A DNA stretch of 64,000 nucleotides from assembly GCA_030686115.1 (NCBI GenBank), contig CP131612.1:3361041-3425040 (forward strand). The letters are read 5' to 3'. Within the stretch, counting starts at the first letter, position 1. Each line of letters opens with the position of its first letter. Of the stretch, positions 1 to 64,000 are shown piece by piece. Below the pieces are notes generated by a model. The model was not told the origin of the DNA and did not search any database. It saw nothing but the letters and a program-made list of their open reading frames with translations. Source of the DNA: Psychrobacter cibarius. Its GTDB lineage: Bacteria; Pseudomonadota; Gammaproteobacteria; Pseudomonadales; Moraxellaceae. A program made the position numbers and the translations under genes.

Positions 1-195
1 ATCACGATCTATCTCACGTACCGTATAAGTTTCTCCTTGCGGAATCAACTGCTCAAACCATGCGCTATGGGCAACATTTGTGCTTAATACGCTGATGAGT
101 ACCATCACCGATATCATAAATATACTTTTTAAAGACATCGTAACAGTCGAGCCAGCTAGACTGATTCTATTAAGGATGTTTTTATTAACTGTCAT
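1..195 (-). CDS. Partial exported protein (N-terminus only)
   Basis: The reading frame runs off the left edge of the window, so only the N-terminal 65 codons are present. An ATG at 195 and an in-frame ATG at 138 are both possible starts. From the inner one the protein has a short basic start (MSLKS), a long hydrophobic stretch (IFMISVMVLISVL) and a plausible signal peptidase site after AHSA. The mature part begins WFEQLIPQGETYTV. The function cannot be assigned from this fragment. The protein is probably periplasmic or secreted. Confidence 0.6.
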   Translation of the reverse strand, partial: MTVNKNILNRISLAGSTVTMSLKSIFMISVMVLISVLSTNVAHSAWFEQLIPQGETYTVREIDRD

Positions 196-330
196 AACTT
201 TAACCTACTCAGACCTGCTAAATGATTGATTCTATTCGCCATGCTTCTCATGCTAAACGCTTACTGTCACGGTTGCATAACATTTTTGTGCTGTTTTTTA
301 GACAGCGGCGCTCAGTATACTCGATAGTAT

Positions 331-348
331 TGATAATGATAAATATGA
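331..348 (+). promoter_or_regulatory. Possible partial Fur box
   Basis: The stretch beginning GATAATGATAAATATGAC resembles tandem GATAAT hexamers of the ferric uptake regulator site, with two good hexamers and a poor third. It lies about 25 bp before the DUF4385 gene. The spacer is AT-rich, so chance is a real possibility. Confidence 0.2.
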
Positions 349-371
349 CAGATGACGAATAGGGAAAAGCG

Positions 372-872
372 ATGAGAGCGTTCGATTACGATTTGGATTA
401 TAAAAACCTAGATTTGCGCGCGCAGCCCGAGCTGTATCGGGTCGGTCGCGGCGAGCAAGGCGTATTATTGGTAGAGCCGTATAAGTCTGAAATCCTGCCA
501 CACTGGCGCTTTGCGACCCCTAATATTGCGCTTGAGAGCAGCGAGACAATTTATCAGCTGTTTTTAGATTATCTGGCGGCCGATGACTTTGTCGGTGCAG
601 ATATGGCGCGCAAATTTATTCAAATGGGCTATACCCGCGCCCGTCGTTACGCCAATCACAAAGGCGGCAAAAAGTATAAAGGTGCTGTTCCCGATGATAA
701 AAAAGGTCAGAGCGGCGCACATGGTCGCGAAGAGTTGCCACGACAAATCGAAGACCCAATCAAAGCAGAGTCAGCGCGCATATTTAAACAAAAATGGGAC
801 GAGTGTCGTGAGAACGAAGATTATCTAAGAATGAAAAAGGAACATCGCGAACGTTATAAAGAGGTTGAATAA
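372..872 (+). CDS. DUF4385 family protein
   Basis: A 166-aa protein starting MRAFDYDLDYKNLDLR. It matches my memory of the DUF4385 family in length and in its conserved features: YRVGRGEQGVLLVEPYK near residues 22-38, a GADMARKFIQMGYTRARRYANH block around residues 75-96, a Lys/Gly-rich patch and a charged C-terminus. It has no signal peptide or membrane segment, so it is likely cytoplasmic. No biochemical function is established for the family that I can name. It stands alone between two short spacers and is transcribed in the same direction as gph. Confidence 0.85.
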   Translation: MRAFDYDLDYKNLDLRAQPELYRVGRGEQGVLLVEPYKSEILPHWRFATPNIALESSETIYQLFLDYLAADDFVGADMARKFIQMGYTRARRYANHKGGKKYKGAVPDDKKGQSGAHGREELPRQIEDPIKAESARIFKQKWDECRENEDYLRMKKEHRERYKEVE

Positions 873-1037
873 GCATAAAACATATCAATAAAACATTACC
901 CTCAGCCTGAAAAGATAGAAACATTTATAATGACAGGCTGTTAAATAATTGAATTCATAACTTGCTGTGCTAAGGTAATGAGGGCTTGGAGCTAATACTC
1001 CAAAAAAGTATAAAATTGATAGCGTGGGTAAGTAATA

Positions 1038-1739
1038 ATGACTGTAGGTATTAAGCAAATTTTGATTTTTGATTTTGATGGCACGCTCATTGATAGTGTG
1101 CCAGATTTGGCTGATGCGACCAATGCGATGTTGACCACTCTGGGCAAAGAGACTTACCCTATCGAGGCCATACGAAACTGGATAGGTAACGGCTCAAGAT
1201 TGCTGGTAGAGCGCGCACTAGTAGGTAAGGTAGACGTGTTAGAAGGCGAGTTGACGGTCGAGGAAGCCAATCACGCAGAGCACCTGTTTTTTGAGGCTTA
1301 CAAAAATCTCAGTGGTAGCAAAACCGTTGCTTACCCAGATGTCGATAGCGGACTAAAAAAGCTAAAAGCAGCAGGATTTACGCTGGCCTTAGTGACCAAT
1401 AAACCGATTCGTTTTGTACCGAAAATATTGCAATTCTTTGGCTGGCAGGACTTATTCAGTGAAGTATTAGGCGGTGATAGTCTCTCAACTAAAAAGCCTG
1501 ATCCAGCACCGCTACTGCATGTCTGTAAAGCGTTGAACGTCACTCCAGAACAAGCTGTGATGATTGGCGATTCTAGAAACGATATCTTAGCCGGACAAAA
1601 CGCCAATATGGATACTTTCGGGCTGTCTTATGGCTACAACTACGGACAAGATATCCGTGAGCTAAACCCTACCGAAGCCTTTGATGATTTTGCGGCATTA
1701 ATAAAATATATTTTCAAAAATTATAAGATAGACAGCTAA
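1038..1739 (+). CDS. gph: Phosphoglycolate phosphatase (HAD family)
   Basis: A 233-aa HAD-superfamily hydrolase. All four HAD motifs are visible: the nucleophile motif FDFDGTLIDS (residues 11-20), motif II VTNKP (119-123), the lysine motif KKPDPAP (152-158) and the acidic motif IGDSRND (176-182). The helical cap between residues 20 and 110 is typical of phosphoglycolate phosphatases, which clear 2-phosphoglycolate produced by DNA repair and oxygenase side reactions. Its length equals the family norm. It converges on the 3' part of comM with a 45-bp gap. A related HAD phosphatase cannot be fully excluded. Confidence 0.88.
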   Translation: MTVGIKQILIFDFDGTLIDSVPDLADATNAMLTTLGKETYPIEAIRNWIGNGSRLLVERALVGKVDVLEGELTVEEANHAEHLFFEAYKNLSGSKTVAYPDVDSGLKKLKAAGFTLALVTNKPIRFVPKILQFFGWQDLFSEVLGGDSLSTKKPDPAPLLHVCKALNVTPEQAVMIGDSRNDILAGQNANMDTFGLSYGYNYGQDIRELNPTEAFDDFAALIKYIFKNYKIDS

Positions 1740-1784
1740 AATTTGAACGTTAGAATGATTCATTTAAGCCATTCTTTGAAATCA

Positions 1785-2431
1785 TTATTTGCTCCGATAG
1801 CTCAGCGCCTCAGACACATGAGCGCTTGTAATATCGATACTGTCATCCAAATCAGCAATGGTACGCGCCACTCTCAATACTCGATGATAACCGCGTGCCG
1901 ATAAATTCAGACGCTGCTGAGCGAGCTGTAATAGTTGCTGTTCACCCTCTCCTAGTTGGATATATTTATCAATCTCGCTAGGGCTAAGCTCATTATTGAC
2001 CTTTTGTTGCCGCTGCATCTGATGTTTATGTGCGGCAATGACTCGAACGCGCACTTGTTCGGAGGTTTCGCCAGCTTGAGCATTTTGCAAATCGGCAATT
2101 GGCAGCGCAGGTACAGTGATATGCAAATCAATGCGATCAAGCAGTGGACCTGATAGTTTATCTTGATAACGTTTAATCTGTTCAGGTCGGCAGCGACAAC
2201 GCCCTGAGGTATCGCCATCATAGCCGCATGGACATGGATTCATGGCAGCGACCAATTGGAAATTTGCTGGAAAAGTCATCTGCGAGTTGGCACGGCTAAT
2301 GGTGATTTGCTTGGCTTCTAATGGCTGACGTAATACCTCAAGCACACTCCGATCAAACTCTGGCAATTCGTCAAGGAATAATACGCCCTTATTGGCAAGG
2401 GTAATTTCACCCGGTTTTGGTCGTGAGCCAC
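1785..2431 (-). pseudogene. comM: comM 3' fragment (interrupted by transposon)
   Basis: This is the C-terminal part of the ComM/YifB AAA+ protein. In frame up to the junction at 2431 it reads SRPKPGEITLANKG, then the Walker B region GVLFLDELPEF, then the NPCPCGYDGD...CRCRP cysteine cluster and the LSGPLLDRIDLHI segment of Mg-chelatase-like proteins. The Walker A half is at 17858-18793, so the insertion separates Walker A from Walker B. ComM is a hexameric helicase that drives branch migration during natural transformation. Joining the two pieces after deleting the transposon and one target copy gives an uninterrupted 525-codon frame. A short internal ATG start (2366) exists but would yield only a fragment. 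Confidence 0.95.
2427..2431. repeat. Target site duplication, left copy (GCCAC)
   Basis: GCCAC directly precedes the transposon tip TGTCAC. The same five bases follow the other tip at 17858-17862. Five base pairs is the duplication length produced by Tn7-like elements. Confidence 0.93.
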
Positions 2432-2440
2432 TGTCACTAT

Positions 2441-2566
2441 GCTAAATAGATGTCAAAATATTGACTTACAATAAGCGATTCAGAGTGTAAAACTACCCAA
2501 TAGATGTCATAATAAAACCCAATAAGAGACAATATTATATTTCTTATACCCAATAGGTGTCACATT
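2441..2566 (+). repeat. Left-end TnsB-type binding repeats (four copies)
   Basis: Four 19-bp direct copies related to ACCCAATAGATGTCATAAT occur at 2441-2459, 2495-2513, 2517-2535 and 2548-2566. The copies at 2495 and 2548 are the best; the one at 2517 has AGAGACA in place of ATGTCA, and the outermost begins GCTAAAT. Their order and orientation relative to the tip match TnsB sites of Tn7-like left ends. The innermost copy overlaps the GTG and the ribosome-binding region of tnsA, which suggests transposase autoregulation. Confidence 0.8.
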
Positions 2567-2568
2567 TT

Positions 2569-3222
2569 ATGGAACAAGTCAGGGTTATTAAGCCTACTCG
2601 TAGAAGTATGTCTGGGTATTACTGTCATCAAGGTATATCAATACCTTATGAATCTACATTAGAAAGAGATTTTGTTGTTTTCCAGACTTTTCGTAGCAAC
2701 GTCATTGAAGTCGTAGCCCAGCCTATAACTATTCCTTTTGAAAAGAATGGAAGGACTTATAACTATACTCCTGACTATTTTGTTCAGATAGATAACGATG
2801 GGGATCGATACAATCCTGATACTAAATCTCTAATTGTAGAGGTAAAACCTAGAGATGAATGGACAAGGCATTGGCGTGACTGGTCAGATAAATGGAAGGC
2901 TGCAAGAGAGTACTGCAAAGAGCATGACTATCGTTTCAAAATATACGATGAATCAAGGATTCGGCACCAAGGGTTAGCTAATGTAGATCATATCATGCGC
3001 TATGAGAGACTGAACTGTTCAAGAGATGATATTGAAACCATTTTAGAGCAAGTAGAAATGATGGGTACAACTACCATTGAGTATCTACTAGAAAGGTTCT
3101 TTATGGGTGATATATACCGTCCTCAGGGCAGACGCATCATTTATCATCTTATGGCAAATAAAAGACTAGGTTTTCATCTTTGGGATGAGATTAATGAAAA
3201 GACGGAGGTTTGGTATGTATAA
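2569..3222 (+). CDS. tnsA: TnsA-like transposon endonuclease
   Basis: A 217-aa protein from the ATG at 2569. An in-frame GTG at 2557 lies inside a TnsB repeat and is less likely as the start. The TnsA catalytic core is visible with ATG numbering: Glu32 in STLERDF, Asp69 in YTPDYFV, and Glu91/Lys93 in IVEVKPRDE. These are the PD-(D/E)XK residues that cut the 5' ends of the transposon, so the element should move by cut-and-paste. The C-terminal half looks like the helical TnsC-interacting domain. It is the first gene of the backbone operon and overlaps tnsB by 8 bp. It corresponds to tniC in Tn6022 nomenclature. Confidence 0.92.
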   Translation: MEQVRVIKPTRRSMSGYYCHQGISIPYESTLERDFVVFQTFRSNVIEVVAQPITIPFEKNGRTYNYTPDYFVQIDNDGDRYNPDTKSLIVEVKPRDEWTRHWRDWSDKWKAAREYCKEHDYRFKIYDESRIRHQGLANVDHIMRYERLNCSRDDIETILEQVEMMGTTTIEYLLERFFMGDIYRPQGRRIIYHLMANKRLGFHLWDEINEKTEVWYV

Positions 3223-5191
3223 GGATATGCATGACACAGATGAGGATGTAGAAATATCAGGGATTAAGTTAAAAAGAGGCGCTCTACAGCTTGCGAGTGG
3301 CAATATCTACAGCCATAAAACTAAAGACGTACAGTATAAGATGATTGAACTCATTGATATGAATCAGGCGCTGTTCAAGAACTTATCCACTCTCAAAAAT
3401 GAATTAATTAGCATTCATGATTTAGAGAACTCTACAAACCCACAGGGCACCATTATTAACGTGGATGCCGAATACATTAGTGATGCCGACTGGGAAAAAG
3501 CCCAAAGCAAGTACCTTGCAATTAAACCCTTATTATCGAGGGATAATGGCGGCTTGGCCTCTAAAGAGCTAGACATAAGAGCAGAGGAATGTAAGGTTTC
3601 AAGTAGAACGCTAAGGCGATGGGTGGATGCTTATCGATCGACTGGTTCTATCGCATCTTTGTTAGAAAAGAAACGAGGTTGGAACAAAGATAAAATAAGA
3701 CTAGATCATGCAACCGATACGCTTATCAAACAAGTCATTAATGACTTTTTCTTAACGCCACAACGCCCCACCGTAGAGGCAACGGTAAGACGAGTTCATA
3801 AGCTATGTCACGAGCAAGGTTGCAGTAAACCTAGCGCCAAAGCCATTAGATACCGTATAGACCAAGTATCTGAACCAACCGTGATGAAAAGGCGTGGTCA
3901 AAGAGAAAGAGCTAAGAATAAATTCACTCCTAAAACTGGACACTTTCCAGAGGTTTTTAACCCTTTAGATGTTGTTCAAATTGACCATACCCCTGCCGAT
4001 ATCATTCTCGTTGACGACAAGCATAGAAAACCGATTGGCAGACCGTGGGTAACTGTCGCAATTGACATATATAGCCGAATGATCACTGGCTACTATATCT
4101 CATTAGACGCCCCATCAGTAACCTCTGTAGGCATGTGCCTTTCACGCAGCATTTTATCAAAGGACGACCTACTCATTCAAAACGGTATAACAGATGCTGA
4201 ATGGAAAGTGTTTGGCTATCCTAGAAAAATTCATGTAGACAATGGGTCGGATTTTCGCTCAGATGATCTGAGAAAGTCTTGTGCGCTGCACGGTATCAAT
4301 ATTGAGTTTCGACCTTTAGCCCGACCTGAGTATGGCGGTCATGTGGAGCGCATGATTGGCAACTTAATGAAAAAGGTTCATGAATTACCAGGAACAACTT
4401 TTTCTAACATAAAGCAAAAGGATGAATATGACGCCGAAAAAAATGCATCTCTTACTCTTGGTGAGTTTGAAAAGTGGTTTTTAACTTATATTACTAAGGT
4501 TTATCATTTAAGTATTCATTCAGGGATAGAGAGAACACCTGCTAGACAGTGGGAAATTGGCATATTTGGTGACTCGTTTAGTGATGGTATAGGTATACCT
4601 TCACTACCTGTAGATGAGACAACTCTTAAACTTGATTTCATGCCCAGTTTTGAGCGCACAATACAAAGCTCAGGCGTTCGTATTGACGGCTTACACTACT
4701 ATGACCCTTGCTTAAATAACTACATAAACACTTCTGATAGTAAGAATGTAAAAAGTCAGTTTATATTCAGACGCGACCCTAGAGATATTAGCAAAATATG
4801 GTTTTACGACCCTGAGTTAAAACAGTATTTTATCATTCCTTTTGCCAACCAAACCTTACCGTCAATGAGTCTATGGGAATATCAACAAATCAGACGGCAG
4901 GTTAAGTTAGAAAATGGTACGAGCAATGAGCATCTAATCTACAAAGCATGGGATGACATGCAGACGCTAGCCGAAAATGCAGAATCAACCACCAAAACTC
5001 AGCGCAGAAGGAAACAAAGACGTAAAAGCCATGAAAAATCTCAAAAACGTTATGAGGTTATAGACGCTAAAAAAGATAAAGTTGACTCTACATTACCTGA
5101 TACAGTCCAGATAACTGATACTGCCAGTACAGACCCCCAAGCTGGTCCTGATGCAGACTATGGAGTGTACTTTTTTGAGGACATAGAATAA
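3215..5191 (+). CDS. tnsB: TnsB-like DDE transposase
   Basis: A 658-aa DDE transposase of the TnsB/TniA/MuA family. I chose the ATG at 3215 because GGAGG sits six bases upstream and the overlap with tnsA is then only 8 bp; an earlier ATG at 3185 would add ten residues. A helix-turn-helix region (SSRTLRRWVDAYR) precedes the catalytic core. The catalytic triad is Asp257 (VVQIDHTPAD), Asp342 (IHVDNGSDF) and Glu378 (YGGHVERMIG), with the D-35-E spacing of the family. The C-terminus is Lys/Arg-rich (about residues 590-625) and would contact TnsC. It cuts and joins the 3' ends and binds the end repeats. It corresponds to tniA of Tn6022. Confidence 0.95.
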   Translation: MYKDMHDTDEDVEISGIKLKRGALQLASGNIYSHKTKDVQYKMIELIDMNQALFKNLSTLKNELISIHDLENSTNPQGTIINVDAEYISDADWEKAQSKYLAIKPLLSRDNGGLASKELDIRAEECKVSSRTLRRWVDAYRSTGSIASLLEKKRGWNKDKIRLDHATDTLIKQVINDFFLTPQRPTVEATVRRVHKLCHEQGCSKPSAKAIRYRIDQVSEPTVMKRRGQRERAKNKFTPKTGHFPEVFNPLDVVQIDHTPADIILVDDKHRKPIGRPWVTVAIDIYSRMITGYYISLDAPSVTSVGMCLSRSILSKDDLLIQNGITDAEWKVFGYPRKIHVDNGSDFRSDDLRKSCALHGINIEFRPLARPEYGGHVERMIGNLMKKVHELPGTTFSNIKQKDEYDAEKNASLTLGEFEKWFLTYITKVYHLSIHSGIERTPARQWEIGIFGDSFSDGIGIPSLPVDETTLKLDFMPSFERTIQSSGVRIDGLHYYDPCLNNYINTSDSKNVKSQFIFRRDPRDISKIWFYDPELKQYFIIPFANQTLPSMSLWEYQQIRRQVKLENGTSNEHLIYKAWDDMQTLAENAESTTKTQRRRKQRRKSHEKSQKRYEVIDAKKDKVDSTLPDTVQITDTASTDPQAGPDADYGVYFFEDIE

Positions 5192-6084
5192 TGAGTAGTG
5201 ACAAGCCATACGTCCATGTTCTTGATAGGTTTCAGCATATCGTACCGCTATCAAACAGCGATAGAATCGCCTTTATTGATGAGCCTCGTTGGATTGGTTA
5301 CGAGAAGGCAAACAGAACGCTCAAAATTATGCAAAACCTGCTGAAAAAATCAAAGCAGCACCGCATGCCTAATATTATGATTATTGGGGACTCTAATAAT
5401 GGTAAAACGACGCTGATCAATAGATTTTACGAGAAGTTTGGCGAGGAATACATTAACGACTTTAAAGAATCAGTGGTGCCTGTAGTTTTAATCCAAGCTC
5501 CGCCAGTACCTAGTGAGAAAGAGCTTTATATTAGTTTGCTTGAAAAACTGGCATTACCTTACCGCTCTACCGATTCGACAGCCAAACTTCGTTATCAAGT
5601 TGTCCATGCCTTTAAGTGCTGTAACGTACAGGTATTAATAATAGATGAAATTCATTCTTTACTGACAGGAACAGCAAGGCAGCAAAGACAGATAATGAAC
5701 GTCATTAAGTATCTTTGTAATGAGCTTAAGTTACCCATTGTTGTAGCAGGTACAAATGATGCCATAAGAGTGCTTCATACTGATCCGCAGCATATCAGCC
5801 GCTTTGATGTTATTGAGCTTGAAAACTGGCGCAATAGTGAGGAGTTTAGACGGCTTGTGGGAAGCTTTGAGCTAATTATGCCTTTAAGAAAACCGTCAAG
5901 ACTTTTTGATCCTGATAAGACTCGCCTTATACATAGCATTAGTGAAGGCAAAATTGGTAATGTTAGGAGATTAATCTCTGAATGCGCTATAGAGGCCATA
6001 GAAACAGGGGTTGAGGAAATTACTGAGGACTCATTAAAGAAAAGAATATGCAAAAACAAGAGAGCCTACAGAGTAATAGAATAA
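5191..6084 (+). CDS. tnsC: TnsC-like AAA+ transposition regulator
   Basis: A 297-aa AAA+ ATPase. It has Walker A GDSNNGKT (residues 66-73), Walker B LIIDEIH (149-155), a sensor-like PIVVAGTND segment and an arginine-rich RFDVIELENWR region. TnsC proteins form filaments on target DNA and pass the signal from the target selector to TnsA/TnsB. It is short and lacks long N- and C-terminal extensions, more like TniB than Tn7 TnsC. Its ATG overlaps the tnsB stop (TAATG), indicating coupled translation, and its 3' end overlaps tniQ by 37 bp. Confidence 0.94.
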   Translation: MSSDKPYVHVLDRFQHIVPLSNSDRIAFIDEPRWIGYEKANRTLKIMQNLLKKSKQHRMPNIMIIGDSNNGKTTLINRFYEKFGEEYINDFKESVVPVVLIQAPPVPSEKELYISLLEKLALPYRSTDSTAKLRYQVVHAFKCCNVQVLIIDEIHSLLTGTARQQRQIMNVIKYLCNELKLPIVVAGTNDAIRVLHTDPQHISRFDVIELENWRNSEEFRRLVGSFELIMPLRKPSRLFDPDKTRLIHSISEGKIGNVRRLISECAIEAIETGVEEITEDSLKKRICKNKRAYRVIE

Positions 6085-7220
6085 AACCATTAACCATCAA
6101 GACACCACTATATTACGATGAAAGTATTAGCTCATGGCTAATTAGAGCAGCCTTAAATCAAGGCTGCGACATTTTAACTTTCACTCAATTTTATTGGCCT
6201 GACTATCGGCTGTGGACTTATGATGTAGACAAGGGTTTTAATCATATTGATGTGCAAATCCATAAAGACATGGCTGTTTTGGCTGGTATGCATTACCGAG
6301 CCTTTAACGCAAATACGCTGGTGAGTTTTGCTAAAAAAATGGGATTATCTGATAACTATAAACAAATCAATATACCGTGGACTCAACCACTGACCAAGCG
6401 CAATCGTAGAGCACTATTAGGGTATCAATACTGCCCACTTTGCATGCAGTCAGATAGTGATGCGAGATTGAAATTATCTTGGCGTTTCACATGGTCTTTG
6501 TATTGTGTTCAGCATCAAATAAAGCTGCAAAGTACTTGCACACAATGTCATCAGCCGTACCAGCCTCAATTGCTTGAAGCAAATATGAGATATATCAATC
6601 ACTGCCATAGCTGTAAGCATAAATTGTCTAAGGCAGCCGATAATAATCCTGCTTACTTGCTAGATGACTATTCTTACAAATTTCAAAGAATAGCCAGTAA
6701 GGTATATGTCGATGAATTTGGTTATTCGTTTGGTGAAAAAGTTTCGATGCAAGAGTGGTTTGAGCTTATGGCGTTCTACGTCAATATAGTAAGGCGCGGT
6801 GCAAGCAAACCCGACTATATGTTTGGCAAACTACTAAAGAGCTTTAGCATTAATGTAAACACCATGACTCCTCCTAAAACGGGACTTAGACTGAACCAAC
6901 TTCCTATTAATGAGCGTATTGAACTGCTAGGGTATGCTGCTCAATTAAATGATACTGATATAAACACTTGGATTAAAAAGTGCGAGGAAATATCCATAAC
7001 TCAGAATAGCTTTAATTGGAATAGAAAAACGCTTATCCCAGAACCTTTTAAGTCTATCTATATGCAGCTCCCCATTATCAAAAACCAAAAGCGTCAAAAT
7101 AGTCAGAACTTAAATACGCCAAGAGCGCCTGAATCAGTAATGAAACTATGGGAAAGACTCAAAAGAAAGACTGAAATGAGAGAGCTTTATGACCAAGACC
7201 GATTCAGCTACAAAGAATAA
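6048..7220 (+). CDS. tniQ: TniQ/TnsD family target-site protein
   Basis: A 390-aa TniQ-family protein. The N-terminus has the family signature (PLYYDESISSWLIRAAL, residues 20-36) followed by the aromatic FTQFYWPDYRLW region. A zinc-binding module begins CPLC at residues 129-132 and continues with WSLYCVQHQIKL, then CTQC and CHSC pairs. TniQ/TnsD proteins bind the attachment site directly and recruit TnsC. Given the insertion in comM, this is a strong candidate for the comM-recognising factor, alone or with the next gene. It overlaps tnsC by 37 bp and tniE by 32 bp. It corresponds to tniD of Tn6022. Confidence 0.93.
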   Translation: MQKQESLQSNRIKPLTIKTPLYYDESISSWLIRAALNQGCDILTFTQFYWPDYRLWTYDVDKGFNHIDVQIHKDMAVLAGMHYRAFNANTLVSFAKKMGLSDNYKQINIPWTQPLTKRNRRALLGYQYCPLCMQSDSDARLKLSWRFTWSLYCVQHQIKLQSTCTQCHQPYQPQLLEANMRYINHCHSCKHKLSKAADNNPAYLLDDYSYKFQRIASKVYVDEFGYSFGEKVSMQEWFELMAFYVNIVRRGASKPDYMFGKLLKSFSINVNTMTPPKTGLRLNQLPINERIELLGYAAQLNDTDINTWIKKCEEISITQNSFNWNRKTLIPEPFKSIYMQLPIIKNQKRQNSQNLNTPRAPESVMKLWERLKRKTEMRELYDQDRFSYKE

Positions 7221-8625
7221 ATGTGATTGGTGCGGCAATCATCCAGTCGATATTAAAAGACGATACAAGGGTGAAGGTTACTGTGCAAACTGCTATAAGA
7301 TATGGTTCATCAAGCAACCTTGCAGCCGATGCAGTACACTTAGTAGATTGCATAAAAAAGAACATGAGCCAATATGCCGTAAGTGTATTAGTGGTCAACC
7401 ATGCAAACGGTGCGGTAAAGACGCCTCCGTCAATGGTGCTAATACAGAGTATGGACGAGTATGCCAAATTTGCTATCAAGGCTACTTCAAGAAAAAGAAA
7501 ACATGCCAAGAATGTGGAAAGGATAAGATAGGGGTTTCTCGCTATGCTGAACTTCCTCACGACAATGAAGTTTGCGTATCCTGCTATCAAAGAGAAACAA
7601 GAAAGACCTGTTCTGCTTGTAGGCGATTTAGAAAAGTAATAGATACGCCTACAGGTGTTTTATGCCAGAAATGCCATGAATTAGGTAAAATAAACTGTCC
7701 TTGCTGTGGTGAGAATATGCCAGCAGGACAAGGGAAAGAGTGTGAAAGTTGCTATTGGGGTCATAGGTTACAGCGTGAGGTTGCTACCAATCTCTATTTA
7801 TTTAAGTCAGATAAAATAAAAATATCGTATGAGGCGTTCATCAAGTGGTTCATTGATCGCACTGACAACAAGAACGTTACTCTTGAACACTTAAAGTTTA
7901 CCGCCTTCTTTAAAACTTGCGATGATATATGGTCTGAAATACCCACGTATTCATCCCTTGTACAGGAGTTTAAGCCTGAGGGTCTACGTCACCATTTAAC
8001 TGTTTTAAGATGGTTGATAGACACGGAGCAAGTAGTTGTTGACTTAGAAGTTAAGCATGAAATTGCCGAAAAAGAGCGAATTGCAAATTTGCTGAATAAG
8101 TTTGAAGTCTTACCCAAAACAATAGAGTCTTACTATGCATTTCTTAACGAAAAGTTAGCTCTTAAGAAAACCTCTCTAAAATCCATCAGATTGGCTTTAC
8201 AACCTGCCGTAGGTATTTATGTGGAACTTGGTATTGATAGATGGGGAAAGCCCTCACAGGAGCAATTAAACGCCTATTTGAGGCTTAAGCGAGGACAAAT
8301 CAGTGCCATAACTGGCTTTGTATCTCATCTTAATCGAAAGTACGGAACTAATATTCAATGCAATCAGCCTGACCCAGAGACTCTTAGGAAAGATAGGCGT
8401 AAAATCTTGGAGAGAGACTTAATTGCTATCAGCCGTCTCCCCAATCCTACAAAAAAGGACTATGAAAGATGGATTATTATTAGCTTAGAGTATTTTCATG
8501 AACTTAAAATTATTAGGAAGACTTTAGCAACTCTAGATATCGAGCAAAACCAAGATAAAGCAATAGTTAAATATAATAAGCAAGAATACGTCATACCCTG
8601 TTTAGATAGCTTAAATGAAGTTTAG
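7189..8625 (+). CDS. tniE: TniE-like protein with six tandem zinc ribbons
   Basis: A 478-aa protein in two halves. Residues 8 to about 190 contain six consecutive CxxC...CxxC modules (pairs: CDWC/CANC, CSRC/CRKC, CKRC/CQIC, CQEC/CVSC, CSAC/CQKC, CPCC/CESC). The rest is helical and basic, ending in a region with an alpha-helical recombinase-like feel (LRLKRGQISAITGFVSHLN) but with no catalytic residues that I can identify. By position and overlap it is the fifth backbone gene, as tniE is in Tn6022/AbaR elements of Acinetobacter. A role in DNA or target recognition is inferred from the zinc ribbons. The same frame stays open for 19 codons beyond the TAG. Confidence 0.8.
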   Translation: MTKTDSATKNKCDWCGNHPVDIKRRYKGEGYCANCYKIWFIKQPCSRCSTLSRLHKKEHEPICRKCISGQPCKRCGKDASVNGANTEYGRVCQICYQGYFKKKKTCQECGKDKIGVSRYAELPHDNEVCVSCYQRETRKTCSACRRFRKVIDTPTGVLCQKCHELGKINCPCCGENMPAGQGKECESCYWGHRLQREVATNLYLFKSDKIKISYEAFIKWFIDRTDNKNVTLEHLKFTAFFKTCDDIWSEIPTYSSLVQEFKPEGLRHHLTVLRWLIDTEQVVVDLEVKHEIAEKERIANLLNKFEVLPKTIESYYAFLNEKLALKKTSLKSIRLALQPAVGIYVELGIDRWGKPSQEQLNAYLRLKRGQISAITGFVSHLNRKYGTNIQCNQPDPETLRKDRRKILERDLIAISRLPNPTKKDYERWIIISLEYFHELKIIRKTLATLDIEQNQDKAIVKYNKQEYVIPCLDSLNEV

Positions 8626-8776
8626 CCTGATATTTTGAAGCCTTATGTTGACGATCTACAACGCCATCTTTGGGAACTGAATTAAGATTGTCATCATTGA
8701 AGCGACAAAAATACCATAGCTGGTTAAGATACTTTGCACCCAAAAGTAGTATATTGAAACGGATTAGCAAAACATT
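8626..8776. other. Spacer between tniE and the cargo operon
   Basis: This 151-bp spacer separates the transposition genes from the restriction-modification cargo. I found no convincing terminator. A frame fragment reading LKRQKYHSWLRYFAPKSS runs toward the next ATG; it may be chance or the remnant of an earlier cargo gene. Confidence 0.3.
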
Positions 8777-9787
8777 ATGAATCTAAGTATTAACAATGAG
8801 TATAAAAGACACATGACACATTTAAAAGGCGCTGGTCTTTTTGGTCAAAACCTTTACAGTCCTAAAGCTAAAGACATGTATCAGAATAAAGAATCTAAAG
8901 TACAATTTAGTTCTGCTGACATCTCTGAAAATGATATTCGTGAACAGATGCCAGCCATACTTGATATATTATTGATTGACCGTACTACGTCAACATCAAA
9001 AAAGACAAGGAATATCATTTGGGCAAACGAGAACTATATACAATATGGTAGATACTATGGAGTCTCGCATCAAGTCAAACCTAAATTGATAACAGGTCAC
9101 ATGGGGCACATCATCATACCTCGTGCTTTAAAATCCGAATACGTGCAAAAAGAGCGCACCAAATCCAAGGCTGAGGTGTTCACCCCTACATGGATCATCA
9201 AAAAACAAAATGATGTGATTGATGCTAGTTACTGTGAGGATGATTTACAAACCTATATAAACCGCAAGTGGCTAGAGATTACCTGTGGTGAAGCGCCATA
9301 TATGGCAACTCGCTATGACATGGAGACAGGCAATATAGTACCCTTATCAGAGCGTGTAGGCTTTGTTGATCGTAAATTATCTCGTATTAATGCTGAGGTG
9401 GATGAAAAATCTGAATGGCAACAATTGGTAGAGAAAGCCTATAAAGCCAGTTATGGTTTTGAATGGAACGGGGATTCACTGCTATTAGCACGAGAAAATC
9501 TACTCTATACTTACTACGATTATCATGTAGCTAAATGGCAAGACAAACCAACGCATGAACACTTTGCGATTATAGCCAATATTATTAGCTACAATCTGTT
9601 TCAGATGGATGGCTTAAAATATATCATTCCATTATCCGACATACGAAAAAGACCTGTTAAAAGCCAGCTGAAACTTTTCGATGATAATATCTCTGATGGC
9701 AAAAGCCTTAGAAAAGCGGGCAAACGTGTCAGAATAATGAATTGGGACAAAAATAAGATGGAACTCTTTGACAAAGGATTAAGGTAA
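8777..9787 (+). CDS. Methyltransferase-like subunit of a restriction-modification cargo operon
   Basis: A 336-aa protein with two features of N6-adenine DNA methyltransferases: an EVFTPTWIIKKQND block (about residues 133-146, the target-strand 'FTP' region) and a SAM-binding motif I-like WLEITCGEAPYMATRYD (about 165-181). It has no (N/D)PPY catalytic motif, so it is unlikely to methylate DNA by itself. It is the first gene of a three-gene operon and lies 2 bp before the helicase gene. It is similar in style to proteins annotated as 'restriction endonuclease subunit M'. It may position SAM or DNA, or act as a partner of the NPPY protein. Confidence 0.7.
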   Translation: MNLSINNEYKRHMTHLKGAGLFGQNLYSPKAKDMYQNKESKVQFSSADISENDIREQMPAILDILLIDRTTSTSKKTRNIIWANENYIQYGRYYGVSHQVKPKLITGHMGHIIIPRALKSEYVQKERTKSKAEVFTPTWIIKKQNDVIDASYCEDDLQTYINRKWLEITCGEAPYMATRYDMETGNIVPLSERVGFVDRKLSRINAEVDEKSEWQQLVEKAYKASYGFEWNGDSLLLARENLLYTYYDYHVAKWQDKPTHEHFAIIANIISYNLFQMDGLKYIIPLSDIRKRPVKSQLKLFDDNISDGKSLRKAGKRVRIMNWDKNKMELFDKGLR

Positions 9788-9789
9788 TA

Positions 9790-12700
9790 ATGAGTAATTC
9801 CCCAAAAATAAAAACCACGAAAATTATTTATCCACAAATATATGCTTACATCTTACCAGAGGTTCCAACGAAGAATGGCTGGGTAAAAATAGGTTATACA
9901 GAGCGTAAAAATGCTGACGATCGCATTAAAGAACAGACCTACACAGCTCGACTCGACTACGAAAAGCTATGGTGTGAACCTGCTAAGTTCCTTGAATCAG
10001 ATGATTGGTTCACAGATAAAAATTTTCATAATTATCTAGTAAAGCATAAAAAAATAAAACGTTTAGATAAATCTGAATGGTTTTTCTATGAGCATGACCT
10101 GGAACAAAGATCTTATACTGATTATAAAAGCTTTTTAGAAAACCCTTATGATCAAGCTAAAGAAAAGGCTCAGTATCAGCTTAGAGATGAGCAAGCTGCC
10201 GCTGTGACACAAACCCTGAATTATATAAAATCTTATCCCAAAGGTGAGTTTCTATGGAATGCTAAACCAAGATTTGGGAAGACGCTAACAACCTATGACT
10301 TAGCTCGTAAGCTCAATGCAACCAAAGTACTTATTGTGACAAACAGACCAAGTATTGCTAACTCTTGGTTTGATGATTTCGAGAAGTTCATTGCGTGGCA
10401 AACTGACTTTGCATTTGTCTCTACCAGCGACTCGTTAAGTGAACGTCCTGTCATGAAAAGAGAGGAGTTTTTATCGCAGACAGCTACGGGCAAGAAAAGC
10501 ATGATCACCTTTATATCTCTGCAAGACTTAAAGGGTGCAGTCAGTTTTGGGGGTAGTTACGATAAACTTAGCTGGGTCAAAGATCTGTCATGGAATATGT
10601 TGGTTATTGATGAAGCTCATGAAGGGGTGGACACCCTTAAAACTGATTTGGCATTTGAAAATATTAAACGTGATTTTACTCTACATTTATCTGGTACACC
10701 TTTTAAGGCTGTGGCCACTGGTACATTTAGTGAAGATGAGATTTACAATTGGAGTTATGCAGACGAGCAACAGGCTAAAGCCAATTGGGATAATCCAGAT
10801 GAACACAATCCCTATGAAAAACTGCCTCGCTTAAATCTGTTTTCTTATCAAATGAGCCAAGCCATCACCGATGAGGTGAACAAGGGAGCAAAAATAGAAG
10901 GAGACAGCATTGATTATGCTTTCGATCTTAATGAGTTTTTCGAAACAAAAGACAATGGCAAGTTTGTTCATGAGGAATACGTAAAAAAATGGTTAGATTC
11001 ATTATCTCGCAATGAGAAGTACCCGTTTTCAACCAAAGCCTTGCAGGATGAGCTTAAACACACCTTTTGGCTATTAAACCGTGTTGCCAGCGCCAAAGCC
11101 TTACAAAAGCTGTTAAAAGAACATCCTGTCTTTAAGGGCTATGAGATTGTACTTGCCGCAGGTGATGGTCAAAGTCATGACAGTGATGTGATCAATAATG
11201 ATAAATCACTTGTTCGAGTCAAAGAGGCTGTTAAAACACATGATAAGACCATCACTTTATCTGTGGGTCAGCTAACCACTGGCATTACTATTCCTGAGTG
11301 GACAGCGGTATTAATGTTATCAAACATCAAGTCGCCTAGTCTTTATATGCAAGCTGCCTTCCGAGCACAAAACCCTTGGGAGTATCAAATCGATGGTCAG
11401 GTATATCAAAAAGAAAACGCTTATGTTTTTGATTTTGCACCTGAACGCACGTTAACCATCTATGAAGAATTTGCTAATGACTTATCTCGAAGAACAGTAA
11501 ACGGTGGCGGTACAGGCGATGATCGCAAAGAAAACATTAAGCATCTTCTAAACTTCTTCCCAGTTATCGCAGAAGATAACGATGGTAAAATGGTTGAGCT
11601 TGATGCTACTCAAGTGTTGACCATACCAAAAGCTATTAAAGCCCAAGAGGTAGTACGCCGTGGCTTTATGTCAAACCTACTGTTTAAGAATGTATCAGGT
11701 ATTTTTGCGTCACAAGAAGTTCGAGAAATTCTCGAAAATCTTAATCCAGTAGAGGTTGGCAAAACAGTTCCGCAAAAAACTCAAACCCCTATTGATACGC
11801 AAGATGTTAAGGTTGACAACAAAGGCGAGGCTCAAGTTGATGACGATATTGTGATATCGGAAACCGAAGCGCGATTTGGCGAAAAGACGTATGCTAACAT
11901 CCAAAAAACAGTAGAAACTTTTGGTGAGCTGCCCCAAGATAAACATGCAAAGGCAATTGAAGAAAGTTTTATAAAAAATGTCGAACAGGGAGTTAAGAAT
12001 ACCGCTAAAGATTATGATGTCACTCAAAGTTTTGCCGAAAATATTGTGAAAAACGCTGCTAAAGCAGTAGCTCGTGAAATTGAAATCTCACAAAGGCAGA
12101 CTGATATCAAACAAAAAGAGGCAGAAGTTGAGTATAAAAAAGAGATGACACAAGCTCATCTTAACGAAGTCGAAATGTCTAAAACTAAAGCTGCTTATGA
12201 ACTCAAGCAAAAACAGATCCAAGAGGGTTATCAAAAAGAAGTAGAAGCTAAAATTGCAGCTAAGACACAGGAGCTAGTAAAATCATCTAATGAGGCTATT
12301 TTACAAAAAGCCGAGGATAAAAAGAAAAACGTTGTTGAGAATGATGTTCGCGCTCGTTTGCGTGGGTTTGCCCGTACCATACCTTCATTTTTAATGGCGT
12401 ATGGCGATGCTGACACATTGCTTGGTAACTTTGATGAGTTTGTAAGCGACACTGTTTTCAAGCAAGTGACTGGCATTACGTTAGATCAGTTTAGAACGCT
12501 GCGTGATACTCATGATTTCTTTGATGAAACTGTATTCAACGAATCGGTTTTTGAGTTTCTCAAAAAGCGTAAAGAGCTTGCAAACTACTTCGATGAAAGT
12601 CAGGAAGAAGACATCTTTGACTACATTCCACCGCAGAAAACTAATCAGATATTCACCCCTAAAAAAGTGGTAAAAATGATGGTGGATAAACTTGAGCAAG

Positions 12701-13062
12701 AAAATCCAGATATATTCACTGATTCTAAGAAGACATTTGCTGATTTATACATGAAGTCTGGCTTATTTATTACTGAGATTGTAAAACGACTATATCTTGG
12801 GTTAGAGGGTGAAATACCCGATCCCAATAAAAGGCTAAAGCATATTTTAGAGAATCAAGTTTATGGCTTTGCTCCTAGTGAAATCATTTTCAATATTGCT
12901 CGTAACTTCATTTTTGGTTTTGATGAAAGAGCTGACACTATTGATAAATCACATATTGTTTACTTGGACACTACACCTTATGTTAAAGGTGAGACTGAAA
13001 TGAGTTTTGAAGAAAAATGCGATAAACTATTTGGTACTAGCGAGCCTGTGGAGAATAAGTAA
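9790..13062 (+). CDS. GIY-YIG-like nuclease / SF2 helicase / partial N6-adenine methyltransferase
   Basis: A 1090-aa multidomain protein. Residues 17-100 resemble a GIY-YIG/T5orf172 nuclease domain (IYAYILPEV...GWVKIGYTER). An SF2 helicase follows, with motif I AKPRFGKT (158-165), motif II DEAH (274-277), motif III LSGTPFKA and motif VI-like YMQAAFRAQNPW near 520. Residues about 740-870 are charged and helical, probably coiled coil. The C-terminus has a methyltransferase FTPKKVVKMMVDKLE block (near 952) and a motif I-like FADLYMKSGLF (983-993), then stops before any NPPY. The next ORF supplies NPPY. The architecture suggests an ATP-dependent translocating restriction enzyme of Type I/ISP flavour acting on invading DNA. 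Confidence 0.82.
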   Translation: MSNSPKIKTTKIIYPQIYAYILPEVPTKNGWVKIGYTERKNADDRIKEQTYTARLDYEKLWCEPAKFLESDDWFTDKNFHNYLVKHKKIKRLDKSEWFFYEHDLEQRSYTDYKSFLENPYDQAKEKAQYQLRDEQAAAVTQTLNYIKSYPKGEFLWNAKPRFGKTLTTYDLARKLNATKVLIVTNRPSIANSWFDDFEKFIAWQTDFAFVSTSDSLSERPVMKREEFLSQTATGKKSMITFISLQDLKGAVSFGGSYDKLSWVKDLSWNMLVIDEAHEGVDTLKTDLAFENIKRDFTLHLSGTPFKAVATGTFSEDEIYNWSYADEQQAKANWDNPDEHNPYEKLPRLNLFSYQMSQAITDEVNKGAKIEGDSIDYAFDLNEFFETKDNGKFVHEEYVKKWLDSLSRNEKYPFSTKALQDELKHTFWLLNRVASAKALQKLLKEHPVFKGYEIVLAAGDGQSHDSDVINNDKSLVRVKEAVKTHDKTITLSVGQLTTGITIPEWTAVLMLSNIKSPSLYMQAAFRAQNPWEYQIDGQVYQKENAYVFDFAPERTLTIYEEFANDLSRRTVNGGGTGDDRKENIKHLLNFFPVIAEDNDGKMVELDATQVLTIPKAIKAQEVVRRGFMSNLLFKNVSGIFASQEVREILENLNPVEVGKTVPQKTQTPIDTQDVKVDNKGEAQVDDDIVISETEARFGEKTYANIQKTVETFGELPQDKHAKAIEESFIKNVEQGVKNTAKDYDVTQSFAENIVKNAAKAVAREIEISQRQTDIKQKEAEVEYKKEMTQAHLNEVEMSKTKAAYELKQKQIQEGYQKEVEAKIAAKTQELVKSSNEAILQKAEDKKKNVVENDVRARLRGFARTIPSFLMAYGDADTLLGNFDEFVSDTVFKQVTGITLDQFRTLRDTHDFFDETVFNESVFEFLKKRKELANYFDESQEEDIFDYIPPQKTNQIFTPKKVVKMMVDKLEQENPDIFTDSKKTFADLYMKSGLFITEIVKRLYLGLEGEIPDPNKRLKHILENQVYGFAPSEIIFNIARNFIFGFDERADTIDKSHIVYLDTTPYVKGETEMSFEEKCDKLFGTSEPVENK

Positions 13063-14039
13063 TGGAATTTGATGTAGTTGTTGGTAACCCACCTTACCAA
13101 ATTGATACTAATGGTTCGGGAAGACAAGCTACCCCTGTTTATCAAAAGTTTGTGGAAGCTGCAATAAACTTACAACCGAATTATTTGGTTATGATCATGC
13201 CTGCAAGATGGTATTCAGGTGGGTTTGGCTTAGACTCTTTTAGAAAAAATGTTCTGAAAGACAAAAGGTTTAAAGAGTTATACGATTTTGAGTCGGCATC
13301 AAAAATTTTTCCAGGTGTAGATATAGCAGGAGGAGTTTGTTATTTTCTTTGGGACAAAAATTATAATGGACAATGTAAAGTTGTTAGTAGCAGAGACAAT
13401 GAAGTAAATTATAGGGATTTAGATGAATTTGATATATTTGTTAGGGATAATCAAGCACTAAATATTTTGAGAAAAATTCTAAAAAGTAGTGATTATAAAA
13501 ACTATGGTAGTTTAATAGATGTTGTTGGTTCCATTAGACCTTTTGATATACCAACTAATTATTCACCAAAAGATAAAGGGATTCCATGTTGGTTTAAGCA
13601 AAAGATTGGACTCAGTTATGCAGACCCTAATGACATAAAAGATAAAAACGAAATAATTAATAAATGGAAAATTCTAATACCTAAAGCTCCAATTGCGGGT
13701 CAAACGGATTTTACCAAGCCTATAAAAATCTACCATGAAAAAAACGTATTGATAGCTAAACCTGGAGAAATATGCACGGAATCATATATAGTTGCAGCAT
13801 CATTTGATTCCAGAGAAGAAGCAGAGAATTTTAGAAATTATCTCTTTACTAAAACTGTTAGACTTCTAATTTTATTAACTTTAATGTCTCAGGATGTTAA
13901 TAAAAAGAATTTTAGATTTGTACCTAATTTATCTGATTTCTGTAAACCCATTAATGATGATACTTTGAGAAAAATGTGGGATTTAAGTCCAAGCGATTGG
14001 GAATATATTGATAAAAGAGTTAAAGCTATAAGTGATTAA
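13062..14039 (+). CDS. Eco57I-type methyltransferase catalytic part (NPPY) with specificity region
   Basis: A 325-aa protein beginning MEFDVVVGNPPYQ, so motif IV (NPPY, residues 9-12) lies almost at the N-terminus. A PARWYSGGFGLDSFRK segment and the FPGVDIAGGVCYFLW block follow, both typical of Eco57I-class adenine methyltransferases. The C-terminal ~180 residues probably hold the target recognition domain. There is no SAM-binding motif I here; it is at the end of the preceding protein. The ATG overlaps the upstream stop by one base (TAATG), so the two are translationally coupled and presumably assemble into one enzyme. Confidence 0.82.
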   Translation: MEFDVVVGNPPYQIDTNGSGRQATPVYQKFVEAAINLQPNYLVMIMPARWYSGGFGLDSFRKNVLKDKRFKELYDFESASKIFPGVDIAGGVCYFLWDKNYNGQCKVVSSRDNEVNYRDLDEFDIFVRDNQALNILRKILKSSDYKNYGSLIDVVGSIRPFDIPTNYSPKDKGIPCWFKQKIGLSYADPNDIKDKNEIINKWKILIPKAPIAGQTDFTKPIKIYHEKNVLIAKPGEICTESYIVAASFDSREEAENFRNYLFTKTVRLLILLTLMSQDVNKKNFRFVPNLSDFCKPINDDTLRKMWDLSPSDWEYIDKRVKAISD

Positions 14040-14453
14040 GTCAACATTGAAGTTTTTCAAGGTAGTTGTCATTTATAAAAGCGCTAAATGCGCTTAAGGT
14101 ATGATAGATGCACCTGCACTCGGCTGCCTTTTACCACTCTTGCATTGGATCAACTGTACGATTAGTAACCCATAAAGTTTGAGCAATCATATGAATGATT
14201 CAATGCTCCTCTCACTGAAATTGAGAAAGCGATCAACCTAGTTATTGCAGGGGATGTCAAAGCATATCGAATGAATGCCGCATATGGCAAGATCTAGCGA
14301 TTTAAAAATATAGTAATATTCACGTTAATTTCGATTTACAACATCAATTAGTTTATTTGTATTCCATTGAGCGACTTTATGGGATAGGCATTAGTAAAAA
14401 TCTAATGCTTTTCCCAATAGATAAAAATATTTTTAGGATATAAGCTGACTGCT
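14040..14453. other. Cargo spacer with a degenerate ORF
   Basis: This 414-bp region separates the restriction operon from the convergent minus-strand genes. It contains a small inverted repeat (AAGCGC-TAAAT-GCGCTT, near 14078-14095) without a clear T-run, and the ORF remnant described separately. The remainder is AT-rich without recognised signals. Confidence 0.5.
14191..14297 (+). pseudogene. Remnant of a small ORF, apparently frameshifted
   Basis: From 14202 a frame reads NAPLTEIEKAINLVIAGD and ends MNAAYGKI with TAG at 14295-14297. It looks like coding sequence but has no start in that frame. An ATG at 14191 is one frame away, and a single-base change near 14203 would join the two into a 35-residue peptide. 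It may be the tail of a lost cargo gene. Confidence 0.3.
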
Positions 14454-15314
14454 TTATCTTAGTTCATAAGTTTCTGAGAAATCGTATTTGGGGAATGTAA
14501 CAATATAATCAGCACCATCCATACTTAGAACAGCTTCAATTTCAGGCTCTCCTTTATATCCACGCTTTACAAAAAGGCCGAGATAACCCTCTAATTTACT
14601 AGCAATTATATTCTGGAGATCTCTGAGGATGATTTTTTGTTTATCCACCTGTATGACTGACTGTACATTAAAACCCTGACCTGCAAAACCACCCCCAATT
14701 GGAAAGTATGATGGTCCTCCTTCAATAGAACTGATCACATTTACGCCAGCTTCTCGCAAACGTTTTCTTTGTTGTTCTGTTAGATTGTCAGATCCAAGAT
14801 CATCAAGCACTTTATATCCTTCTAGCTCCTTAGACCAGTTTCTATGCATGATTTCAACCACTTCTTTATTTTCCCAAGTTTTATGAGCGAATATTCCGAT
14901 AACGTAAAACTTATCATTAAAAAGCCAAGCAAAAACAAGAAACTCAGATCCTTTTTCAAAACTACCATCATCGTTTTCATTCAAATGAAAGTGATGGACA
15001 CCCCAGTCATTCAACATAGGATCTGTTTTATTGGGAGAAAATATTTTTTTGCTTAGATTCATAGTCAAGTCTTTACCGCTTTCAACCCTGCTTATAAGTC
15101 TGTTGAACCCTTCCTCTAGCTCTTTTGGACAAACAAAAGTGTCAGCTAAAATCACTTCACGTATCTTTTTCGCTGGTCGTCTACTTTCTGTATTAAAATA
15201 TAGTACTGGTATTTTGCTATCTGGCACTGATGCAATATTACAACCCCACTCATTACTTAGAGTGTTCTTTAAAATGTTAATCCAGTCACCGAAAAAATCA
15301 GCTTTTAATTTCAT
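14454..15314 (-). CDS. Uncharacterised cargo protein, 286 aa
   Basis: I do not recognise a named family with certainty. The middle of the protein (about residues 100-170) has a distinctive block, DWGVHHFHL followed by GSEFLVFAWLFNDKFYVIGIF and HRNWSKEL, which reads as a compact alpha/beta domain with conserved histidines. The C-terminal part has a glycine-rich IEGGPSYFPIGGGFAG segment. It has no signal peptide or transmembrane helices. It is encoded convergently to the restriction operon, inside the transposon. Cargo position makes a defence or stress role plausible, but that is inference from context only. Confidence 0.75.
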   Translation of the reverse strand: MKLKADFFGDWINILKNTLSNEWGCNIASVPDSKIPVLYFNTESRRPAKKIREVILADTFVCPKELEEGFNRLISRVESGKDLTMNLSKKIFSPNKTDPMLNDWGVHHFHLNENDDGSFEKGSEFLVFAWLFNDKFYVIGIFAHKTWENKEVVEIMHRNWSKELEGYKVLDDLGSDNLTEQQRKRLREAGVNVISSIEGGPSYFPIGGGFAGQGFNVQSVIQVDKQKIILRDLQNIIASKLEGYLGLFVKRGYKGEPEIEAVLSMDGADYIVTFPKYDFSETYELR

Positions 15315-15360
15315 TTTCAGTCCAATTTTATTTTTATGGCAAATATCGACTTCAATTTAT

Positions 15361-15389
15361 AGCATAGCTACGTTCAACGTATGCTAGCT
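15361..15389. repeat. Imperfect palindrome in cargo spacer
   Basis: AGCATAGCTACGTTCAACGT continues into ATGCT and forms a hairpin with a three-base bulge. It lies between two minus-strand cargo genes and has no T-run. It could be a weak terminator for the lipoprotein gene or a protein-binding site. Confidence 0.35.
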
Positions 15390-15460
15390 AATAAGATTAA
15401 AGATGCCATTTTCGGGTTGGCTATTTATCGCTTAATTTGATCGTTTGTTGATTCATAATG

Positions 15461-15865
15461 TTAAACATTGTTCTTTAGAGACTCTTGCTGCTCATCACAC
15501 ACCTTTAGACCTATATTTACAGCCACACTTAGGTCTGCTCCTGTGTTAATGCTATATGGTACGTTCGAGTGCATATCATCATATTTTAGAGCGTTAGCTG
15601 CTGCTTTATTAAGTGGTGTGCCAATATAAGACTCATCGGTGAAACCCTCTGGCGCAAAATACACCTCACGACCGAAAGCTGGATGGAAACCGCATGATAT
15701 TTCTCCGTAAGCTACGGTAAACGGATATGGCGATGAGTGTTCAAGCGACCACTGCATCTCATTCACGTTAATAAAACCAGAACCGTATAGATCGTCATGT
15801 TCTTGCGCCACAGGACTACATGCCACAATTAGTAACAAGCTTAGACTTAGCATTAATTTATTCAT
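15461..15865 (-). CDS. DUF2511 (YebY-like) lipoprotein
   Basis: A 134-aa protein from the ATG at 15865, which has GAGG about eight bases upstream; an earlier in-frame ATG at 15880 would add five residues. The signal peptide MNKLMLSLSLLLIVAC ends in a lipobox cysteine, so it should be lipidated. The mature part matches the DUF2511 pattern: a Trp in MQWSLEHS, a first cysteine in YGEISCGFHP, a PLNKAAANAL segment, and a final cysteine in IGLKVCDEQ. The two cysteines could form a disulfide. It is unusual cargo for a defence transposon and has no obvious functional partner here. Confidence 0.75.
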   Translation of the reverse strand: MNKLMLSLSLLLIVACSPVAQEHDDLYGSGFINVNEMQWSLEHSSPYPFTVAYGEISCGFHPAFGREVYFAPEGFTDESYIGTPLNKAAANALKYDDMHSNVPYSINTGADLSVAVNIGLKVCDEQQESLKNNV

Positions 15866-15922
15866 TGCTATTGACCTCACAATTTAAGAGAAATAAACTA
15901 GCTATCCACACTTGCTAAAAGT

Positions 15923-17689
15923 CTAGTTATGTAATGCGTCATTAATCTTATTTACCCCAGTTAATATCCAGTTGTTGTCATCATTAATAGCAGTAGTATG
16001 TTTGAATGTACTTAATCGACCTTCAAAAGCATCTATAAACTCTTTGGGTAAAGAGCCTGATGGGTAGTTATTAATAGATACAATGATCGCAAGCAAGCCT
16101 TCATCGTTTTCTGCGTCTAAAAACTGCTTTTCGTCAGCTACAATTATAATAACTCCACTCATTCCAGAGTCAGTGCCGACTTTTTCATGACTATCTAATA
16201 TGTAATATACGTTCTTATCAACGACTACTCTAATTACAATAAGCTCTTGTGGGTAGGGAGATAAACCTTTGCTTATACTCGTTAAGGACATAAGCTGATA
16301 ATCGTCACTACTGTTAAATCCAAGTCGATAGGTGAACCATTTCGCCCTCTCAGGCTCATTAGAACCGCTTAATGCCTTAGCATGTCCCCATAATTTCTGA
16401 ATCCTCGAACCTTTTGTTTTTTCAGGCTCAACATCCTCAAAGCAAAAGGCTGCATATCCAATATCGCCTCTACTATTGGAAACATTGCCAGATGCATAGC
16501 TAGACGGTTCTGCACCGTAAAGAGGGTATTTTGTACCAGCTTGTTCCGCTTCTATTTTTTGTTGATGAATTTTCATTGCTATCTTTTTTCCCAATATTTT
16601 CATTGCCTGTCTAACGGTTGCTGTTTCCATGTTGTTAGCAGGATGATCGGGATTAAGCGCTATATCCTCTGTTTGTTCTCTCTTTTTTACTGGGTAGAAA
16701 AATATGTCTTTTCCTTCATCAATACCTTCAACTGGGTTCTTAAAACTAGGGCTAGCGACAACATTAATTTCATCACAGTCAATAAAATCTGGTTCCGATA
16801 TACCTTTAATGCTAGTGCATAGTATTGTACTGTCATCTAATCGAGTTCCCTCAAATAGCACCTGAATATCATCATCATGCCAAGGCTTTACTTTTAAGTT
16901 AATTTTATAAGGATGTGTACGCAATTGGGTTCGTATATATTGATTAAAATCTCTTACTATATTTCTAGTATGATCACTCGTTTTTATGAAATGTAGTAAG
17001 ACACTATCTCTTATTACGAATTTCTTAGGTAAATACACCAAATTAGGGATTTGTTGGTAGCTTGCGTCACAGTAGTTTAATAGACACCTACTGATAAAAT
17101 CCTCTCCGTGAGAGTAATGAATATTATTTTCCAGCCCCCAATTGAGTGTCATTAAAACTCTCTTAATCTCCATTGAATAGCCAAAATGGGCAATAAAGAA
17201 CAATACAGGGTGAATAAGAATGGTGTCTTGATTTGCTCCTACATTACTTACTCTGACAATAGAATGCTCGTTTTCTAGCATTTTGTAGACAGGGTAAACA
17301 TCATTAAGGTGCTCGTTTAGCTCAACTCTTTTGCCTTCACTATGATCGTATTCAGCACTATCACCTAGATTAATCTCAAATTCATCAAGTACAAATTTAG
17401 AGTCACATATCCCATTTTTCCATATCGATCCTATTGGCATCTTTGATATAGCGCCAAAAGGAACTTCTAACTCTGGTTGAAAATAAGGATTTGCATCATC
17501 TATATTGAATAACACGACTCTTATTAGTAATTCCGAGTTGTCTGCAAAATTCCTAGCTAAATTAGAGTACCAGACGACTGTATATCGTTGATATGATCTT
17601 AATCTTGGATTGCTCTCAAAGTAACCTTTAAGGTTTATGCTGGCCTTATAAGGCTCTATTTTATTGTCTTTAAATGGAGGGAATACCAT
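15923..17689 (-). CDS. Possible TnsE-like transposition protein
   Basis: A 588-aa protein at the right end of the element, transcribed inward on the minus strand. The N-terminus (FPPFKDNKIEPYKASINLKG) resembles the FNDN...HIGHLF start of Tn7 TnsE as I remember it. The last ~130 residues follow the order of the TnsE C-terminal domain: a strand pair (LIVIRVVVDKNVYYILDSHE), a GMSGVIIIV segment, NNYPSGSLPKEF (compare LNWPNSLFDQL), KHTT (compare NHPKGL) and a Trp near the end. The middle is poorly conserved. TnsE directs Tn7 to replicating DNA through beta-clamp contact. This is pattern matching from memory; an unrelated cargo protein remains possible. Confidence 0.5.
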   Translation of the reverse strand: MVFPPFKDNKIEPYKASINLKGYFESNPRLRSYQRYTVVWYSNLARNFADNSELLIRVVLFNIDDANPYFQPELEVPFGAISKMPIGSIWKNGICDSKFVLDEFEINLGDSAEYDHSEGKRVELNEHLNDVYPVYKMLENEHSIVRVSNVGANQDTILIHPVLFFIAHFGYSMEIKRVLMTLNWGLENNIHYSHGEDFISRCLLNYCDASYQQIPNLVYLPKKFVIRDSVLLHFIKTSDHTRNIVRDFNQYIRTQLRTHPYKINLKVKPWHDDDIQVLFEGTRLDDSTILCTSIKGISEPDFIDCDEINVVASPSFKNPVEGIDEGKDIFFYPVKKREQTEDIALNPDHPANNMETATVRQAMKILGKKIAMKIHQQKIEAEQAGTKYPLYGAEPSSYASGNVSNSRGDIGYAAFCFEDVEPEKTKGSRIQKLWGHAKALSGSNEPERAKWFTYRLGFNSSDDYQLMSLTSISKGLSPYPQELIVIRVVVDKNVYYILDSHEKVGTDSGMSGVIIIVADEKQFLDAENDEGLLAIIVSINNYPSGSLPKEFIDAFEGRLSTFKHTTAINDDNNWILTGVNKINDALHN

Positions 17690-17809
17690 AATAGTAAATC
17701 ACTTTATAAATAGAAATTGTCGTTCAATACGTCACAATCAATAAAATAGATCGCTAAAAGTCGCCTTTAGCGCGTCGGCTAAGGCGAGATAATAAATCAT
17801 TTAATTAGC

Positions 17810-17848
17810 AGTTTGACAGGAATTGGGTAGGAATGACATTAATTGGGT
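17810..17848 (-). repeat. Right-end TnsB-type binding repeats (two adjacent copies)
   Basis: Read inward from the right tip, two 19-bp copies occur: ACCCAATTAATGTCATTCC at 17848-17830 and ACCCAATTCCTGTCAAACT at 17828-17810, one base apart. They are inverted relative to the left-end copies. The outer one starts ten bases from the tip, as on the left. I did not find further good copies inward. Confidence 0.82.
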
Positions 17849-17857
17849 AAAGCGACA

Positions 17858-17862
17858 GCCAC
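17858..17862. repeat. Target site duplication, right copy (GCCAC)
   Basis: GCCAC follows the right tip directly and matches the left copy at 2427-2431. The duplicated bases fall in the codons of the VGGGS segment of comM. Confidence 0.93.
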
Positions 17863-18793
17863 CACCCACCAAAGCCACGGCTGATATAGTGTGATGAACC
17901 TGCCTAAACGGTCTTGTCCCATAATCGTAATCGCTGTCTGCCACTGAATAAGTACTGGCAACTTCTAATGCATCTTCATCACTTAAATCCGGCAATATGG
18001 TCGGCAGCCTTGACGCCATTAACGTCTTGCCTGAGCCGGGTGGCCCTGTAAATAACAGCGAATGACCACCAGCAGCGGCAATCTCTAGCGCGCGCCGTGC
18101 ATGATGCTGTCCTTTGACATCAGCCAAATCCACTTGATAGCCAACATGCTGCTGTGCTGGACTGGGTTGTACAACGTCCAAAGAGTCATAGGCTGCGCTT
18201 GGATTGGCTAACGACTGTAAGTGGTCACAAACTGTCTTTAAGCTTTGCGCGGCTAGTATCGTCACGCCATCCACACGGCTGGCCTCAGCACCATTATCAA
18301 TCGGTACGATAAGCTGCGGTGTTTGTGGTTTTGGCTGCGGTTCGCTCAGCTCCTGTTCAGTAATATTTGCCACCTGCAATACTTTGGACGCCAGCGCCTC
18401 AGCTTTGATCGCTCGTGCCACCGCTAAGCTGCCTGTCACTTGCCGTAAATTCCCATTGAGCGCTAACTCACCGATAAACTCAAACCCTGATAATACTTCT
18501 GGATCCAATTGATCACTGGCTGCCAAGATTCCGATGGCAATCGGTAAATCAAGACGCGCGCCATCTTTAGGCAAATCAGCGGGGGCTAAATTGATAGTGA
18601 GACGACGATTAGGAAATTGAAAGCCAGAGTTCAGAATCGCAGAGCGTACACGGTCTTTACTCTCACGTACCGCCGCCTCCGGCAAACCGACGATGGTCAA
18701 TGCTGGCAACCCTTGTGACAGATGCACTTCAATAATGACCTTGGGCGCATGCAGTCCGACGACTGAACGAGTATAGACTTGGGCAAACGACAT
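17858..18793 (-). pseudogene. comM: comM 5' fragment (interrupted by transposon)
   Basis: This is the N-terminal 312 codons of ComM/YifB. I chose MSFAQVYTR (ATG at 18793), with AGGA nine bases upstream; an ATG two codons earlier (18799) is closer to the usual minimum spacing. Family hallmarks are present: LPALTIVGLPEAAVRESKDR, INLAPADLPKDGARLDLPIA, and Walker A TGPPGSGKTLMASRLP. The true coding frame ends at VGGG at the insertion; beyond it the ORF runs about 19 codons into transposon DNA and stops at 17801. Loss of the Walker B half should abolish ATPase function. Confidence 0.95.
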
Positions 18794-18799
18794 CAGCAT

Positions 18800-19163
18800 T
18801 TTCCTAATATAGGGAATAATTGATAATAGAGCATTATGTATCAGTGCGCAAATGTCGTGTTTTCTTGTCTCATTTTATTTACTAGCATAGTTATCAACAG
18901 TTGTTATATGATAAACGGATGCTCTTTCGCTCAGTCTTATTCGGCTATGCTGCCCCAAAGATTATCCAAAGGTTCTCACCCCTGTTAACCACGTTATTAA
19001 CGTATTGGATAATTTTAATCGTGCTACAAAGTATTAAAGATTAGCAAGAGTATTGGCAATAAAAGGATTTTATTGATCATATAAAGTTTGCTGGCGGCTT
19101 TTTGCTGCAGATTTATATAACACCTACTTTATATAATACCCACTACCATGGATGGATAAGCTT
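18800..19163. other. Divergent intergenic region
   Basis: This 364-bp spacer between the broken comM and the acylase gene should hold both promoters. It is AT-rich, with no repeat or terminator that I can support. Confidence 0.5.
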
Positions 19164-21647
19164 ATGAGCATAAAGATGCATAATCGGCGTGTGCCCACAC
19201 TCACGCTACTGACAGTAGCAGTCTCTTTAGGACTGTTCGGCTGCTCAGACAGCGACAATAGTTTCAATGACGATGATGTCATATCCCCTTCCACTAATTA
19301 TGAAGCCGATATTCAGCGCACTGAGTTCGGTATACCGCACATCACCGCAAAGGATTACAAAGGCCTTGGTTATGGCGTCGGTTATGCATTCGCAGAAGAT
19401 AACTTCTGCTCACTAGCGCGTGAAGTTGTAGTCGCTAGCGGTCAGAGTATGCTGTATCTAGGCGCTGACGGTAATTTGGCTAGCGATGCTTTTTATACAT
19501 GGTACAACACTGACAAGCGAAAAGCTGAATTTTTAGCAGCTCAAGACCCTGAAGTCATTGATGCTGTGACAGGTTATGCAGCAGGCTATAGCCGTTATCT
19601 ACGTGACAAAGGCGTGGCTAATATCGATCCTGCTTGTGCCAATGCTGAATGGGTACGCGAGATTACTCTCGATGATTTATTGACGGTCTACGGTAAAGCC
19701 AATCTACGTGGTGGCTTATCTAATTTTGTCGGTCCCATTGTAGCAGCGGCACCGCCCTCTATTGCTGGCGTTCAGGGTAGCTCAAGAATGCGTAGTGTTC
19801 CAGTCGCAAATCCTGTCGTAGAGTCAGCACCTGCATTCAATATGGATACGATTAATGCGATGAGTGGCGGTAGTAATGCCTATGCCTTTGGTAAGGAGGT
19901 GACCGGTACTAATAGCGGGGTCATGTATGGCAATCCGCATGAGCCATGGGATGGCGTCCAACGCTTCTATCAATTTCACTTAACGATGCCAGGTGAGCTG
20001 GATGTGATGGGTGCGGCTCAACAAGGTCAGCCTTTCCCTAACATTGGTTTTAATAAAGACGTGGCTTGGAGCCATACCGTATCCACTGCCAAACGTTTTA
20101 CGCTTTATCAGCTTAGCCTAGTTGACGGAGATCCTCTCAAATACAATTATACTAATAGCGCTGGTGTGACTGAGCAGCGCGATATCGAGACCGTTCCTGT
20201 CACTATTCAGCTACCAAATAATCAGACGCAGGTTCACAATATTTATGTCTCACAATATGGACCGATGTTAGCTGTCAACTTGCTCAATGGTCAATTACCA
20301 GCATGGGGCGCTAATAATCTAGCTTATACTATCCGTGACGCCGCCTCTGAAAACCCAAGAGCACTCAATCAGTGGCGTAGTATGAATAAGGCTACGAGCG
20401 TTGAGGACTTAGTCGATAGAATGCAAAGCGTCCTTGGTCTTGGGTTTGTTAATACTATTGCTACCGACCGTAATGGTAAGGCACTCTATGCTGACATCTC
20501 AACCGTACCAAATGTGACCAAAGCTAAGCTTGAAGCTTGTAGTAGTGCTGCATCTGGCCCCTTCCTTGGTGCTTTAATTGCCGCTGACTTGCCAGCACTG
20601 AATGGTAGTAACGCTGCCTGTGAATGGGGAGTTGATACAGACTCACCGCAAGCAGGTATCTTTGGGCGCTCAAACTTACCTTTCTTGATCCGCGATGATT
20701 ATGTTGCTAACTCGAATGATAGCTATTGGTTAAGCAATTTAGAGCAACCACTGACTGGATTTTCACCGCTCCTACGTCGTCGTTTAGCCCCCTTCTTAGG
20801 TGCTACTCCAGCAGCTGGTGTTCCATTGCTTATGCGCTCACGTATGGGACTGGTTCAAATACAAGATCGATTCAGTAATAAAGATAACTTGGGCGGTACT
20901 AAGTTCAATTTAAACAATATGCAAGAGGTCGTCTATGGTAACCGCAGCTATGTCGCTGAGTTGGTACTTGACGACGTATTAGCAGATTGTCGAGCGAATG
21001 CTAGCATGCCTTTGACAGGCGGCTCTACTATTGATGCAACTAATGCTTGTAATATCTTGGGTAATTGGGATCGTCGTAATAATTTAGAGAGCAAAGGCGC
21101 TCATGTCTTTAGAGAGTTTTGGCGTAATGTGGATTTCAATGAAACGACGGATACGATATTCAGTGTTAAATTTGATGCAAAAGACCCAGTCAATACGCCT
21201 CGTGGTTTAATTATTAGTGCGGATACACGTACTGCTTTAGGAGATTCCATTAAGTTCTTCCAAGATAAAAACATTGCTCTTGATGCGTCTTTATCTGATT
21301 TGCAGTATATCGTTGATGCTGGTAAAAACGGCGAGCGTATTGCTATGCATGGTGGCTTTGGTCGTGAAGGTGTATTCAATGTTGCAGAAACGAGAGGCAC
21401 AAGCGCTAATGATGGCGCAAACTACCTCATTAATTTTGGTCCAACATATATGCAAACCGTTACCTTTGATAAAAGCGGCCCTGTAGCAGAAGCATTACTA
21501 GGTTACTCGCAAGCTTCTGATACTACTCGACCGTTCCATCGTGACCAGAGTCGTCGCTACTCAGCTAAAGAATGGATTCGTTTACCCTTCAATGCTAATG
21601 ACGTTAGCAAGCAAGCCGTTGGCAATAAAATCCAGCTAAAAGAATAA
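19164..21647 (+). CDS. Penicillin acylase family lipoprotein (amidase/acylase)
   Basis: An 827-aa Ntn-hydrolase of the penicillin amidase/AHL-acylase family. I chose the ATG at 19164, with GGAT just upstream. The signal peptide ends LGLFGC, a lipobox. The segment IQRTEFGIPHITAKDYKGLG opens the alpha chain. The autocatalytic cleavage site and nucleophile are in SGGSNAYAFG (Ser about residue 237). The beta chain continues with GVMYGNPHEPWDG and a conserved NDSYWLSN near residue 520. Such enzymes hydrolyse N-acyl amides such as acyl-homoserine lactones, aculeacin-type lipopeptides or beta-lactams; the substrate cannot be told from sequence. A strong terminator follows. Confidence 0.88.
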   Translation: MSIKMHNRRVPTLTLLTVAVSLGLFGCSDSDNSFNDDDVISPSTNYEADIQRTEFGIPHITAKDYKGLGYGVGYAFAEDNFCSLAREVVVASGQSMLYLGADGNLASDAFYTWYNTDKRKAEFLAAQDPEVIDAVTGYAAGYSRYLRDKGVANIDPACANAEWVREITLDDLLTVYGKANLRGGLSNFVGPIVAAAPPSIAGVQGSSRMRSVPVANPVVESAPAFNMDTINAMSGGSNAYAFGKEVTGTNSGVMYGNPHEPWDGVQRFYQFHLTMPGELDVMGAAQQGQPFPNIGFNKDVAWSHTVSTAKRFTLYQLSLVDGDPLKYNYTNSAGVTEQRDIETVPVTIQLPNNQTQVHNIYVSQYGPMLAVNLLNGQLPAWGANNLAYTIRDAASENPRALNQWRSMNKATSVEDLVDRMQSVLGLGFVNTIATDRNGKALYADISTVPNVTKAKLEACSSAASGPFLGALIAADLPALNGSNAACEWGVDTDSPQAGIFGRSNLPFLIRDDYVANSNDSYWLSNLEQPLTGFSPLLRRRLAPFLGATPAAGVPLLMRSRMGLVQIQDRFSNKDNLGGTKFNLNNMQEVVYGNRSYVAELVLDDVLADCRANASMPLTGGSTIDATNACNILGNWDRRNNLESKGAHVFREFWRNVDFNETTDTIFSVKFDAKDPVNTPRGLIISADTRTALGDSIKFFQDKNIALDASLSDLQYIVDAGKNGERIAMHGGFGREGVFNVAETRGTSANDGANYLINFGPTYMQTVTFDKSGPVAEALLGYSQASDTTRPFHRDQSRRYSAKEWIRLPFNANDVSKQAVGNKIQLKE

Positions 21648-21672
21648 GTTTGACGTAACTTAAATTAGTGAT

Positions 21673-21706
21673 AAAAAGACCTCAGATATATGCTGAGGTC
21701 TTTTTT
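21673..21706 (+). terminator. Intrinsic terminator after the acylase gene
   Basis: A perfect stem AAGACCTCAG / CTGAGGTCTT with a short loop is followed by TTTTTT, 25 bases after the acylase stop. Confidence 0.9.
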
Positions 21707-21890
21707 ACTTTATGGAAGCAGCCTGTTTGAATATCGTCGATTCATCATGATGCCAGCACTTAGCCAGCTAACCGCAAGAGGGGTATGAGTATAATTGCCA
21801 AAATCAAATGGACTTATCATAGACAGTTTGCATGTAAGAAAACTCGCCGACCACCCCACTGCAAACAAGGATTTGTTATACTAGTGCTTA

Positions 21891-21904
21891 TTGATGGCTA
21901 TCAA
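21891..21904 (+). promoter_or_regulatory. FNR/ANR-type site upstream of hemN
   Basis: TTGATGGCTATCAA matches the FNR consensus TTGAT-N4-ATCAA exactly. It lies 150 bp before the hemN start. A TATTAT -10 candidate at 21932-21937 would place the site around -46. Oxygen-independent coproporphyrinogen oxidase genes are common FNR/ANR targets. Confidence 0.65.
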
Positions 21905-22053
21905 TTTAGCAGCATATAGCGCTGTGAAAATTATTATTGATAACAGACTTATTATGGTTATTAACCATCTATCAAACACTTACTGGCTTTCAGATATTTG
22001 GTCGTTAGAGATGTAAGAACAGTAATACTCAAGGTCAAAACGAGGAGTACCGC

Positions 22054-23595
22054 ATGACAGAATATTCAGAATCAAATACTCAGCAACCTTACAATCGTGC
22101 AGGAGAGCAACCGACCACGACACGCCCTGTTATGCAATCAGAAAGTCCTTATGCCAGTACGCGTGGCAGTATGATGAGTAAGCAGCTACCTGCCTTTGAT
22201 GAAGCTATTATTAATAAATACAATCGTTCAGGACCACGTTATACCTCCTATCCGACCGCTTTAGAGTTCTCACCCATCTCTGATGGTCTTGAGGCAAAGA
22301 TTCTTCAGAACCGTGAAGCTCGTGCACCACTGTCTTTATATTTTCATATTCCATTCTGTCGTCACCTCTGCTATTACTGCGCTTGCAATAAAATTATCAC
22401 CAAGAAAAATAGCGACTCAGGCGATTATTTGCAGTATTTAATCGCTGAGATTAAGCACAAACGCCGCCTTCTACCTGTCCCAGAAGGTAGTAGCAAACCC
22501 CTCGTTAAACAGCTGCATTTGGGTGGGGGTACGCCAACATTTTTGCGTGATGAAGAAATGGTTCAACTGTGGCAGTTTTTACAAACTCAGTTTGAATTCT
22601 TACCTGAAGACAAAGGCGATTACTCTATTGAAATTGACCCACGCGAGCTGAGTGGCGAGACATTGAAAGTATTACGCAACCTTGGCTTTAACCGTGTCAG
22701 TTTAGGCGTACAAGACCTCGATGAAACGGTACAAATCGCCGTCAACCGTGTACATTCAGCAGAGCTCATTGAAAATGTGTTAAATGAGGCGCGTGATCTA
22801 GGTTTTCACTCTATCAATATCGACCTAATTTATGGTTTGCCGCATCAAACACCCGCAACCTTGGATAAAACGGTACGCCGTATCATCGAGATGTCGCCGG
22901 ATCGCTTGTCAGTATTTAATTACGCACACTTGCCAGAACGTTTTAAAGCCCAGCGCCAGATTAAAGAAGCCGATTTGCCAGACCCAGCAGCCAAGCTTAC
23001 GATGCTTGGCAATACCATCAATACGCTGACCGAAGCTGGCTATCAATATATCGGTATTGATCACTTCGCCAAGCCTGATGATGAATTAGCCGTGGCGCAG
23101 CGTGAGGGCAAACTGCATCGTAACTTTCAAGGTTATACCATCATGGGCGATTGTGATTTATTGGGCTTCGGCGTCTCCTCTATCAGTCAAATTGCCAATG
23201 CCAATACCCGCTATATTTTGCAAAATGATACAGATCTGTCAGTTTATCAAGCGAGCATCGATGCTGCACAAAGTAACTCGGCTGCCATGCCTGCGGTAAA
23301 AGTCATCAAAACATCCATCAAAGATCGCTTGCGTGAATATGTGATTATGAATCTACTCTGTCACGACTATATCGATTTTAAAGACATCAATCAAAAATTT
23401 GGTATCGATGCCATCACTTACTTTATCAATGAGATTCAACAGCTTGGCGCCATGCAAGAAGACAAGCTCATCGATATGGACGCGGCTGGTATTCGTGTGC
23501 TACCAAAAGGTCGACTATTAGGTCGTAATGTCGCCATGGTATTTGATGAATATCTTGAGAAAAAACATAAAAATCGTTTCTCAAAAGTTATTTGA
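22054..23595 (+). CDS. hemN: Oxygen-independent coproporphyrinogen III oxidase
   Basis: A 513-aa radical SAM enzyme that converts coproporphyrinogen III to protoporphyrinogen IX without oxygen. The iron-sulfur motif CRHLCYYC spans residues 102-109, within HIPFCRHLCYYCACNK. The cysteine four residues after the motif is the extra one of true HemN. LHLGGGTPTFL and the LGVQDLDETVQIAVNR segment are also typical. The N-terminal ~50 residues are longer than in E. coli HemN, but GAGGAG precedes the chosen ATG. The C-terminal HemN domain is complete. A terminator follows. Confidence 0.95.
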   Translation: MTEYSESNTQQPYNRAGEQPTTTRPVMQSESPYASTRGSMMSKQLPAFDEAIINKYNRSGPRYTSYPTALEFSPISDGLEAKILQNREARAPLSLYFHIPFCRHLCYYCACNKIITKKNSDSGDYLQYLIAEIKHKRRLLPVPEGSSKPLVKQLHLGGGTPTFLRDEEMVQLWQFLQTQFEFLPEDKGDYSIEIDPRELSGETLKVLRNLGFNRVSLGVQDLDETVQIAVNRVHSAELIENVLNEARDLGFHSINIDLIYGLPHQTPATLDKTVRRIIEMSPDRLSVFNYAHLPERFKAQRQIKEADLPDPAAKLTMLGNTINTLTEAGYQYIGIDHFAKPDDELAVAQREGKLHRNFQGYTIMGDCDLLGFGVSSISQIANANTRYILQNDTDLSVYQASIDAAQSNSAAMPAVKVIKTSIKDRLREYVIMNLLCHDYIDFKDINQKFGIDAITYFINEIQQLGAMQEDKLIDMDAAGIRVLPKGRLLGRNVAMVFDEYLEKKHKNRFSKVI

Positions 23596-23625
23596 TTGAG
23601 TTGTTCCATAAATTAAAAGCAGTCA

Positions 23626-23655
23626 TAAAAAAGACCTCACTTGAGGTCTTTTTTT
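23626..23655 (+). terminator. Intrinsic terminator after hemN
   Basis: The stem AAAGACCTCA / TGAGGTCTTT with a short loop is followed by a run of T. Both sides have A/T tracts, so it could act in both directions. Confidence 0.9.
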
Positions 23656-23695
23656 ATGGTGTTTAATAAAGCTGATGATTGACGAAAAATACCTC

Positions 23696-23868
23696 TAGGG
23701 CGTGTCCTCATTTCAAAAATGGTGATAAAAATGAGATAAATTGCAGTCAAACGAGGAAAATAGCGCAGATAATATCGGGATATTAGCCAGCTATTTAACG
23801 ATGTTTGGCAAAATTTAGCTATTTTTAGCCCATTTAGATATGATCAATTGAATTGAGGACATGCCCTA
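23696..23868 (+). mobile_element. MITE-like element, copy 1
   Basis: A ~170-bp non-coding element bounded by TA and inverted ends GGGCGTGTCCTCA / TGAGGACATGCCC. Its interior matches the second copy at 44897-45070 in reverse orientation, including a GCTAAATTTTGC(C/T)AAACATCGT core. It lies between the hemN terminator and the stop of the esterase gene, only six bases from that stop. Confidence 0.8.
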
Positions 23869-23874
23869 GCCTAC

Positions 23875-25266
23875 TCAGTAGCCATCACCACATTCAGAAG
23901 GCATCACCATATATAGCCTATTTGCATCTTCTATTGTTTTTTCACTGTCCAAATATTTCTGCTCAATTGTGCTTTTAGCGCTGGCAATCATTGAATCCGT
24001 CATCGCAAAGTCATCGTCATTCAGCAAACCCAATGAGCCATCTTGACGCAACCACAAACCTTCTAACTTATCATGCGGATACTCTACAGTCGCGAGAACG
24101 TCGACCACCAAGGTTTTCTTGACTGGTTTGATTGCCAATTCCTTCAGCAATTGCCAATTTTTTTCATCGGCTGCAATAAGCTGCTCAAGTGTTTGTCCAT
24201 TGATCGTTAAACCCAATACATGATCTTGCTTGATATTATCTGTATTTAAAATATTCTCAATACCAGTCGCCTGCGAGAGGTCAATTTTATAAATGAGCTT
24301 TTGCGCAGACTGGTCTTGTAGCGGAAACTTGCGATCATGTTCAATCAAATAAAACTCGTGATTGTTAATCGCAACGATACCCGAAGTCACATGGTGAGCA
24401 TGATCGAGACGATACAAATACTGTGCTATTTGACCAGAGTATAGATTGATAGTGACGATGCGCGTCAAACTGGCGACACGACCTGACTGATCAGGGTTGT
24501 CCATAGAAGACTCCATAATACCCACCAGTGTGCTCTGATCTGGAGTAATCGTTAATGCCTCCATACCACGATTTGCACGACGTTTGGTAAATTCTGCTGG
24601 TAGTAAAATCGGCTGACCATTAACAATTACATTATTGCGCTCATCGCTCGCAAAGGCATTGATACGCTCAATCTCCACCCCCTGCGCATTATAATGAACC
24701 AAATGAGGACCATACTCATCACTGATCCAAAAACTACCATCTGTGAGCGCAGCAAGACCTTCAGGATCTAAACCATTGATATCGTTTTTGATAGGATTGG
24801 TCACTGCATCAAAAGGTAGGTTGGGATTCATGGTCATCGGCTGGCCGTCGACATCGTAAGGGACTTCATTAGTTCCGCCGAGTGCTTGTGGATTCGGTAG
24901 CCCAGAGATAGGATTGCCATTTGCGTCTTTTAGTAGTATCTCTTTGATCTTAATAATCTGCCCAGTTGCTTGTAGCTCAAACAATCCGATGCGCGGTGTA
25001 TAGTCAGGTACTAAAAACTGTTTACCCGTGCCTGCACTACCTTCGAAATCGGCATTGGGACCGCGATCGGTGAGCACATAAAATTGATTGGCATGGGTTG
25101 GATGAGCCGCTGCATCTGAGCCAAAACCACCCCCTCTAATCTCAAGCTTCCTCTCAGGATACGCAGCATTGATATGCGTACCATCGAGCACGGTATAAGG
25201 TAGTGCCGTGCTTTGGATAAAGTCTTTTATTTGAATGATTTCTGTATTAATATTTTGTATAGTCAT
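23875..25266 (-). CDS. Esterase-like activity of phytase family protein
   Basis: A 463-aa protein from the ATG at 25266, which has AGGGAT upstream; an earlier in-frame start at 25308 lacks support. It matches the PF13449-type beta-propeller family: GGGFGSDAAAHPTHANQFYVLTDRGPN near the N-terminus, GLDPEGLAALTDGSFWISDEYGP mid-protein, and GMEALTITPDQSTLVGIMES. These proteins are often exported, but this one shows no signal peptide, which is odd for the family. The substrate is unknown. It converges on hemN with a MITE between them. Confidence 0.8.
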   Translation of the reverse strand: MTIQNINTEIIQIKDFIQSTALPYTVLDGTHINAAYPERKLEIRGGGFGSDAAAHPTHANQFYVLTDRGPNADFEGSAGTGKQFLVPDYTPRIGLFELQATGQIIKIKEILLKDANGNPISGLPNPQALGGTNEVPYDVDGQPMTMNPNLPFDAVTNPIKNDINGLDPEGLAALTDGSFWISDEYGPHLVHYNAQGVEIERINAFASDERNNVIVNGQPILLPAEFTKRRANRGMEALTITPDQSTLVGIMESSMDNPDQSGRVASLTRIVTINLYSGQIAQYLYRLDHAHHVTSGIVAINNHEFYLIEHDRKFPLQDQSAQKLIYKIDLSQATGIENILNTDNIKQDHVLGLTINGQTLEQLIAADEKNWQLLKELAIKPVKKTLVVDVLATVEYPHDKLEGLWLRQDGSLGLLNDDDFAMTDSMIASAKSTIEQKYLDSEKTIEDANRLYMVMPSECGDGY

Positions 25267-25429
25267 TTTTATCCCTGATATATATTTTATTCTTGTTAAA
25301 CGAACCATATGAGTAATTTATTAGATATAGCGTTCAGCACAATTGACAGTCGAAAAAATAGCCAGCGCCTAATAAGCTCACTGACCATTTTAAGAGTTAA
25401 TGCTATAGCACATGGCTATACATGACCGA

Positions 25430-26290
25430 TTAAACCTTAAGCTTATCACCCACCATACCCTTGATGGTACTTAAGATATCAGCAGGTAATACCACCATTT
25501 TTGCATTGTCAGACTCTGCCAGCTCACGAATCGCCTTAATATATTGCTCACCAAGTAAGTAGACAATAGGCATCTCTTCCTCGCCCATTGCATTAGTAAT
25601 CAGGCGAATAGACTCTTCAGAACCTCTCGCCAATACCACTTGTGCTTCGGCATCACGACGTGACGCCTCTAAACGTCCATCTGCCTCTAAGATAGCCGCT
25701 TGCTTTTGACCATCAGCACGAGTCACTGTCGCACGGCGCAGACGCTCTGCCGCTGCCTGCTCTTCCATTGATGCTTGCATCGTTTGCGATGGATTAATAT
25801 CTTGAATTTCTACTGTCTTTAGGGTGATACCCCAGTCCGCAATATCTTCTGATATCGCATGCTTTAGCTTCATTTTGATTTCATCACGGCTAGATAATGC
25901 ACTATCAAGATCCATCTCACCGATAATTGAACGTAGTGACGTCTGCACCAAATTACGAATACCATATTCATAATCTTCAATGCCATAAACGGCCTTATCT
26001 GGGCGCACGATATTGATATACGCCACGGCGTTGGCAATGATAACAACGTTGTCTCGCGTAATGACCTCTTGTGAGGGAATATCAAGAACAATGTCTTTGG
26101 TCGTCACTTTATAAGCGACATCATCAACGAAAGGAATAATAAGGTTGAGACCTGGCTCTAGTGTTTGGCTATATTTGCCCAATCGCTGCACCACCCACTT
26201 ATAGCCTTGTGGCACGATTCGAACGCCTTTGAAAACCGTAAAGACAACCAGTGCAACCAAAACCACCATGACAATGCTAAAGCTTTCCAT
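25430..26290 (-). CDS. qmcA: SPFH/band 7 (stomatin-like, QmcA-type) membrane protein
   Basis: A 286-aa protein with one N-terminal transmembrane helix (about residues 5-22) and an SPFH domain starting VRIVPQGYKWVVQRLGKY. The family block SRDEIKMKLKHAISEDIADWGI and the coiled-coil region rich in A, E and R (EEQAAAERLRRATV) follow. Stomatin-like proteins form large membrane-anchored oligomers and partner with NfeD-type proteins. The gene lies 15 bp downstream of its NfeD partner, as in many bacteria. Confidence 0.9.
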   Translation of the reverse strand: MESFSIVMVVLVALVVFTVFKGVRIVPQGYKWVVQRLGKYSQTLEPGLNLIIPFVDDVAYKVTTKDIVLDIPSQEVITRDNVVIIANAVAYINIVRPDKAVYGIEDYEYGIRNLVQTSLRSIIGEMDLDSALSSRDEIKMKLKHAISEDIADWGITLKTVEIQDINPSQTMQASMEEQAAAERLRRATVTRADGQKQAAILEADGRLEASRRDAEAQVVLARGSEESIRLITNAMGEEEMPIVYLLGEQYIKAIRELAESDNAKMVVLPADILSTIKGMVGDKLKV

Positions 26291-26305
26291 AATTCATCCT
26301 TATTA

Positions 26306-26803
26306 TTATAATTGCATGTCTTTATTAATCGCTGCCTGCGATTTCATACTGCTCACAATCAGCTCATTACCGACAATATCGGTCACCACCACTCGATCGC
26401 CGACCGCCACCGGCTCACCCGTAGTGCGGCACATCCACTCCGCTGCCCCAACAATAGGAACACTGAATCTGACGGTGCCCGCTCTATCTGGCTGTGGCTG
26501 GACGATAATCATGCCAGTTTCACCAACGATAACACTACCACCCAAGCCTGCTTTGGTGCGATCTACTGATAAGGGTTTAATAAACTTGAACCATGCCAGC
26601 AAGAATATGGCAGAAAGCACCAACCAAATAATAATTTGCACAGAGACAGAAATAGGCAATAGCCACGAAAGCGCGGCAACGATGATGGCAGCGGCACCAA
26701 ACCAAAGGCTGGCGAATGTCGGCACAAACATCTCAATGATCAGCAATATGAAACCTAAGACTAACCAGTGCCAAGGTTCAATCATCCAAAGCATCTCCAT
26801 CAT
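26306..26803 (-). CDS. NfeD-like membrane protein
   Basis: A 165-aa protein from the ATG at 26803, which has AGGGA eight bases upstream; an upstream in-frame ATG at 26827 is less well supported. Two or three transmembrane helices (about 10-75) precede an OB-fold beta-barrel (DRTKAGLGGSVIVGETGMII to NELIVSSMK). NfeD proteins act with SPFH partners. It is the first gene of a two-gene operon with the stomatin-like gene. Confidence 0.88.
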   Translation of the reverse strand: MMEMLWMIEPWHWLVLGFILLIIEMFVPTFASLWFGAAAIIVAALSWLLPISVSVQIIIWLVLSAIFLLAWFKFIKPLSVDRTKAGLGGSVIVGETGMIIVQPQPDRAGTVRFSVPIVGAAEWMCRTTGEPVAVGDRVVVTDIVGNELIVSSMKSQAAINKDMQL

Positions 26804-26938
26804 CACTACATTCCCTATCTTTATCATTCTAACTTTTAATGTAGCACATTTTTGGTGTTAGTAATTTCTTAAAAATCATCAATATATGATGTGTATACTT
26901 CGAAAAATGTAAGAAACACATATTAAAACTTAGAGCAT

Positions 26939-26974
26939 AAAAAAACGACCGCCAAAGCGATCGTTTCTTTTTTC
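26939..26974 (-). terminator. Intrinsic terminator after the first OMP gene
   Basis: The stem AAACGATCGCTTTGGCGGTCGTTT (split here as AAACGATCGC / GCGGTCGTTT on the minus strand) is followed by a T-run. It ends the minus-strand outer membrane protein gene. Confidence 0.85.
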
Positions 26975-26987
26975 TTTAATCAACTTA

Positions 26988-27536
26988 TTAAAACTTAATG
27001 TGAGCACCTAAAGTTAATAGAGTAATATCTTCAGCGACATAATCATATTCAGCTTCAACGCTCATGCTAGGGTTAAAGTTATAACCCAAACCAATACCAC
27101 CAGCAACACCACTATCGCTATCGCTTTCACTAATAGTGTTTCCAAGTACGTCACTTAAAGACGCATCAATCTCAGCTTTAGCAAACCCTAACTTACCTTT
27201 GGCATATAAACCAGTATTAGGGAATTGATAACGGTAAGTACCGTAAGCACCATAAGTTTTAAGGTCATATTCACCTTTAAGAAGTCTGGTACCTGTATCA
27301 ACATCAGTGTCACTAGAGCCTACATATTCAACTTCAGCACCAAAGTTAGGATCAAAGTTATAACCAGCATAAATACCATAAGCAGTAGGATCATCTAGAT
27401 CATCAGCATCTACCATGAACTTACCAGCTTTTACGCCAACATACGGCTGACCTGCATAGTTAACTGCCGCTTGCGCGCTGACACTCAATAAAGAGCCAAC
27501 TGATAGGGCGATTAAAGCTTTTTGTAAAGTATTCAT
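26988..27536 (-). CDS. Outer membrane beta-barrel protein, paralog 1 of 3
   Basis: A 182-aa porin-like protein. The signal peptide MNTLQKALIALSVGSLL ends at SAQAA. The mature chain has alternating beta strands (GQPYVGVKAGKF, AYGIYAGYNFDPNFGAEVEY, YGAYGTYRYQFPNTGLYAKGKLG) and ends with the aromatic ...GAHIKF typical of barrel proteins inserted by BAM. It fits the eight-stranded OmpA/opacity-like barrel family. It is the most diverged of the three paralogs and has AGGAAG before its ATG. Confidence 0.88.
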   Translation of the reverse strand: MNTLQKALIALSVGSLLSVSAQAAVNYAGQPYVGVKAGKFMVDADDLDDPTAYGIYAGYNFDPNFGAEVEYVGSSDTDVDTGTRLLKGEYDLKTYGAYGTYRYQFPNTGLYAKGKLGFAKAEIDASLSDVLGNTISESDSDSGVAGGIGLGYNFNPSMSVEAEYDYVAEDITLLTLGAHIKF

Positions 27537-27688
27537 ATATCTTCCTGTTAAATAAAACTAAAAATACCATCTGAATGAAAATAACAGAGCATATAAGTTA
27601 GCTGAACTATTGTCGAATTCGAGATATTAACAGAACCTTATTTCGAATGCACTCTTTTTTAATGACGCTTACAGTGCTTTTTATCGTA

Positions 27689-27720
27689 CAAAAAAACGCA
27701 CCTCATAGGGTGCGTTTTTT
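27689..27720 (-). terminator. Intrinsic terminator after the second OMP gene
   Basis: The stem AAACGCACC / GGTGCGTTT with A- and T-tracts sits about 25 bp after the stop of paralog 2. Confidence 0.88.
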
Positions 27721-27745
27721 AGTTATCATACTGCTAATCAAAAAC

Positions 27746-28288
27746 TTAGAATTTTAGCTGAGCACCAACAGTCATAAGATCTGCGTCGCTACCTAACATG
27801 TCATATTCAGCTTCAACACTGAAGTTTGGGTTAACCGAATAACCAAGGCCTACACCACCTGCAAGGCTGGTATCATCGTTAGAAATGGTTTTTCTATTAG
27901 AGTCTTCAACGATATAGTTACCTTCGATTTCAGTCTTAGCAACACCTAGCTTACCTTTGGCATATAGCGCAGTATTTGGGAACTGATAACGATAAGTACC
28001 ATACGCGCCATAGCTCTTGGCATCGATATCACCGTTATAATAATCGGCATCGCCTGAACCTACATATTCTGCTTCGATACCAAAGTTAGGATCAAAGTTG
28101 TAACCACCATAGACACCATAAGCAGTTGGCTTGTCAGCACCGTTTACATCTAGGTCAAACTGACCGACTTTTACACCAACGTATGGCTGACCAGTGTAAC
28201 CGTTGCCATAAGATACGGCAGCTTGTGCACCCATGCTTAATAAAGAACCAGCTGCTAATGCAAGTAACGTTTTTTGTAAAGTTTTCAT
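27746..28288 (-). CDS. Outer membrane beta-barrel protein, paralog 2 of 3
   Basis: A 180-aa protein with signal peptide MKTLQKTLLALAAGSLLSM cleaved after GAQAA. The barrel motifs are YTGQPYVGVKVGQFDLDV, YGVYGGYNFDPNFGIEAEYV and a terminal GAQLKF. It is very close to paralog 3 and differs mainly in the extracellular loop between the KGKLGVAKTE and GLGYSVNPNF strands. It has its own terminator, so each copy is probably an independent unit. Confidence 0.88.
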   Translation of the reverse strand: MKTLQKTLLALAAGSLLSMGAQAAVSYGNGYTGQPYVGVKVGQFDLDVNGADKPTAYGVYGGYNFDPNFGIEAEYVGSGDADYYNGDIDAKSYGAYGTYRYQFPNTALYAKGKLGVAKTEIEGNYIVEDSNRKTISNDDTSLAGGVGLGYSVNPNFSVEAEYDMLGSDADLMTVGAQLKF

Positions 28289-28399
28289 AGTATTCCCCTA
28301 GGGTTATATTTTTAATTATTTGTCTGTAAAGTATCTGGATGAGAAAAAATTATTATTGCCATCTTCTCTCACTCGTTTAGCTGATAAATCGTTTTGGCT

Positions 28400-28945
28400 T
28401 TAGAACTTCAACTGAGCGCCAACAGTAAGTAGTTTGGCATCGACATCACTGTCCATCATTGAGTATTCAGCTTCGACACCAAAGTTAGGATTCACTGAGT
28501 AACCAAGACCTACACCACCAGCAAGACCTGTGTCGCTGCTAGATTTCGAAACTTTAACTGGACCAACGGTGTAATCACCTTCTACTTCAGTTTTAGCAAC
28601 CCCTAGCTTACCTTTAGCGTATAAGCCAGTATTTGGGAACTGGTAGCGTGCCGTACCATATGCGCCATAAGTTTTGGCATCAAGATCACCATTTTTGTAA
28701 TCAGCATCATCTGAACCTACATACTCTGCTTCGACACCAAAGTTTTGATCGAAGTTATAACCACCGTAGACACCATAAGCAGTTGGATCATCTGCATTGT
28801 CGATATCTAGATCAAACTGACCGACTTTTACGCCGACATACGGCTGACCAGTGTAACCGTTGCTATAAGAAGTAGCGGCCTGTGCGCCAACAGTTAACAA
28901 AGAACCAGCTGCTAGTGCAAGTAGCGTTTTTTGTAGCGTTTTCAT
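28400..28945 (-). CDS. Outer membrane beta-barrel protein, paralog 3 of 3
   Basis: A 181-aa protein from the ATG at 28945, which has AAGGAGC just upstream; an ATG at 28978 upstream is not needed. The signal peptide MKTLQKTLLALAAGSLL is cleaved after GAQAA. Strand motifs are nearly identical to paralog 2. The loop region YTVGPVKVSKSSSDTG differs. The surface loops are where the copies diverge, which is usual when duplicated barrels are under phage or immune selection. Confidence 0.88.
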   Translation of the reverse strand: MKTLQKTLLALAAGSLLTVGAQAATSYSNGYTGQPYVGVKVGQFDLDIDNADDPTAYGVYGGYNFDQNFGVEAEYVGSDDADYKNGDLDAKTYGAYGTARYQFPNTGLYAKGKLGVAKTEVEGDYTVGPVKVSKSSSDTGLAGGVGLGYSVNPNFGVEAEYSMMDSDVDAKLLTVGAQLKF

Positions 28946-29252
28946 TATTAGCTCCTTAAAATCAATTTGGACAAACAAGTTATCTATTTATATTGGCTTT
29001 TATAGCCCTATCGCCTTGTTTGCTAACGATGGGTATATAGTAACAAACTATTTCAAGTCGTCTGTCAGTGTTTGATGGTATGAGAGTTAAGATTTGCAAG
29101 TATTTATCAGTGCTTGGGTTACAAAGGCAAAGATATGAAATCTTTTGTTACAACCACTGAGTTTATGCAATAATCCCTACTCATTTCATCGCCTTTCTAG
29201 CAGAAATAAGCATAAAACAATAAGAGATACCGAATATTTTAAGGTAAAAATA
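28946..29252. other. Divergent intergenic region, OMP3 / bioF
   Basis: This 307-bp spacer must carry promoters for the outer membrane protein gene (minus) and bioF (plus). I saw no BirA-type biotin operator or repeat that I can support. Confidence 0.45.
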
Positions 29253-30485
29253 ATGACCAGACGTATAACTAGCCACCTGCAAGAAGCGCTTACAGCACTC
29301 AAAGCCACCCAACAATATCGTCAATTACCCAATCTCCAACATCATGGGCGATACGTTATTAGCGAAGGTCAAACCTTACTCAATATCGCCAGTAACGATT
29401 ATCTGGGCTTAGGCGGCGACACCGAATTACAAAACGAATTTCTCAGTCAACTAACACCGCTATCAGTCGCACAAATGCCTAAAATGAGTGCGACGTCCTC
29501 ACGCTTGCTCACTGGAAATGATGCACAACTACAAGCGCTAGAGTCTGAGTTGCAGGAATGGTATCAAACCGCTGTCGGCAAACGTGACATCTCTGCCTCA
29601 AAATCGGTGTTGGTATTGAATAGCGGCTATCATGCCAATCTTGGTATATTGCCAGCCCTCACAGCCTTGCCAGTCAAAACACTGATCTTAGCTGACAAGC
29701 TGGTACATGCCAGCATTATCGATGGGTTACGTTTGAGCCAAAGCAAACTGGTCAGCTATCGTCGTTATCGTCACAATGATTATGAACATTTAGCGACGTT
29801 TATTGAGCAAGCAGCGCCAGACATTGAGCGCATCATTATTGTCACTGAGAGCATCTTTAGTATGGATGGTGATCGTGCGGATTTATGTCAACTGGTACAA
29901 TTAAAAGCTAGCGATGCTCGTATCGAACTGTATGTCGATGAGGCTCATGCCATCGGTGTATTAGGGGATACAGGCTTGGGACTAGCGGAAGAAACGCAGA
30001 CATTGGCTGATATTGACTATTTGGTCGGTACTTTCGGTAAAGCGTTTGCCTCGGTGGGTGCTTATATCATGTGCGATGATGTCGTCAAGCAATGGCTAAT
30101 TAACCGCATGCGTCCACTAATTTTTAGTACTGCATTACCCCCTATCAATCACGCATGGACGCGATTTATTTTAGCAAAAATGCCAATGCTCAATAATCAA
30201 CGGGCGCATTTAGCACGGTTGTCTACCAAGCTTAGTCAAGCCATCGACCCAAGATACCGTGTGTCTCAAAACACCCAGCATCCACACTATGAATCACCGA
30301 TTGTGCCTTACATCTTGGGCGACAATGCCAGCACGCTTGCCAAAGCACAACAATTGCAAGCAGCAGGTTTTTACGCCCTGCCTATCAGGCCACCCACTGT
30401 GCCTGCAAACACCGCTCGCATCCGTTTGGTCATGAATGCCAAGCTGACAGATGAAGACTGCGAACAATTGATACAACAATTATAA
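29253..30485 (+). CDS. bioF: 8-amino-7-oxononanoate synthase
   Basis: A 410-aa PLP-dependent enzyme that condenses pimeloyl-ACP with alanine in biotin synthesis. I chose the ATG at 29253 (MTRRITSHLQ) with AAGG upstream; the open frame extends 36 codons further without a good start signal. Motifs: SNDYLGLGGD, SATSSRLLTGN, the aspartate region YVDEAHAIGVLGDTGLG, and the PLP lysine in GTFGKAFAS (Lys about 263). The C-terminus has the RPPTVPANTARIRLVMNA block. It is followed closely by bioC. Confidence 0.94.
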   Translation: MTRRITSHLQEALTALKATQQYRQLPNLQHHGRYVISEGQTLLNIASNDYLGLGGDTELQNEFLSQLTPLSVAQMPKMSATSSRLLTGNDAQLQALESELQEWYQTAVGKRDISASKSVLVLNSGYHANLGILPALTALPVKTLILADKLVHASIIDGLRLSQSKLVSYRRYRHNDYEHLATFIEQAAPDIERIIIVTESIFSMDGDRADLCQLVQLKASDARIELYVDEAHAIGVLGDTGLGLAEETQTLADIDYLVGTFGKAFASVGAYIMCDDVVKQWLINRMRPLIFSTALPPINHAWTRFILAKMPMLNNQRAHLARLSTKLSQAIDPRYRVSQNTQHPHYESPIVPYILGDNASTLAKAQQLQAAGFYALPIRPPTVPANTARIRLVMNAKLTDEDCEQLIQQL

Positions 30486-30559
30486 GTCTGTTGTTATAAA
30501 TCAGCGATGTCAGTCCTGCTATCGATTGATAATTGGCTCACTTGGATATAATAAACCGT

Positions 30560-31369
30560 ATGAAAACACTCGCCACGCCTGATAACTTTAGCACCAGAAA
30601 ACAAACCATCGCTCGTCATTTTGCCAATGCCAGCGACTATGATCAGCATGCCAATGTTCAGCAGCAAGTCTGTCAATATTTAATAGACAAACTCACCCAC
30701 ACTGAACACGACAGTGTGCTTGAAGTCGGTGCAGGAACTGGTCAAATGACCCGCCTACTCGCAGCACACATTCAAAGTCAATATTGGCTAATCAATGAAT
30801 TATGCGCTGAACAATCGGCTACTTTACAGTCCATAATGCCCAATGCTGACATAGCAATTGGCGATGCTGAAACGATGAACTTTGAGGGTGAACATAGCTT
30901 AATAATCAGTGCCAATGCAGTGCAGTGGTTTGATGACCCCTTAAACTTTGTTGCACAATCAGCACGCCGTTTGCGAGCTGGAGGTCAACTGCTGTTTAAC
31001 ACTTTTACGCCAAATAACTTTTTGCAAATTAAAAGTTTGACCGGTCAAGGACTCTATTATCCAGATATCATTGAGTGGCGATTGGCACTGATTAGTGCGG
31101 GTTTTGAGAAAATTGAACTGTCCACTCAGCGTTTCGAGTTACCGTTTGCCAGTCCCTACGCTATCTTAAAACATATGAAGTTGACCGGCGTATCGACCAA
31201 TCAGACGCAAGTAAAAGCCAACAGCACCCAGCCCTTTATGTGGACCAAGGCACGCTTGCAACAGTTTGAGTCTGATTATTGGCAACATTTTTCGGCGCAA
31301 GATGACGACGGTCAGCCTATCGTTCATTTGACTTATGAAGTACTGATAGTGAGTGCCTTTAAATCATAA
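30560..31369 (+). CDS. bioC: Malonyl-ACP O-methyltransferase
   Basis: A 269-aa SAM methyltransferase. Motif I is LEVGAGTGQMTRLL, and the N-terminal IARHFANASDYDQHANVQQQ block is characteristic of BioC, which methylates malonyl-ACP to start pimeloyl synthesis. The NAVQWFDDP segment also fits. The ATG at 30560 is preferred; a TTG at 30533 would add nine residues, but neither has a clear ribosome-binding site. Neighbouring bioF strongly supports the assignment. Confidence 0.88.
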   Translation: MKTLATPDNFSTRKQTIARHFANASDYDQHANVQQQVCQYLIDKLTHTEHDSVLEVGAGTGQMTRLLAAHIQSQYWLINELCAEQSATLQSIMPNADIAIGDAETMNFEGEHSLIISANAVQWFDDPLNFVAQSARRLRAGGQLLFNTFTPNNFLQIKSLTGQGLYYPDIIEWRLALISAGFEKIELSTQRFELPFASPYAILKHMKLTGVSTNQTQVKANSTQPFMWTKARLQQFESDYWQHFSAQDDDGQPIVHLTYEVLIVSAFKS

Positions 31370-31415
31370 AGACAAGATATAGAGTGGTAGGATATTTCTT
31401 ATAAATAACAGCCAT

Positions 31416-31449
31416 AAAAAAACGCATCCCGAAGGATGCGTTTTTTTTT
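31416..31449. terminator. Bidirectional terminator between bioC and dnaK
   Basis: The stem AAACGCATCC / GGATGCGTTT with an A-tract on one side and a long T-tract on the other lies between convergent genes. It can serve both. Confidence 0.9.
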
Positions 31450-31475
31450 AACTGCGTTTAGTTACTAAATCACAA

Positions 31476-33419
31476 TTATTTTTTGTCTTCGTCTACTTCA
31501 GTAAACTCAGCATCAACGACGTCATCATCAGCTTGGTTGCTATCTGCTGCATTGTCCGCGCCTTGTTGGAACTGGCTTGGATCCATGCCCTCGCTACCTG
31601 CGCCTGCGTCAGCATAAATCTTCTGACTAACTGGCAAGAAGGCATTGTCTAATGCTTCAAGCTTGGCTTTGATGTCATCATGATCATCTTCTTTCATTAC
31701 CGCTTCAAGCTCAGAGATAGCAGCTTCTACTGTTGATTTTTCTTCAGCAGTTACTTTGTCTTCAGCGTCTTTCAACGCTTTTTGTACCGCATGAATACGA
31801 CCATCTGCTTCGTTACGAACTTGCGCTAAGTTAGCGAATTTTTCGTCTTCTGCAGCATTGGCTTCTGCATCACGAACCATTTGCTCGATTTCTTCATCCG
31901 TCAAGCCAGAATCTGCTTTGATCTGGATGCTTTGCGCTTTACCCGTACCTTTGTCAGTTGCTGAGATATTCATGATACCGTCAGCATTGATGTCAAAAGT
32001 AACTTCAATTTGCGGTAGACCACGTGGTGCTGGTGGAATATCCGTCAAATCAAAACGACCAAGCTGTTTATTTTGGTTAGCGATTTTGCGCTCACCTTGA
32101 TAAACCTGGATGGTCACAGCTGGTTGGTTGTCTTCAGCCGTTGAGAATACCTGTGATTTCTTAGTAGGAATCATGGTGTTTTTCTCAATAACTGGTGTCA
32201 TGACACCACCCATCGTTTCGATACCAAGCGTTAGTGGCGTCACATCAAGTAGCAATACGTCTGTTTTTTCACCAGACAATACCGCGCCTTGAATCGCAGC
32301 CCCTGCCGCTACTGCTTCATCAGGGTTCACATCTTTACGTGGCTCCTGACCGAAGAACTCTTGTACTTTTTGCTGTACCAGTGGCATACGAGTCTGACCA
32401 CCAACTAAGATAACATCATCGATGTCACCAATTTTTATGCCAGCATCTTCAAGGGCAATCTTACAAGGACCCATGGTACGTTGTACCAACTCTTCAGTTA
32501 AGCTCTCAAGTTTTGAGCGACTGATAGTGACCACCAAATGCTTAGGACCATTGCTGTCTGCAGTAATATAAGGCAAGTTCACTTCAGTACTTTGGGCACT
32601 TGATAACTCAATTTTCGCTTTTTCTGCCGCTTCTTTTAGACGCTGCATCGCCAATGAGTCACCTTTCAAATTGACATCTTGGTCTTTTTTGAACTCATCA
32701 ACCAAATAATCAATCAATGCTGAGTCAAAGTCTTCACCACCAAGGAATGTATCACCATTGGTTGCTAAAACTTCAAACTGCTGCTCGCCATCAACGTCAG
32801 CGATTTCGATGATTGATACGTCAAAAGTACCACCACCCAAGTCATAAACAGCAACCGTGCTATCGCCTTGCTTCTTGTCCATACCGTACGCAAGAGCCGC
32901 AGCTGTTGGTTCGTTGATGATACGTTTTACATCAAGACCTGCAATTTTACCCGCGTCTTTTGTTGCTTGACGTTGTGAGTCATTAAAATAAGCTGGTACG
33001 GTTACAACCGCTTCAGTAACAGTTTCACCAAGATAGTCTTCTGCTGTTTTTTTCATTTTTTTCAAGATTTCAGCAGAAACCTGTGGTGGTGCTAATTTTT
33101 TACCGTTAATTTCTACCCATGCATCACCGTTATCCGCTTTGGCGATTTTGTAAGGTACCATGCCGATGTCTTTTTGCACGACTTTGTCATCAAAACGACG
33201 ACCAATCAAACGCTTAATCGCAAACAACGTGTTGTTTGGATTGGTGACCGCTTGACGTTTGGCTGACTGACCCACCAAAATTTCATCGTTTTTATAAGCA
33301 ACGATAGATGGCGTTGTACGAGTACCTTCAGCATTTTCGATGACTTTGACTTTGTCACCTTCCATCACTGCGACACACGAGTTAGTCGTACCTAAATCAA
33401 TACCAATTACTTTACCCAT
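31476..33419 (-). CDS. dnaK: Chaperone DnaK (Hsp70)
   Basis: A 647-aa Hsp70. The nucleotide-binding domain begins [20 protein letters not shown] and includes [31 protein letters not shown] and [10 protein letters not shown]. The substrate-binding domain contains [20 protein letters not shown], and the acidic C-terminus ends [10 protein letters not shown]. It works with GrpE and DnaJ in protein folding. GrpE is encoded immediately upstream, separated by hairpins and a heat-shock-like promoter. No dnaJ follows in this window. Confidence 0.98.
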
Positions 33420-33488
33420 AATTATTTGCTCCTAATTTGTTTTAAGTATTTATCTATTCAGACCGTGGTTGATCTCTTGTTGCTATAT

Positions 33489-33517
33489 ATATCGGTTTAC
33501 TTATGGATTTTTTCAAG
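33489..33517 (-). promoter_or_regulatory. Sigma-32-like promoter for dnaK
   Basis: On the minus strand CTTGAA (33517-33512) is followed after 15 bases by ACCGATAT (33496-33489), which resembles the heat-shock pattern CTTGAA / CCCCATNT. It lies about 70 bp before the dnaK start. It could also be read by sigma-70. Confidence 0.45.
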
Positions 33518-33560
33518 TCAATCATCATGCAAAATTTGTCTTTCGTGTGACTTTTTGTGA

Positions 33561-33610
33561 AAACCCTTAATAATAGTAGGGTTTAGCACACTAAAAATCC
33601 AATTTTTAGT
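33561..33610 (-). terminator. Two hairpins in the grpE-dnaK spacer
   Basis: Just after the grpE stop the minus strand has ACTAAAAAT-TGG-ATTTTTAGT (33610-33590), then AAACCCT...AGGGTTT (33584-33561). They could limit read-through from grpE into dnaK or protect an mRNA 3' end. T-runs are weak. Confidence 0.45.
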
Positions 33611-33611
33611 A

Positions 33612-34211
33612 CTACTGTCCAACACGTACCATGGCTGGGCGTAATAAACGACCGTTCAAGCTATAACCTTTTTGTAATACAGTACCGACAGTATCAGCCT
33701 CGGCTTCTTCATCGATACCAACAGCTTCATGAAGATCCGCGTTGAATTTCTCGCCTTGTGGGTCAACCATTTCGACGCCGTTCTTATTTAATACGTCCAA
33801 TAACGCTTTGTGCGTCAGTCTCACCCCTTCTGTAACAGGGTCATCGGCATGGGCGCTTTCGATGGCGCGTTCTAAGTTATCGACCACTTCTAATAGCTCT
33901 TTGGCAAATTTCTGCAAGGCAAAACGCTTGCTCTTATCCGCCTCTTGCTCCATGCGTTTTTGTGCATTGTAAGCTTCAGCATTGGCACGGGCGGTGACTT
34001 CTTTAGCTTGCTTCACTTCACCTTCTAGCTCAGCGATACGCGCTTTAAAGGTGTCGAGATCGATTTCATTTTCGATGGTCATCTCTTCACCTGAGTTATG
34101 CTTTGGATCAAACTCTTTCATAGTTTCTTCTAAAATACTGTCACTGTGTTCAATATTGTCATGCGCCACATTTTGCTCAGGCGATTCGTGGTTGGTATTT
34201 TGCTCGCTCAT
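33612..34211 (-). CDS. grpE: Nucleotide exchange factor GrpE
   Basis: A 199-aa protein with the GrpE layout: an acidic N-terminus, a long coiled coil (ELEGEVKQAKEVTARANAEA...), the RFALQKFAKELLEVVDNLERA dimer segment and a C-terminal beta domain with GVEMVDPQGEKFNADLHEA and GYSLNGRLLRPAMVRVG. It releases ADP from DnaK. The N-terminal ~45 residues are a low-complexity acidic extension. It is followed by dnaK. Confidence 0.97.
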   Translation of the reverse strand: MSEQNTNHESPEQNVAHDNIEHSDSILEETMKEFDPKHNSGEEMTIENEIDLDTFKARIAELEGEVKQAKEVTARANAEAYNAQKRMEQEADKSKRFALQKFAKELLEVVDNLERAIESAHADDPVTEGVRLTHKALLDVLNKNGVEMVDPQGEKFNADLHEAVGIDEEAEADTVGTVLQKGYSLNGRLLRPAMVRVGQ

Positions 34212-34665
34212 GATAGCTCCTTAGAATTTTAATAATGACAATTTATATAAGAGGCAACAAGCTCACTATTTGCTAGGGATACTGTGCTCTTATTAAATAA
34301 TTAACCCGTCTTACACATTGTTGTTATGAGTACCTTCTACTAGCTGTTTGATAAAGGTGATGAAGGTAAATTTCAAGCCTAAGCCAAGGGAATTTTTCTA
34401 ATTTACAACAAATATTGCCTAAATCTGGATTAAAGTGCTCAAAACAGAATTTCATAGGTGGTAAATGGCTATCCATGTTCGTTAACACAAGCTACAAGAA
34501 AGCAGTACTTATTCCAAAAAACTTACCGTTGGTACATAAGCCATTACCAAACAATACTCAACTTTATTTTTGATTACTCTATTATTGCTACAAATAGTAT
34601 AGCTCATGTCAAAGTGAACACTCATATATGACAACGCATACTGACAATCATCAACGAGAAGTGTT
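34212..34665. other. Intergenic region upstream of grpE
   Basis: This 454-bp spacer between divergent grpE and the hydrolase gene contains the grpE promoter candidate. A short minus-strand ORF at 34509-34778 overlaps the hydrolase gene and shows no coding character. I see nothing else. Confidence 0.5.
34351..34377 (-). promoter_or_regulatory. Sigma-32-like promoter for grpE
   Basis: On the minus strand CTTGAA (34377-34372) is followed after 14 bases by CCTTTAT (34357-34351), close to the heat-shock consensus. It lies about 140 bp upstream of the grpE ATG. Confidence 0.45.
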
Positions 34666-36069
34666 ATGTCTAAATCAACCGTGTTATCAATCAATGCGCT
34701 ATTAAATAAAGCGCTGATGACGATAAAGCTCGCATCAACAGATCGTATAGATAATGGTATAAGAGAAGAAAATGGCACTCAAGAGAATCGTTTGACCGTC
34801 AAACAAAAAGTGCTTAGCTATAACCCGTTGACGACTTGCCAGCCGCATACCTTGCACTATGCCATGAAAGGAGTCGGCTATCTGCCAACGCCACTATTAG
34901 AGAGCTTGGTTGGTTATTTGAAAGGACCTAGCTCAAAACAATATCTGCACGCCGATGCTCACCTGCGTTTGATTCTCGCGGTGAATAGTAAGCTTAAAAC
35001 GCCTCTTGAGCTGACACCAATGCATGAGCTGCGCGAAAGGTTCGCCGCTGACGCCGTGGCGATGCAAGCACCGCAGGTATGGCAGCAAGCAAGTGACAAT
35101 ATCATCGGCAACATGAAGCGATTTACGAAAAAAAATCAGAAGCTTGTGCATTGGGAAGACAAAGTGATTGCCAACGCTGATGATGGCGATATGACCATTC
35201 GCTGTTATCAATCAGACGCGAGCTCTCATGGCTTAGGGTTCAAAAAAGCGGATACTCATAATTCTGATGAAACAGTGTTGTTATATTTTCATGGGGGTGG
35301 ATTTTGTATTGGTGATGTCAGCACCCATCATGAGTTTTGCCACGCGGTTTGTGAGCAAACGGGCTGGCTGATAGTCAGTGTTGATTATCGCTTAGCACCT
35401 GAGCATCCAGCACCAGCCGCATTAAAAGACTGTATCACTGCCTACGCTTGGCTGGCTGAGCATTGCCATACCTTAGGTGCTTTACCCTCGCGAATCGTGC
35501 TAGCAGGCGATAGTGCTGGCGGCGGATTGTCCACCTTAATTGCCCAACAACTTACTGCGCCCTCGCAAGTCGCATGGTCAGATCTGGGCATTGCAGGTCA
35601 AAAAATGTTCGATTTATTAGAGCGCTTACCAAAGCCGCTTGCACAAATGCCTTTGTATCCTGTGACGGATATCGAAACGGATTATCCAAGTTGGGAGTTA
35701 TATGGCGAGGGATTATTATTGGATCATGCCGATGTGGCTGTATTTGATGCTGCTTGTTTAGATAACAGCCCCTTGCCACGCCAGCATATCCTTAACTGTC
35801 CGATGCTTGGTGATAATAGTAAAGTATGCCCGACTTATATTGTCGCCGCAGAATTAGACGTATTACGTGATGAAGCATTTGCTTATGCAAAGCAATTAAA
35901 GGTGCATGGTGTAGCAGTCGAGACTCATACCATTCTAGGTGCGCCGCATGGTTTTATTCATTTTATGAGTATTCATCAAGGTATCGGACAAGAAACAGGC
36001 GATATTATTAAAGGGTTTGCGAGTTTTGTGCGTGACGTTATCAATACCCAGTCACAATTAGCGGCATAG
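34666..36069 (+). CDS. Alpha/beta hydrolase, hormone-sensitive lipase family
   Basis: A 467-aa hydrolase. The oxyanion motif HGGGFCIGD (about residues 209-217), the YRLAPEHPAPAALKD block and the nucleophile GDSAGGGLS are the hallmarks of family IV (HSL-type) esterases. The acid and histidine are in ELDVLRDE and APHGFIHF. The N-terminal ~130 residues form an extended cap with no signal peptide. It probably cleaves short-chain esters in the cytoplasm. AGAAG precedes the ATG. It has a longer insert (LERLPKPLAQMPLYPVTD) after the nucleophile elbow than typical HSL enzymes. Confidence 0.87.
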   Translation: MSKSTVLSINALLNKALMTIKLASTDRIDNGIREENGTQENRLTVKQKVLSYNPLTTCQPHTLHYAMKGVGYLPTPLLESLVGYLKGPSSKQYLHADAHLRLILAVNSKLKTPLELTPMHELRERFAADAVAMQAPQVWQQASDNIIGNMKRFTKKNQKLVHWEDKVIANADDGDMTIRCYQSDASSHGLGFKKADTHNSDETVLLYFHGGGFCIGDVSTHHEFCHAVCEQTGWLIVSVDYRLAPEHPAPAALKDCITAYAWLAEHCHTLGALPSRIVLAGDSAGGGLSTLIAQQLTAPSQVAWSDLGIAGQKMFDLLERLPKPLAQMPLYPVTDIETDYPSWELYGEGLLLDHADVAVFDAACLDNSPLPRQHILNCPMLGDNSKVCPTYIVAAELDVLRDEAFAYAKQLKVHGVAVETHTILGAPHGFIHFMSIHQGIGQETGDIIKGFASFVRDVINTQSQLAA

Positions 36070-36178
36070 TTATCAATACAGTTGTACAAGAGAGTGCCTG
36101 TTTACTTATAAAATAGAATGGCACTGCCACTATTTAAACGTTACTTTTTTAAGCATTGTTTTCTTAAATATGACTTGC

Positions 36179-37321
36179 TTAAACGTTATCTCCAACCTGA
36201 CCATTCAAAGTGATCAGCCAAATCTCTGAGCGCGAACCCAAGCGAAATGGAATGCCCCAAAAGCCGTAACCAGATGACACCACAAAGTGTCCTTTGCCAA
36301 TGGCTTCATAGCCATAACCCAAGCGGTTGATGGCACTGACAATAAAGTTGGCGGGGAATATTTGACCGTTATGGGTATGCCCTGAGAGCTGTAAATCAAT
36401 CGGCATTTGGCTGTGCTCAGCAATATCACTTGGTCTATGATCTAGCAGTATCACTGGCTGTGTAGTATCAACTTGAGCCAGTAGATCGGTTGTGGCTACC
36501 CGCTGTCTTTTATGGTTATCAAAACGCCCTATCAGCCAGACTGGTTGACCTTCATGCTCGATGCCGATTACTTCATCATTTAACAACTGCACGCCAGCAG
36601 CACGCAACGCTTGGACAATCGGCTGCTCATGCCCGTATAAATCATGATTGCCCAATGTCGCATAAACACCATACGGCAAGCTTTTGCATAACTCCGCAAA
36701 GTTTTTCGCCATATTATAATCAGTAAATGCTTGCGTATTATCATCCATGATATCGCCCGGCATTAGCAATATATCGGCTGTATTTTTTACCATAAGATGA
36801 TGCAGTCTATCTATTGCACCACTGCCAAACAGTCTCCCGATATGCAAATCGCTAGCGACCACAATACGTAAAGGCTTAGCCAAAGGTTTATCAATATTAA
36901 CAGATAACTCACGTACCACAGGCGCATAAGCACTGTATAGGGCATAGAAAAACAACCCGATAAATATTGCCAATGCCAATATGCGCAACCCAAAATCGAC
37001 AGTAGCCGGTGTAGCGAGCGCATCACCAGTTAGCGATGTGATTAACCAATAGCCACCATAAAATAGGCTGGTAACTAAAGCCGTCAATAGCATGAAATGC
37101 ATAACTAACATCCAACCACTGATCCAGCGATAGCTATTTTTAAATGCTCTATTGACACTGAGTAGAAGCAAACCGTTGGTAATAACGAATACAATAACCC
37201 ATACCGAAGTTTGCAAACCTGCTGTCTGCCAAGGCTGTAACCACCATTGCACGCTTAGAGCTGCACCGACACTAAAGAGCTGTAATAGCACAAAAATGGT
37301 GATGAAAAATGCGTAGCGCAT
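36179..37321 (-). CDS. Membrane metallophosphoesterase, paralog A
   Basis: A 380-aa protein. I chose MRYAFFITIF (ATG at 37321) with AAGGA six bases upstream, because the longer frame to 37450 would start inside a terminator hairpin. Four to five transmembrane helices fill residues 1-150. The calcineurin-like domain follows: ASDLHIGRLFG, PGDIMDD, LGNHDLYGHE, LDHRPS and SGHTHNGQIFP, the metal-binding motifs of YkuE/YaeI-like phosphoesterases. It is a tandem paralog of the next gene upstream. Members of this group act on lipid-linked or UDP-lipid substrates; here that is only a possibility. Confidence 0.85.
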   Translation of the reverse strand: MRYAFFITIFVLLQLFSVGAALSVQWWLQPWQTAGLQTSVWVIVFVITNGLLLLSVNRAFKNSYRWISGWMLVMHFMLLTALVTSLFYGGYWLITSLTGDALATPATVDFGLRILALAIFIGLFFYALYSAYAPVVRELSVNIDKPLAKPLRIVVASDLHIGRLFGSGAIDRLHHLMVKNTADILLMPGDIMDDNTQAFTDYNMAKNFAELCKSLPYGVYATLGNHDLYGHEQPIVQALRAAGVQLLNDEVIGIEHEGQPVWLIGRFDNHKRQRVATTDLLAQVDTTQPVILLDHRPSDIAEHSQMPIDLQLSGHTHNGQIFPANFIVSAINRLGYGYEAIGKGHFVVSSGYGFWGIPFRLGSRSEIWLITLNGQVGDNV

Positions 37322-37412
37322 GAAAAATCCTTGATTATGATGTCGTCGATGCAGTATGTTTTTAGCTGACAATACGAGAAAAGTAGCTATCAGCCAGCCT
37401 AACAGCAAATAA

Positions 37413-37446
37413 AAGCCTCTACCATTTAGATATAGTAGAGGCTTTA
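37413..37446 (-). terminator. Intrinsic terminator between the two phosphoesterase genes
   Basis: The minus strand has AAAGCCTCTAC...GTAGAGGCTTT followed by TATTT. It lies 23 bases after the stop of paralog B and within the extended reading frame of paralog A, which argues against the longer start for A. Confidence 0.75.
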
Positions 37447-37468
37447 TCATTAGGGTAACACTGTTTAT

Positions 37469-38557
37469 TTAAATGGCTAATACACCAGACTGCAACGTGA
37501 TTATCCAAATCTCAGAACGCGTACCCAGTCTAAATGGTACGGGACCGATGCCATAACCAGAGGTCACCAAAAACTGCGTATCGGCTATTTTTTTGCTGCC
37601 ATAGTTTAGTGGTGTCAACCAATCCATCAATAGCGTTAGTGGAAATATCTGCCCACCATGGGTATGCCCAGCCAGATGCAAATCGACTGGCAGGGCGCTG
37701 ACCTCATCCATCGCGCTAGGACGATGTTCCAAAAATATCACCGGTTTGTCTGTGTCTACTTGTGTCAATAACTCATCTGCTGACAGTCTGGTACGATCGA
37801 TGTCATCAGAACGCCCCACCAGCCATACTGAATCATCTAATAGCACACTCTCATTATCAAGCGCTTTGATGCCAGCCTCTTCCACCGCCTGTGTGATCTG
37901 CTGGTCATAGCCGAAATAATCGTGATTGCCTAAAGTCGCATAGACGCCAAGCGGTGCCTTTAGCTTTGATAGCTGCTCATGCATATTCGTATTATCGTAA
38001 GCAATGGTATTGTCATTCATAATGTCACCAGCGATAACCACGACATCGGGATGTTGCGCATCGATGAGACTCACCATTTTCTTTATCTGCCGATTGCCAA
38101 ACCATCTACCTAAATGCGTATCAGAAACGAGTGCTATTTTCATTGGCTTATCCAGAGGTTTGGCAGTCGTGACCGTCAATCGATGTACTTCAGGTGAGTA
38201 AGCATTGAATATAGCTAAACTAACAATACCAACATAAACCAGCATTGCAAGCGTACGGATGGCTCTTGGTCGTAGCTTTTGTTTAAGAATTACAGCATAA
38301 ACCCCTGCAAGCACAGCCGTTAGTAAAGCGGCATAAAGCATAAAACCTTGTAAAATACTGACAACCAAATAGACGTGAAAGCGCTCACCCCAAAACTCAG
38401 TCAAACCATAAATGAGAGCACTATTATTAATAATAAAGACAGCAGCTATCAGTACAGCTTTTGCAGCAGTCGTTTTTGGCTTTACAAACCAGCAGAGAAG
38501 CACGCTGGTCATAACAGCTAGCAACTGAGTGAAAACAATGAAGAACCACATAATCAA
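37469..38557 (-). CDS. Membrane metallophosphoesterase, paralog B
   Basis: A 362-aa paralog of the downstream gene. Three to four transmembrane helices lie within residues 3-130. Metal-binding motifs are VSDTHLGRWFG, AGDIMNDN, LGNHDYFGYD, LEHRPSAMDE and AGHTHGGQIFP. The catalytic domains of A and B align over their full length while the membrane parts differ, so this is an old tandem duplication. Start MIMWFFIVF is the first ATG; the next one is two codons later. Confidence 0.86.
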   Translation of the reverse strand: MIMWFFIVFTQLLAVMTSVLLCWFVKPKTTAAKAVLIAAVFIINNSALIYGLTEFWGERFHVYLVVSILQGFMLYAALLTAVLAGVYAVILKQKLRPRAIRTLAMLVYVGIVSLAIFNAYSPEVHRLTVTTAKPLDKPMKIALVSDTHLGRWFGNRQIKKMVSLIDAQHPDVVVIAGDIMNDNTIAYDNTNMHEQLSKLKAPLGVYATLGNHDYFGYDQQITQAVEEAGIKALDNESVLLDDSVWLVGRSDDIDRTRLSADELLTQVDTDKPVIFLEHRPSAMDEVSALPVDLHLAGHTHGGQIFPLTLLMDWLTPLNYGSKKIADTQFLVTSGYGIGPVPFRLGTRSEIWIITLQSGVLAI

Positions 38558-38699
38558 GTCTGCTTAGATAAAGATAAAGCTATCTTACGTGAAAAATTTG
38601 ATGCTCTGGATATAGCCTCCTTTTTTCCACGAAAACTTCATATGTTTTATGTCTAGAGTGTTGTTGCCACAAAACTAAATGGTTGCCAATAAACGTACT

Positions 38700-39161
38700 T
38701 TAACGTTTATCTGGTGCTATTTTACAGACGCCATTGTCACAAACCTGCATCAGCGCTTTGCCATAGAGCAACTTGGTCACCCAATTCGGGATTCTATATC
38801 GATTGCGCGCGACATACGGATAAGCGAAGTCGCCAAGTTGCTTGACCACTGGCAAAAATAACAACGTTGACCATTTCACGCCGCCCGTTCTGTAGAGCAG
38901 TCGTACGGCATCCATGTGCGTATACCAATTGCCGTAGCTGTCTTGCATACACATATAAGTCATCGCATCCTTACGGCTAAATCCTGCGACTACCAACTCA
39001 TCAACCCCCTCGTCTACAGGAACTAAGTGTATCTTTTCCGGTTGACGTTTTTTCATATTATGCGCCTCGGTGCTGCATATCACGCACGCATCATCGTAGT
39101 ATATGGTAATGGATAAATTCGCTTGCTCTCTATAGCTGTTGATATGGTTTTGGATAATCAT
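38700..39161 (-). CDS. DCC family thiol-disulfide oxidoreductase-like protein (DUF393)
   Basis: A 153-aa protein with the DUF393 signature near the N-terminus, YYDDACVICSTEAHN, which corresponds to the DGxCxxC motif of the family. It continues with a thioredoxin-like GWYTHMDAVRLLYRTGG segment and a conserved YPYVARNRYRIPNW. The family is named for its Asp-Cys-Cys motif and is presumed to have redox function. The start could be slightly internal (the first ~18 residues are not conserved in style). Confidence 0.8.
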   Translation of the reverse strand: MIIQNHINSYREQANLSITIYYDDACVICSTEAHNMKKRQPEKIHLVPVDEGVDELVVAGFSRKDAMTYMCMQDSYGNWYTHMDAVRLLYRTGGVKWSTLLFLPVVKQLGDFAYPYVARNRYRIPNWVTKLLYGKALMQVCDNGVCKIAPDKR

Positions 39162-39292
39162 CTTACGACTCCTTTATGAGTGATATAGTCAATCCTATAT
39201 GAATCAGATACGGTGTCAGGCTCGCTTAGTCTACTATTTGTAGTACCTTCTCTCGCCTTCCTTGTATCCAAATTATATTGAACCGACTATAG

Positions 39293-40150
39293 CTAAATAT
39301 CAAAGTGATGCGAATGGGGACTGGATTTTTGAGTCACGCTAGATTGTTGGTGCTGATTGGCTGCGGCTAAAAGAGGGATGACTGGCTGCTGCGTCCATTG
39401 CGGTGCGGCAACATCTAAGCGCTTCGCCAATATTGGTAGATGATTGGTTGGTACTGCTGGAAACAGATGGTGCTCGATGTGATACAGCAAGTTGAAAGTC
39501 AACAGATTAATCAATGGATGGCGCTCACTACGGGCATATACCACCTCATCGCAACCATGATGGACGCTCCATACCGCAAAGAAGCCCACCATTGTGTTGG
39601 CCAATATCATCACCAATACGTGATATATCAATATTGGATGCATCGTGATAAAAGCAGCGGCAATCACTGCGAAAATAAGCAGCATATCAAAGGCAACGAG
39701 CATACGATTGCGGCGGCTACCATGCGTCAAGCCAAACCACTGAATCGCAATCGAGAAAAGTCCGCCGCCCAATATCGCCTGATACCAAGGCAGACGAGCC
39801 CAATTACCCTCGACATCGCTGTCTCCAAGTGGATCTCTATGATGATTGAGATGTGTGTGCCGAATAGCATGCGTGCTACAGAGCATCGTGATACTGAGAA
39901 AAAACAGCATGAGCTCAGTGGCAAGCTTCCCTACTCCTAACGTTCGATGATAACAATCATGGGCTTGTCTAAGCGCGGCGGTAAAAAAGAAAAAAGTCGC
40001 CACAAGTGCAAGTAACCACCACCCTTGCCACGCGCTCCACCATGACAATAATAAAAAAGGCAAAGATAAGAAAATATTATAAACAGTCTCGCCAAGACTA
40101 AGCTGTCGCAAATCTTGCCATTCAACACTGTCTAACGAAGGATGACGCAT
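39293..40150 (-). CDS. Fatty acid desaturase, copy 1
   Basis: A 285-aa membrane desaturase with the three histidine boxes: HDCYH (in RQAHDCYHRTLG), HTHLNHH and HIEHH (in YHIEHHLFPAVP). Hydrophobic stretches around residues 25-60, 75-95 and 150-185 fit the family topology. Such enzymes introduce double bases into membrane acyl chains and raise fluidity in the cold, as expected in a psychrotolerant bacterium. An operator-like palindrome shared with two other genes lies 84 bp upstream of the ATG. Confidence 0.9.
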   Translation of the reverse strand: MRHPSLDSVEWQDLRQLSLGETVYNIFLSLPFLLLSWWSAWQGWWLLALVATFFFFTAALRQAHDCYHRTLGVGKLATELMLFFLSITMLCSTHAIRHTHLNHHRDPLGDSDVEGNWARLPWYQAILGGGLFSIAIQWFGLTHGSRRNRMLVAFDMLLIFAVIAAAFITMHPILIYHVLVMILANTMVGFFAVWSVHHGCDEVVYARSERHPLINLLTFNLLYHIEHHLFPAVPTNHLPILAKRLDVAAPQWTQQPVIPLLAAANQHQQSSVTQKSSPHSHHFDI

Positions 40151-40233
40151 GATGTTCTCCTTACTTGGTGATAAGCAGTAGCTGTCTTGCTGGCGCGACC
40201 ACTTAATTTAATCGGCTGTTTTAATTTACTTTA

Positions 40234-40251
40234 TTTCTGTCAATAATGAAA
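40234..40251. promoter_or_regulatory. Putative desaturase-regulon operator 1
   Basis: TTTCTGTCAATAATGAAA, an imperfect palindrome upstream of desaturase 1. The same box occurs before desaturase 2 (43463-43480) and the GbsR-like regulator (44107-44124). Confidence 0.65.
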
Positions 40252-40265
40252 TTTAAAGTTAAATT

Positions 40266-40721
40266 TTATTTGTGTTTAGGTAATGCGATAAGACCTGTAA
40301 TCACAGCGCTGGCTCCACCTATCAAGCTAAGAACCAATCCAAATATTATTTTCTCTAAAAAAACATCTGTTGCTATAATCCAAACTGAAAATATAAAAGT
40401 ACTAAAGAATCCAATGAAGAATAACGGTACTATTTTTAGTATGGAGTCAAAGACTATCTTCAACTTACATATAGTTAATCCAGCTACTAACGTAGGGAGC
40501 AAACCAAAAAAGAATCCGCCTACAATAGAAGCTAATAGCATTTTGAAAATATCTGTTAACTCTTGCCTAAAAATATTACCGTCAATTACAAGCATCACAA
40601 TCATATATAAGCAGACAATCAGACCACCTATCGCACCTCCCAACAATCCATAAGTTCCTATTACCTTAGCTTTAGGATAGCTGGATGCTGTCGCTGTAGC
40701 GCTAATCTCAATATCACTCAT
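40266..40721 (-). CDS. Small membrane protein, 151 aa
   Basis: The start MSDIEISATA at 40721 has GAGG a few bases upstream. Four transmembrane helices are visible (about residues 20-45, 60-85, 95-115, 120-145) with a GLLPTLVAGL motif between the second and third and a C-terminal GLIALPKHK. I do not recognise the family. It resembles the 166-aa protein at 41794 in helix layout and in the PxLxxG and IALPK motifs, so the two may be distant paralogs. Confidence 0.75.
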   Translation of the reverse strand: MSDIEISATATASSYPKAKVIGTYGLLGGAIGGLIVCLYMIVMLVIDGNIFRQELTDIFKMLLASIVGGFFFGLLPTLVAGLTICKLKIVFDSILKIVPLFFIGFFSTFIFSVWIIATDVFLEKIIFGLVLSLIGGASAVITGLIALPKHK

Positions 40722-40736
40722 ACACACCTCTATTTA

Positions 40737-40752
40737 GGTTTCACATGAAACA
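40737..40752. promoter_or_regulatory. parS-like site (two mismatches)
   Basis: GGTTTCACATGAAACA differs at two positions from the ParB consensus TGTTTCACGTGAAACA. A better copy lies 24 bases away. Confidence 0.5.
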
Positions 40753-40775
40753 AAGCATCATGTAAATAATAATGA

Positions 40776-40791
40776 TGTTTCACATGAAACA
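40776..40791. promoter_or_regulatory. parS site (one mismatch)
   Basis: TGTTTCACATGAAACA differs from the ParB consensus at one central position. It forms a close pair with the site at 40737. Confidence 0.7.
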
Positions 40792-40804
40792 GTCGCTTAA
40801 TGAT

Positions 40805-41770
40805 TTACGAACTCTGCTCTTCTAAAGCTTGCTTCAGTGTTGGCTGTTTAAAATCATAACCTGCGTCCTGTAATGCTTGCGGCACTACTTTTTGACCATC
40901 AATTAATAGAGTCGACATCTCACCAAATATCAGCTTAAGCAGAAAATTGGGTAAAGTAAAAAAGGTGGGACGGTGTAGCCATGCTCCAAGCGTTTTGGTA
41001 AAAGTATGATTGGTCACTGGATTAGGCGCAGTGAGGTTATACACCAGCACTGGCGTATCATTGATAGTTTCTAACGAGTGATCATCGGTAGTCTGAGTGT
41101 CCGCATAATTAGCAAGATGCTTTTCAATGATGAATATCACTGCCCCAACCCAGTCTTCACGACTGATCCAGCTCATGATTTGCTTACCATCACCCAACTG
41201 TCCACCGACGCCCATTTTAAATGGGGTTAATAACTTACCGAGCATCCCGCCATCAGGATGGATAACCACGCCCGTACGCACGATAGCCACAGGCACGCCA
41301 TGTTCAGTGGCTTTGAGCGCTAACTGCTCCCATTCATGACATAATTGATGGGCAAAATCAGTTTCAAAATCACTGCTTTCGGTAAGAGGTTTATCGCCTT
41401 GTGCGCCATACCAGCCAATCGCAGAGCCGCTGACCATTAGCTTGGGCTTAATACTGGTGCGCTCAATAAATACCAATAAGGATTCGGTAGGCTTGATACG
41501 GCTGGCGAGCAACTGCTCCTTGCGCGCATCGCTCCAGCGCGAGTCAGCAATGCCTGCGCCTGCTAGATTTAAGATAACATCAAAGCTTTTATCCGAACTC
41601 GCTAGCTCATCGTAGGTCATCATGCTGATCGCTTCAGGATGCGTTTGGCTGCTATCGCGTGTTAGCCATGTAATATGTAAGTCCTTATCCTGCGTACGAT
41701 AACGTTTGATAAGCTCGTCACTAAAAGCACTGCCTAAAAAGCCTGAGCCACCACTGATTAAAATATTCAT
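40805..41770 (-). CDS. yfcH: TIGR01777-type epimerase (YfcH-like)
   Basis: A 321-aa SDR-superfamily protein. The NAD(P)-binding motif GGSGFLGSAF (residues 7-16) is at the N-terminus. LNLAGAGIADSRW and SGSAIGWYGAQGD are characteristic of the YfcH group, and the C-terminal ALQDAGYDFKQPTLKQAL matches the family's ending. The substrate is unknown for the group. It sits in the desaturase block, 22 bp from the 166-aa membrane protein. Confidence 0.88.
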   Translation of the reverse strand: MNILISGGSGFLGSAFSDELIKRYRTQDKDLHITWLTRDSSQTHPEAISMMTYDELASSDKSFDVILNLAGAGIADSRWSDARKEQLLASRIKPTESLLVFIERTSIKPKLMVSGSAIGWYGAQGDKPLTESSDFETDFAHQLCHEWEQLALKATEHGVPVAIVRTGVVIHPDGGMLGKLLTPFKMGVGGQLGDGKQIMSWISREDWVGAVIFIIEKHLANYADTQTTDDHSLETINDTPVLVYNLTAPNPVTNHTFTKTLGAWLHRPTFFTLPNFLLKLIFGEMSTLLIDGQKVVPQALQDAGYDFKQPTLKQALEEQSS

Positions 41771-41793
41771 GTCCTACTCCCTATATTTTTCGC

Positions 41794-42294
41794 TTATCGT
41801 TTAGTAAAACTTAATCCGTTATAGTTATCGTCTACTTTTTTAGTACTAACATCAAAATGACTTTTACATACTTTTGGTAAAGCAATGCGGCTGGCAATCG
41901 CTGAATTGATTGCGCCAAACAATCCTATAGCAATCATAAAGGCCAGTAGCACGCCAACCTCTATCCATGAGTTGATGCCTAAATATAGGATGATTGCACC
42001 CATATAACCTGCCGACGTTATAAACCCCACTAAAAATGTCGTGCTTAGACTCTTATGATCACCGCGCCATATATTCTTATAAGCGACGATAACACCCGTT
42101 AATAAAGCAGGAATAAAACCAAGCAGACCAACATAGAGTAATGGCTGGTAACCAATTTGGGCAAAATCCGCATTCCTAAAAACAAACAATAAAGCCAGCT
42201 CTGCAATCACTCCACCAACTAAGCTACCAAACCCTGCAAACAAAATAATCACTGATAGATAAGGGTAAGCACTCATTTTATTGTTCATTTTCAT
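41794..42294 (-). CDS. Small membrane protein, 166 aa
   Basis: Four transmembrane helices (about 12-35, 50-70, 82-102, 108-130), with GFIPALLTGVIVAY after the second and a polar tail. I do not recognise the family. Motif positions parallel those of the 151-aa membrane protein at 40266. It lies 23 bp upstream of the epimerase gene and is probably cotranscribed with it. Confidence 0.75.
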   Translation of the reverse strand: MKMNNKMSAYPYLSVIILFAGFGSLVGGVIAELALLFVFRNADFAQIGYQPLLYVGLLGFIPALLTGVIVAYKNIWRGDHKSLSTTFLVGFITSAGYMGAIILYLGINSWIEVGVLLAFMIAIGLFGAINSAIASRIALPKVCKSHFDVSTKKVDDNYNGLSFTKR

Positions 42295-42411
42295 GATATT
42301 TATCCTATTAACCTTAGTCGTTAATTCAGTATAAATATGGTGTTGCCAAAGCCAATGAAATTCATGTGGATAATTGGTGGATAAGTATCTTGATTTTGTT
42401 TTGCCTACTGA

Positions 42412-43365
42412 TTAAGCAAAACGCTTACGAATAGGACAGTCACTATCATTACTATTTTGAGATTTATTCTTTAATTGGTTCCAACGATGATTAATAAAAT
42501 CTATGACGTTAACCATACTTGGCAATACATGTTCTTTGGTCAGATGTGGCGTTGCTGCATCTAAACGCTTGGCAAGCTCAGGTAAATGATTGGATGGCAC
42601 AGCAGGAAAGAGATGATGCTCTACGTGATAAAGCAAATTAAAGGTCAGCAAGTTGACCAAAGGATTGCGCTCAGTTCGGGCGATTGTCTCATCACAATCA
42701 TGATGCACGCCCCACACCGCAATGATGCCAACACTGGCATTGGCCAACATCATGGTCAATATGTGATACATCAATACTTGCGCTAACATGGTCAGAGCAG
42801 GAACAGTTAAAGGAAATACGGTCAGTACGAAAGCAACCAAGACAACTAAACCAATCAAAGCAAACTCTAGCCACGCCAATTTTTGATTGCGACGGCTACT
42901 TAGACGCAGTCCTTGACGATAAATATCGAGTCGATAAGTTATCCCGCCGAGCAGCGCTTGCCACCATGAGCCTTTTGCTAGACTGCCCTCAATGTCACTA
43001 TCGCCCAATGGATTGCGGTGATGTTCCATGTGGGTGGCTCGAATGCTGTGCAAACTGGTCATTAATAATACGCTGAGCAATAATAATATGGCGGTGGTCG
43101 TGCGTTTACCTGTCCCTAAGCTATGATGATAGCCATCATGTGCTTGGCGAAATGCGGCAGCAAAGAATAAATAAGAAGCCCCGCATGCTAAGGCATACCA
43201 AGAGTGGCTAGCGAACCACCAAGACAACAACAAAAATGGATAAGGCAAAATGAGGTTATAAGCAATTTGACCGCGCGTTAACTGACGCAAGTCTTGCCAC
43301 TCGACTGCAGCAATAGCCTTTTTAATGGCTGGCTCTTTATTAGCGTGTGTCTGATTGACTGTCAT
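42412..43365 (-). CDS. Fatty acid desaturase, copy 2
   Basis: A 317-aa desaturase from the likely start MTVNQTHANKE (ATG at 43365); the open frame runs back to 43491 through sequence that contains the upstream operator, so the long form is unlikely. Histidine boxes: HDGYH, HMEHH and HVEHH (in YHVEHHLFPAVPSNHLPEL). It is a paralog of copy 1, with conserved WQDLRQL near the N-terminus and RNP/RDPLGDSD after box 2. An operator-like palindrome lies 98 bp upstream. Confidence 0.9.
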   Translation of the reverse strand: MTVNQTHANKEPAIKKAIAAVEWQDLRQLTRGQIAYNLILPYPFLLLSWWFASHSWYALACGASYLFFAAAFRQAHDGYHHSLGTGKRTTTAILLLLSVLLMTSLHSIRATHMEHHRNPLGDSDIEGSLAKGSWWQALLGGITYRLDIYRQGLRLSSRRNQKLAWLEFALIGLVVLVAFVLTVFPLTVPALTMLAQVLMYHILTMMLANASVGIIAVWGVHHDCDETIARTERNPLVNLLTFNLLYHVEHHLFPAVPSNHLPELAKRLDAATPHLTKEHVLPSMVNVIDFINHRWNQLKNKSQNSNDSDCPIRKRFA

Positions 43366-43462
43366 TTTACACATCCATTTGTTATTACTATTTTTTGTTG
43401 CTGCTATTTTATAGAAACTTATCTCACTTAAACTTAGCTGGCTTTTATATTTATTACATATA

Positions 43463-43480
43463 TTTCTGTCAAAACAGAAA
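43463..43480. promoter_or_regulatory. Putative desaturase-regulon operator 2 (perfect palindrome)
   Basis: TTTCTGTCAAAACAGAAA is a perfect 7-4-7 palindrome upstream of desaturase 2, between it and the regulator gene. It is the best copy of the three. Confidence 0.72.
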
Positions 43481-43521
43481 TTATATTGCAAATTTTTTAT
43501 TTTAAATTACACAGCTAACTA

Positions 43522-44040
43522 TTAACGTAAGACCTTTTTAATACTAGCGCCCAGTTTTAGGACTTTTTTGAGGATGCTTGTGGGCAGTTTAAGCATCTCA
43601 GATGACCATGTGGTTAGGGTACTAACGAATTCTTGGGTATCACGAATACGTGACTTTACCTCATTATTTTCATGTTCAAATTCAGGACTGTCCATCAATT
43701 CTTGTAAGAACTGTACTGTTGGCTCAAGCTCACGCTTTTGTCGTTCAACCACGATGATGCGTGCCAGCTCCCAAACATCAGTATTGGTCGTGAAGTGATC
43801 GCGACGATCACCCAATATAGAAACCTTCTGTACTAAGCCCCAATGCTGCAACTCTTTAATACTGTTTGAGACGTTAGAGCGAGCAACCCCAAGTGTTTCG
43901 GTGATTTCTTCAGCATTTAATGGCTTACCAATGATGAATAACAACGCATGAATCTGTGACATGGTGCGATTGACGCCCCACTGCGAGCCCATTTCACCCC
44001 AATGTAAGATAAATTTTTCGGTCACAGGATTTAGTTTCAT
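43522..44040 (-). CDS. GbsR/MarR-family transcriptional regulator
   Basis: A 172-aa winged-helix protein. The segment WGVNRTMSQIHALLFIIGKP followed by LNAEEITETLGVARSNVSNS and the wing ILGDRRDHF matches the GbsR-type group of MarR-like repressors. The C-terminal helices would dimerise. It lies upstream of desaturase 2 in the same orientation and has a copy of the shared palindrome in front of its own gene, so it is the likely autoregulated controller of the desaturase block. Confidence 0.85.
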   Translation of the reverse strand: MKLNPVTEKFILHWGEMGSQWGVNRTMSQIHALLFIIGKPLNAEEITETLGVARSNVSNSIKELQHWGLVQKVSILGDRRDHFTTNTDVWELARIIVVERQKRELEPTVQFLQELMDSPEFEHENNEVKSRIRDTQEFVSTLTTWSSEMLKLPTSILKKVLKLGASIKKVLR

Positions 44041-44106
44041 AATTAATATGTACTCTACTTTATAAGTTTTGATTATTTTATTTACTTATCTTGCGCTATT
44101 CTTTTA

Positions 44107-44124
44107 TTTCTGTCAATAGTGAAA
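44107..44124. promoter_or_regulatory. Putative desaturase-regulon operator 3
   Basis: TTTCTGTCAATAGTGAAA lies 67 bp upstream of the regulator start. It is nearly identical to operator 1. Confidence 0.65.
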
Positions 44125-44163
44125 TCAATAGATAACACTCATCGCTTGTTTGACTGTCATGCG

Positions 44164-44793
44164 CTAACGAATAACCAAACCCGTGGTTGCGTCACGAATT
44201 TGGCTCGGTAAAGTATAGCCTAGAGTGTTAGCCTTCAAGTAGCTGATTTGCTCGCCGAAATATCCATAAGCATCAGTGAAAGTCATAGCAGGCGGTTGCC
44301 CTGATGGATTACAGCTTGTGGAAACCAATAGCCCAAATGGATTTTGAACGTCGACCAACTGTTGGCACAATTGACGAATCATAGGATGCGCAATAACTCT
44401 AACCGCCACTGTTTGATGCTGCCCTGTGATCCAAGGAGGGATAGTCTTTTCAAGTGTCTGAGGGATAGGCAGTAGCCATGTATGGGCTTGCTTACCTTGT
44501 AGCTCTATACTGTCAGTATCTGCCTGCCAACTCTTGATGATTTGTTGGCGCTGACCTTCTTCTAAAGGCTCTAGTAACGGCATTAAACGCTCAGCGCTGT
44601 CAGTAATGACGATCATACCTTTGGCTTGTGGACGCTGTTTAATAGATAAAATACGTTGAACGGCTGCTTCGTCATAAGCGTCACAACCGATACCCCAAAC
44701 GCTTTCGGTGGGATAAGCAAGTAGCTGTCCTTCTTTAAGCCACTTGGCAGCTTGAATGACAGAGTCAGTATTAAAAGATGTGGATTTTTCCAT
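44164..44793 (-). CDS. tsaC: Threonylcarbamoyl-AMP synthase
   Basis: A 209-aa YrdC/Sua5 protein. The N-terminal block AAKWLKEGQLLAYPTESVWGIGCDAYDEAA and the KQRPQAKGMIVI segment are the substrate-binding elements; VSTSCNPSGQPPAMT is the conserved SxSxNxSG-like region. It makes the TC-AMP intermediate for t6A37 tRNA modification. It lies next to dprA, as in many gammaproteobacteria. Confidence 0.93.
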   Translation of the reverse strand: MEKSTSFNTDSVIQAAKWLKEGQLLAYPTESVWGIGCDAYDEAAVQRILSIKQRPQAKGMIVITDSAERLMPLLEPLEEGQRQQIIKSWQADTDSIELQGKQAHTWLLPIPQTLEKTIPPWITGQHQTVAVRVIAHPMIRQLCQQLVDVQNPFGLLVSTSCNPSGQPPAMTFTDAYGYFGEQISYLKANTLGYTLPSQIRDATTGLVIR

Positions 44794-45137
44794 GGCTTGA
44801 AGGCTTCAAAAAGGTAGAAATTTAAGCACTCATCATAACATAAGACTAAGAAAAATTAGGGCAGCGAAGTTTAAAGCGACCTTATTAGCAGCTACCTAGG
44901 GCGCGTCATCAATTAGCACATTAGTACGTTTAGTGGTCTTAAAATGGCTAAATTTTGCTAAACATCGTCAGCAATTTTGTCAATATGTTCATATTAACGG
45001 CAATTTCTTCCTTGTTTATCTACAATTTTTCTCATTTTAAGCCTCATAATCTAATTGATGACACGCCCTAGATTGTACTGTCGTCAATCACTTGAAAATA
45101 GATAAGTGAAAAGCCTAAAGCGATAGCAAGTACGATT
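44794..45137. other. Intergenic region tsaC-dprA containing a MITE
   Basis: Half of this 344-bp spacer is the MITE-like element at 44897-45070. The rest is short flanks without recognised signals. The insertion separates tsaC from dprA, which are adjacent in many relatives. Confidence 0.6.
44897..45070 (-). mobile_element. MITE-like element, copy 2
   Basis: A ~170-bp element bounded by TA and inverted ends GGGCGCGTCATCAATTA / TAATTGATGACACGCCC. The interior aligns with the reverse complement of the copy at 23696-23868. It has no coding capacity. The inverted ends are longer and better matched than in copy 1. Confidence 0.8.
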
Positions 45138-46388
45138 TTAGACGCGCAAATACCGTCCGCCTTGCACGCTAATGACGCCTAATAATTCAAGCTCCATCAA
45201 CTGTCCAATCAACTGCGGTGTAGCAAGTTTGGTAGCGATAATTAGCGCATCTAAATCCTGCCCGTGCCAATCAAGCTGCTCATACACAAGCGTTAAATGC
45301 TCTGGTACGACGATAGCGCTCCTAGGAGACTTTATATTAGATGGTATTGGTTGGCTCGCTGTAGCAAGAGCTGTTTCTACAGTATTCGAAGACTGAAGAC
45401 TATGCGATGGCTTATGATTAGTACTGACTGTCTGTTTTGCTGGTCGATAGCTATTATTATCATAATCCAACTGAGCATTGACGTCTTCTAGCACTTGCTG
45501 TGGATGATAAATTAAGGTCGCGCCTTCACGTATTAAGTGATGACAACCTTCAGCATTGCTATTATCAATATGACTTGGAATGGCAAAAACTTGCTTACCC
45601 TGTTCCGAGGTTAAACGCGCGGTAATCAGCGAACCACTCTGAGTGGTCGCCTCCGTCACAATCGTTGCTAAGCTCAATCCAGCGACCAAACGATTGCGCC
45701 GTGGAAACGTATGCTTATGTGGCATTGTATGCGGCAACAATTCACTAATAATACAGCCGCCTTGCTCAATTATTTGGGCAAACAATTTATCATGATGATT
45801 GGGATAATTGACCTCAATACCCGTACCCATTACCCCAATCGTTCGACCTTGATATTCAGCGTCTGCCTGTGCTAAAGCGCCTAGATGTGCTCGTTTATCG
45901 ACACCCATGGCAAGACCGCTGGTGATGATATAACCAGCTTGCGCCAAATATTGTGCGATATCAAAGGTGATTTTTTGGGCATGGGCAGTGGGTTTTCGGC
46001 TACCGACGATCGCAATTTGCGCTTGACGCAAACGCGATTTATTGCCTCGGTAAAATAATAAAGGCGGTGGGTCATAGATTTGCGAGAGCTGTGCAGGATA
46101 ATCGGGCTGGTCGGCGAATAGCAGACCATAGCGCCCTTCGATGAGCGCTTGCTGAATCTTATCGATACTGGCTTGCGTATGCTCTGGCTGTTCATGACGG
46201 GCAAGATGGCTATGATGAATACCCAATTGCCGCCAAGCATCTACTTTGGCGTACCAAGCAAGCTCTGCTGTGCCAAAAGAAGTAATGAGCTTATGATAAG
46301 CAGATAATGATGCATTCACCTCAGTCCACAGCGCCAGTACTGCGCGCTGCTCATCTGATAAAGAAGAAGTAACTGCCATCATAATCAT
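45138..46388 (-). CDS. dprA: DNA processing protein DprA (Smf)
   Basis: A 416-aa protein. The Rossmann-like DprA domain has IAIVGSRKPTAHAQKIT, SGLAMGVDKRAHLGAL, GTGIEVNYPNHHDKLF and TFPRRNRLVAGLSLATIVTEA, then FAIPSHIDNSNAEGCHHLIREGA. The C-terminal winged helix (LDALIIATKLATPQLIGQLMELELLGVI) is present. DprA loads RecA on incoming single-stranded DNA during transformation. The gene is intact, in contrast to comM. A ~60-residue linker before the C-terminal domain is low-complexity. Confidence 0.95.
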   Translation of the reverse strand: MIMMAVTSSLSDEQRAVLALWTEVNASLSAYHKLITSFGTAELAWYAKVDAWRQLGIHHSHLARHEQPEHTQASIDKIQQALIEGRYGLLFADQPDYPAQLSQIYDPPPLLFYRGNKSRLRQAQIAIVGSRKPTAHAQKITFDIAQYLAQAGYIITSGLAMGVDKRAHLGALAQADAEYQGRTIGVMGTGIEVNYPNHHDKLFAQIIEQGGCIISELLPHTMPHKHTFPRRNRLVAGLSLATIVTEATTQSGSLITARLTSEQGKQVFAIPSHIDNSNAEGCHHLIREGATLIYHPQQVLEDVNAQLDYDNNSYRPAKQTVSTNHKPSHSLQSSNTVETALATASQPIPSNIKSPRSAIVVPEHLTLVYEQLDWHGQDLDALIIATKLATPQLIGQLMELELLGVISVQGGRYLRV

Positions 46389-46458
46389 CTAGCTCATATA
46401 GGCTAAGTTAGTATATCCCGTCCAAAAATAAGCATGTTCTCACTTATAGCGTACTCAT

Positions 46459-47556
46459 TTATAGATATGGCGGTGGTAACAGCTGGTCGCCGACATTTAA
46501 TGGTAGCTCTGAATCAAGCACATAAGCATAGCTAATATTATCGAAAGTATTGAATACCATGACCATACCGCTTGGCTCATTTGGTAAGCGTACTGGCGTG
46601 TCATTGTCTTTGGTATCGCGGATCAAGGCCCCTTTTTGATAGACAGTCAATACATCACCAGGCTTAGCACCATGGGTACTACCTAAGTTGATAGCAACGA
46701 CACTACCCTTCGCCGCTGAGCTGATTGAGTCCATGACTCGGACAATCATACCACCACGACTGACCGTTGCAGGGGCTGGATAAAACACAGGTGGGATAGA
46801 GTTATTCAACTCAACGAATACGCGATCACCTTCACGTACTTCTTTGTCGTAACTGTCGGTGAGCTGCAAACTACTGACGCCGTTGGTTTCTGTCGAAGTA
46901 ACCAAACCCGTCGCAACTTGCGTGACCTCTAAACCGATAACTTCTTGGGTTTTTGGCTCAACATATAGCTCTCCTTCACGGTAAATACCATAACGCTGAC
47001 CGACGATCAGTGGCACACCTTTGGCATACACTTTATCGCCACTGGCGGTAATTAAGTTGCCTTTTTTAGAGGCCAATATATAAGGCGTGGTATTAAAATC
47101 TTGTGGATTAACGATGACTGTCTTATCTAACCAGTGTTGAATAGCAGACCACGGAAGCGGTGGAATACTGTTGGCTGTTGAAGTGACTGAAACTGTGCTA
47201 GATACCACGTTACCCGTTAACTGCTTTTCGACTCCAGCACAACCTTCGCCAGTATCAACACCAATTAAGGTTTTACCTTGAATCACACATAAGATAAGGA
47301 TGTCGTTAGGATAAATAAGATTGGGGTTTTTGATTTGCTTATTGGTTGCCCAGATTTCTTTCCAGCGCCACGGACTGTCTAAATAACGTCCTGATATGTC
47401 CCACAACGTATCGCCTTTTTTGACGATATAGCGATTGGGCGCATCCGCTTTGATGGCTGGTGGTGGATTGTTAGCGTGGGCAGCACTCATTAGCATTGCA
47501 CTACTAAATGTCGTGATTAACAGTGCTTTTGCTATCGTTTTTAAGCTCATCTTCAT
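46459..47556 (-). CDS. LysM domain exported protein
   Basis: A 365-aa protein from MKMSLKTIAK (ATG at 47556); the frame extends 16 codons further without support. The signal peptide ends SAAHA. A LysM domain follows directly: NRYIVKKGDTLWDISGRYLD and NPNLIYPNDILIL, which binds peptidoglycan. The remaining ~270 residues are beta-rich and uncharacterised, with repeated GDRVFVEL and GSVVAINLGSTHGAKPGDVL segments. It lies directly upstream of dprA, a common arrangement. Confidence 0.9.
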   Translation of the reverse strand: MKMSLKTIAKALLITTFSSAMLMSAAHANNPPPAIKADAPNRYIVKKGDTLWDISGRYLDSPWRWKEIWATNKQIKNPNLIYPNDILILCVIQGKTLIGVDTGEGCAGVEKQLTGNVVSSTVSVTSTANSIPPLPWSAIQHWLDKTVIVNPQDFNTTPYILASKKGNLITASGDKVYAKGVPLIVGQRYGIYREGELYVEPKTQEVIGLEVTQVATGLVTSTETNGVSSLQLTDSYDKEVREGDRVFVELNNSIPPVFYPAPATVSRGGMIVRVMDSISSAAKGSVVAINLGSTHGAKPGDVLTVYQKGALIRDTKDNDTPVRLPNEPSGMVMVFNTFDNISYAYVLDSELPLNVGDQLLPPPYL

Positions 47557-47743
47557 TGTTATATCCACAATATGTACCGCTGTTGTCGCCACAATTAGTA
47601 CCATTTAGATCTATTACTTAACCTTAATCTTTGACTGTCATTAAAATAGTGACAAGCAATGAGGGTCGTAAAAGGACTTAACTGTACGATTATCATGACG
47701 CTTATAGGGCAGCTGTTCAGTGTAATTGGCTGGTATGATTACT

Positions 47744-47780
47744 AAAAAAGCGTCTAGCAAAATGATGAGTCGCCGACGCT
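47744..47780 (-). terminator. Possible terminator after thrC
   Basis: On the minus strand AGCGTC...GACGCT is followed by TTTTTTAG. The loop is about 25 bases, so the hairpin is not strong. It lies about 150 bp beyond the thrC stop. The rest of the 47557-47928 spacer shows nothing else. Confidence 0.4.
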
Positions 47781-47928
47781 GTTTCTAATATTACAATTAT
47801 ATCTACCATAACACAATCATAAACACTTTATTACAATGGCGTAACTTTTATATGAATATTATTTCTATAGTTCCTCATTGAAATTTATAGAGTTCCTCAT
47901 GAAAATAAGTATTAAAATCCACTTTGAC

Positions 47929-49350
47929 TTATGCTGGATTTGGTATCACATGCTGACGGATTTGTTCAGCCACCAGCTCAGCGCTGTTATCAAGCACCAC
48001 CACATGTTGCGGTAAGCTCTCTAAGCCTTCGGTATGGGCTGGGCGTGCGATTTCTATTTGACCTATCGCTTCGATTATCGTATCTGCAAATTTCACTGGC
48101 AGCGCGGTCTCAGCACAGACAATCACCTCACCTTCGCGCTGTAGCTCTTTGGCAACCTTGATACCATCAGCGGTATGCGGATCAACCAACTCTCCATGCT
48201 GCTCATAAAGTGTTTTGATAGTGTCGAGACGGTCGGCATGAGTAGATTTACCCGCAGCAAAACCGTAGCGAGTGTTGACCGCCTCCATTAGGTCAGGCAA
48301 ATCAAAACCTTGACCAGATTTCACCCCTTCAAATAACTCATGAACACGGGCGCTGTCTTTATCTAATAAGAGATAAACAAAACGCTCAAAGTTAGAAGCC
48401 TTTGAGATATCCATCGATGGGCTTGAAGTGATATAAGTTTTATCAGTCGGACGCGGCTGATAAGCACCTTGATTAAAGAAGTCGTTTAAAACGTCGTTTT
48501 CATTGGTCGCGACGATTAGACGATCAACTGGCAGCCCCATTTCACGTGCAATGTGACCGGCACAAATATTACCAAAGTTGCCTGATGGCACGCTAAAGCT
48601 AACCTTTTCATCGTTACTTGAAGTCACGGCAAAGTAAGCTTTAAAATAATAAACGATTTGCGCTAGGATACGACCCCAGTTAATAGAATTAACCGTACCT
48701 AGATTATAAGCCGCTTTAAACTTAGCATCCTGTTGTAGCGCTTTAACAATATCTTGGCAATCATCAAACATGCCTTCGATGGCGATATTATGAATGTTTT
48801 TATCAGTCAAGCTATACATTTGCGCGCGCTGGAATTCACTCATTTTGCCATGCGGTGACAGCATAAAGACTTCGATATTTTCTTTACCACGTAGGGCATA
48901 TTCTGCTGCACTGCCGGTATCGCCACTGGTCGCACCAATGATGGTAATACGTGCGTCTTTTCTTTTAAGCACATATTCAAAAGCATTACCCAAAAACTGC
49001 ATGGCAACATCTTTAAACGCTAACGTCGGACCGTTTGATAGTCCTAAAATATATAAATTATTGTCAAGCTTACGGACAGGAACAATCTTATCAGAGCCAA
49101 ATATCTCAGCGGTATAAGTGCGCTTAATAATGTCTTGCAAATCAGCCACAGGAATATCAGTCGCAAAGCGCTGCATAATCGCCATCGCCAGCTGTGGATA
49201 GCTTAGCGTGCGCCACTCAGTAAGCGTCGCACTATCAATATTCGGATAGTGCTCAGGCAACATCAAACCACCGTCTGGGGCAAGACCCATTAATAACACA
49301 TCACTAAAATCCATCGGCGCTGTCTGACCACGGGTACTGATATATTTCAT
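47929..49350 (-). CDS. thrC: Threonine synthase
   Basis: A 473-aa PLP enzyme that converts O-phosphohomoserine to threonine. It begins MKYISTRGQTAPMDFSDVLL. The PLP lysine is in TLAFKDVAMQFLG (about residues 108-120), followed by IIGATSGDTGSAAEYALRGK and the VNSINWGRILAQIVYY region. The SPSMDISKASNFERFVY block is typical. The length matches the long bacterial class. Confidence 0.95.
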   Translation of the reverse strand: MKYISTRGQTAPMDFSDVLLMGLAPDGGLMLPEHYPNIDSATLTEWRTLSYPQLAMAIMQRFATDIPVADLQDIIKRTYTAEIFGSDKIVPVRKLDNNLYILGLSNGPTLAFKDVAMQFLGNAFEYVLKRKDARITIIGATSGDTGSAAEYALRGKENIEVFMLSPHGKMSEFQRAQMYSLTDKNIHNIAIEGMFDDCQDIVKALQQDAKFKAAYNLGTVNSINWGRILAQIVYYFKAYFAVTSSNDEKVSFSVPSGNFGNICAGHIAREMGLPVDRLIVATNENDVLNDFFNQGAYQPRPTDKTYITSSPSMDISKASNFERFVYLLLDKDSARVHELFEGVKSGQGFDLPDLMEAVNTRYGFAAGKSTHADRLDTIKTLYEQHGELVDPHTADGIKVAKELQREGEVIVCAETALPVKFADTIIEAIGQIEIARPAHTEGLESLPQHVVVLDNSAELVAEQIRQHVIPNPA

Positions 49351-49400
49351 GGTTTATCCTATATAAGCTTAGTTTTATGTGACTTCAGTCAGTATAAGTA

Positions 49401-49934
49401 TCAACTAATACAAAAATTCGTTGGAAAATTAATATCTACAAATTCATCTCGGTGTTGATAAGCTTCAGTAAAGTCCTTCATAAACTGACTGAACACCTTT
49501 TCAAAATTATCTTTAGCAAACGTTAATTCAGGTACAGTATCAAACCAATCTATAGCATCTGGATTTTGCTTTTCGATTGAACCTGTAAGCAGTCCAAAAC
49601 GCTTCCATACCACTTTATCATCGATGATATATTGTTCAGTGGCAATGGTGGTACAAGACAAATCATTATCTTCAGGGCAGACTAATAATGGTACATAGCT
49701 AATATTACCGTCACCTAACTGCCCTAAATAGTACCAAACGATCTTAGTATCGGAATATAAATCTAGGTTTAGACTCAGTCCTAGCTCTTCAACACCTAGG
49801 TTTCTGAACCGAGTATTCTTATTTATATACTCAGCAAGCCACTCATTAAATGCCACACCATCAACTGTGAGTTCTGCATGAAACACTTCAAGGTTATATT
49901 CTTGCTGAATATTAATCATAGAAAGATTGTTCAT
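49401..49934 (-). CDS. Uncharacterised protein, 177 aa
   Basis: I do not recognise the family. The protein has no signal peptide. Visible blocks are GQLGDGNISYVPLLVCPEDNDLSCT (in two parts), VVWKRFGLLTG and a C-terminal helix-rich FEKVFSQFMKDFTEAYQHRDEF. It is compact, acidic and similar in style to SMI1/immunity-like cytoplasmic proteins, but that is an impression only. It lies between thrC and rsmB in the same orientation, 9 bp from the rsmB stop. Confidence 0.7.
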   Translation of the reverse strand: MNNLSMINIQQEYNLEVFHAELTVDGVAFNEWLAEYINKNTRFRNLGVEELGLSLNLDLYSDTKIVWYYLGQLGDGNISYVPLLVCPEDNDLSCTTIATEQYIIDDKVVWKRFGLLTGSIEKQNPDAIDWFDTVPELTFAKDNFEKVFSQFMKDFTEAYQHRDEFVDINFPTNFCIS

Positions 49935-49943
49935 GCTATTACA

Positions 49944-51506
49944 TTAACTCTTCATCAACAACGCATAATAGAAGCCATCGCCACTCGCACTATCTATTGG
50001 TAAGCACTGACGACCAATCGCCTGTTCAATACCCCAATTACAATCGTCGCTAAATTCAACAGCTACTACATTATTATAATAAGTCATAAAATCTTGCATC
50101 TGCTCGACGTTCTCTTGCTTTAGGATAGAGCAAGTGACATACAACAGATAACCGCCAACTTTAAGTTGTGGCCATAGATTGTGCAAGATATCCGCTTGTA
50201 AGAGTGCCGTTTGCTCAACGTCTTCTTCAGTACGCAAAATACTGATGTCAGGATGACGGCGGATTACGCCAGTCGCCGTACAAGGTGAATCTAATAATAT
50301 AGCGTCAAATACGAGTTTGCTCTTTTTCTTACCAGCGCCTTGCCATGTCGTTGCATCAGCACAGACAATATTGAGCTCAATATTTTTCTCAGCTTGCTGC
50401 AAGTCGTGCTGACTTAAGTTTAAGCGCTGTAAATTAGTATGAATACGCTCGATACGTGGCGCCTCATTATCTATCGCAGTAATCTTAACTTTCGAAATCA
50501 CAGGCGACGTTTCAGCATCGTCTTGTTTCACGTGAAACAACGAAGACTCATTTGAGCTGATTAATTCTAACCAATGAGCAAGCTTACCACCCGGCGCTGC
50601 ACAAGCATCTAAAATGCGGATCTCGTTGTTATTGGTGTCTATATCGCCGTCTGCATCGTCGTTTTTAACACTCAGCTTATTAATTAAAGCGTTATGAATA
50701 AGCGGCGCGGCAAGCTGAGCATGCATATCTTGTACACTAGCCGCACCTTCAGCGAATTGCGGCAAGGCATTAACTGCAGTGCTTTGATGTAATCTTAATC
50801 CTTTGGTTAATACGCTATTAGATGTGGCTGTATCCGATGAGCTGGGTAAATTAAAACCACTCGTTAGCTCAACCAAATCTGCTTCAACTTCAAATTCCAC
50901 CAAGGCTTGCTGATAATCCTCTACCGAGGTAACCGCTGTATTCACGCGTAAAAACATCGGTGCAGGTTGACGTAAACCCTGCATTAGATCGTCATACTGC
51001 TCACTCCAATCTTGCTTAAGCTGATAGGCAAGCCAATTCGGTAAGCTGTGTTTTTTATCACACTTCTTACGGAATTTACTTGGGTTCTTAGCCACTTTAC
51101 GCAAGATGGCATTGATTAAACCCGTCGCGTGCGCAAATTCGATTTCTTTTGCTGCTTCAACTGTTTCATGAATCGCCGCATGATCAGCCACTTGTAAATA
51201 AAGTAACTGCGTTAAACCCACTTGGATCGTCGTACGTACTTCTTTTTCATCAATCGAGTTATCAGCCAGACTATCGAGTAGGCGTTCAAGGGCATACCAT
51301 TGGCGCAACGTCGTTAACAATAACGCATGAGCAAAACCTTTATCACCGTCATGCAAACTGTTTAATAGCGGATCAAGGACGCTCGCTAGCGACTGACCAT
51401 TTTGAATAGCCAGTAAAGTGCGAATCACGCGGACGCGGACGCTACCATTCATGATAAGGTTACTTGACGGTTTGAGCTTATTGTTTCTTGGCGCAGTGCT
51501 TCTCAT
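49944..51506 (-). CDS. rsmB: 16S rRNA (cytosine-967-C5) methyltransferase
   Basis: A 520-aa protein. The N-terminal NusB-like domain is helical (residues 20-150). The SAM-binding motif I is LDACAAPGGKLAHWLEL, motif IV ILLDSPCTATGVIRRHPDI and motif VI YVTCSIL; the two cysteines in SPC and TCS are the catalytic and resolving residues. It is longer than E. coli RsmB by ~90 residues because of insertions near 275-300 and 330-350. A perfect parS lies inside the coding sequence at 50524. It follows fmt in the usual order. Confidence 0.95.
   Translation of the reverse strand: MRSTAPRNNKLKPSSNLIMNGSVRVRVIRTLLAIQNGQSLASVLDPLLNSLHDGDKGFAHALLLTTLRQWYALERLLDSLADNSIDEKEVRTTIQVGLTQLLYLQVADHAAIHETVEAAKEIEFAHATGLINAILRKVAKNPSKFRKKCDKKHSLPNWLAYQLKQDWSEQYDDLMQGLRQPAPMFLRVNTAVTSVEDYQQALVEFEVEADLVELTSGFNLPSSSDTATSNSVLTKGLRLHQSTAVNALPQFAEGAASVQDMHAQLAAPLIHNALINKLSVKNDDADGDIDTNNNEIRILDACAAPGGKLAHWLELISSNESSLFHVKQDDAETSPVISKVKITAIDNEAPRIERIHTNLQRLNLSQHDLQQAEKNIELNIVCADATTWQGAGKKKSKLVFDAILLDSPCTATGVIRRHPDISILRTEEDVEQTALLQADILHNLWPQLKVGGYLLYVTCSILKQENVEQMQDFMTYYNNVVAVEFSDDCNWGIEQAIGRQCLPIDSASGDGFYYALLMKS
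50524..50539. promoter_or_regulatory. parS site (perfect)
   Basis: TGTTTCACGTGAAACA is an exact match to the ParB consensus. It is inside rsmB, encoding LFHVKQ, in a linker that is long for the family. Confidence 0.9.
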
Positions 51507-51625
51507 TAAATTGAATTTCCTTGACGTCTAATAATTAGCGTCTGATAAAAGTTGGAGTGTTTGGTATTAAATAACGAATATAAAAATAAATAAGGTTAAG
51601 CTGTATTAAACTGATTTAGGAGCAA

Positions 51626-52708
51626 TTATTTTGAGTCTGCTGTGAATTGATCGCCATCATTTAATTGGTTGCCATGGCAGATTTGCTCGGCTGTCATCGG
51701 TTTACCACCAGCAAACTGTAATTCGGTAATGGCTAAAGTACTGGCTTGCGGTTTTTCGAGACCATTATCAATATTACTATCATGACCACAAGCTACCAAT
51801 ATCGCTTTGCGTCCAACGCTGATGACCGTACCAGCAGGCTGATTGGTTTGCTGCGACGGATTCACAGGTAAGCTGGCTAAAATCTTGACACGCTGCCCTG
51901 CCAAAAAAGTATATGAACCTGGCCATGGCGTCAGTCCACGAATTTGTCGCTCAATTTCAGTAGCGGATTGTGTCCAGTTGATTTCGCCTTCGGTTTTGAC
52001 CAGTTTTTCAGCGTAATTGGCTTGACTGTCATCTTGAGCGATTGCTTGTGCTTGATAATGTGGCAAGTCCTTTAGCACGGTAATAATGGCCGTCGCACCA
52101 AGCTCAGCCATTTTATCATGGAGGCTAGCAGCCGTATCATCAGCCTCAATAGGAGCACTGACTTTATAAAGCATGTCGCCAGTATCAAGCCCTTTATCCA
52201 TCTGCATAATGGTAATGCCCGTCTCGCTATCACCCGCCAATAGCGCGCGGTGAATAGGTGCTGCACCGCGCCAGCGTGGTAATAAGGACGCATGAATATT
52301 GAGGCAACCATAAGTCGGTGTGGTCAATACACCAATCGGCAATATCAAGCCATAAGCCGCGACAATCATCACATCTGGCTGATAACTACGCAGAGTCTCA
52401 CGTGCAATCAACCCTTCACTACTAGATTTTTTAAAGGTGAGAGGCTGCTCAACGGCAATATCATGCGCCAATGCGACTTGCTTTACTGCAGAGGCTGATA
52501 ATTTTTGACCCCGTCCTGCCTTGCGATCAGGTTGCGTATATACAGCGACGATGTCTATATTCAACGCTTCTTGCTGGCTGATAAGCGCCTCTAGACTAAC
52601 GGCTGCAAACTCAGGAGTGCCAGCAAAAGCAACTCTTAAGCGCTTACTAGAGCAATCTTTCATCGTAGATGGCATGGATAAATCGGAGGCAGAAGCAATT
52701 GTAGTCAT
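51626..52708 (-). CDS. fmt: Methionyl-tRNA formyltransferase
   Basis: A 360-aa protein. After an N-terminal extension of ~24 residues it reads RVAFAGTPEFAAVSLEAL. The catalytic region AYGLILPIGVLTTP, NIHASLLPRWRGAAPIHRAL and GDSETGITIMQMDKGLDTGDML, and the C-terminal QIRGLTPWPGSYTFL, are all present. It formylates initiator Met-tRNA. The extension may mean that a later ATG (for instance at MPSTMKDC) is used. It precedes rsmB. Confidence 0.96.
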   Translation of the reverse strand: MTTIASASDLSMPSTMKDCSSKRLRVAFAGTPEFAAVSLEALISQQEALNIDIVAVYTQPDRKAGRGQKLSASAVKQVALAHDIAVEQPLTFKKSSSEGLIARETLRSYQPDVMIVAAYGLILPIGVLTTPTYGCLNIHASLLPRWRGAAPIHRALLAGDSETGITIMQMDKGLDTGDMLYKVSAPIEADDTAASLHDKMAELGATAIITVLKDLPHYQAQAIAQDDSQANYAEKLVKTEGEINWTQSATEIERQIRGLTPWPGSYTFLAGQRVKILASLPVNPSQQTNQPAGTVISVGRKAILVACGHDSNIDNGLEKPQASTLAITELQFAGGKPMTAEQICHGNQLNDGDQFTADSK

Positions 52709-53024
52709 AAATAGGCATTATATAGGGTTGGTTGACTCATTATAGGTGAGTTTGCGATGTTGTGCCATGGTTGTAATAACGGTAATCGAGCGTTACCAAT
52801 GATACGGTTTGTCTTTATAATAGAAAGCAAGCAGGGCGCTCTTATTGATGAGTTTATTTACAAAACAATGCGTGATTGAGCGATATTCCACTGCCATTCA
52901 CCATTTTTTTCTAGATAATAGCTGTACAACCGTAAAAGATAAAACGGCTTGAATAAACCAGCTACTGTGCCAAACTGATGACTTACTCACTATGTTTCTT
53001 GTGTCGATATAGGACCACGCTTTC
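52709..53024. other. Divergent intergenic region fmt / histidine kinase
   Basis: This 316-bp spacer must hold promoters for both genes. I see no repeat, operator or RNA element in it. Confidence 0.4.
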
Positions 53025-55856
53025 ATGCAACAGTTTCAGTCCTTACAGCGCTTACTCATATTTTATGCACTGACCTTGCTGGTCATGTTGTCTATCTATT
53101 ATTTTGCGCTGTTTCACGAGATAAAAAAACACAGTGAACAACACAGTATCGATACTTTCCAAACATTGCAGTATGAAGTCACTGAACGTGATGATCTTCT
53201 AAACCCTGACATTAAAAGGATTTTAGAAAAACCCGTATTCGAAGACATAAGCTATCAGCTGGTTTTTATGATGCCATCTGGGCAGACTTATATCCATCGC
53301 CATACTCAGCCCAATGAGCCTGCTTTTGCTAACGTTACGTTTCCTATCATTAGCTCATCCCCTTCTAATAACGGCAGTCATAGTGCTTACACGCTTAATA
53401 ATCGCAACTTAACCGGCACCATTAAACTCAAAAGTGGTCATCAGCTTTATATTATATTGCGCCATAAGCCGCTTATCATTGACTGGATATCTTATCGCTA
53501 CTGGTTGCCATTGATGGCAGCGATCATACTTTTTATTATCGCTTTGCTGTATATGCTCAATCGTCGCACCAATTGGGAACAGCTGCTGATTTATACGGAC
53601 AATCTAAGTAGCCACGCAAAAGAAGCCTATAGTCCGCCGCCTTTTTTGCAAAAAAAATCTACGACTGAGTTTCTGCGTTTAGGCCATGCGCTGAGCCGTG
53701 TCAGCTACCAGTTGCATAATGACTATCGCCGCATTAAAACCCTAACACATCGTCTTGAACGTTTGGTTGATCAATCCCCTTTACCGATGCTAATGATCAT
53801 GCGTCATGGTCAAATCAGCTTTTTCAATAAACGCTTTGAACAAATATTCATGTCTTTACCGCAAAGCGCTAGCAACTATGAACTGACGGATTTTATCGCG
53901 GGTAAAGATGAATCCACGCAACGATTACTTCAAACATTAGCCAACCTACGCGTCACTCGTACCTTAACAGTCTATGGGTTAGAAAATGGACAGACTTACC
54001 AATTGCACGTTACGCCATGGTTTGGTGAACATGGTCAGGTTCACGGCTTTACCGTACTGCTGAATAATGTTAATGAATTTGCCAGTCAAATAGGGCAATT
54101 ACAGCAACAAAATCAACGGCTACAACGCCAAATTGATGAATTTAATACGATTAAATCGACGATGGGTCATAATTTGCGCCTGCCGTTAGAAGCAATGATT
54201 GACACGCTAGAACCGATTGATCCTGAGACATTAACTGCTGCGCAGAATGACATTTTAATATCCTTAATTAAAAGCAGTCAGAGTATGCTAACGACACTTA
54301 ATGATGTGCTAGACATCGAGGAGATAGCGGTAAGAAAAACCCGCCTAAGTATTGAGCCTGTCGATATTTATAGACTGGGGCAACAGGTCAGTCAGTCATT
54401 TATAGAAAGGATAAGGCAGCAAGGACTTGAGCTGCTGTATTTTTTTACACCTGACAGTCCGCGTTGTATTGATACAGACCATCAGCGCCTACAGCAAATC
54501 TTGTACGACTTATTAGATAACGCAGTGAAATTTACCACTTCTGGCTATGTATCACTGACCATCGAAACGGTCAGTAATGCAGAGCTATTAGCAACAAAAA
54601 ACCGAAGCTTAGTAAATCTTAATAAAGACCTTACACTGATTAAAAATAGTCAAATCAATAAAGACAATCCCAATCATGCCTCACACGACTGGATTCGTTT
54701 TAGCATAAAAGACAGCGGTATGGGCATCGATATAGCGAAGCAACATCAACTGTTGGTTCAGCTTAATAAAAGCAGCAATCAAAACACCCATCGAAACGTT
54801 AATTACATGCAAAATAACATGACTGGGCAAGGCCTAGGGTTAAATAACGTCAATAGTTTTGCGCGATTATTGGGTGGTTTTATTGAAATAAAAAGCACGA
54901 TGACTGAAGGCAGCAGTCTGAATCTTTATCTGCCTTGCAGACGTCCAAATTATCAGCCTATTTATCATCATAGTCAGCATTTGACTCATATCCATCTAAT
55001 AGCAGTGATTAAACAACCACTACGTGCCAAACATCTGCGCGATTTTTGCGCATATTTATCGATGTCAGCTACTATCTATACTTCTATAGATAAATTAGAT
55101 CTACAACAATTAAACGCAAAACTGGCGCAAGACGAGCAAAGACTCGCCCCTATCTTGCTATTAGATTACGAATATTATGAAAGCCTGTCTATTGCTTCCG
55201 CTAATCAGGCAATAGGGAATGATGATAGACAACAAGCATTAAATACCCTACTCGATAATCCGTCACTACCAAAAATACTACTTAGTATGAAACCTGAGCG
55301 CCGTATTCCCTCTATATTATTAGATAAATATGAAGGATTCTTGAGCAAACCATTAGATGCGACTTTATTGCTCTCTGAATTACTGCGCTTAACCTTAGCA
55401 GCGAGACAGAAGCTGGTTCAAGCCATAGAGATAAAAGAAGAGAATAAGCAGCTAGCAAACGAAGCAGATAAAGCTGCCAACGAGAATGTATTGCCACTTA
55501 TCTTGGTAGTAGAAGACAGTCCAACCAATCAGAAAATAACATGCAAGATATTGAGTAAACTTGGTTATCGTAGTGTGGTCGCAGAAGATGGTCAGAAAGC
55601 GTTAGATATGCTACAACAACAGCGTCAAGATATCTCACTCATTTTGATGGACTGTCGCATGCCTGTCATGGATGGGCTACAGGCTACCCAAGCGATTCGT
55701 GCGCAAGGCGATAAAATTGCGATTGTGGCGCTGACTGCAAACAACACCAAAGAAGATCGCGACGCTTGTATAGAAGTAGGAATGGATGAATTTTTAGCAA
55801 AGCCGATCAATAAAAAAGAATTAGAGTCGGTTTTACAGAGCTTCATAAAATCATGA
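53025..55856 (+). CDS. Hybrid sensor histidine kinase/response regulator
   Basis: A 943-aa membrane kinase. Two transmembrane helices (about 10-30 and 158-179) flank a ~125-residue periplasmic sensor region. A linker and a PAS-like domain (about 235-350) lead to a degenerate H-box, GHNLRLPLEAM, with His382. The N-box is DLLDNAVKFTTSGYVSL; G-boxes are KDSGMGIDIA and GQGLGLNNVNSFARLLGG. A pseudo-receiver (about 660-790) lacks a clear acidic pocket, and a true receiver ends the protein with Asp876 in LILMDCRMPVMDG. There is no HPt domain. It is of the GacS/BarA/BaeS-hybrid type; the signal is unknown. Confidence 0.9.
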   Translation: MQQFQSLQRLLIFYALTLLVMLSIYYFALFHEIKKHSEQHSIDTFQTLQYEVTERDDLLNPDIKRILEKPVFEDISYQLVFMMPSGQTYIHRHTQPNEPAFANVTFPIISSSPSNNGSHSAYTLNNRNLTGTIKLKSGHQLYIILRHKPLIIDWISYRYWLPLMAAIILFIIALLYMLNRRTNWEQLLIYTDNLSSHAKEAYSPPPFLQKKSTTEFLRLGHALSRVSYQLHNDYRRIKTLTHRLERLVDQSPLPMLMIMRHGQISFFNKRFEQIFMSLPQSASNYELTDFIAGKDESTQRLLQTLANLRVTRTLTVYGLENGQTYQLHVTPWFGEHGQVHGFTVLLNNVNEFASQIGQLQQQNQRLQRQIDEFNTIKSTMGHNLRLPLEAMIDTLEPIDPETLTAAQNDILISLIKSSQSMLTTLNDVLDIEEIAVRKTRLSIEPVDIYRLGQQVSQSFIERIRQQGLELLYFFTPDSPRCIDTDHQRLQQILYDLLDNAVKFTTSGYVSLTIETVSNAELLATKNRSLVNLNKDLTLIKNSQINKDNPNHASHDWIRFSIKDSGMGIDIAKQHQLLVQLNKSSNQNTHRNVNYMQNNMTGQGLGLNNVNSFARLLGGFIEIKSTMTEGSSLNLYLPCRRPNYQPIYHHSQHLTHIHLIAVIKQPLRAKHLRDFCAYLSMSATIYTSIDKLDLQQLNAKLAQDEQRLAPILLLDYEYYESLSIASANQAIGNDDRQQALNTLLDNPSLPKILLSMKPERRIPSILLDKYEGFLSKPLDATLLLSELLRLTLAARQKLVQAIEIKEENKQLANEADKAANENVLPLILVVEDSPTNQKITCKILSKLGYRSVVAEDGQKALDMLQQQRQDISLILMDCRMPVMDGLQATQAIRAQGDKIAIVALTANNTKEDRDACIEVGMDEFLAKPINKKELESVLQSFIKS

Positions 55857-55922
55857 CAATCTGTAAAACTGACTTTTTAGGTTTAAACCATTACTTTATA
55901 AACCAATTACTTCATAAATCAG

Positions 55923-56597
55923 CTATTTCATAAAACCATTATCTGCTAAAAATGCTTCTGTAATTTGGCTTTGCGGACTTGGCGTATTCATACCACTGGT
56001 TTGCGACTTATTTAACAAACGTTCTAAATAGCGCGCGACGATATCCACTTCGATATTGACTTTATTTCCAACCAGCCAATGCTTAGCGATATTGGTCACT
56101 TGTGCGGTATGTGGAATGATATTTAAAGAGACAATATTGTCTCGTACAAGGTTGGTCGTCAGACTAATACCATCAACCGTGATGGAGCCTTTGGTCGCTG
56201 TATAGTGCGCCAGCTCTTGTGGTATCTCAATCTCGATATAGATAGAGCGCGCATCTTGTTGCAGCTTACTGACCACGCCGACGCCATCGACGTGACCCGC
56301 GACGATATGACCACCAAAACGTGTGGTTGGTAGCATCGCTTTCTCTAAATTCACTGTGTGACCAGCTTTTAAAGTTTCTAATGCGGTACGAGCGATAGTT
56401 TCACGTGAGACATCGACTGAGTAATGATTACTACCTAGGTCTACGACGGTTAAGCAGATACCATTGGAGGCAATAGAATCTCCTAGCTTCACATCACTAA
56501 AGTCCAAATCATCAGACTCTATCGTCAAACGTATATCACCGCCCGTAGGCTGCATGGACTTAACCTTTCCAACACTCTCTATAATTCCAGTAAACAT
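55923..56597 (-). CDS. ribE: Riboflavin synthase, alpha subunit
   Basis: A 224-aa protein with two lumazine-binding repeats. It begins MFTGIIESVGKVKSMQPTGG, with GDSIASNGICLTV in the first repeat, then GGHIVAGHVDGVG and GSITVDGISLTT in the second. The enzyme forms riboflavin from two 6,7-dimethyl-8-ribityllumazine molecules. The C-terminal ~25 residues extend beyond the usual end. It is separated from ribD by a 420-bp spacer with DnaA- and ParB-type sites. Confidence 0.95.
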   Translation of the reverse strand: MFTGIIESVGKVKSMQPTGGDIRLTIESDDLDFSDVKLGDSIASNGICLTVVDLGSNHYSVDVSRETIARTALETLKAGHTVNLEKAMLPTTRFGGHIVAGHVDGVGVVSKLQQDARSIYIEIEIPQELAHYTATKGSITVDGISLTTNLVRDNIVSLNIIPHTAQVTNIAKHWLVGNKVNIEVDIVARYLERLLNKSQTSGMNTPSPQSQITEAFLADNGFMK

Positions 56598-57017
56598 ATC
56601 GACCTCATTTCATTATGATGTTGTCTTTATAGACAATATATTTTGATCTATTAATATTGTGCTAGCATTTGTCTAAGCCAGTTTTTTCAGTGCAACTTGA
56701 GCTTAATTGAGCCTATGATGGAATAGATTGTGGATAAGTACTGACAAATCAACTCATAACGTATTAAAACACGCATTTCCGTTAAGTTATCCACAGAAAA
56801 CAAGATGTTGGCTAATATCAAGAAAGATTAATAGTAAAACCTAAGTTACTGATTACATTAGATTAATATAATTTTTTTATAAAAGACCTATTTTTCTGTT
56901 TCATGTGAAACAAAGTTATACACAGTTTCATGTGGAACCTTGTATAACACAGGCTGCTTATCCACATTGAGCAAAAATTTAGCACAAACTTTAGATAAGC
57001 TGTTTATAAATAACCAG
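56598..57017. other. ribE-ribD spacer with DnaA boxes and parS
   Basis: DnaA-box matches: TGTGGATAA at 56729-56737 (reverse of TTATCCACA), TTATCCACA at 56787-56795 and 56958-56966, and TTATACACA at 56916-56924. A one-mismatch parS (TGTTTCATGTGAAACA) is at 56897-56912. An A/T-only tract lies near 56866-56882. No riboswitch of the FMN type was recognised. Confidence 0.65.
56897..56912. promoter_or_regulatory. parS site (one mismatch)
   Basis: TGTTTCATGTGAAACA differs from the ParB consensus at one central position. It is intergenic between ribE and ribD. Confidence 0.7.
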
Positions 57018-58088
57018 TTATAGCGGTAATAAAGTCAATTTAAGATCAGGACTTAATGTTTCATGGTTATAAATATTAAAACGCAACTGCTGAGCTAGAG
57101 ACAATGGGTTAAAATCGACCATCGGTCTTGCTTGCGCGCCTAACAAACAAGGCGCCTGATAGACAATCAACTCATCTACCAATTGTTGGCTTAGGAAACT
57201 ACCAGCAATACTAGCACCGGCCTCTACCAACACGTCATAACACTGATGATCACTGACTAATTTTTTTAGTAACGCAGTCAAGTTATCTTCGCGCCAATAA
57301 CTTGTATCTGGTCGACGGCATAGCTGATAATCAGACTGTAGACTGTGTTCTAAGCGCTGACGCCTATCGAGTACGATAACCTTGGGAGCAGGAACTTGCT
57401 CAGGTGCCACACCCAATTGATTGGAACGTATATTAAGCTGTGGATTATCAGCGATAACGGTTTCACTCCCAGTGATAATCGCGCCACTTTGTGCACGTAG
57501 CTTCTGTACATCTTCGCGGGCTGCTGCTGAGGTAATCCATTTCGACTCACCAGATGCCATCGCAGTACGACCATCAAGGCTAGTGGCAATTTTAAGCCGT
57601 ACATAAGGCATCTGGGTGCGCATTGCTTTTAAGAACCCACGATTTAAAGCTTCTGCTTGCTCGGTTAATATACCGACTGTCACTTGAATCCCAGCCTGCT
57701 CTAACAGTTTTACACCGCGTCCCGCAACCTGAGGATTAGGGTCAAGCCCTGCAATCACAACGCGTTTCACACCAGCGTTAATAAGCCCCAAGGCACAAGG
57801 CGGCGTACGCCCCGTATGACTACAAGGCTCTAAAGTCACATAAGCAGTTGCCCCTATAGCCTTCTCACCCGCTTCTTTGAGCGCAAACACTTCCGCATGC
57901 GGCTGACCAGCTTTGGGGTGAAACCCTTGACCAACAATCTCCTCCACCTGCACAATGACACAGCCTACCGCTGGATTAGGTCTGGTGGTATATAATCCTT
58001 GTTTGGCTTGTTCGATAGCAAGCATCATAAAGTAGCGGTCTTGCGCATTCTGAGTATGGTTTGAGACTGGCATAAAAGTAGACTTCAT
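57018..58088 (-). CDS. ribD: Bifunctional deaminase/reductase RibD
   Basis: A 356-aa protein. The N-terminal deaminase has the zinc motifs HAEVFALKEAG and EPCSHTGRTPPC. The C-terminal reductase has KIATSLDGRTAMASGESKWIT and VLVEAGASIAGSFL. It performs steps two and three of riboflavin synthesis. It follows nrdR by 76 bp, the common gammaproteobacterial order. Confidence 0.95.
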   Translation of the reverse strand: MKSTFMPVSNHTQNAQDRYFMMLAIEQAKQGLYTTRPNPAVGCVIVQVEEIVGQGFHPKAGQPHAEVFALKEAGEKAIGATAYVTLEPCSHTGRTPPCALGLINAGVKRVVIAGLDPNPQVAGRGVKLLEQAGIQVTVGILTEQAEALNRGFLKAMRTQMPYVRLKIATSLDGRTAMASGESKWITSAAAREDVQKLRAQSGAIITGSETVIADNPQLNIRSNQLGVAPEQVPAPKVIVLDRRQRLEHSLQSDYQLCRRPDTSYWREDNLTALLKKLVSDHQCYDVLVEAGASIAGSFLSQQLVDELIVYQAPCLLGAQARPMVDFNPLSLAQQLRFNIYNHETLSPDLKLTLLPL

Positions 58089-58164
58089 TAATGATTACAG
58101 AAAATTATATCTAAGAAAACAAGCGTTTTAGACTAAAAAATAGTAAACACTTAGTTGAATTAAT

Positions 58165-58623
58165 TTACTTATCGTTTGGACGGATATTGGCAATCTCTTG
58201 ATGGAAAGCATCAATATCTTGAAAGTCGCGGTAAACACTGGCAAAGCGAACATACGCGACATCATCTAATGTTTTTAGCTCACTCATAATAATTTCACCC
58301 AAGACTTTACTACTGATCTCACGCTCACCCATCTGTCTGACACGCTTTTCAATACGGCTAATCATTGCCTCTTGCTCATCAATGGTGATAGGGCGCTTTT
58401 GTAAAGGTAATAAGATAGAACGACGCAGTTTTTCATTATCATAAGGCTCAATTTTACCGCTTGATTTGATAATTCTTGGCATGACTACTTCTACCATCTC
58501 AAAAGTGGTGAAACGCTCTTGGCAACTATTACATGAGCGACGGCGACGAACCTGCGCGCCTTCTGCCGCCAGACGCGAATCAATAACCTTAGTGTCTGAT
58601 GCGTTACAATAGGGGCAGTGCAT
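58165..58623 (-). CDS. nrdR: Transcriptional repressor NrdR
   Basis: A 152-aa protein beginning [19 protein letters not shown], a zinc ribbon with a second pair in [16 protein letters not shown], followed by an ATP-cone domain ([20 protein letters not shown]). It represses ribonucleotide reductase genes according to the ATP/dATP state. Length and order (nrdR-ribD) are standard. Confidence 0.97.
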
Positions 58624-58754
58624 AGTATTTCCTTATGTTAATGTTAAGCGCAAAAGTCACAGTCACTACTTATGAAACCTAACTTTTTATAAGACCAAAT
58701 TTTTTGAGAATTGTCGATTTGTATCAAGCAACTTAAGAAAATAATGCCTGCTGA

Positions 58755-60191
58755 TCATTTTCCAATACAAAAACTACCGAAAATCTTGCCCAACAAGTCA
58801 TCCGCACTAAACGCTCCCGTAATCTCGCCCAAACTTTGCTGAGCTTGGCGTAAGCTTTCAGCGACCAACTCTCCTGCTTGAAAGACGGTTAACTGTTCGT
58901 GCGCCTCTGCTAAAGAGTCGGCCGTGCGCCTAAGGGCATCTATATGACGTGTGCGAGCAATCAAGCTATTTTCTGGCGGATGAAAACCAACCTTAGCGCA
59001 CAACGCTTCAACCAAATTATCGATACCATCGCCTGTTTCACATGAAACATTAATTTGTTCGTAACCACGTTCTTTTATTGCGATTTGCGAGGTAGATGAT
59101 ATTTCTTGATTGCTACTATCCTTTAATAAATCGCTTTTATTAGCAATAATTAATAAGCGTTTAGCCTCTGGCAACTCACCAAATAATTGTTCTGCGAGTT
59201 GTAGCGGTGTACTTTCTTCTTCAAGATCACGAGTCACGTCGTAGACCATCAGTAGCATATCAGCCTGCTTGATAGCCGTACGTGCTCTCTCAATTCCAAT
59301 ACGCTCTACCGTGTCTTCTGTGTCACGCAGACCCGCCGTATCAGTAAGATGAAGTGTCAAACCATTAAGCACCACTGTCTCTTGCAGCGTATCACGCGTC
59401 GTACCTGCAACGTCAGTTACGATAGCACGCTCTTGCCCTGCCAGACGGTTCAGCAAGCTTGATTTACCCGCATTTGGTCTACCTGCCAACACCACATGGA
59501 TACCATCACGTAAAAGCTGACCTTGTTTGGCGGTCGCCAATACTTGCTGTATCTTATCTTGCGTTTGCTCAAGTTTACTTTGTATAACACCGTCAGATAA
59601 AAAATCTACATCTTCTTCATCAGGGAAATCAATCGCAGCTTCTACGTGCAAGCGCAGATGAATAAGCTGCTCTAATAACTGATTAATCTTTTGCGAAAAC
59701 TTACCACTCAGGGAGCGAATAGCACTACTAGCAGCAGCAGCACTGGTCGCATCAATAGCATCAGCGATGGCCTCTGCTTGTACCAAATCCAATTTATCAT
59801 TATCAAAAGCACGGTAAGAGAACTCCCCTGCACTCGCTTGTTTTGCGCCCAACTCAAATACTCGTGCTAACAGTTGGTTTTGCAGAATCATGCCACCATG
59901 CCCTTGTAGCTCTATCACATCTTCCCCTGTGAATGAATGTGGGCCTTTAAAGTACAGCACTAATCCTTCATCGATGACTGTACCATCAGCCTGATAAAAA
60001 CGACAAAAACTGGCCATACGTGGCGTAAAAGCAGATTTACCCGTTAGCGTACAGGCAATCTCGTAAGCACGCGCACCCGACAGACGTATAACGCCAACGC
60101 CACCACGCCCAAGTGGTGTGGCAATAGCAGCAATCGTGGCCAATCCAGATGCTTTAGGTGATTCAGATGAATTAGATACAGTTGACGCCAT
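58755..60191 (-). CDS. mnmE: tRNA uridine-5-carboxymethylaminomethyl GTPase MnmE
   Basis: A 478-aa protein from MASTVSNSSE (ATG at 60191); the open frame back to 60218 starts with TTG. It opens IAAIATPLGRGGVGVIRLSG. G-domain motifs: AGRPNAGKSSLLNRL, DTAGLRDTED and IANKSDLL. It ends with the invariant CIGK motif. It works with MnmG in wobble uridine modification. A one-mismatch parS lies inside the gene at 59034. Confidence 0.97.
   Translation of the reverse strand: MASTVSNSSESPKASGLATIAAIATPLGRGGVGVIRLSGARAYEIACTLTGKSAFTPRMASFCRFYQADGTVIDEGLVLYFKGPHSFTGEDVIELQGHGGMILQNQLLARVFELGAKQASAGEFSYRAFDNDKLDLVQAEAIADAIDATSAAAASSAIRSLSGKFSQKINQLLEQLIHLRLHVEAAIDFPDEEDVDFLSDGVIQSKLEQTQDKIQQVLATAKQGQLLRDGIHVVLAGRPNAGKSSLLNRLAGQERAIVTDVAGTTRDTLQETVVLNGLTLHLTDTAGLRDTEDTVERIGIERARTAIKQADMLLMVYDVTRDLEEESTPLQLAEQLFGELPEAKRLLIIANKSDLLKDSSNQEISSTSQIAIKERGYEQINVSCETGDGIDNLVEALCAKVGFHPPENSLIARTRHIDALRRTADSLAEAHEQLTVFQAGELVAESLRQAQQSLGEITGAFSADDLLGKIFGSFCIGK
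59034..59049. promoter_or_regulatory. parS site (one mismatch)
   Basis: TGTTTCACATGAAACA is identical to the copy at 40776 and lies within mnmE. Confidence 0.72.
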
Positions 60192-60335
60192 CTCTAGGGA
60201 ATCCACAATTACTCTCAATAGCTAAAAACTCCATTATAGACGGCTGGACACAGCCTGACAAAACAAACTTTAAATAGCCGTACTTTACGCTTATTTTATT
60301 TCAGGTAAGTAGCAGGTGATATAAATGTCACGCAT

Positions 60336-60366
60336 AAAAAAACCACCGCCGTAGCGATGGTCTTTT
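60336..60366 (-). terminator. Intrinsic terminator after yidC
   Basis: On the minus strand ACCATCGC-TACG-GCGGTGGT (with G-U pairs) is followed by TTTTTTT. It lies about 20 bp after the yidC stop. Confidence 0.85.
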
Positions 60367-60383
60367 ATCAATTAACGAGCTAT

Positions 60384-62081
60384 TTAGTCTAATACTTTAA
60401 CAGTACGACGCTTTTGCTCTTCTTCGACTTTTTTATTGACAATATATTGCTGAGTCATACTGAACAAGTTGTTGACTGTCCAGTATAGTACGAGACCCGC
60501 TGGGAAAAACAGCATGAAAGCAGTAAAGATGATTGGTAAAAACTTCATCACTTTCGCTTGCATCGGATCAGCTGGCTGCGGGTTTAGCTGCTGCTGTACA
60601 AACATCGAGGCACCCATCAGCAATGGTAAAATAAACCAAGGATCCATCGCCGATAAATCTTGAATCCATAAAATCCAAGGTGCATGACGCAGCTCAACAC
60701 TCTCAACCAACACCCAATATAGCGCTAAGAAGATAGGCATTTGCATCAAAATAGGCAAACAACCTGCCATTGGATTGACTTTTTCTTCTTTATAAATAGC
60801 CATCATTTCTTGCGACATCTTCATGCGATCGTCGCCATGCTCTTCTTTAAGTGCGGCTAATCTTGGCGCAATCGCACGCATCTTCGCCATCGAATAGTAG
60901 CTCTTGTTTGAGAACCACATCAGAGCAATTTTAACTAAAATCGTCAATACAATGATTGACCAACCCCAGTTACCGATGACTTTATGAATACCGTCCAAGA
61001 TGGCAAATAAAATTTTCGATATTGGCCATAACAACCCATAATCGACTGTTTTATTAAGGCCTACTGCCACATCTTTTAGCTCAGATTGTACTTTAGGACC
61101 AGCGTATAACGTGGCATCTAATGTCACTTGTTTATTTGGCGCGACATTGACAGGTTGACTGTTGAAACCGATGAAGTAATCATCGCCTGTTTCACGGCTA
61201 AAGAAAGTAGCGGTAAAGTTTTCAGGTATCCATGCTGATACAAAATAATGCTGCACAACACCAACCCAACCTTTATCGCTACTAACAGCTAGCTCACCAT
61301 CATTAAAGTCTTTAAATTTGAGCTTATTATATGGATCATCAGGGGTACCCCAAGCACCGCCTAAATAAGTCGCCATACTAAGCGCACCTTTATCAGACAT
61401 ACCTGGATCTTTACTGTCATCACGTTTCAACTGGGCAAATAGCTGACCTTGCCACGGTTGTGTAGAAGCATTTTGTATTTGATAGCTAATATCAATCGGA
61501 TATTTATTTTCAGTAAAGGTAAAGGTCTTAGTAACGGTCACGCCATCTTTTTTATAAGTAAGCGGTACTGACAGCGTCTGTTGCCCTGCTTCCATGACGT
61601 AATTATTAGCAGTATGGTTGTATTTGGCACGACCTTCTGCAGTATCAATACCGTTAGGACCAATAAGACCAGACTGAGCCACATACACGCGATTACTATT
61701 ATTCTCTAGCAATACGAAAGGCTTATCGCTATCGAGCGTTGCGTCATACTGCTTAAGAGCAGCATAAACAATATCGCCGCCTTCTGGGTTGATCTTTATA
61801 TCATAGCGATCGGTAGTGACCGTGATTAATCCTGTGTCTTTAGCAGGCGTTGCCGTCACAGCATCATTAGTGACTGTATTGTTATCAACAGGCAACGTCT
61901 GTACCGGAATATCACCTGCGGCACCAGTTGTCGAAGGGATATCAGCACCTACTGAAGTAGTGGTTTCTGACACCGCATCTACAGCTGGCGCATCGGCATA
62001 ATCATCTCGCCATGCCAAAATCAGCAGATAAGCGGTGATTAACATCGCAATGATGATCATCACCCGAAATATCTTTTGCAT
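60384..62081 (-). CDS. yidC: Membrane protein insertase YidC
   Basis: A 565-aa inner-membrane protein. An N-terminal transmembrane helix (about 6-26) is followed by an Ala/Thr/Asp-rich linker (30-85), the periplasmic beta-domain (about 90-340), and a C-terminal insertase core with helices around 355-380, 425-450, 485-500 and 515-540. ARLAALKEEHGDDRMKMSQE and NPMAGCLPILMQMPIFLALY are the core signatures. It inserts proteins with or without Sec. The order rnpA-yidD-yidC-mnmE is conserved near oriC. Confidence 0.97.
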   Translation of the reverse strand: MQKIFRVMIIIAMLITAYLLILAWRDDYADAPAVDAVSETTTSVGADIPSTTGAAGDIPVQTLPVDNNTVTNDAVTATPAKDTGLITVTTDRYDIKINPEGGDIVYAALKQYDATLDSDKPFVLLENNSNRVYVAQSGLIGPNGIDTAEGRAKYNHTANNYVMEAGQQTLSVPLTYKKDGVTVTKTFTFTENKYPIDISYQIQNASTQPWQGQLFAQLKRDDSKDPGMSDKGALSMATYLGGAWGTPDDPYNKLKFKDFNDGELAVSSDKGWVGVVQHYFVSAWIPENFTATFFSRETGDDYFIGFNSQPVNVAPNKQVTLDATLYAGPKVQSELKDVAVGLNKTVDYGLLWPISKILFAILDGIHKVIGNWGWSIIVLTILVKIALMWFSNKSYYSMAKMRAIAPRLAALKEEHGDDRMKMSQEMMAIYKEEKVNPMAGCLPILMQMPIFLALYWVLVESVELRHAPWILWIQDLSAMDPWFILPLLMGASMFVQQQLNPQPADPMQAKVMKFLPIIFTAFMLFFPAGLVLYWTVNNLFSMTQQYIVNKKVEEEQKRRTVKVLD

Positions 62082-62233
62082 AAACCTTTCCTAGATTAAA
62101 AAATTAGGGAATGAAAAATTAGGGCATGTGTCATGACCGTACAATTATCATCGTATGTGACAACAGTATTGCCAGTCATTTACATAAAATGTGCATCATT
62201 TTACTAAAAATCCGCCTTAAATGATACCAAGAG

Positions 62234-62280
62234 TGTGGATAACTTGTGGGTAACTAAATAGATATCCACAACTTCGCAGT
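62234..62280. promoter_or_regulatory. DnaA-box cluster between yidC and yidD
   Basis: TGTGGATAA at 62234-62242, the near match TGTGGGTAA at 62246-62254, and ATATCCACA at 62272-62280 lie in a 47-bp stretch of the intergenic region. Confidence 0.5.
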
Positions 62281-62292
62281 CGATGACGAACG

Positions 62293-62670
62293 CTAGGTTA
62301 GTTTCATCATATGGTTTAAGCGAGACACATAGCCTTTATTATCTCTAAAAACATATAAACCTTGAACTTTGACACCAGTAGCTAGTGCGTTAAAAGGTAC
62401 ATATTGATAATGATAAGAAGATAACGGTAGCGGCACAAAATCAATGCCGTGTCCACCCAAAGGATGACAACTGCTGATACGTTTTAATAATAACCAACTG
62501 CCTGCTCGGACTCCATGCCATGCCAAAGCTTGTTTACCATAATTCGAGCACGTAGGGTAATAGCGGCAACGAGCAGGTAATAGTGGACTTATTAATTTTT
62601 GATAAAAAACAATAAAAAAATAAATAACTTTATAAAAAAAATTATTTAAATTAATAAATAAAAAATTCAT
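62293..62670 (-). CDS. yidD: Membrane protein insertion efficiency factor YidD
   Basis: A 125-aa protein with the family core [22 protein letters not shown] and a [14 protein letters not shown] region, including the conserved cysteines. The N-terminus is AT-rich and codes for many Phe, Asn and Ile residues, and the C-terminal ~45 residues extend beyond the minimal family length. Its start is one base from the rnpA stop, so they are coupled. Confidence 0.92.
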
Positions 62671-62671
62671 T

Positions 62672-63043
62672 TTATTTTTTTTCTACTTTTTTAATAATGT
62701 TAATTATTTGATTCTTCAATTCTTTATTATCTATATCTTTTATAGATTTTTTAATAATAAAAACAATATCTTTGTTTTCTAAAGAATGAGCCTTTACACG
62801 AAAATGCTCACGTATTTGACGCTTGATTAAATTTCGCGCGACAGCCGTAGGAACTTTACGCTTGGTAATAGCCATGCCGACTCGCGGCTTACCATGATCA
62901 TTGGTACGCACAAATGCCATTAGATGGCTCTGATGAAGCTTACGCTCAGGTGCATCAAAAACCTCACGGAAGGCTGCAGGCGTGAGCAAGCGCTGCTCTT
63001 TGGTGAAGCGGGCATTAGCTGCCGCTGAAACAGTATTGGACAT
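62672..63043 (-). CDS. rnpA: Ribonuclease P protein component
   Basis: A 123-aa basic protein from [20 protein letters not shown] (ATG at 63043); the longer open frame upstream overlaps a terminator. The RNase P motif is in [16 protein letters not shown] (RNxxKRxxRE), after [12 protein letters not shown]. It assists the catalytic RNA in tRNA 5' processing. The C-terminus is unusually Lys/Ile/Asn-rich because of a local AT-rich stretch. Confidence 0.95.
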
Positions 63044-63116
63044 AGTACAACCTAGTATAAGAGCGAATAACGGTAGCGGAAATAATAGCGCAGAAATAAC
63101 AACAAAGTACAGAGAC

Positions 63117-63143
63117 AAAAAAAGCGCCGATGTGGGCGCTTTT
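63117..63143 (-). terminator. Intrinsic terminator between rpmH and rnpA
   Basis: On the minus strand AGCGCC-CACATC-GGCGCT is followed by TTTTTTT. It lies between rpmH and rnpA, so it could attenuate read-through and give a higher rpmH than rnpA output. Confidence 0.8.
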
Positions 63144-63243
63144 AATATATGGCTAAGTGTCAGTTGTGGTGATTGACTATCGCAATCTATAAATAATAGA
63201 AACACAACAAGCACTATAAGCCATGCTTATCGCAATCTACTGA

Positions 63244-63378
63244 TTATACAGTAAGACGATGACGTCCTTTAGCGCGGCGACGAGCTAAGACCTGACGGCC
63301 TTTTTTAGTTGCCATACGAGCACGGAAACCGTGAGTACGTTTACGCTTGATCACGCTTGGTTGGAATGTACGTTTCAT
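63244..63378 (-). CDS. rpmH: 50S ribosomal protein L34
   Basis: A 44-aa protein, [20 protein letters not shown] and onward to the end [12 protein letters not shown], which matches L34 along its whole length. It is the first gene on the left of oriC in many gammaproteobacteria. The gene is too short for a standard ORF threshold. Confidence 0.98.
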
Positions 63379-64000
63379 AACTCACCTATCAAAATAATGG
63401 ACTAAATTCGTAATAACGGAGGATTATACCACCGCATAGAATCTTGGTCAATGAACTAATTTAATCTATGTCGATGCAGACAGATATTTTGACAAAGGAA
63501 ATATCATTTTAAATGATTAATCGTGTGTAAAGTTTATATTCATAACTAAAAAATAACGACTCAGTTAATTAATTCAGTGATGGATTCCCAAAAGTTATCC
63601 ACAGTTTGTGTCGAACTCTATAGTAATTAACTATTAATATATATAAGTATTGTTGTTATTGGGAGCTCAATTATCTGTGCCTAAGTAATTTTTCCTTTTT
63701 ATTATCAATGTATTGTACTATGGGTAAACCTGTGGATAACCTGTGGGTTAAATATGGATAACTCACCTTTCAAAGTTATACACAAAAGTATCCACAACCT
63801 TATCCCCAAAAAACAAGGTTTTATCCACAGGGTATTTGTGTTAGATTAGCCCCTACTTAATATGTGGCTTCGTATAGTTTATCAACGTAACTTCCAATAT
63901 GGTTTCCAACGGAAATAATTGCGGAAAATATTAAGGCTACGCAACAGATCACACTGCTAAAACACAAATATTATTTCAAATTATAGGGTTAGTATTTTTC
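63379..64000. other. oriC: oriC region (rpmH-dnaA intergenic), partial
   Basis: No gene is present. DnaA-box matches: TTATCCACA at 63595-63603 and 63821-63829, TGTGGATAA at 63731-63739, TTATACACA at 63776-63784, and near matches at 63742-63750, 63789-63797 and 63800-63808. A/T-rich tracts lie at 63627-63650 and 63683-63715 and may be the unwinding element. The right part (63840-64000) shows nothing firm and should lead to dnaA. Confidence 0.85.

Follow-up and report, generated by a model that had tools for sequence, protein, structure and literature searches.

A Tn7-like transposon of the Tn6022/Tn6019 family, intact in structure, interrupts comM of Psychrobacter cibarius

The comM gene of Psychrobacter cibarius is interrupted by what is, with a probability of about 95%, a Tn7-like transposon of intact structure, belonging to the Tn6022/Tn6019 family that targets comM. 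The element lies in the 64,000 nucleotides analysed here (GenBank assembly GCA_030686115.1, contig CP131612.1, positions 3,361,041 to 3,425,040 of the forward strand; hereafter the window) and is a newly recognised addition to a known, experimentally studied family. Among the papers surveyed, mostly at the level of titles and abstracts, none describes the element in its title or abstract; the two retrieved on comM and Tn7 transposons in Psychrobacter both concern Acinetobacter baumannii by title.

Both tips can be read directly from the sequence at the positions given by the original prediction, as can the predicted 5-bp duplication GCCAC on either side (Table 1). Upon removal of the element and one GCCAC copy, the comM flanks rejoin in frame with VGGGSRPKPG spanning the joint, also as claimed before; the rejoined gene comprises 527 codons from the first ATG, the previously given 525 codons being the count from the next methionine. 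Symmetric TnsB-type repeats had been proposed to start ten bases from each tip. With the site at 2494-2509 (TACCCAATAGATGTCA) as consensus, which matches by construction, a scan of the whole 64 kb at up to three mismatches found five of six matches at the element ends, all inward-facing, and the sixth at 20717, away from the ends; in ten Markov shuffles of the 15.4-kb element, the mean was 0.3 such matches per copy. The repeats are present and their proposed start was right within one base, as the outermost sites begin with base 9 counted from either tip (2440 left, 17849 right), but the symmetry is incomplete, with three sites on the left versus two on the right. Compared over their outermost 30 bases, the two ends agree at 17 positions and both retain TGTC and the TnsB-type site; terminal inverted repeats in the family measure ~26 bp.

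Table 1. Features of the comM-inserted element and its flanks (window positions).
Feature	Position	Strand	Basis or remark
Complete Tn7-like element	2432..17857	+	15,426 bp; TGTC...GACA tips, duplication, empty site in relatives
Target site duplication GCCAC, left copy	2427..2431	.	identical 5 bp at 17858-17862
Target site duplication GCCAC, right copy	17858..17862	.	read from sequence
comM 3' part	1785..2431	-	ORF list, ComM search
comM 5' part	17858..18799	-	ORF list, ComM search
Left-end TnsB-type site 1	2440..2455	+	16-mer, consensus scan
Left-end TnsB-type site 2 (reference copy, TACCCAATAGATGTCA)	2494..2509	+	16-mer; scan consensus
Left-end TnsB-type site 3	2547..2562	+	16-mer, consensus scan
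tnsA (tniC), endonuclease	2557..3222	+	Pfam Tn7_TnsA-like_N E 9.5e-18; start GTG 2557 or ATG 2569
tnsB (tniA), DDE transposase	3185..5191	+	Pfam Mu-transpos_C E 4e-11; PADLOC TnsB E 2e-46
tnsC (tniB), AAA+ regulator	5191..6084	+	Pfam TniB E 4.6e-71
tniQ (tniD), short adaptor, 390 aa	6048..7220	+	Pfam TniQ E 9e-17
tnsF (tniE), putative comM target selector, 478 aa	7189..8625	+	zinc-ribbon array and tyrosine-recombinase-like region
Cargo DNA methyltransferase (MT1)	8777..9787	+	PADLOC MTase_II E 5.8e-78
Cargo restriction subunit	9790..13062	+	Pfam/PADLOC: T5orf172-type N-terminus (weak, below cut-off) and SF2 helicase (ResIII)
Cargo Eco57I-type methylase/specificity part (MT2)	13062..14039	+	Pfam Eco57I E 4.6e-21; starts at NPPY motif
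Cargo PD-T4-7 defence-protein homologue, 286 aa	14454..15314	-	PADLOC PD-T4-7 E 9.5e-30 (PADLOC's family name)
Cargo small lipoprotein-like protein	15461..15880	-	signal read by eye; 64% homologue in L033
tnsE (orf4), putative second target selector, 588 aa	15923..17689	-	recognised by fold alone
Right-end TnsB-type site 2	17814..17829	-	16-mer, consensus scan
Right-end TnsB-type site 1	17834..17849	-	16-mer, consensus scan

The transposition genes are arranged in the order tnsA-tnsB-tnsC-tniQ-tnsF (tniCABDE), with tnsE on the opposite strand, and all tns frames are open. TnsF and TnsE, neither of them named in the original prediction, were identified here; TnsB additionally gives a Pfam rve match slightly under the cut-off. 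TnsF possesses 24 cysteines that are invariant throughout an alignment of 33 sequences (A2; the window protein and 32 of the 120 matches listed, picked for spread), and LIM-type and recombinase entries head the lists of its fold search, yet under the strict confidence mark. In the Tn6022 family, TnsF combines zinc fingers with a tyrosine-recombinase region that is inactivated (PMC10293859).

Searching the joined ComM protein in 105 genomes of the genus, comM was found in one stretch, from residues 1-3 to 526/527, in 88 genomes by count from the search listing (including G073, where a TAA is counted inside comM), as two pieces within one open frame in five (G001, G010, G031, G076 and G101), and interrupted in nine, where Tn7-like genes lie between the pieces or next to one of them, while the comM state of three (G062, G075 and G087) was left unassigned. 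The intact site to be expected in relatives is uninterrupted in all 11 closest comM copies (L011-L021), which carry GTGGC, that is GCCAC on the opposite strand, and which show 1-4 differences in 120 nt relative to the joined window site (97.0-98.2% identity over 1,584 nt); nine more distant copies read G-N-GG-C/T at the site. Because all 11 closest loci are without the element, its insertion is probably recent. This argues against a structurally complete but immobile island, fixed under vertical inheritance, a reading which concerns the activity of the element and not its identity and which we regard as improbable: although the element is single copy in its own genome as judged by the TnsF search, sites are kept at both ends, the tns frames are open and the duplication is perfect.

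The insertion point recurs. TnsF homologues are encoded by eight of the 105 genus genomes, the window's own counted, and six genomes (G000, G006, G013, G025, G067 and, on the 5' side only, G086) have comM interrupted at the codons seen in the window, so that five Psychrobacter genomes besides the window's share the point with ten Acinetobacter/Pasteurellaceae loci. Where both junctions at the GGGS codons lie in one locus, a matching 5-bp duplication is present in seven of seven elements (the window, three other Psychrobacter, three Pasteurellaceae), namely GTGGC, GAGGG, GTGGT, GTGGC, GCGGC, GCGGT and GTGGT; outside this count stands L040, with both junctions in one locus at another site and no duplication. 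GGGGC flanks both sides in G067, read across two contigs, and the tnsA-side junction alone is found at the same place in seven further loci (one Acinetobacter and six Pasteurellaceae, two from one species). Entry into comM via TnsE, or uptake by homologous exchange of a comM that had been interrupted earlier in another species, would dispense with direction by TnsF; elements of the window backbone also lie on stretches without comM found (L036, L037) and comM is exchangeable by transformation, yet this is very improbable given that elements with different backbones, in Psychrobacter as well as in Pasteurellaceae, have entered comM at one and the same base, and that the joined window comM is so close to the intact copies of its 11 nearest relatives (97.0-98.2%). 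For the Acinetobacter johnsonii element, TnsF removal impaired transposition into comM (PMC10293859).

Besides TnsF-directed insertion of a Tn7-like transposon, other types of comM element have to be weighed, namely the tyrosine-recombinase transposon Tsy and guide-RNA-directed Tn7 elements, to which we assign next to no probability. The Tsy transposon of Zoogloea likewise uses a TnsF homologue to insert into comM, but is recombinase-based and without TnsABC (PMC10293859). Tsy is defined by YRec and HTH genes in the absence of Tn7 genes, and is ruled out by the gene content of the window element, which holds tnsA-tnsB-tnsC, TnsB-type ends and a 5-bp duplication. A CRISPR-associated Tn7 element was rejected as well: none of the ten proteins scanned with Pfam and PADLOC belongs to a Cas or a recombinase family, and Rfam gave no match in window positions 1-20000; the CAST-derived models of PADLOC match TnsB, TnsC and TniQ only. 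Canonical Tn7, with its large TnsD and glmS attachment site, differs from the window element with its 390-aa TniQ and comM site.

Gene order, target gene, position, and length and sequence of the duplication fit the Tn6022/Tn6019 (AbaR) family, which bears out the kinship originally proposed, as well as the claim of a Psychrobacter element with cargo unlike AbaR, here a restriction-modification set and a PD-T4-7 homologue. Compared with an element on an Acinetobacter baumannii plasmid, which we take to be of the Tn6022 type from its uspA and anion-transporter cargo, TnsA is 33%, TnsB 43%, TnsC 41%, TniQ 27% and TnsF, compared by pieces, 29-34% identical. Since backbone identity to this reference is just 27-43%, the window element appears, as far as comparable, not to be Tn6022 itself. 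In a 26-row TnsB tree (L049-L051 omitted as copies of loci already included; identical proteins merged, with L038 and L054 not shown; L094, L095 and loci lacking a long match to TnsB absent), the window pairs with L037 of G067, the closest Psychrobacter copy with 70% TnsB identity, and Acinetobacter genomosp. 15BJ (L053) joins the two next, both with 100/99 support; TnsF identity to the window is 49% for L037 and 48% for L053. G067, Psychrobacter sp. FME13, carries three such transposons, two of which (L036, L037) are without comM found on the stretch examined. Elsewhere in the family, the transposon DNA of L031 (G006) and of a Photobacterium carnosum locus (L052) is 99.7% identical over 11,035 bp, judged by this identity a very recent transfer between families, Psychrobacter versus Photobacterium; comM was not found in the examined stretch of L052.

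Among described elements, A. johnsonii Tn6022 (AjTn6022) likewise combines tnsABC-tniQ-tnsF, an opposite-strand tnsE and the comM target (PMC10293859), whereas host and cargo are different in the window, the comparison being with the published description of AjTn6022. For the Tn6022 family, the same paper gives 369 aa for TniQ, versus 390 in the window and short in both, and 498 aa for TnsF versus 478. Tn6929 of Acinetobacter variabilis, set beside the window by description only, shares tniCABDE, orf4, the GCCAC duplication and the comM location of the family but differs in cargo, and its duplication lies at the site of Tn6019, Tn6022 and the AbaR/AbGRI islands (PMC12904642).

By analogy with the A. 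johnsonii element, TnsF would bind comM double-stranded DNA around the conserved Walker B codons and contact TniQ, which would relay the signal via TnsC, while TnsA and TnsB would cut at the ends, which would then be joined by them to the comM GGGS codons with 5-bp filling. TnsE would give a second route, into conjugating plasmids. ComM aids recombination of transforming DNA; comM is broken by the insertion, and lowered transformation may, speculatively, favour the element. A broken comM may also shield the element from removal by transformation, which is equally speculative here. PMC10293859 (section 14) suggests that a broken comM could keep other mobile elements from spreading by transformation. 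In that paper, loss of any of the five proteins impaired transposition of the A. johnsonii element (section 12), deletion of 40-50 bp either side of the insertion site lowered it and a 10-bp stretch within Walker B was required (section 14). The FLDE (Walker B) codons of the window comM start 48 bp past the duplication, a position that fits this target mapping.

MT1, the T5orf172/ResIII helicase protein and the Eco57I methylase are, by their sequence families, a restriction-modification set, which together with the PD-T4-7 homologue likely represents anti-phage genes; restriction-modification and other defence cargo is known from Tn7-like elements (PMC8649781). The cassette follows tnsF in three comM elements, at 8777-14039 in the window, at 7562-12842 in P. 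immobilis A352 (L033; L033/L051) and at 11808-16890 in Caviibacterium pharyngocola (L062), all of the same backbone family and at the comM GGGS site. Window and P. immobilis proteins are 79% (MT1), 83% (helicase) and 26% (MT2) identical, with 28.5% for TnsE, while the corresponding values for Caviibacterium are 65%, 67% and 27%. Divergence of MT2 sets in beyond the first 25 residues from its NPPY start, which are 62-64% identical, dropping to 16-37% per block with at least 14 aligned residues, whereas MT2 of L033 and L062 are closer to each other than either is to the window (29-79% in such blocks). On this pattern, the recognition part looks swapped in the window's restriction-modification set, whose MT1 and helicase genes remain alike across the three elements.

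A second comM-inserted Tn7-like lineage in Psychrobacter encodes a short TnsF without the zinc array (L040 in G089, L041 and L043 in G066, L038 in G086). The short TnsF, 293 aa in L040, has close copies (at least 85%) in three of 348 Moraxellaceae genomes, and short frames of 215-260 aa with 22-28% identity are found in three genomes read as Acinetobacter (G126, G131, G137). In three of three cases, the CPCG codons of comM mark the left tip, ~200 bp downstream of the GGGS site, while the right tip lies at codon ~252 in G089 and, across two contigs, at codon ~64 in G066, with no duplication; since it sits at a different upstream codon and no duplication is present, the intervening comM has been lost in both. 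In G086, the comM 5' piece ends at a first-lineage tip. The TnsB tree places the L040/L041 pair as sister to Pasteurellaceae elements whose TnsF is of full length (94/93, below the tool's star). That the TnsF zinc array helps to set the landing place within comM is a tentative and rather doubtful idea. In L041 of G066, first-lineage tnsA and a partial tnsB match (7692-8700) lie just past the second-lineage tns genes, an adjacency that suggests stacked insertions in comM. A third, distant Tn7-like element interrupts comM of G104 (L044 and L045) at codons ~391-392, flanked on both sides by GTCGC as read across two contigs, with TnsA at 26% and TnsB at 37% identity, a TniQ of 341 aa, and no TnsF match in the stretches examined.

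A family best known from Acinetobacter resistance islands is now extended to Psychrobacter, with likely defence cargo, and a single exact comM position is in use from Moraxellaceae to Pasteurellaceae. Natural TnsF variants could reveal which domain sets the insertion point; if the zinc array is indeed involved, the short-TnsF lineage would represent a natural domain-loss experiment in target selection.
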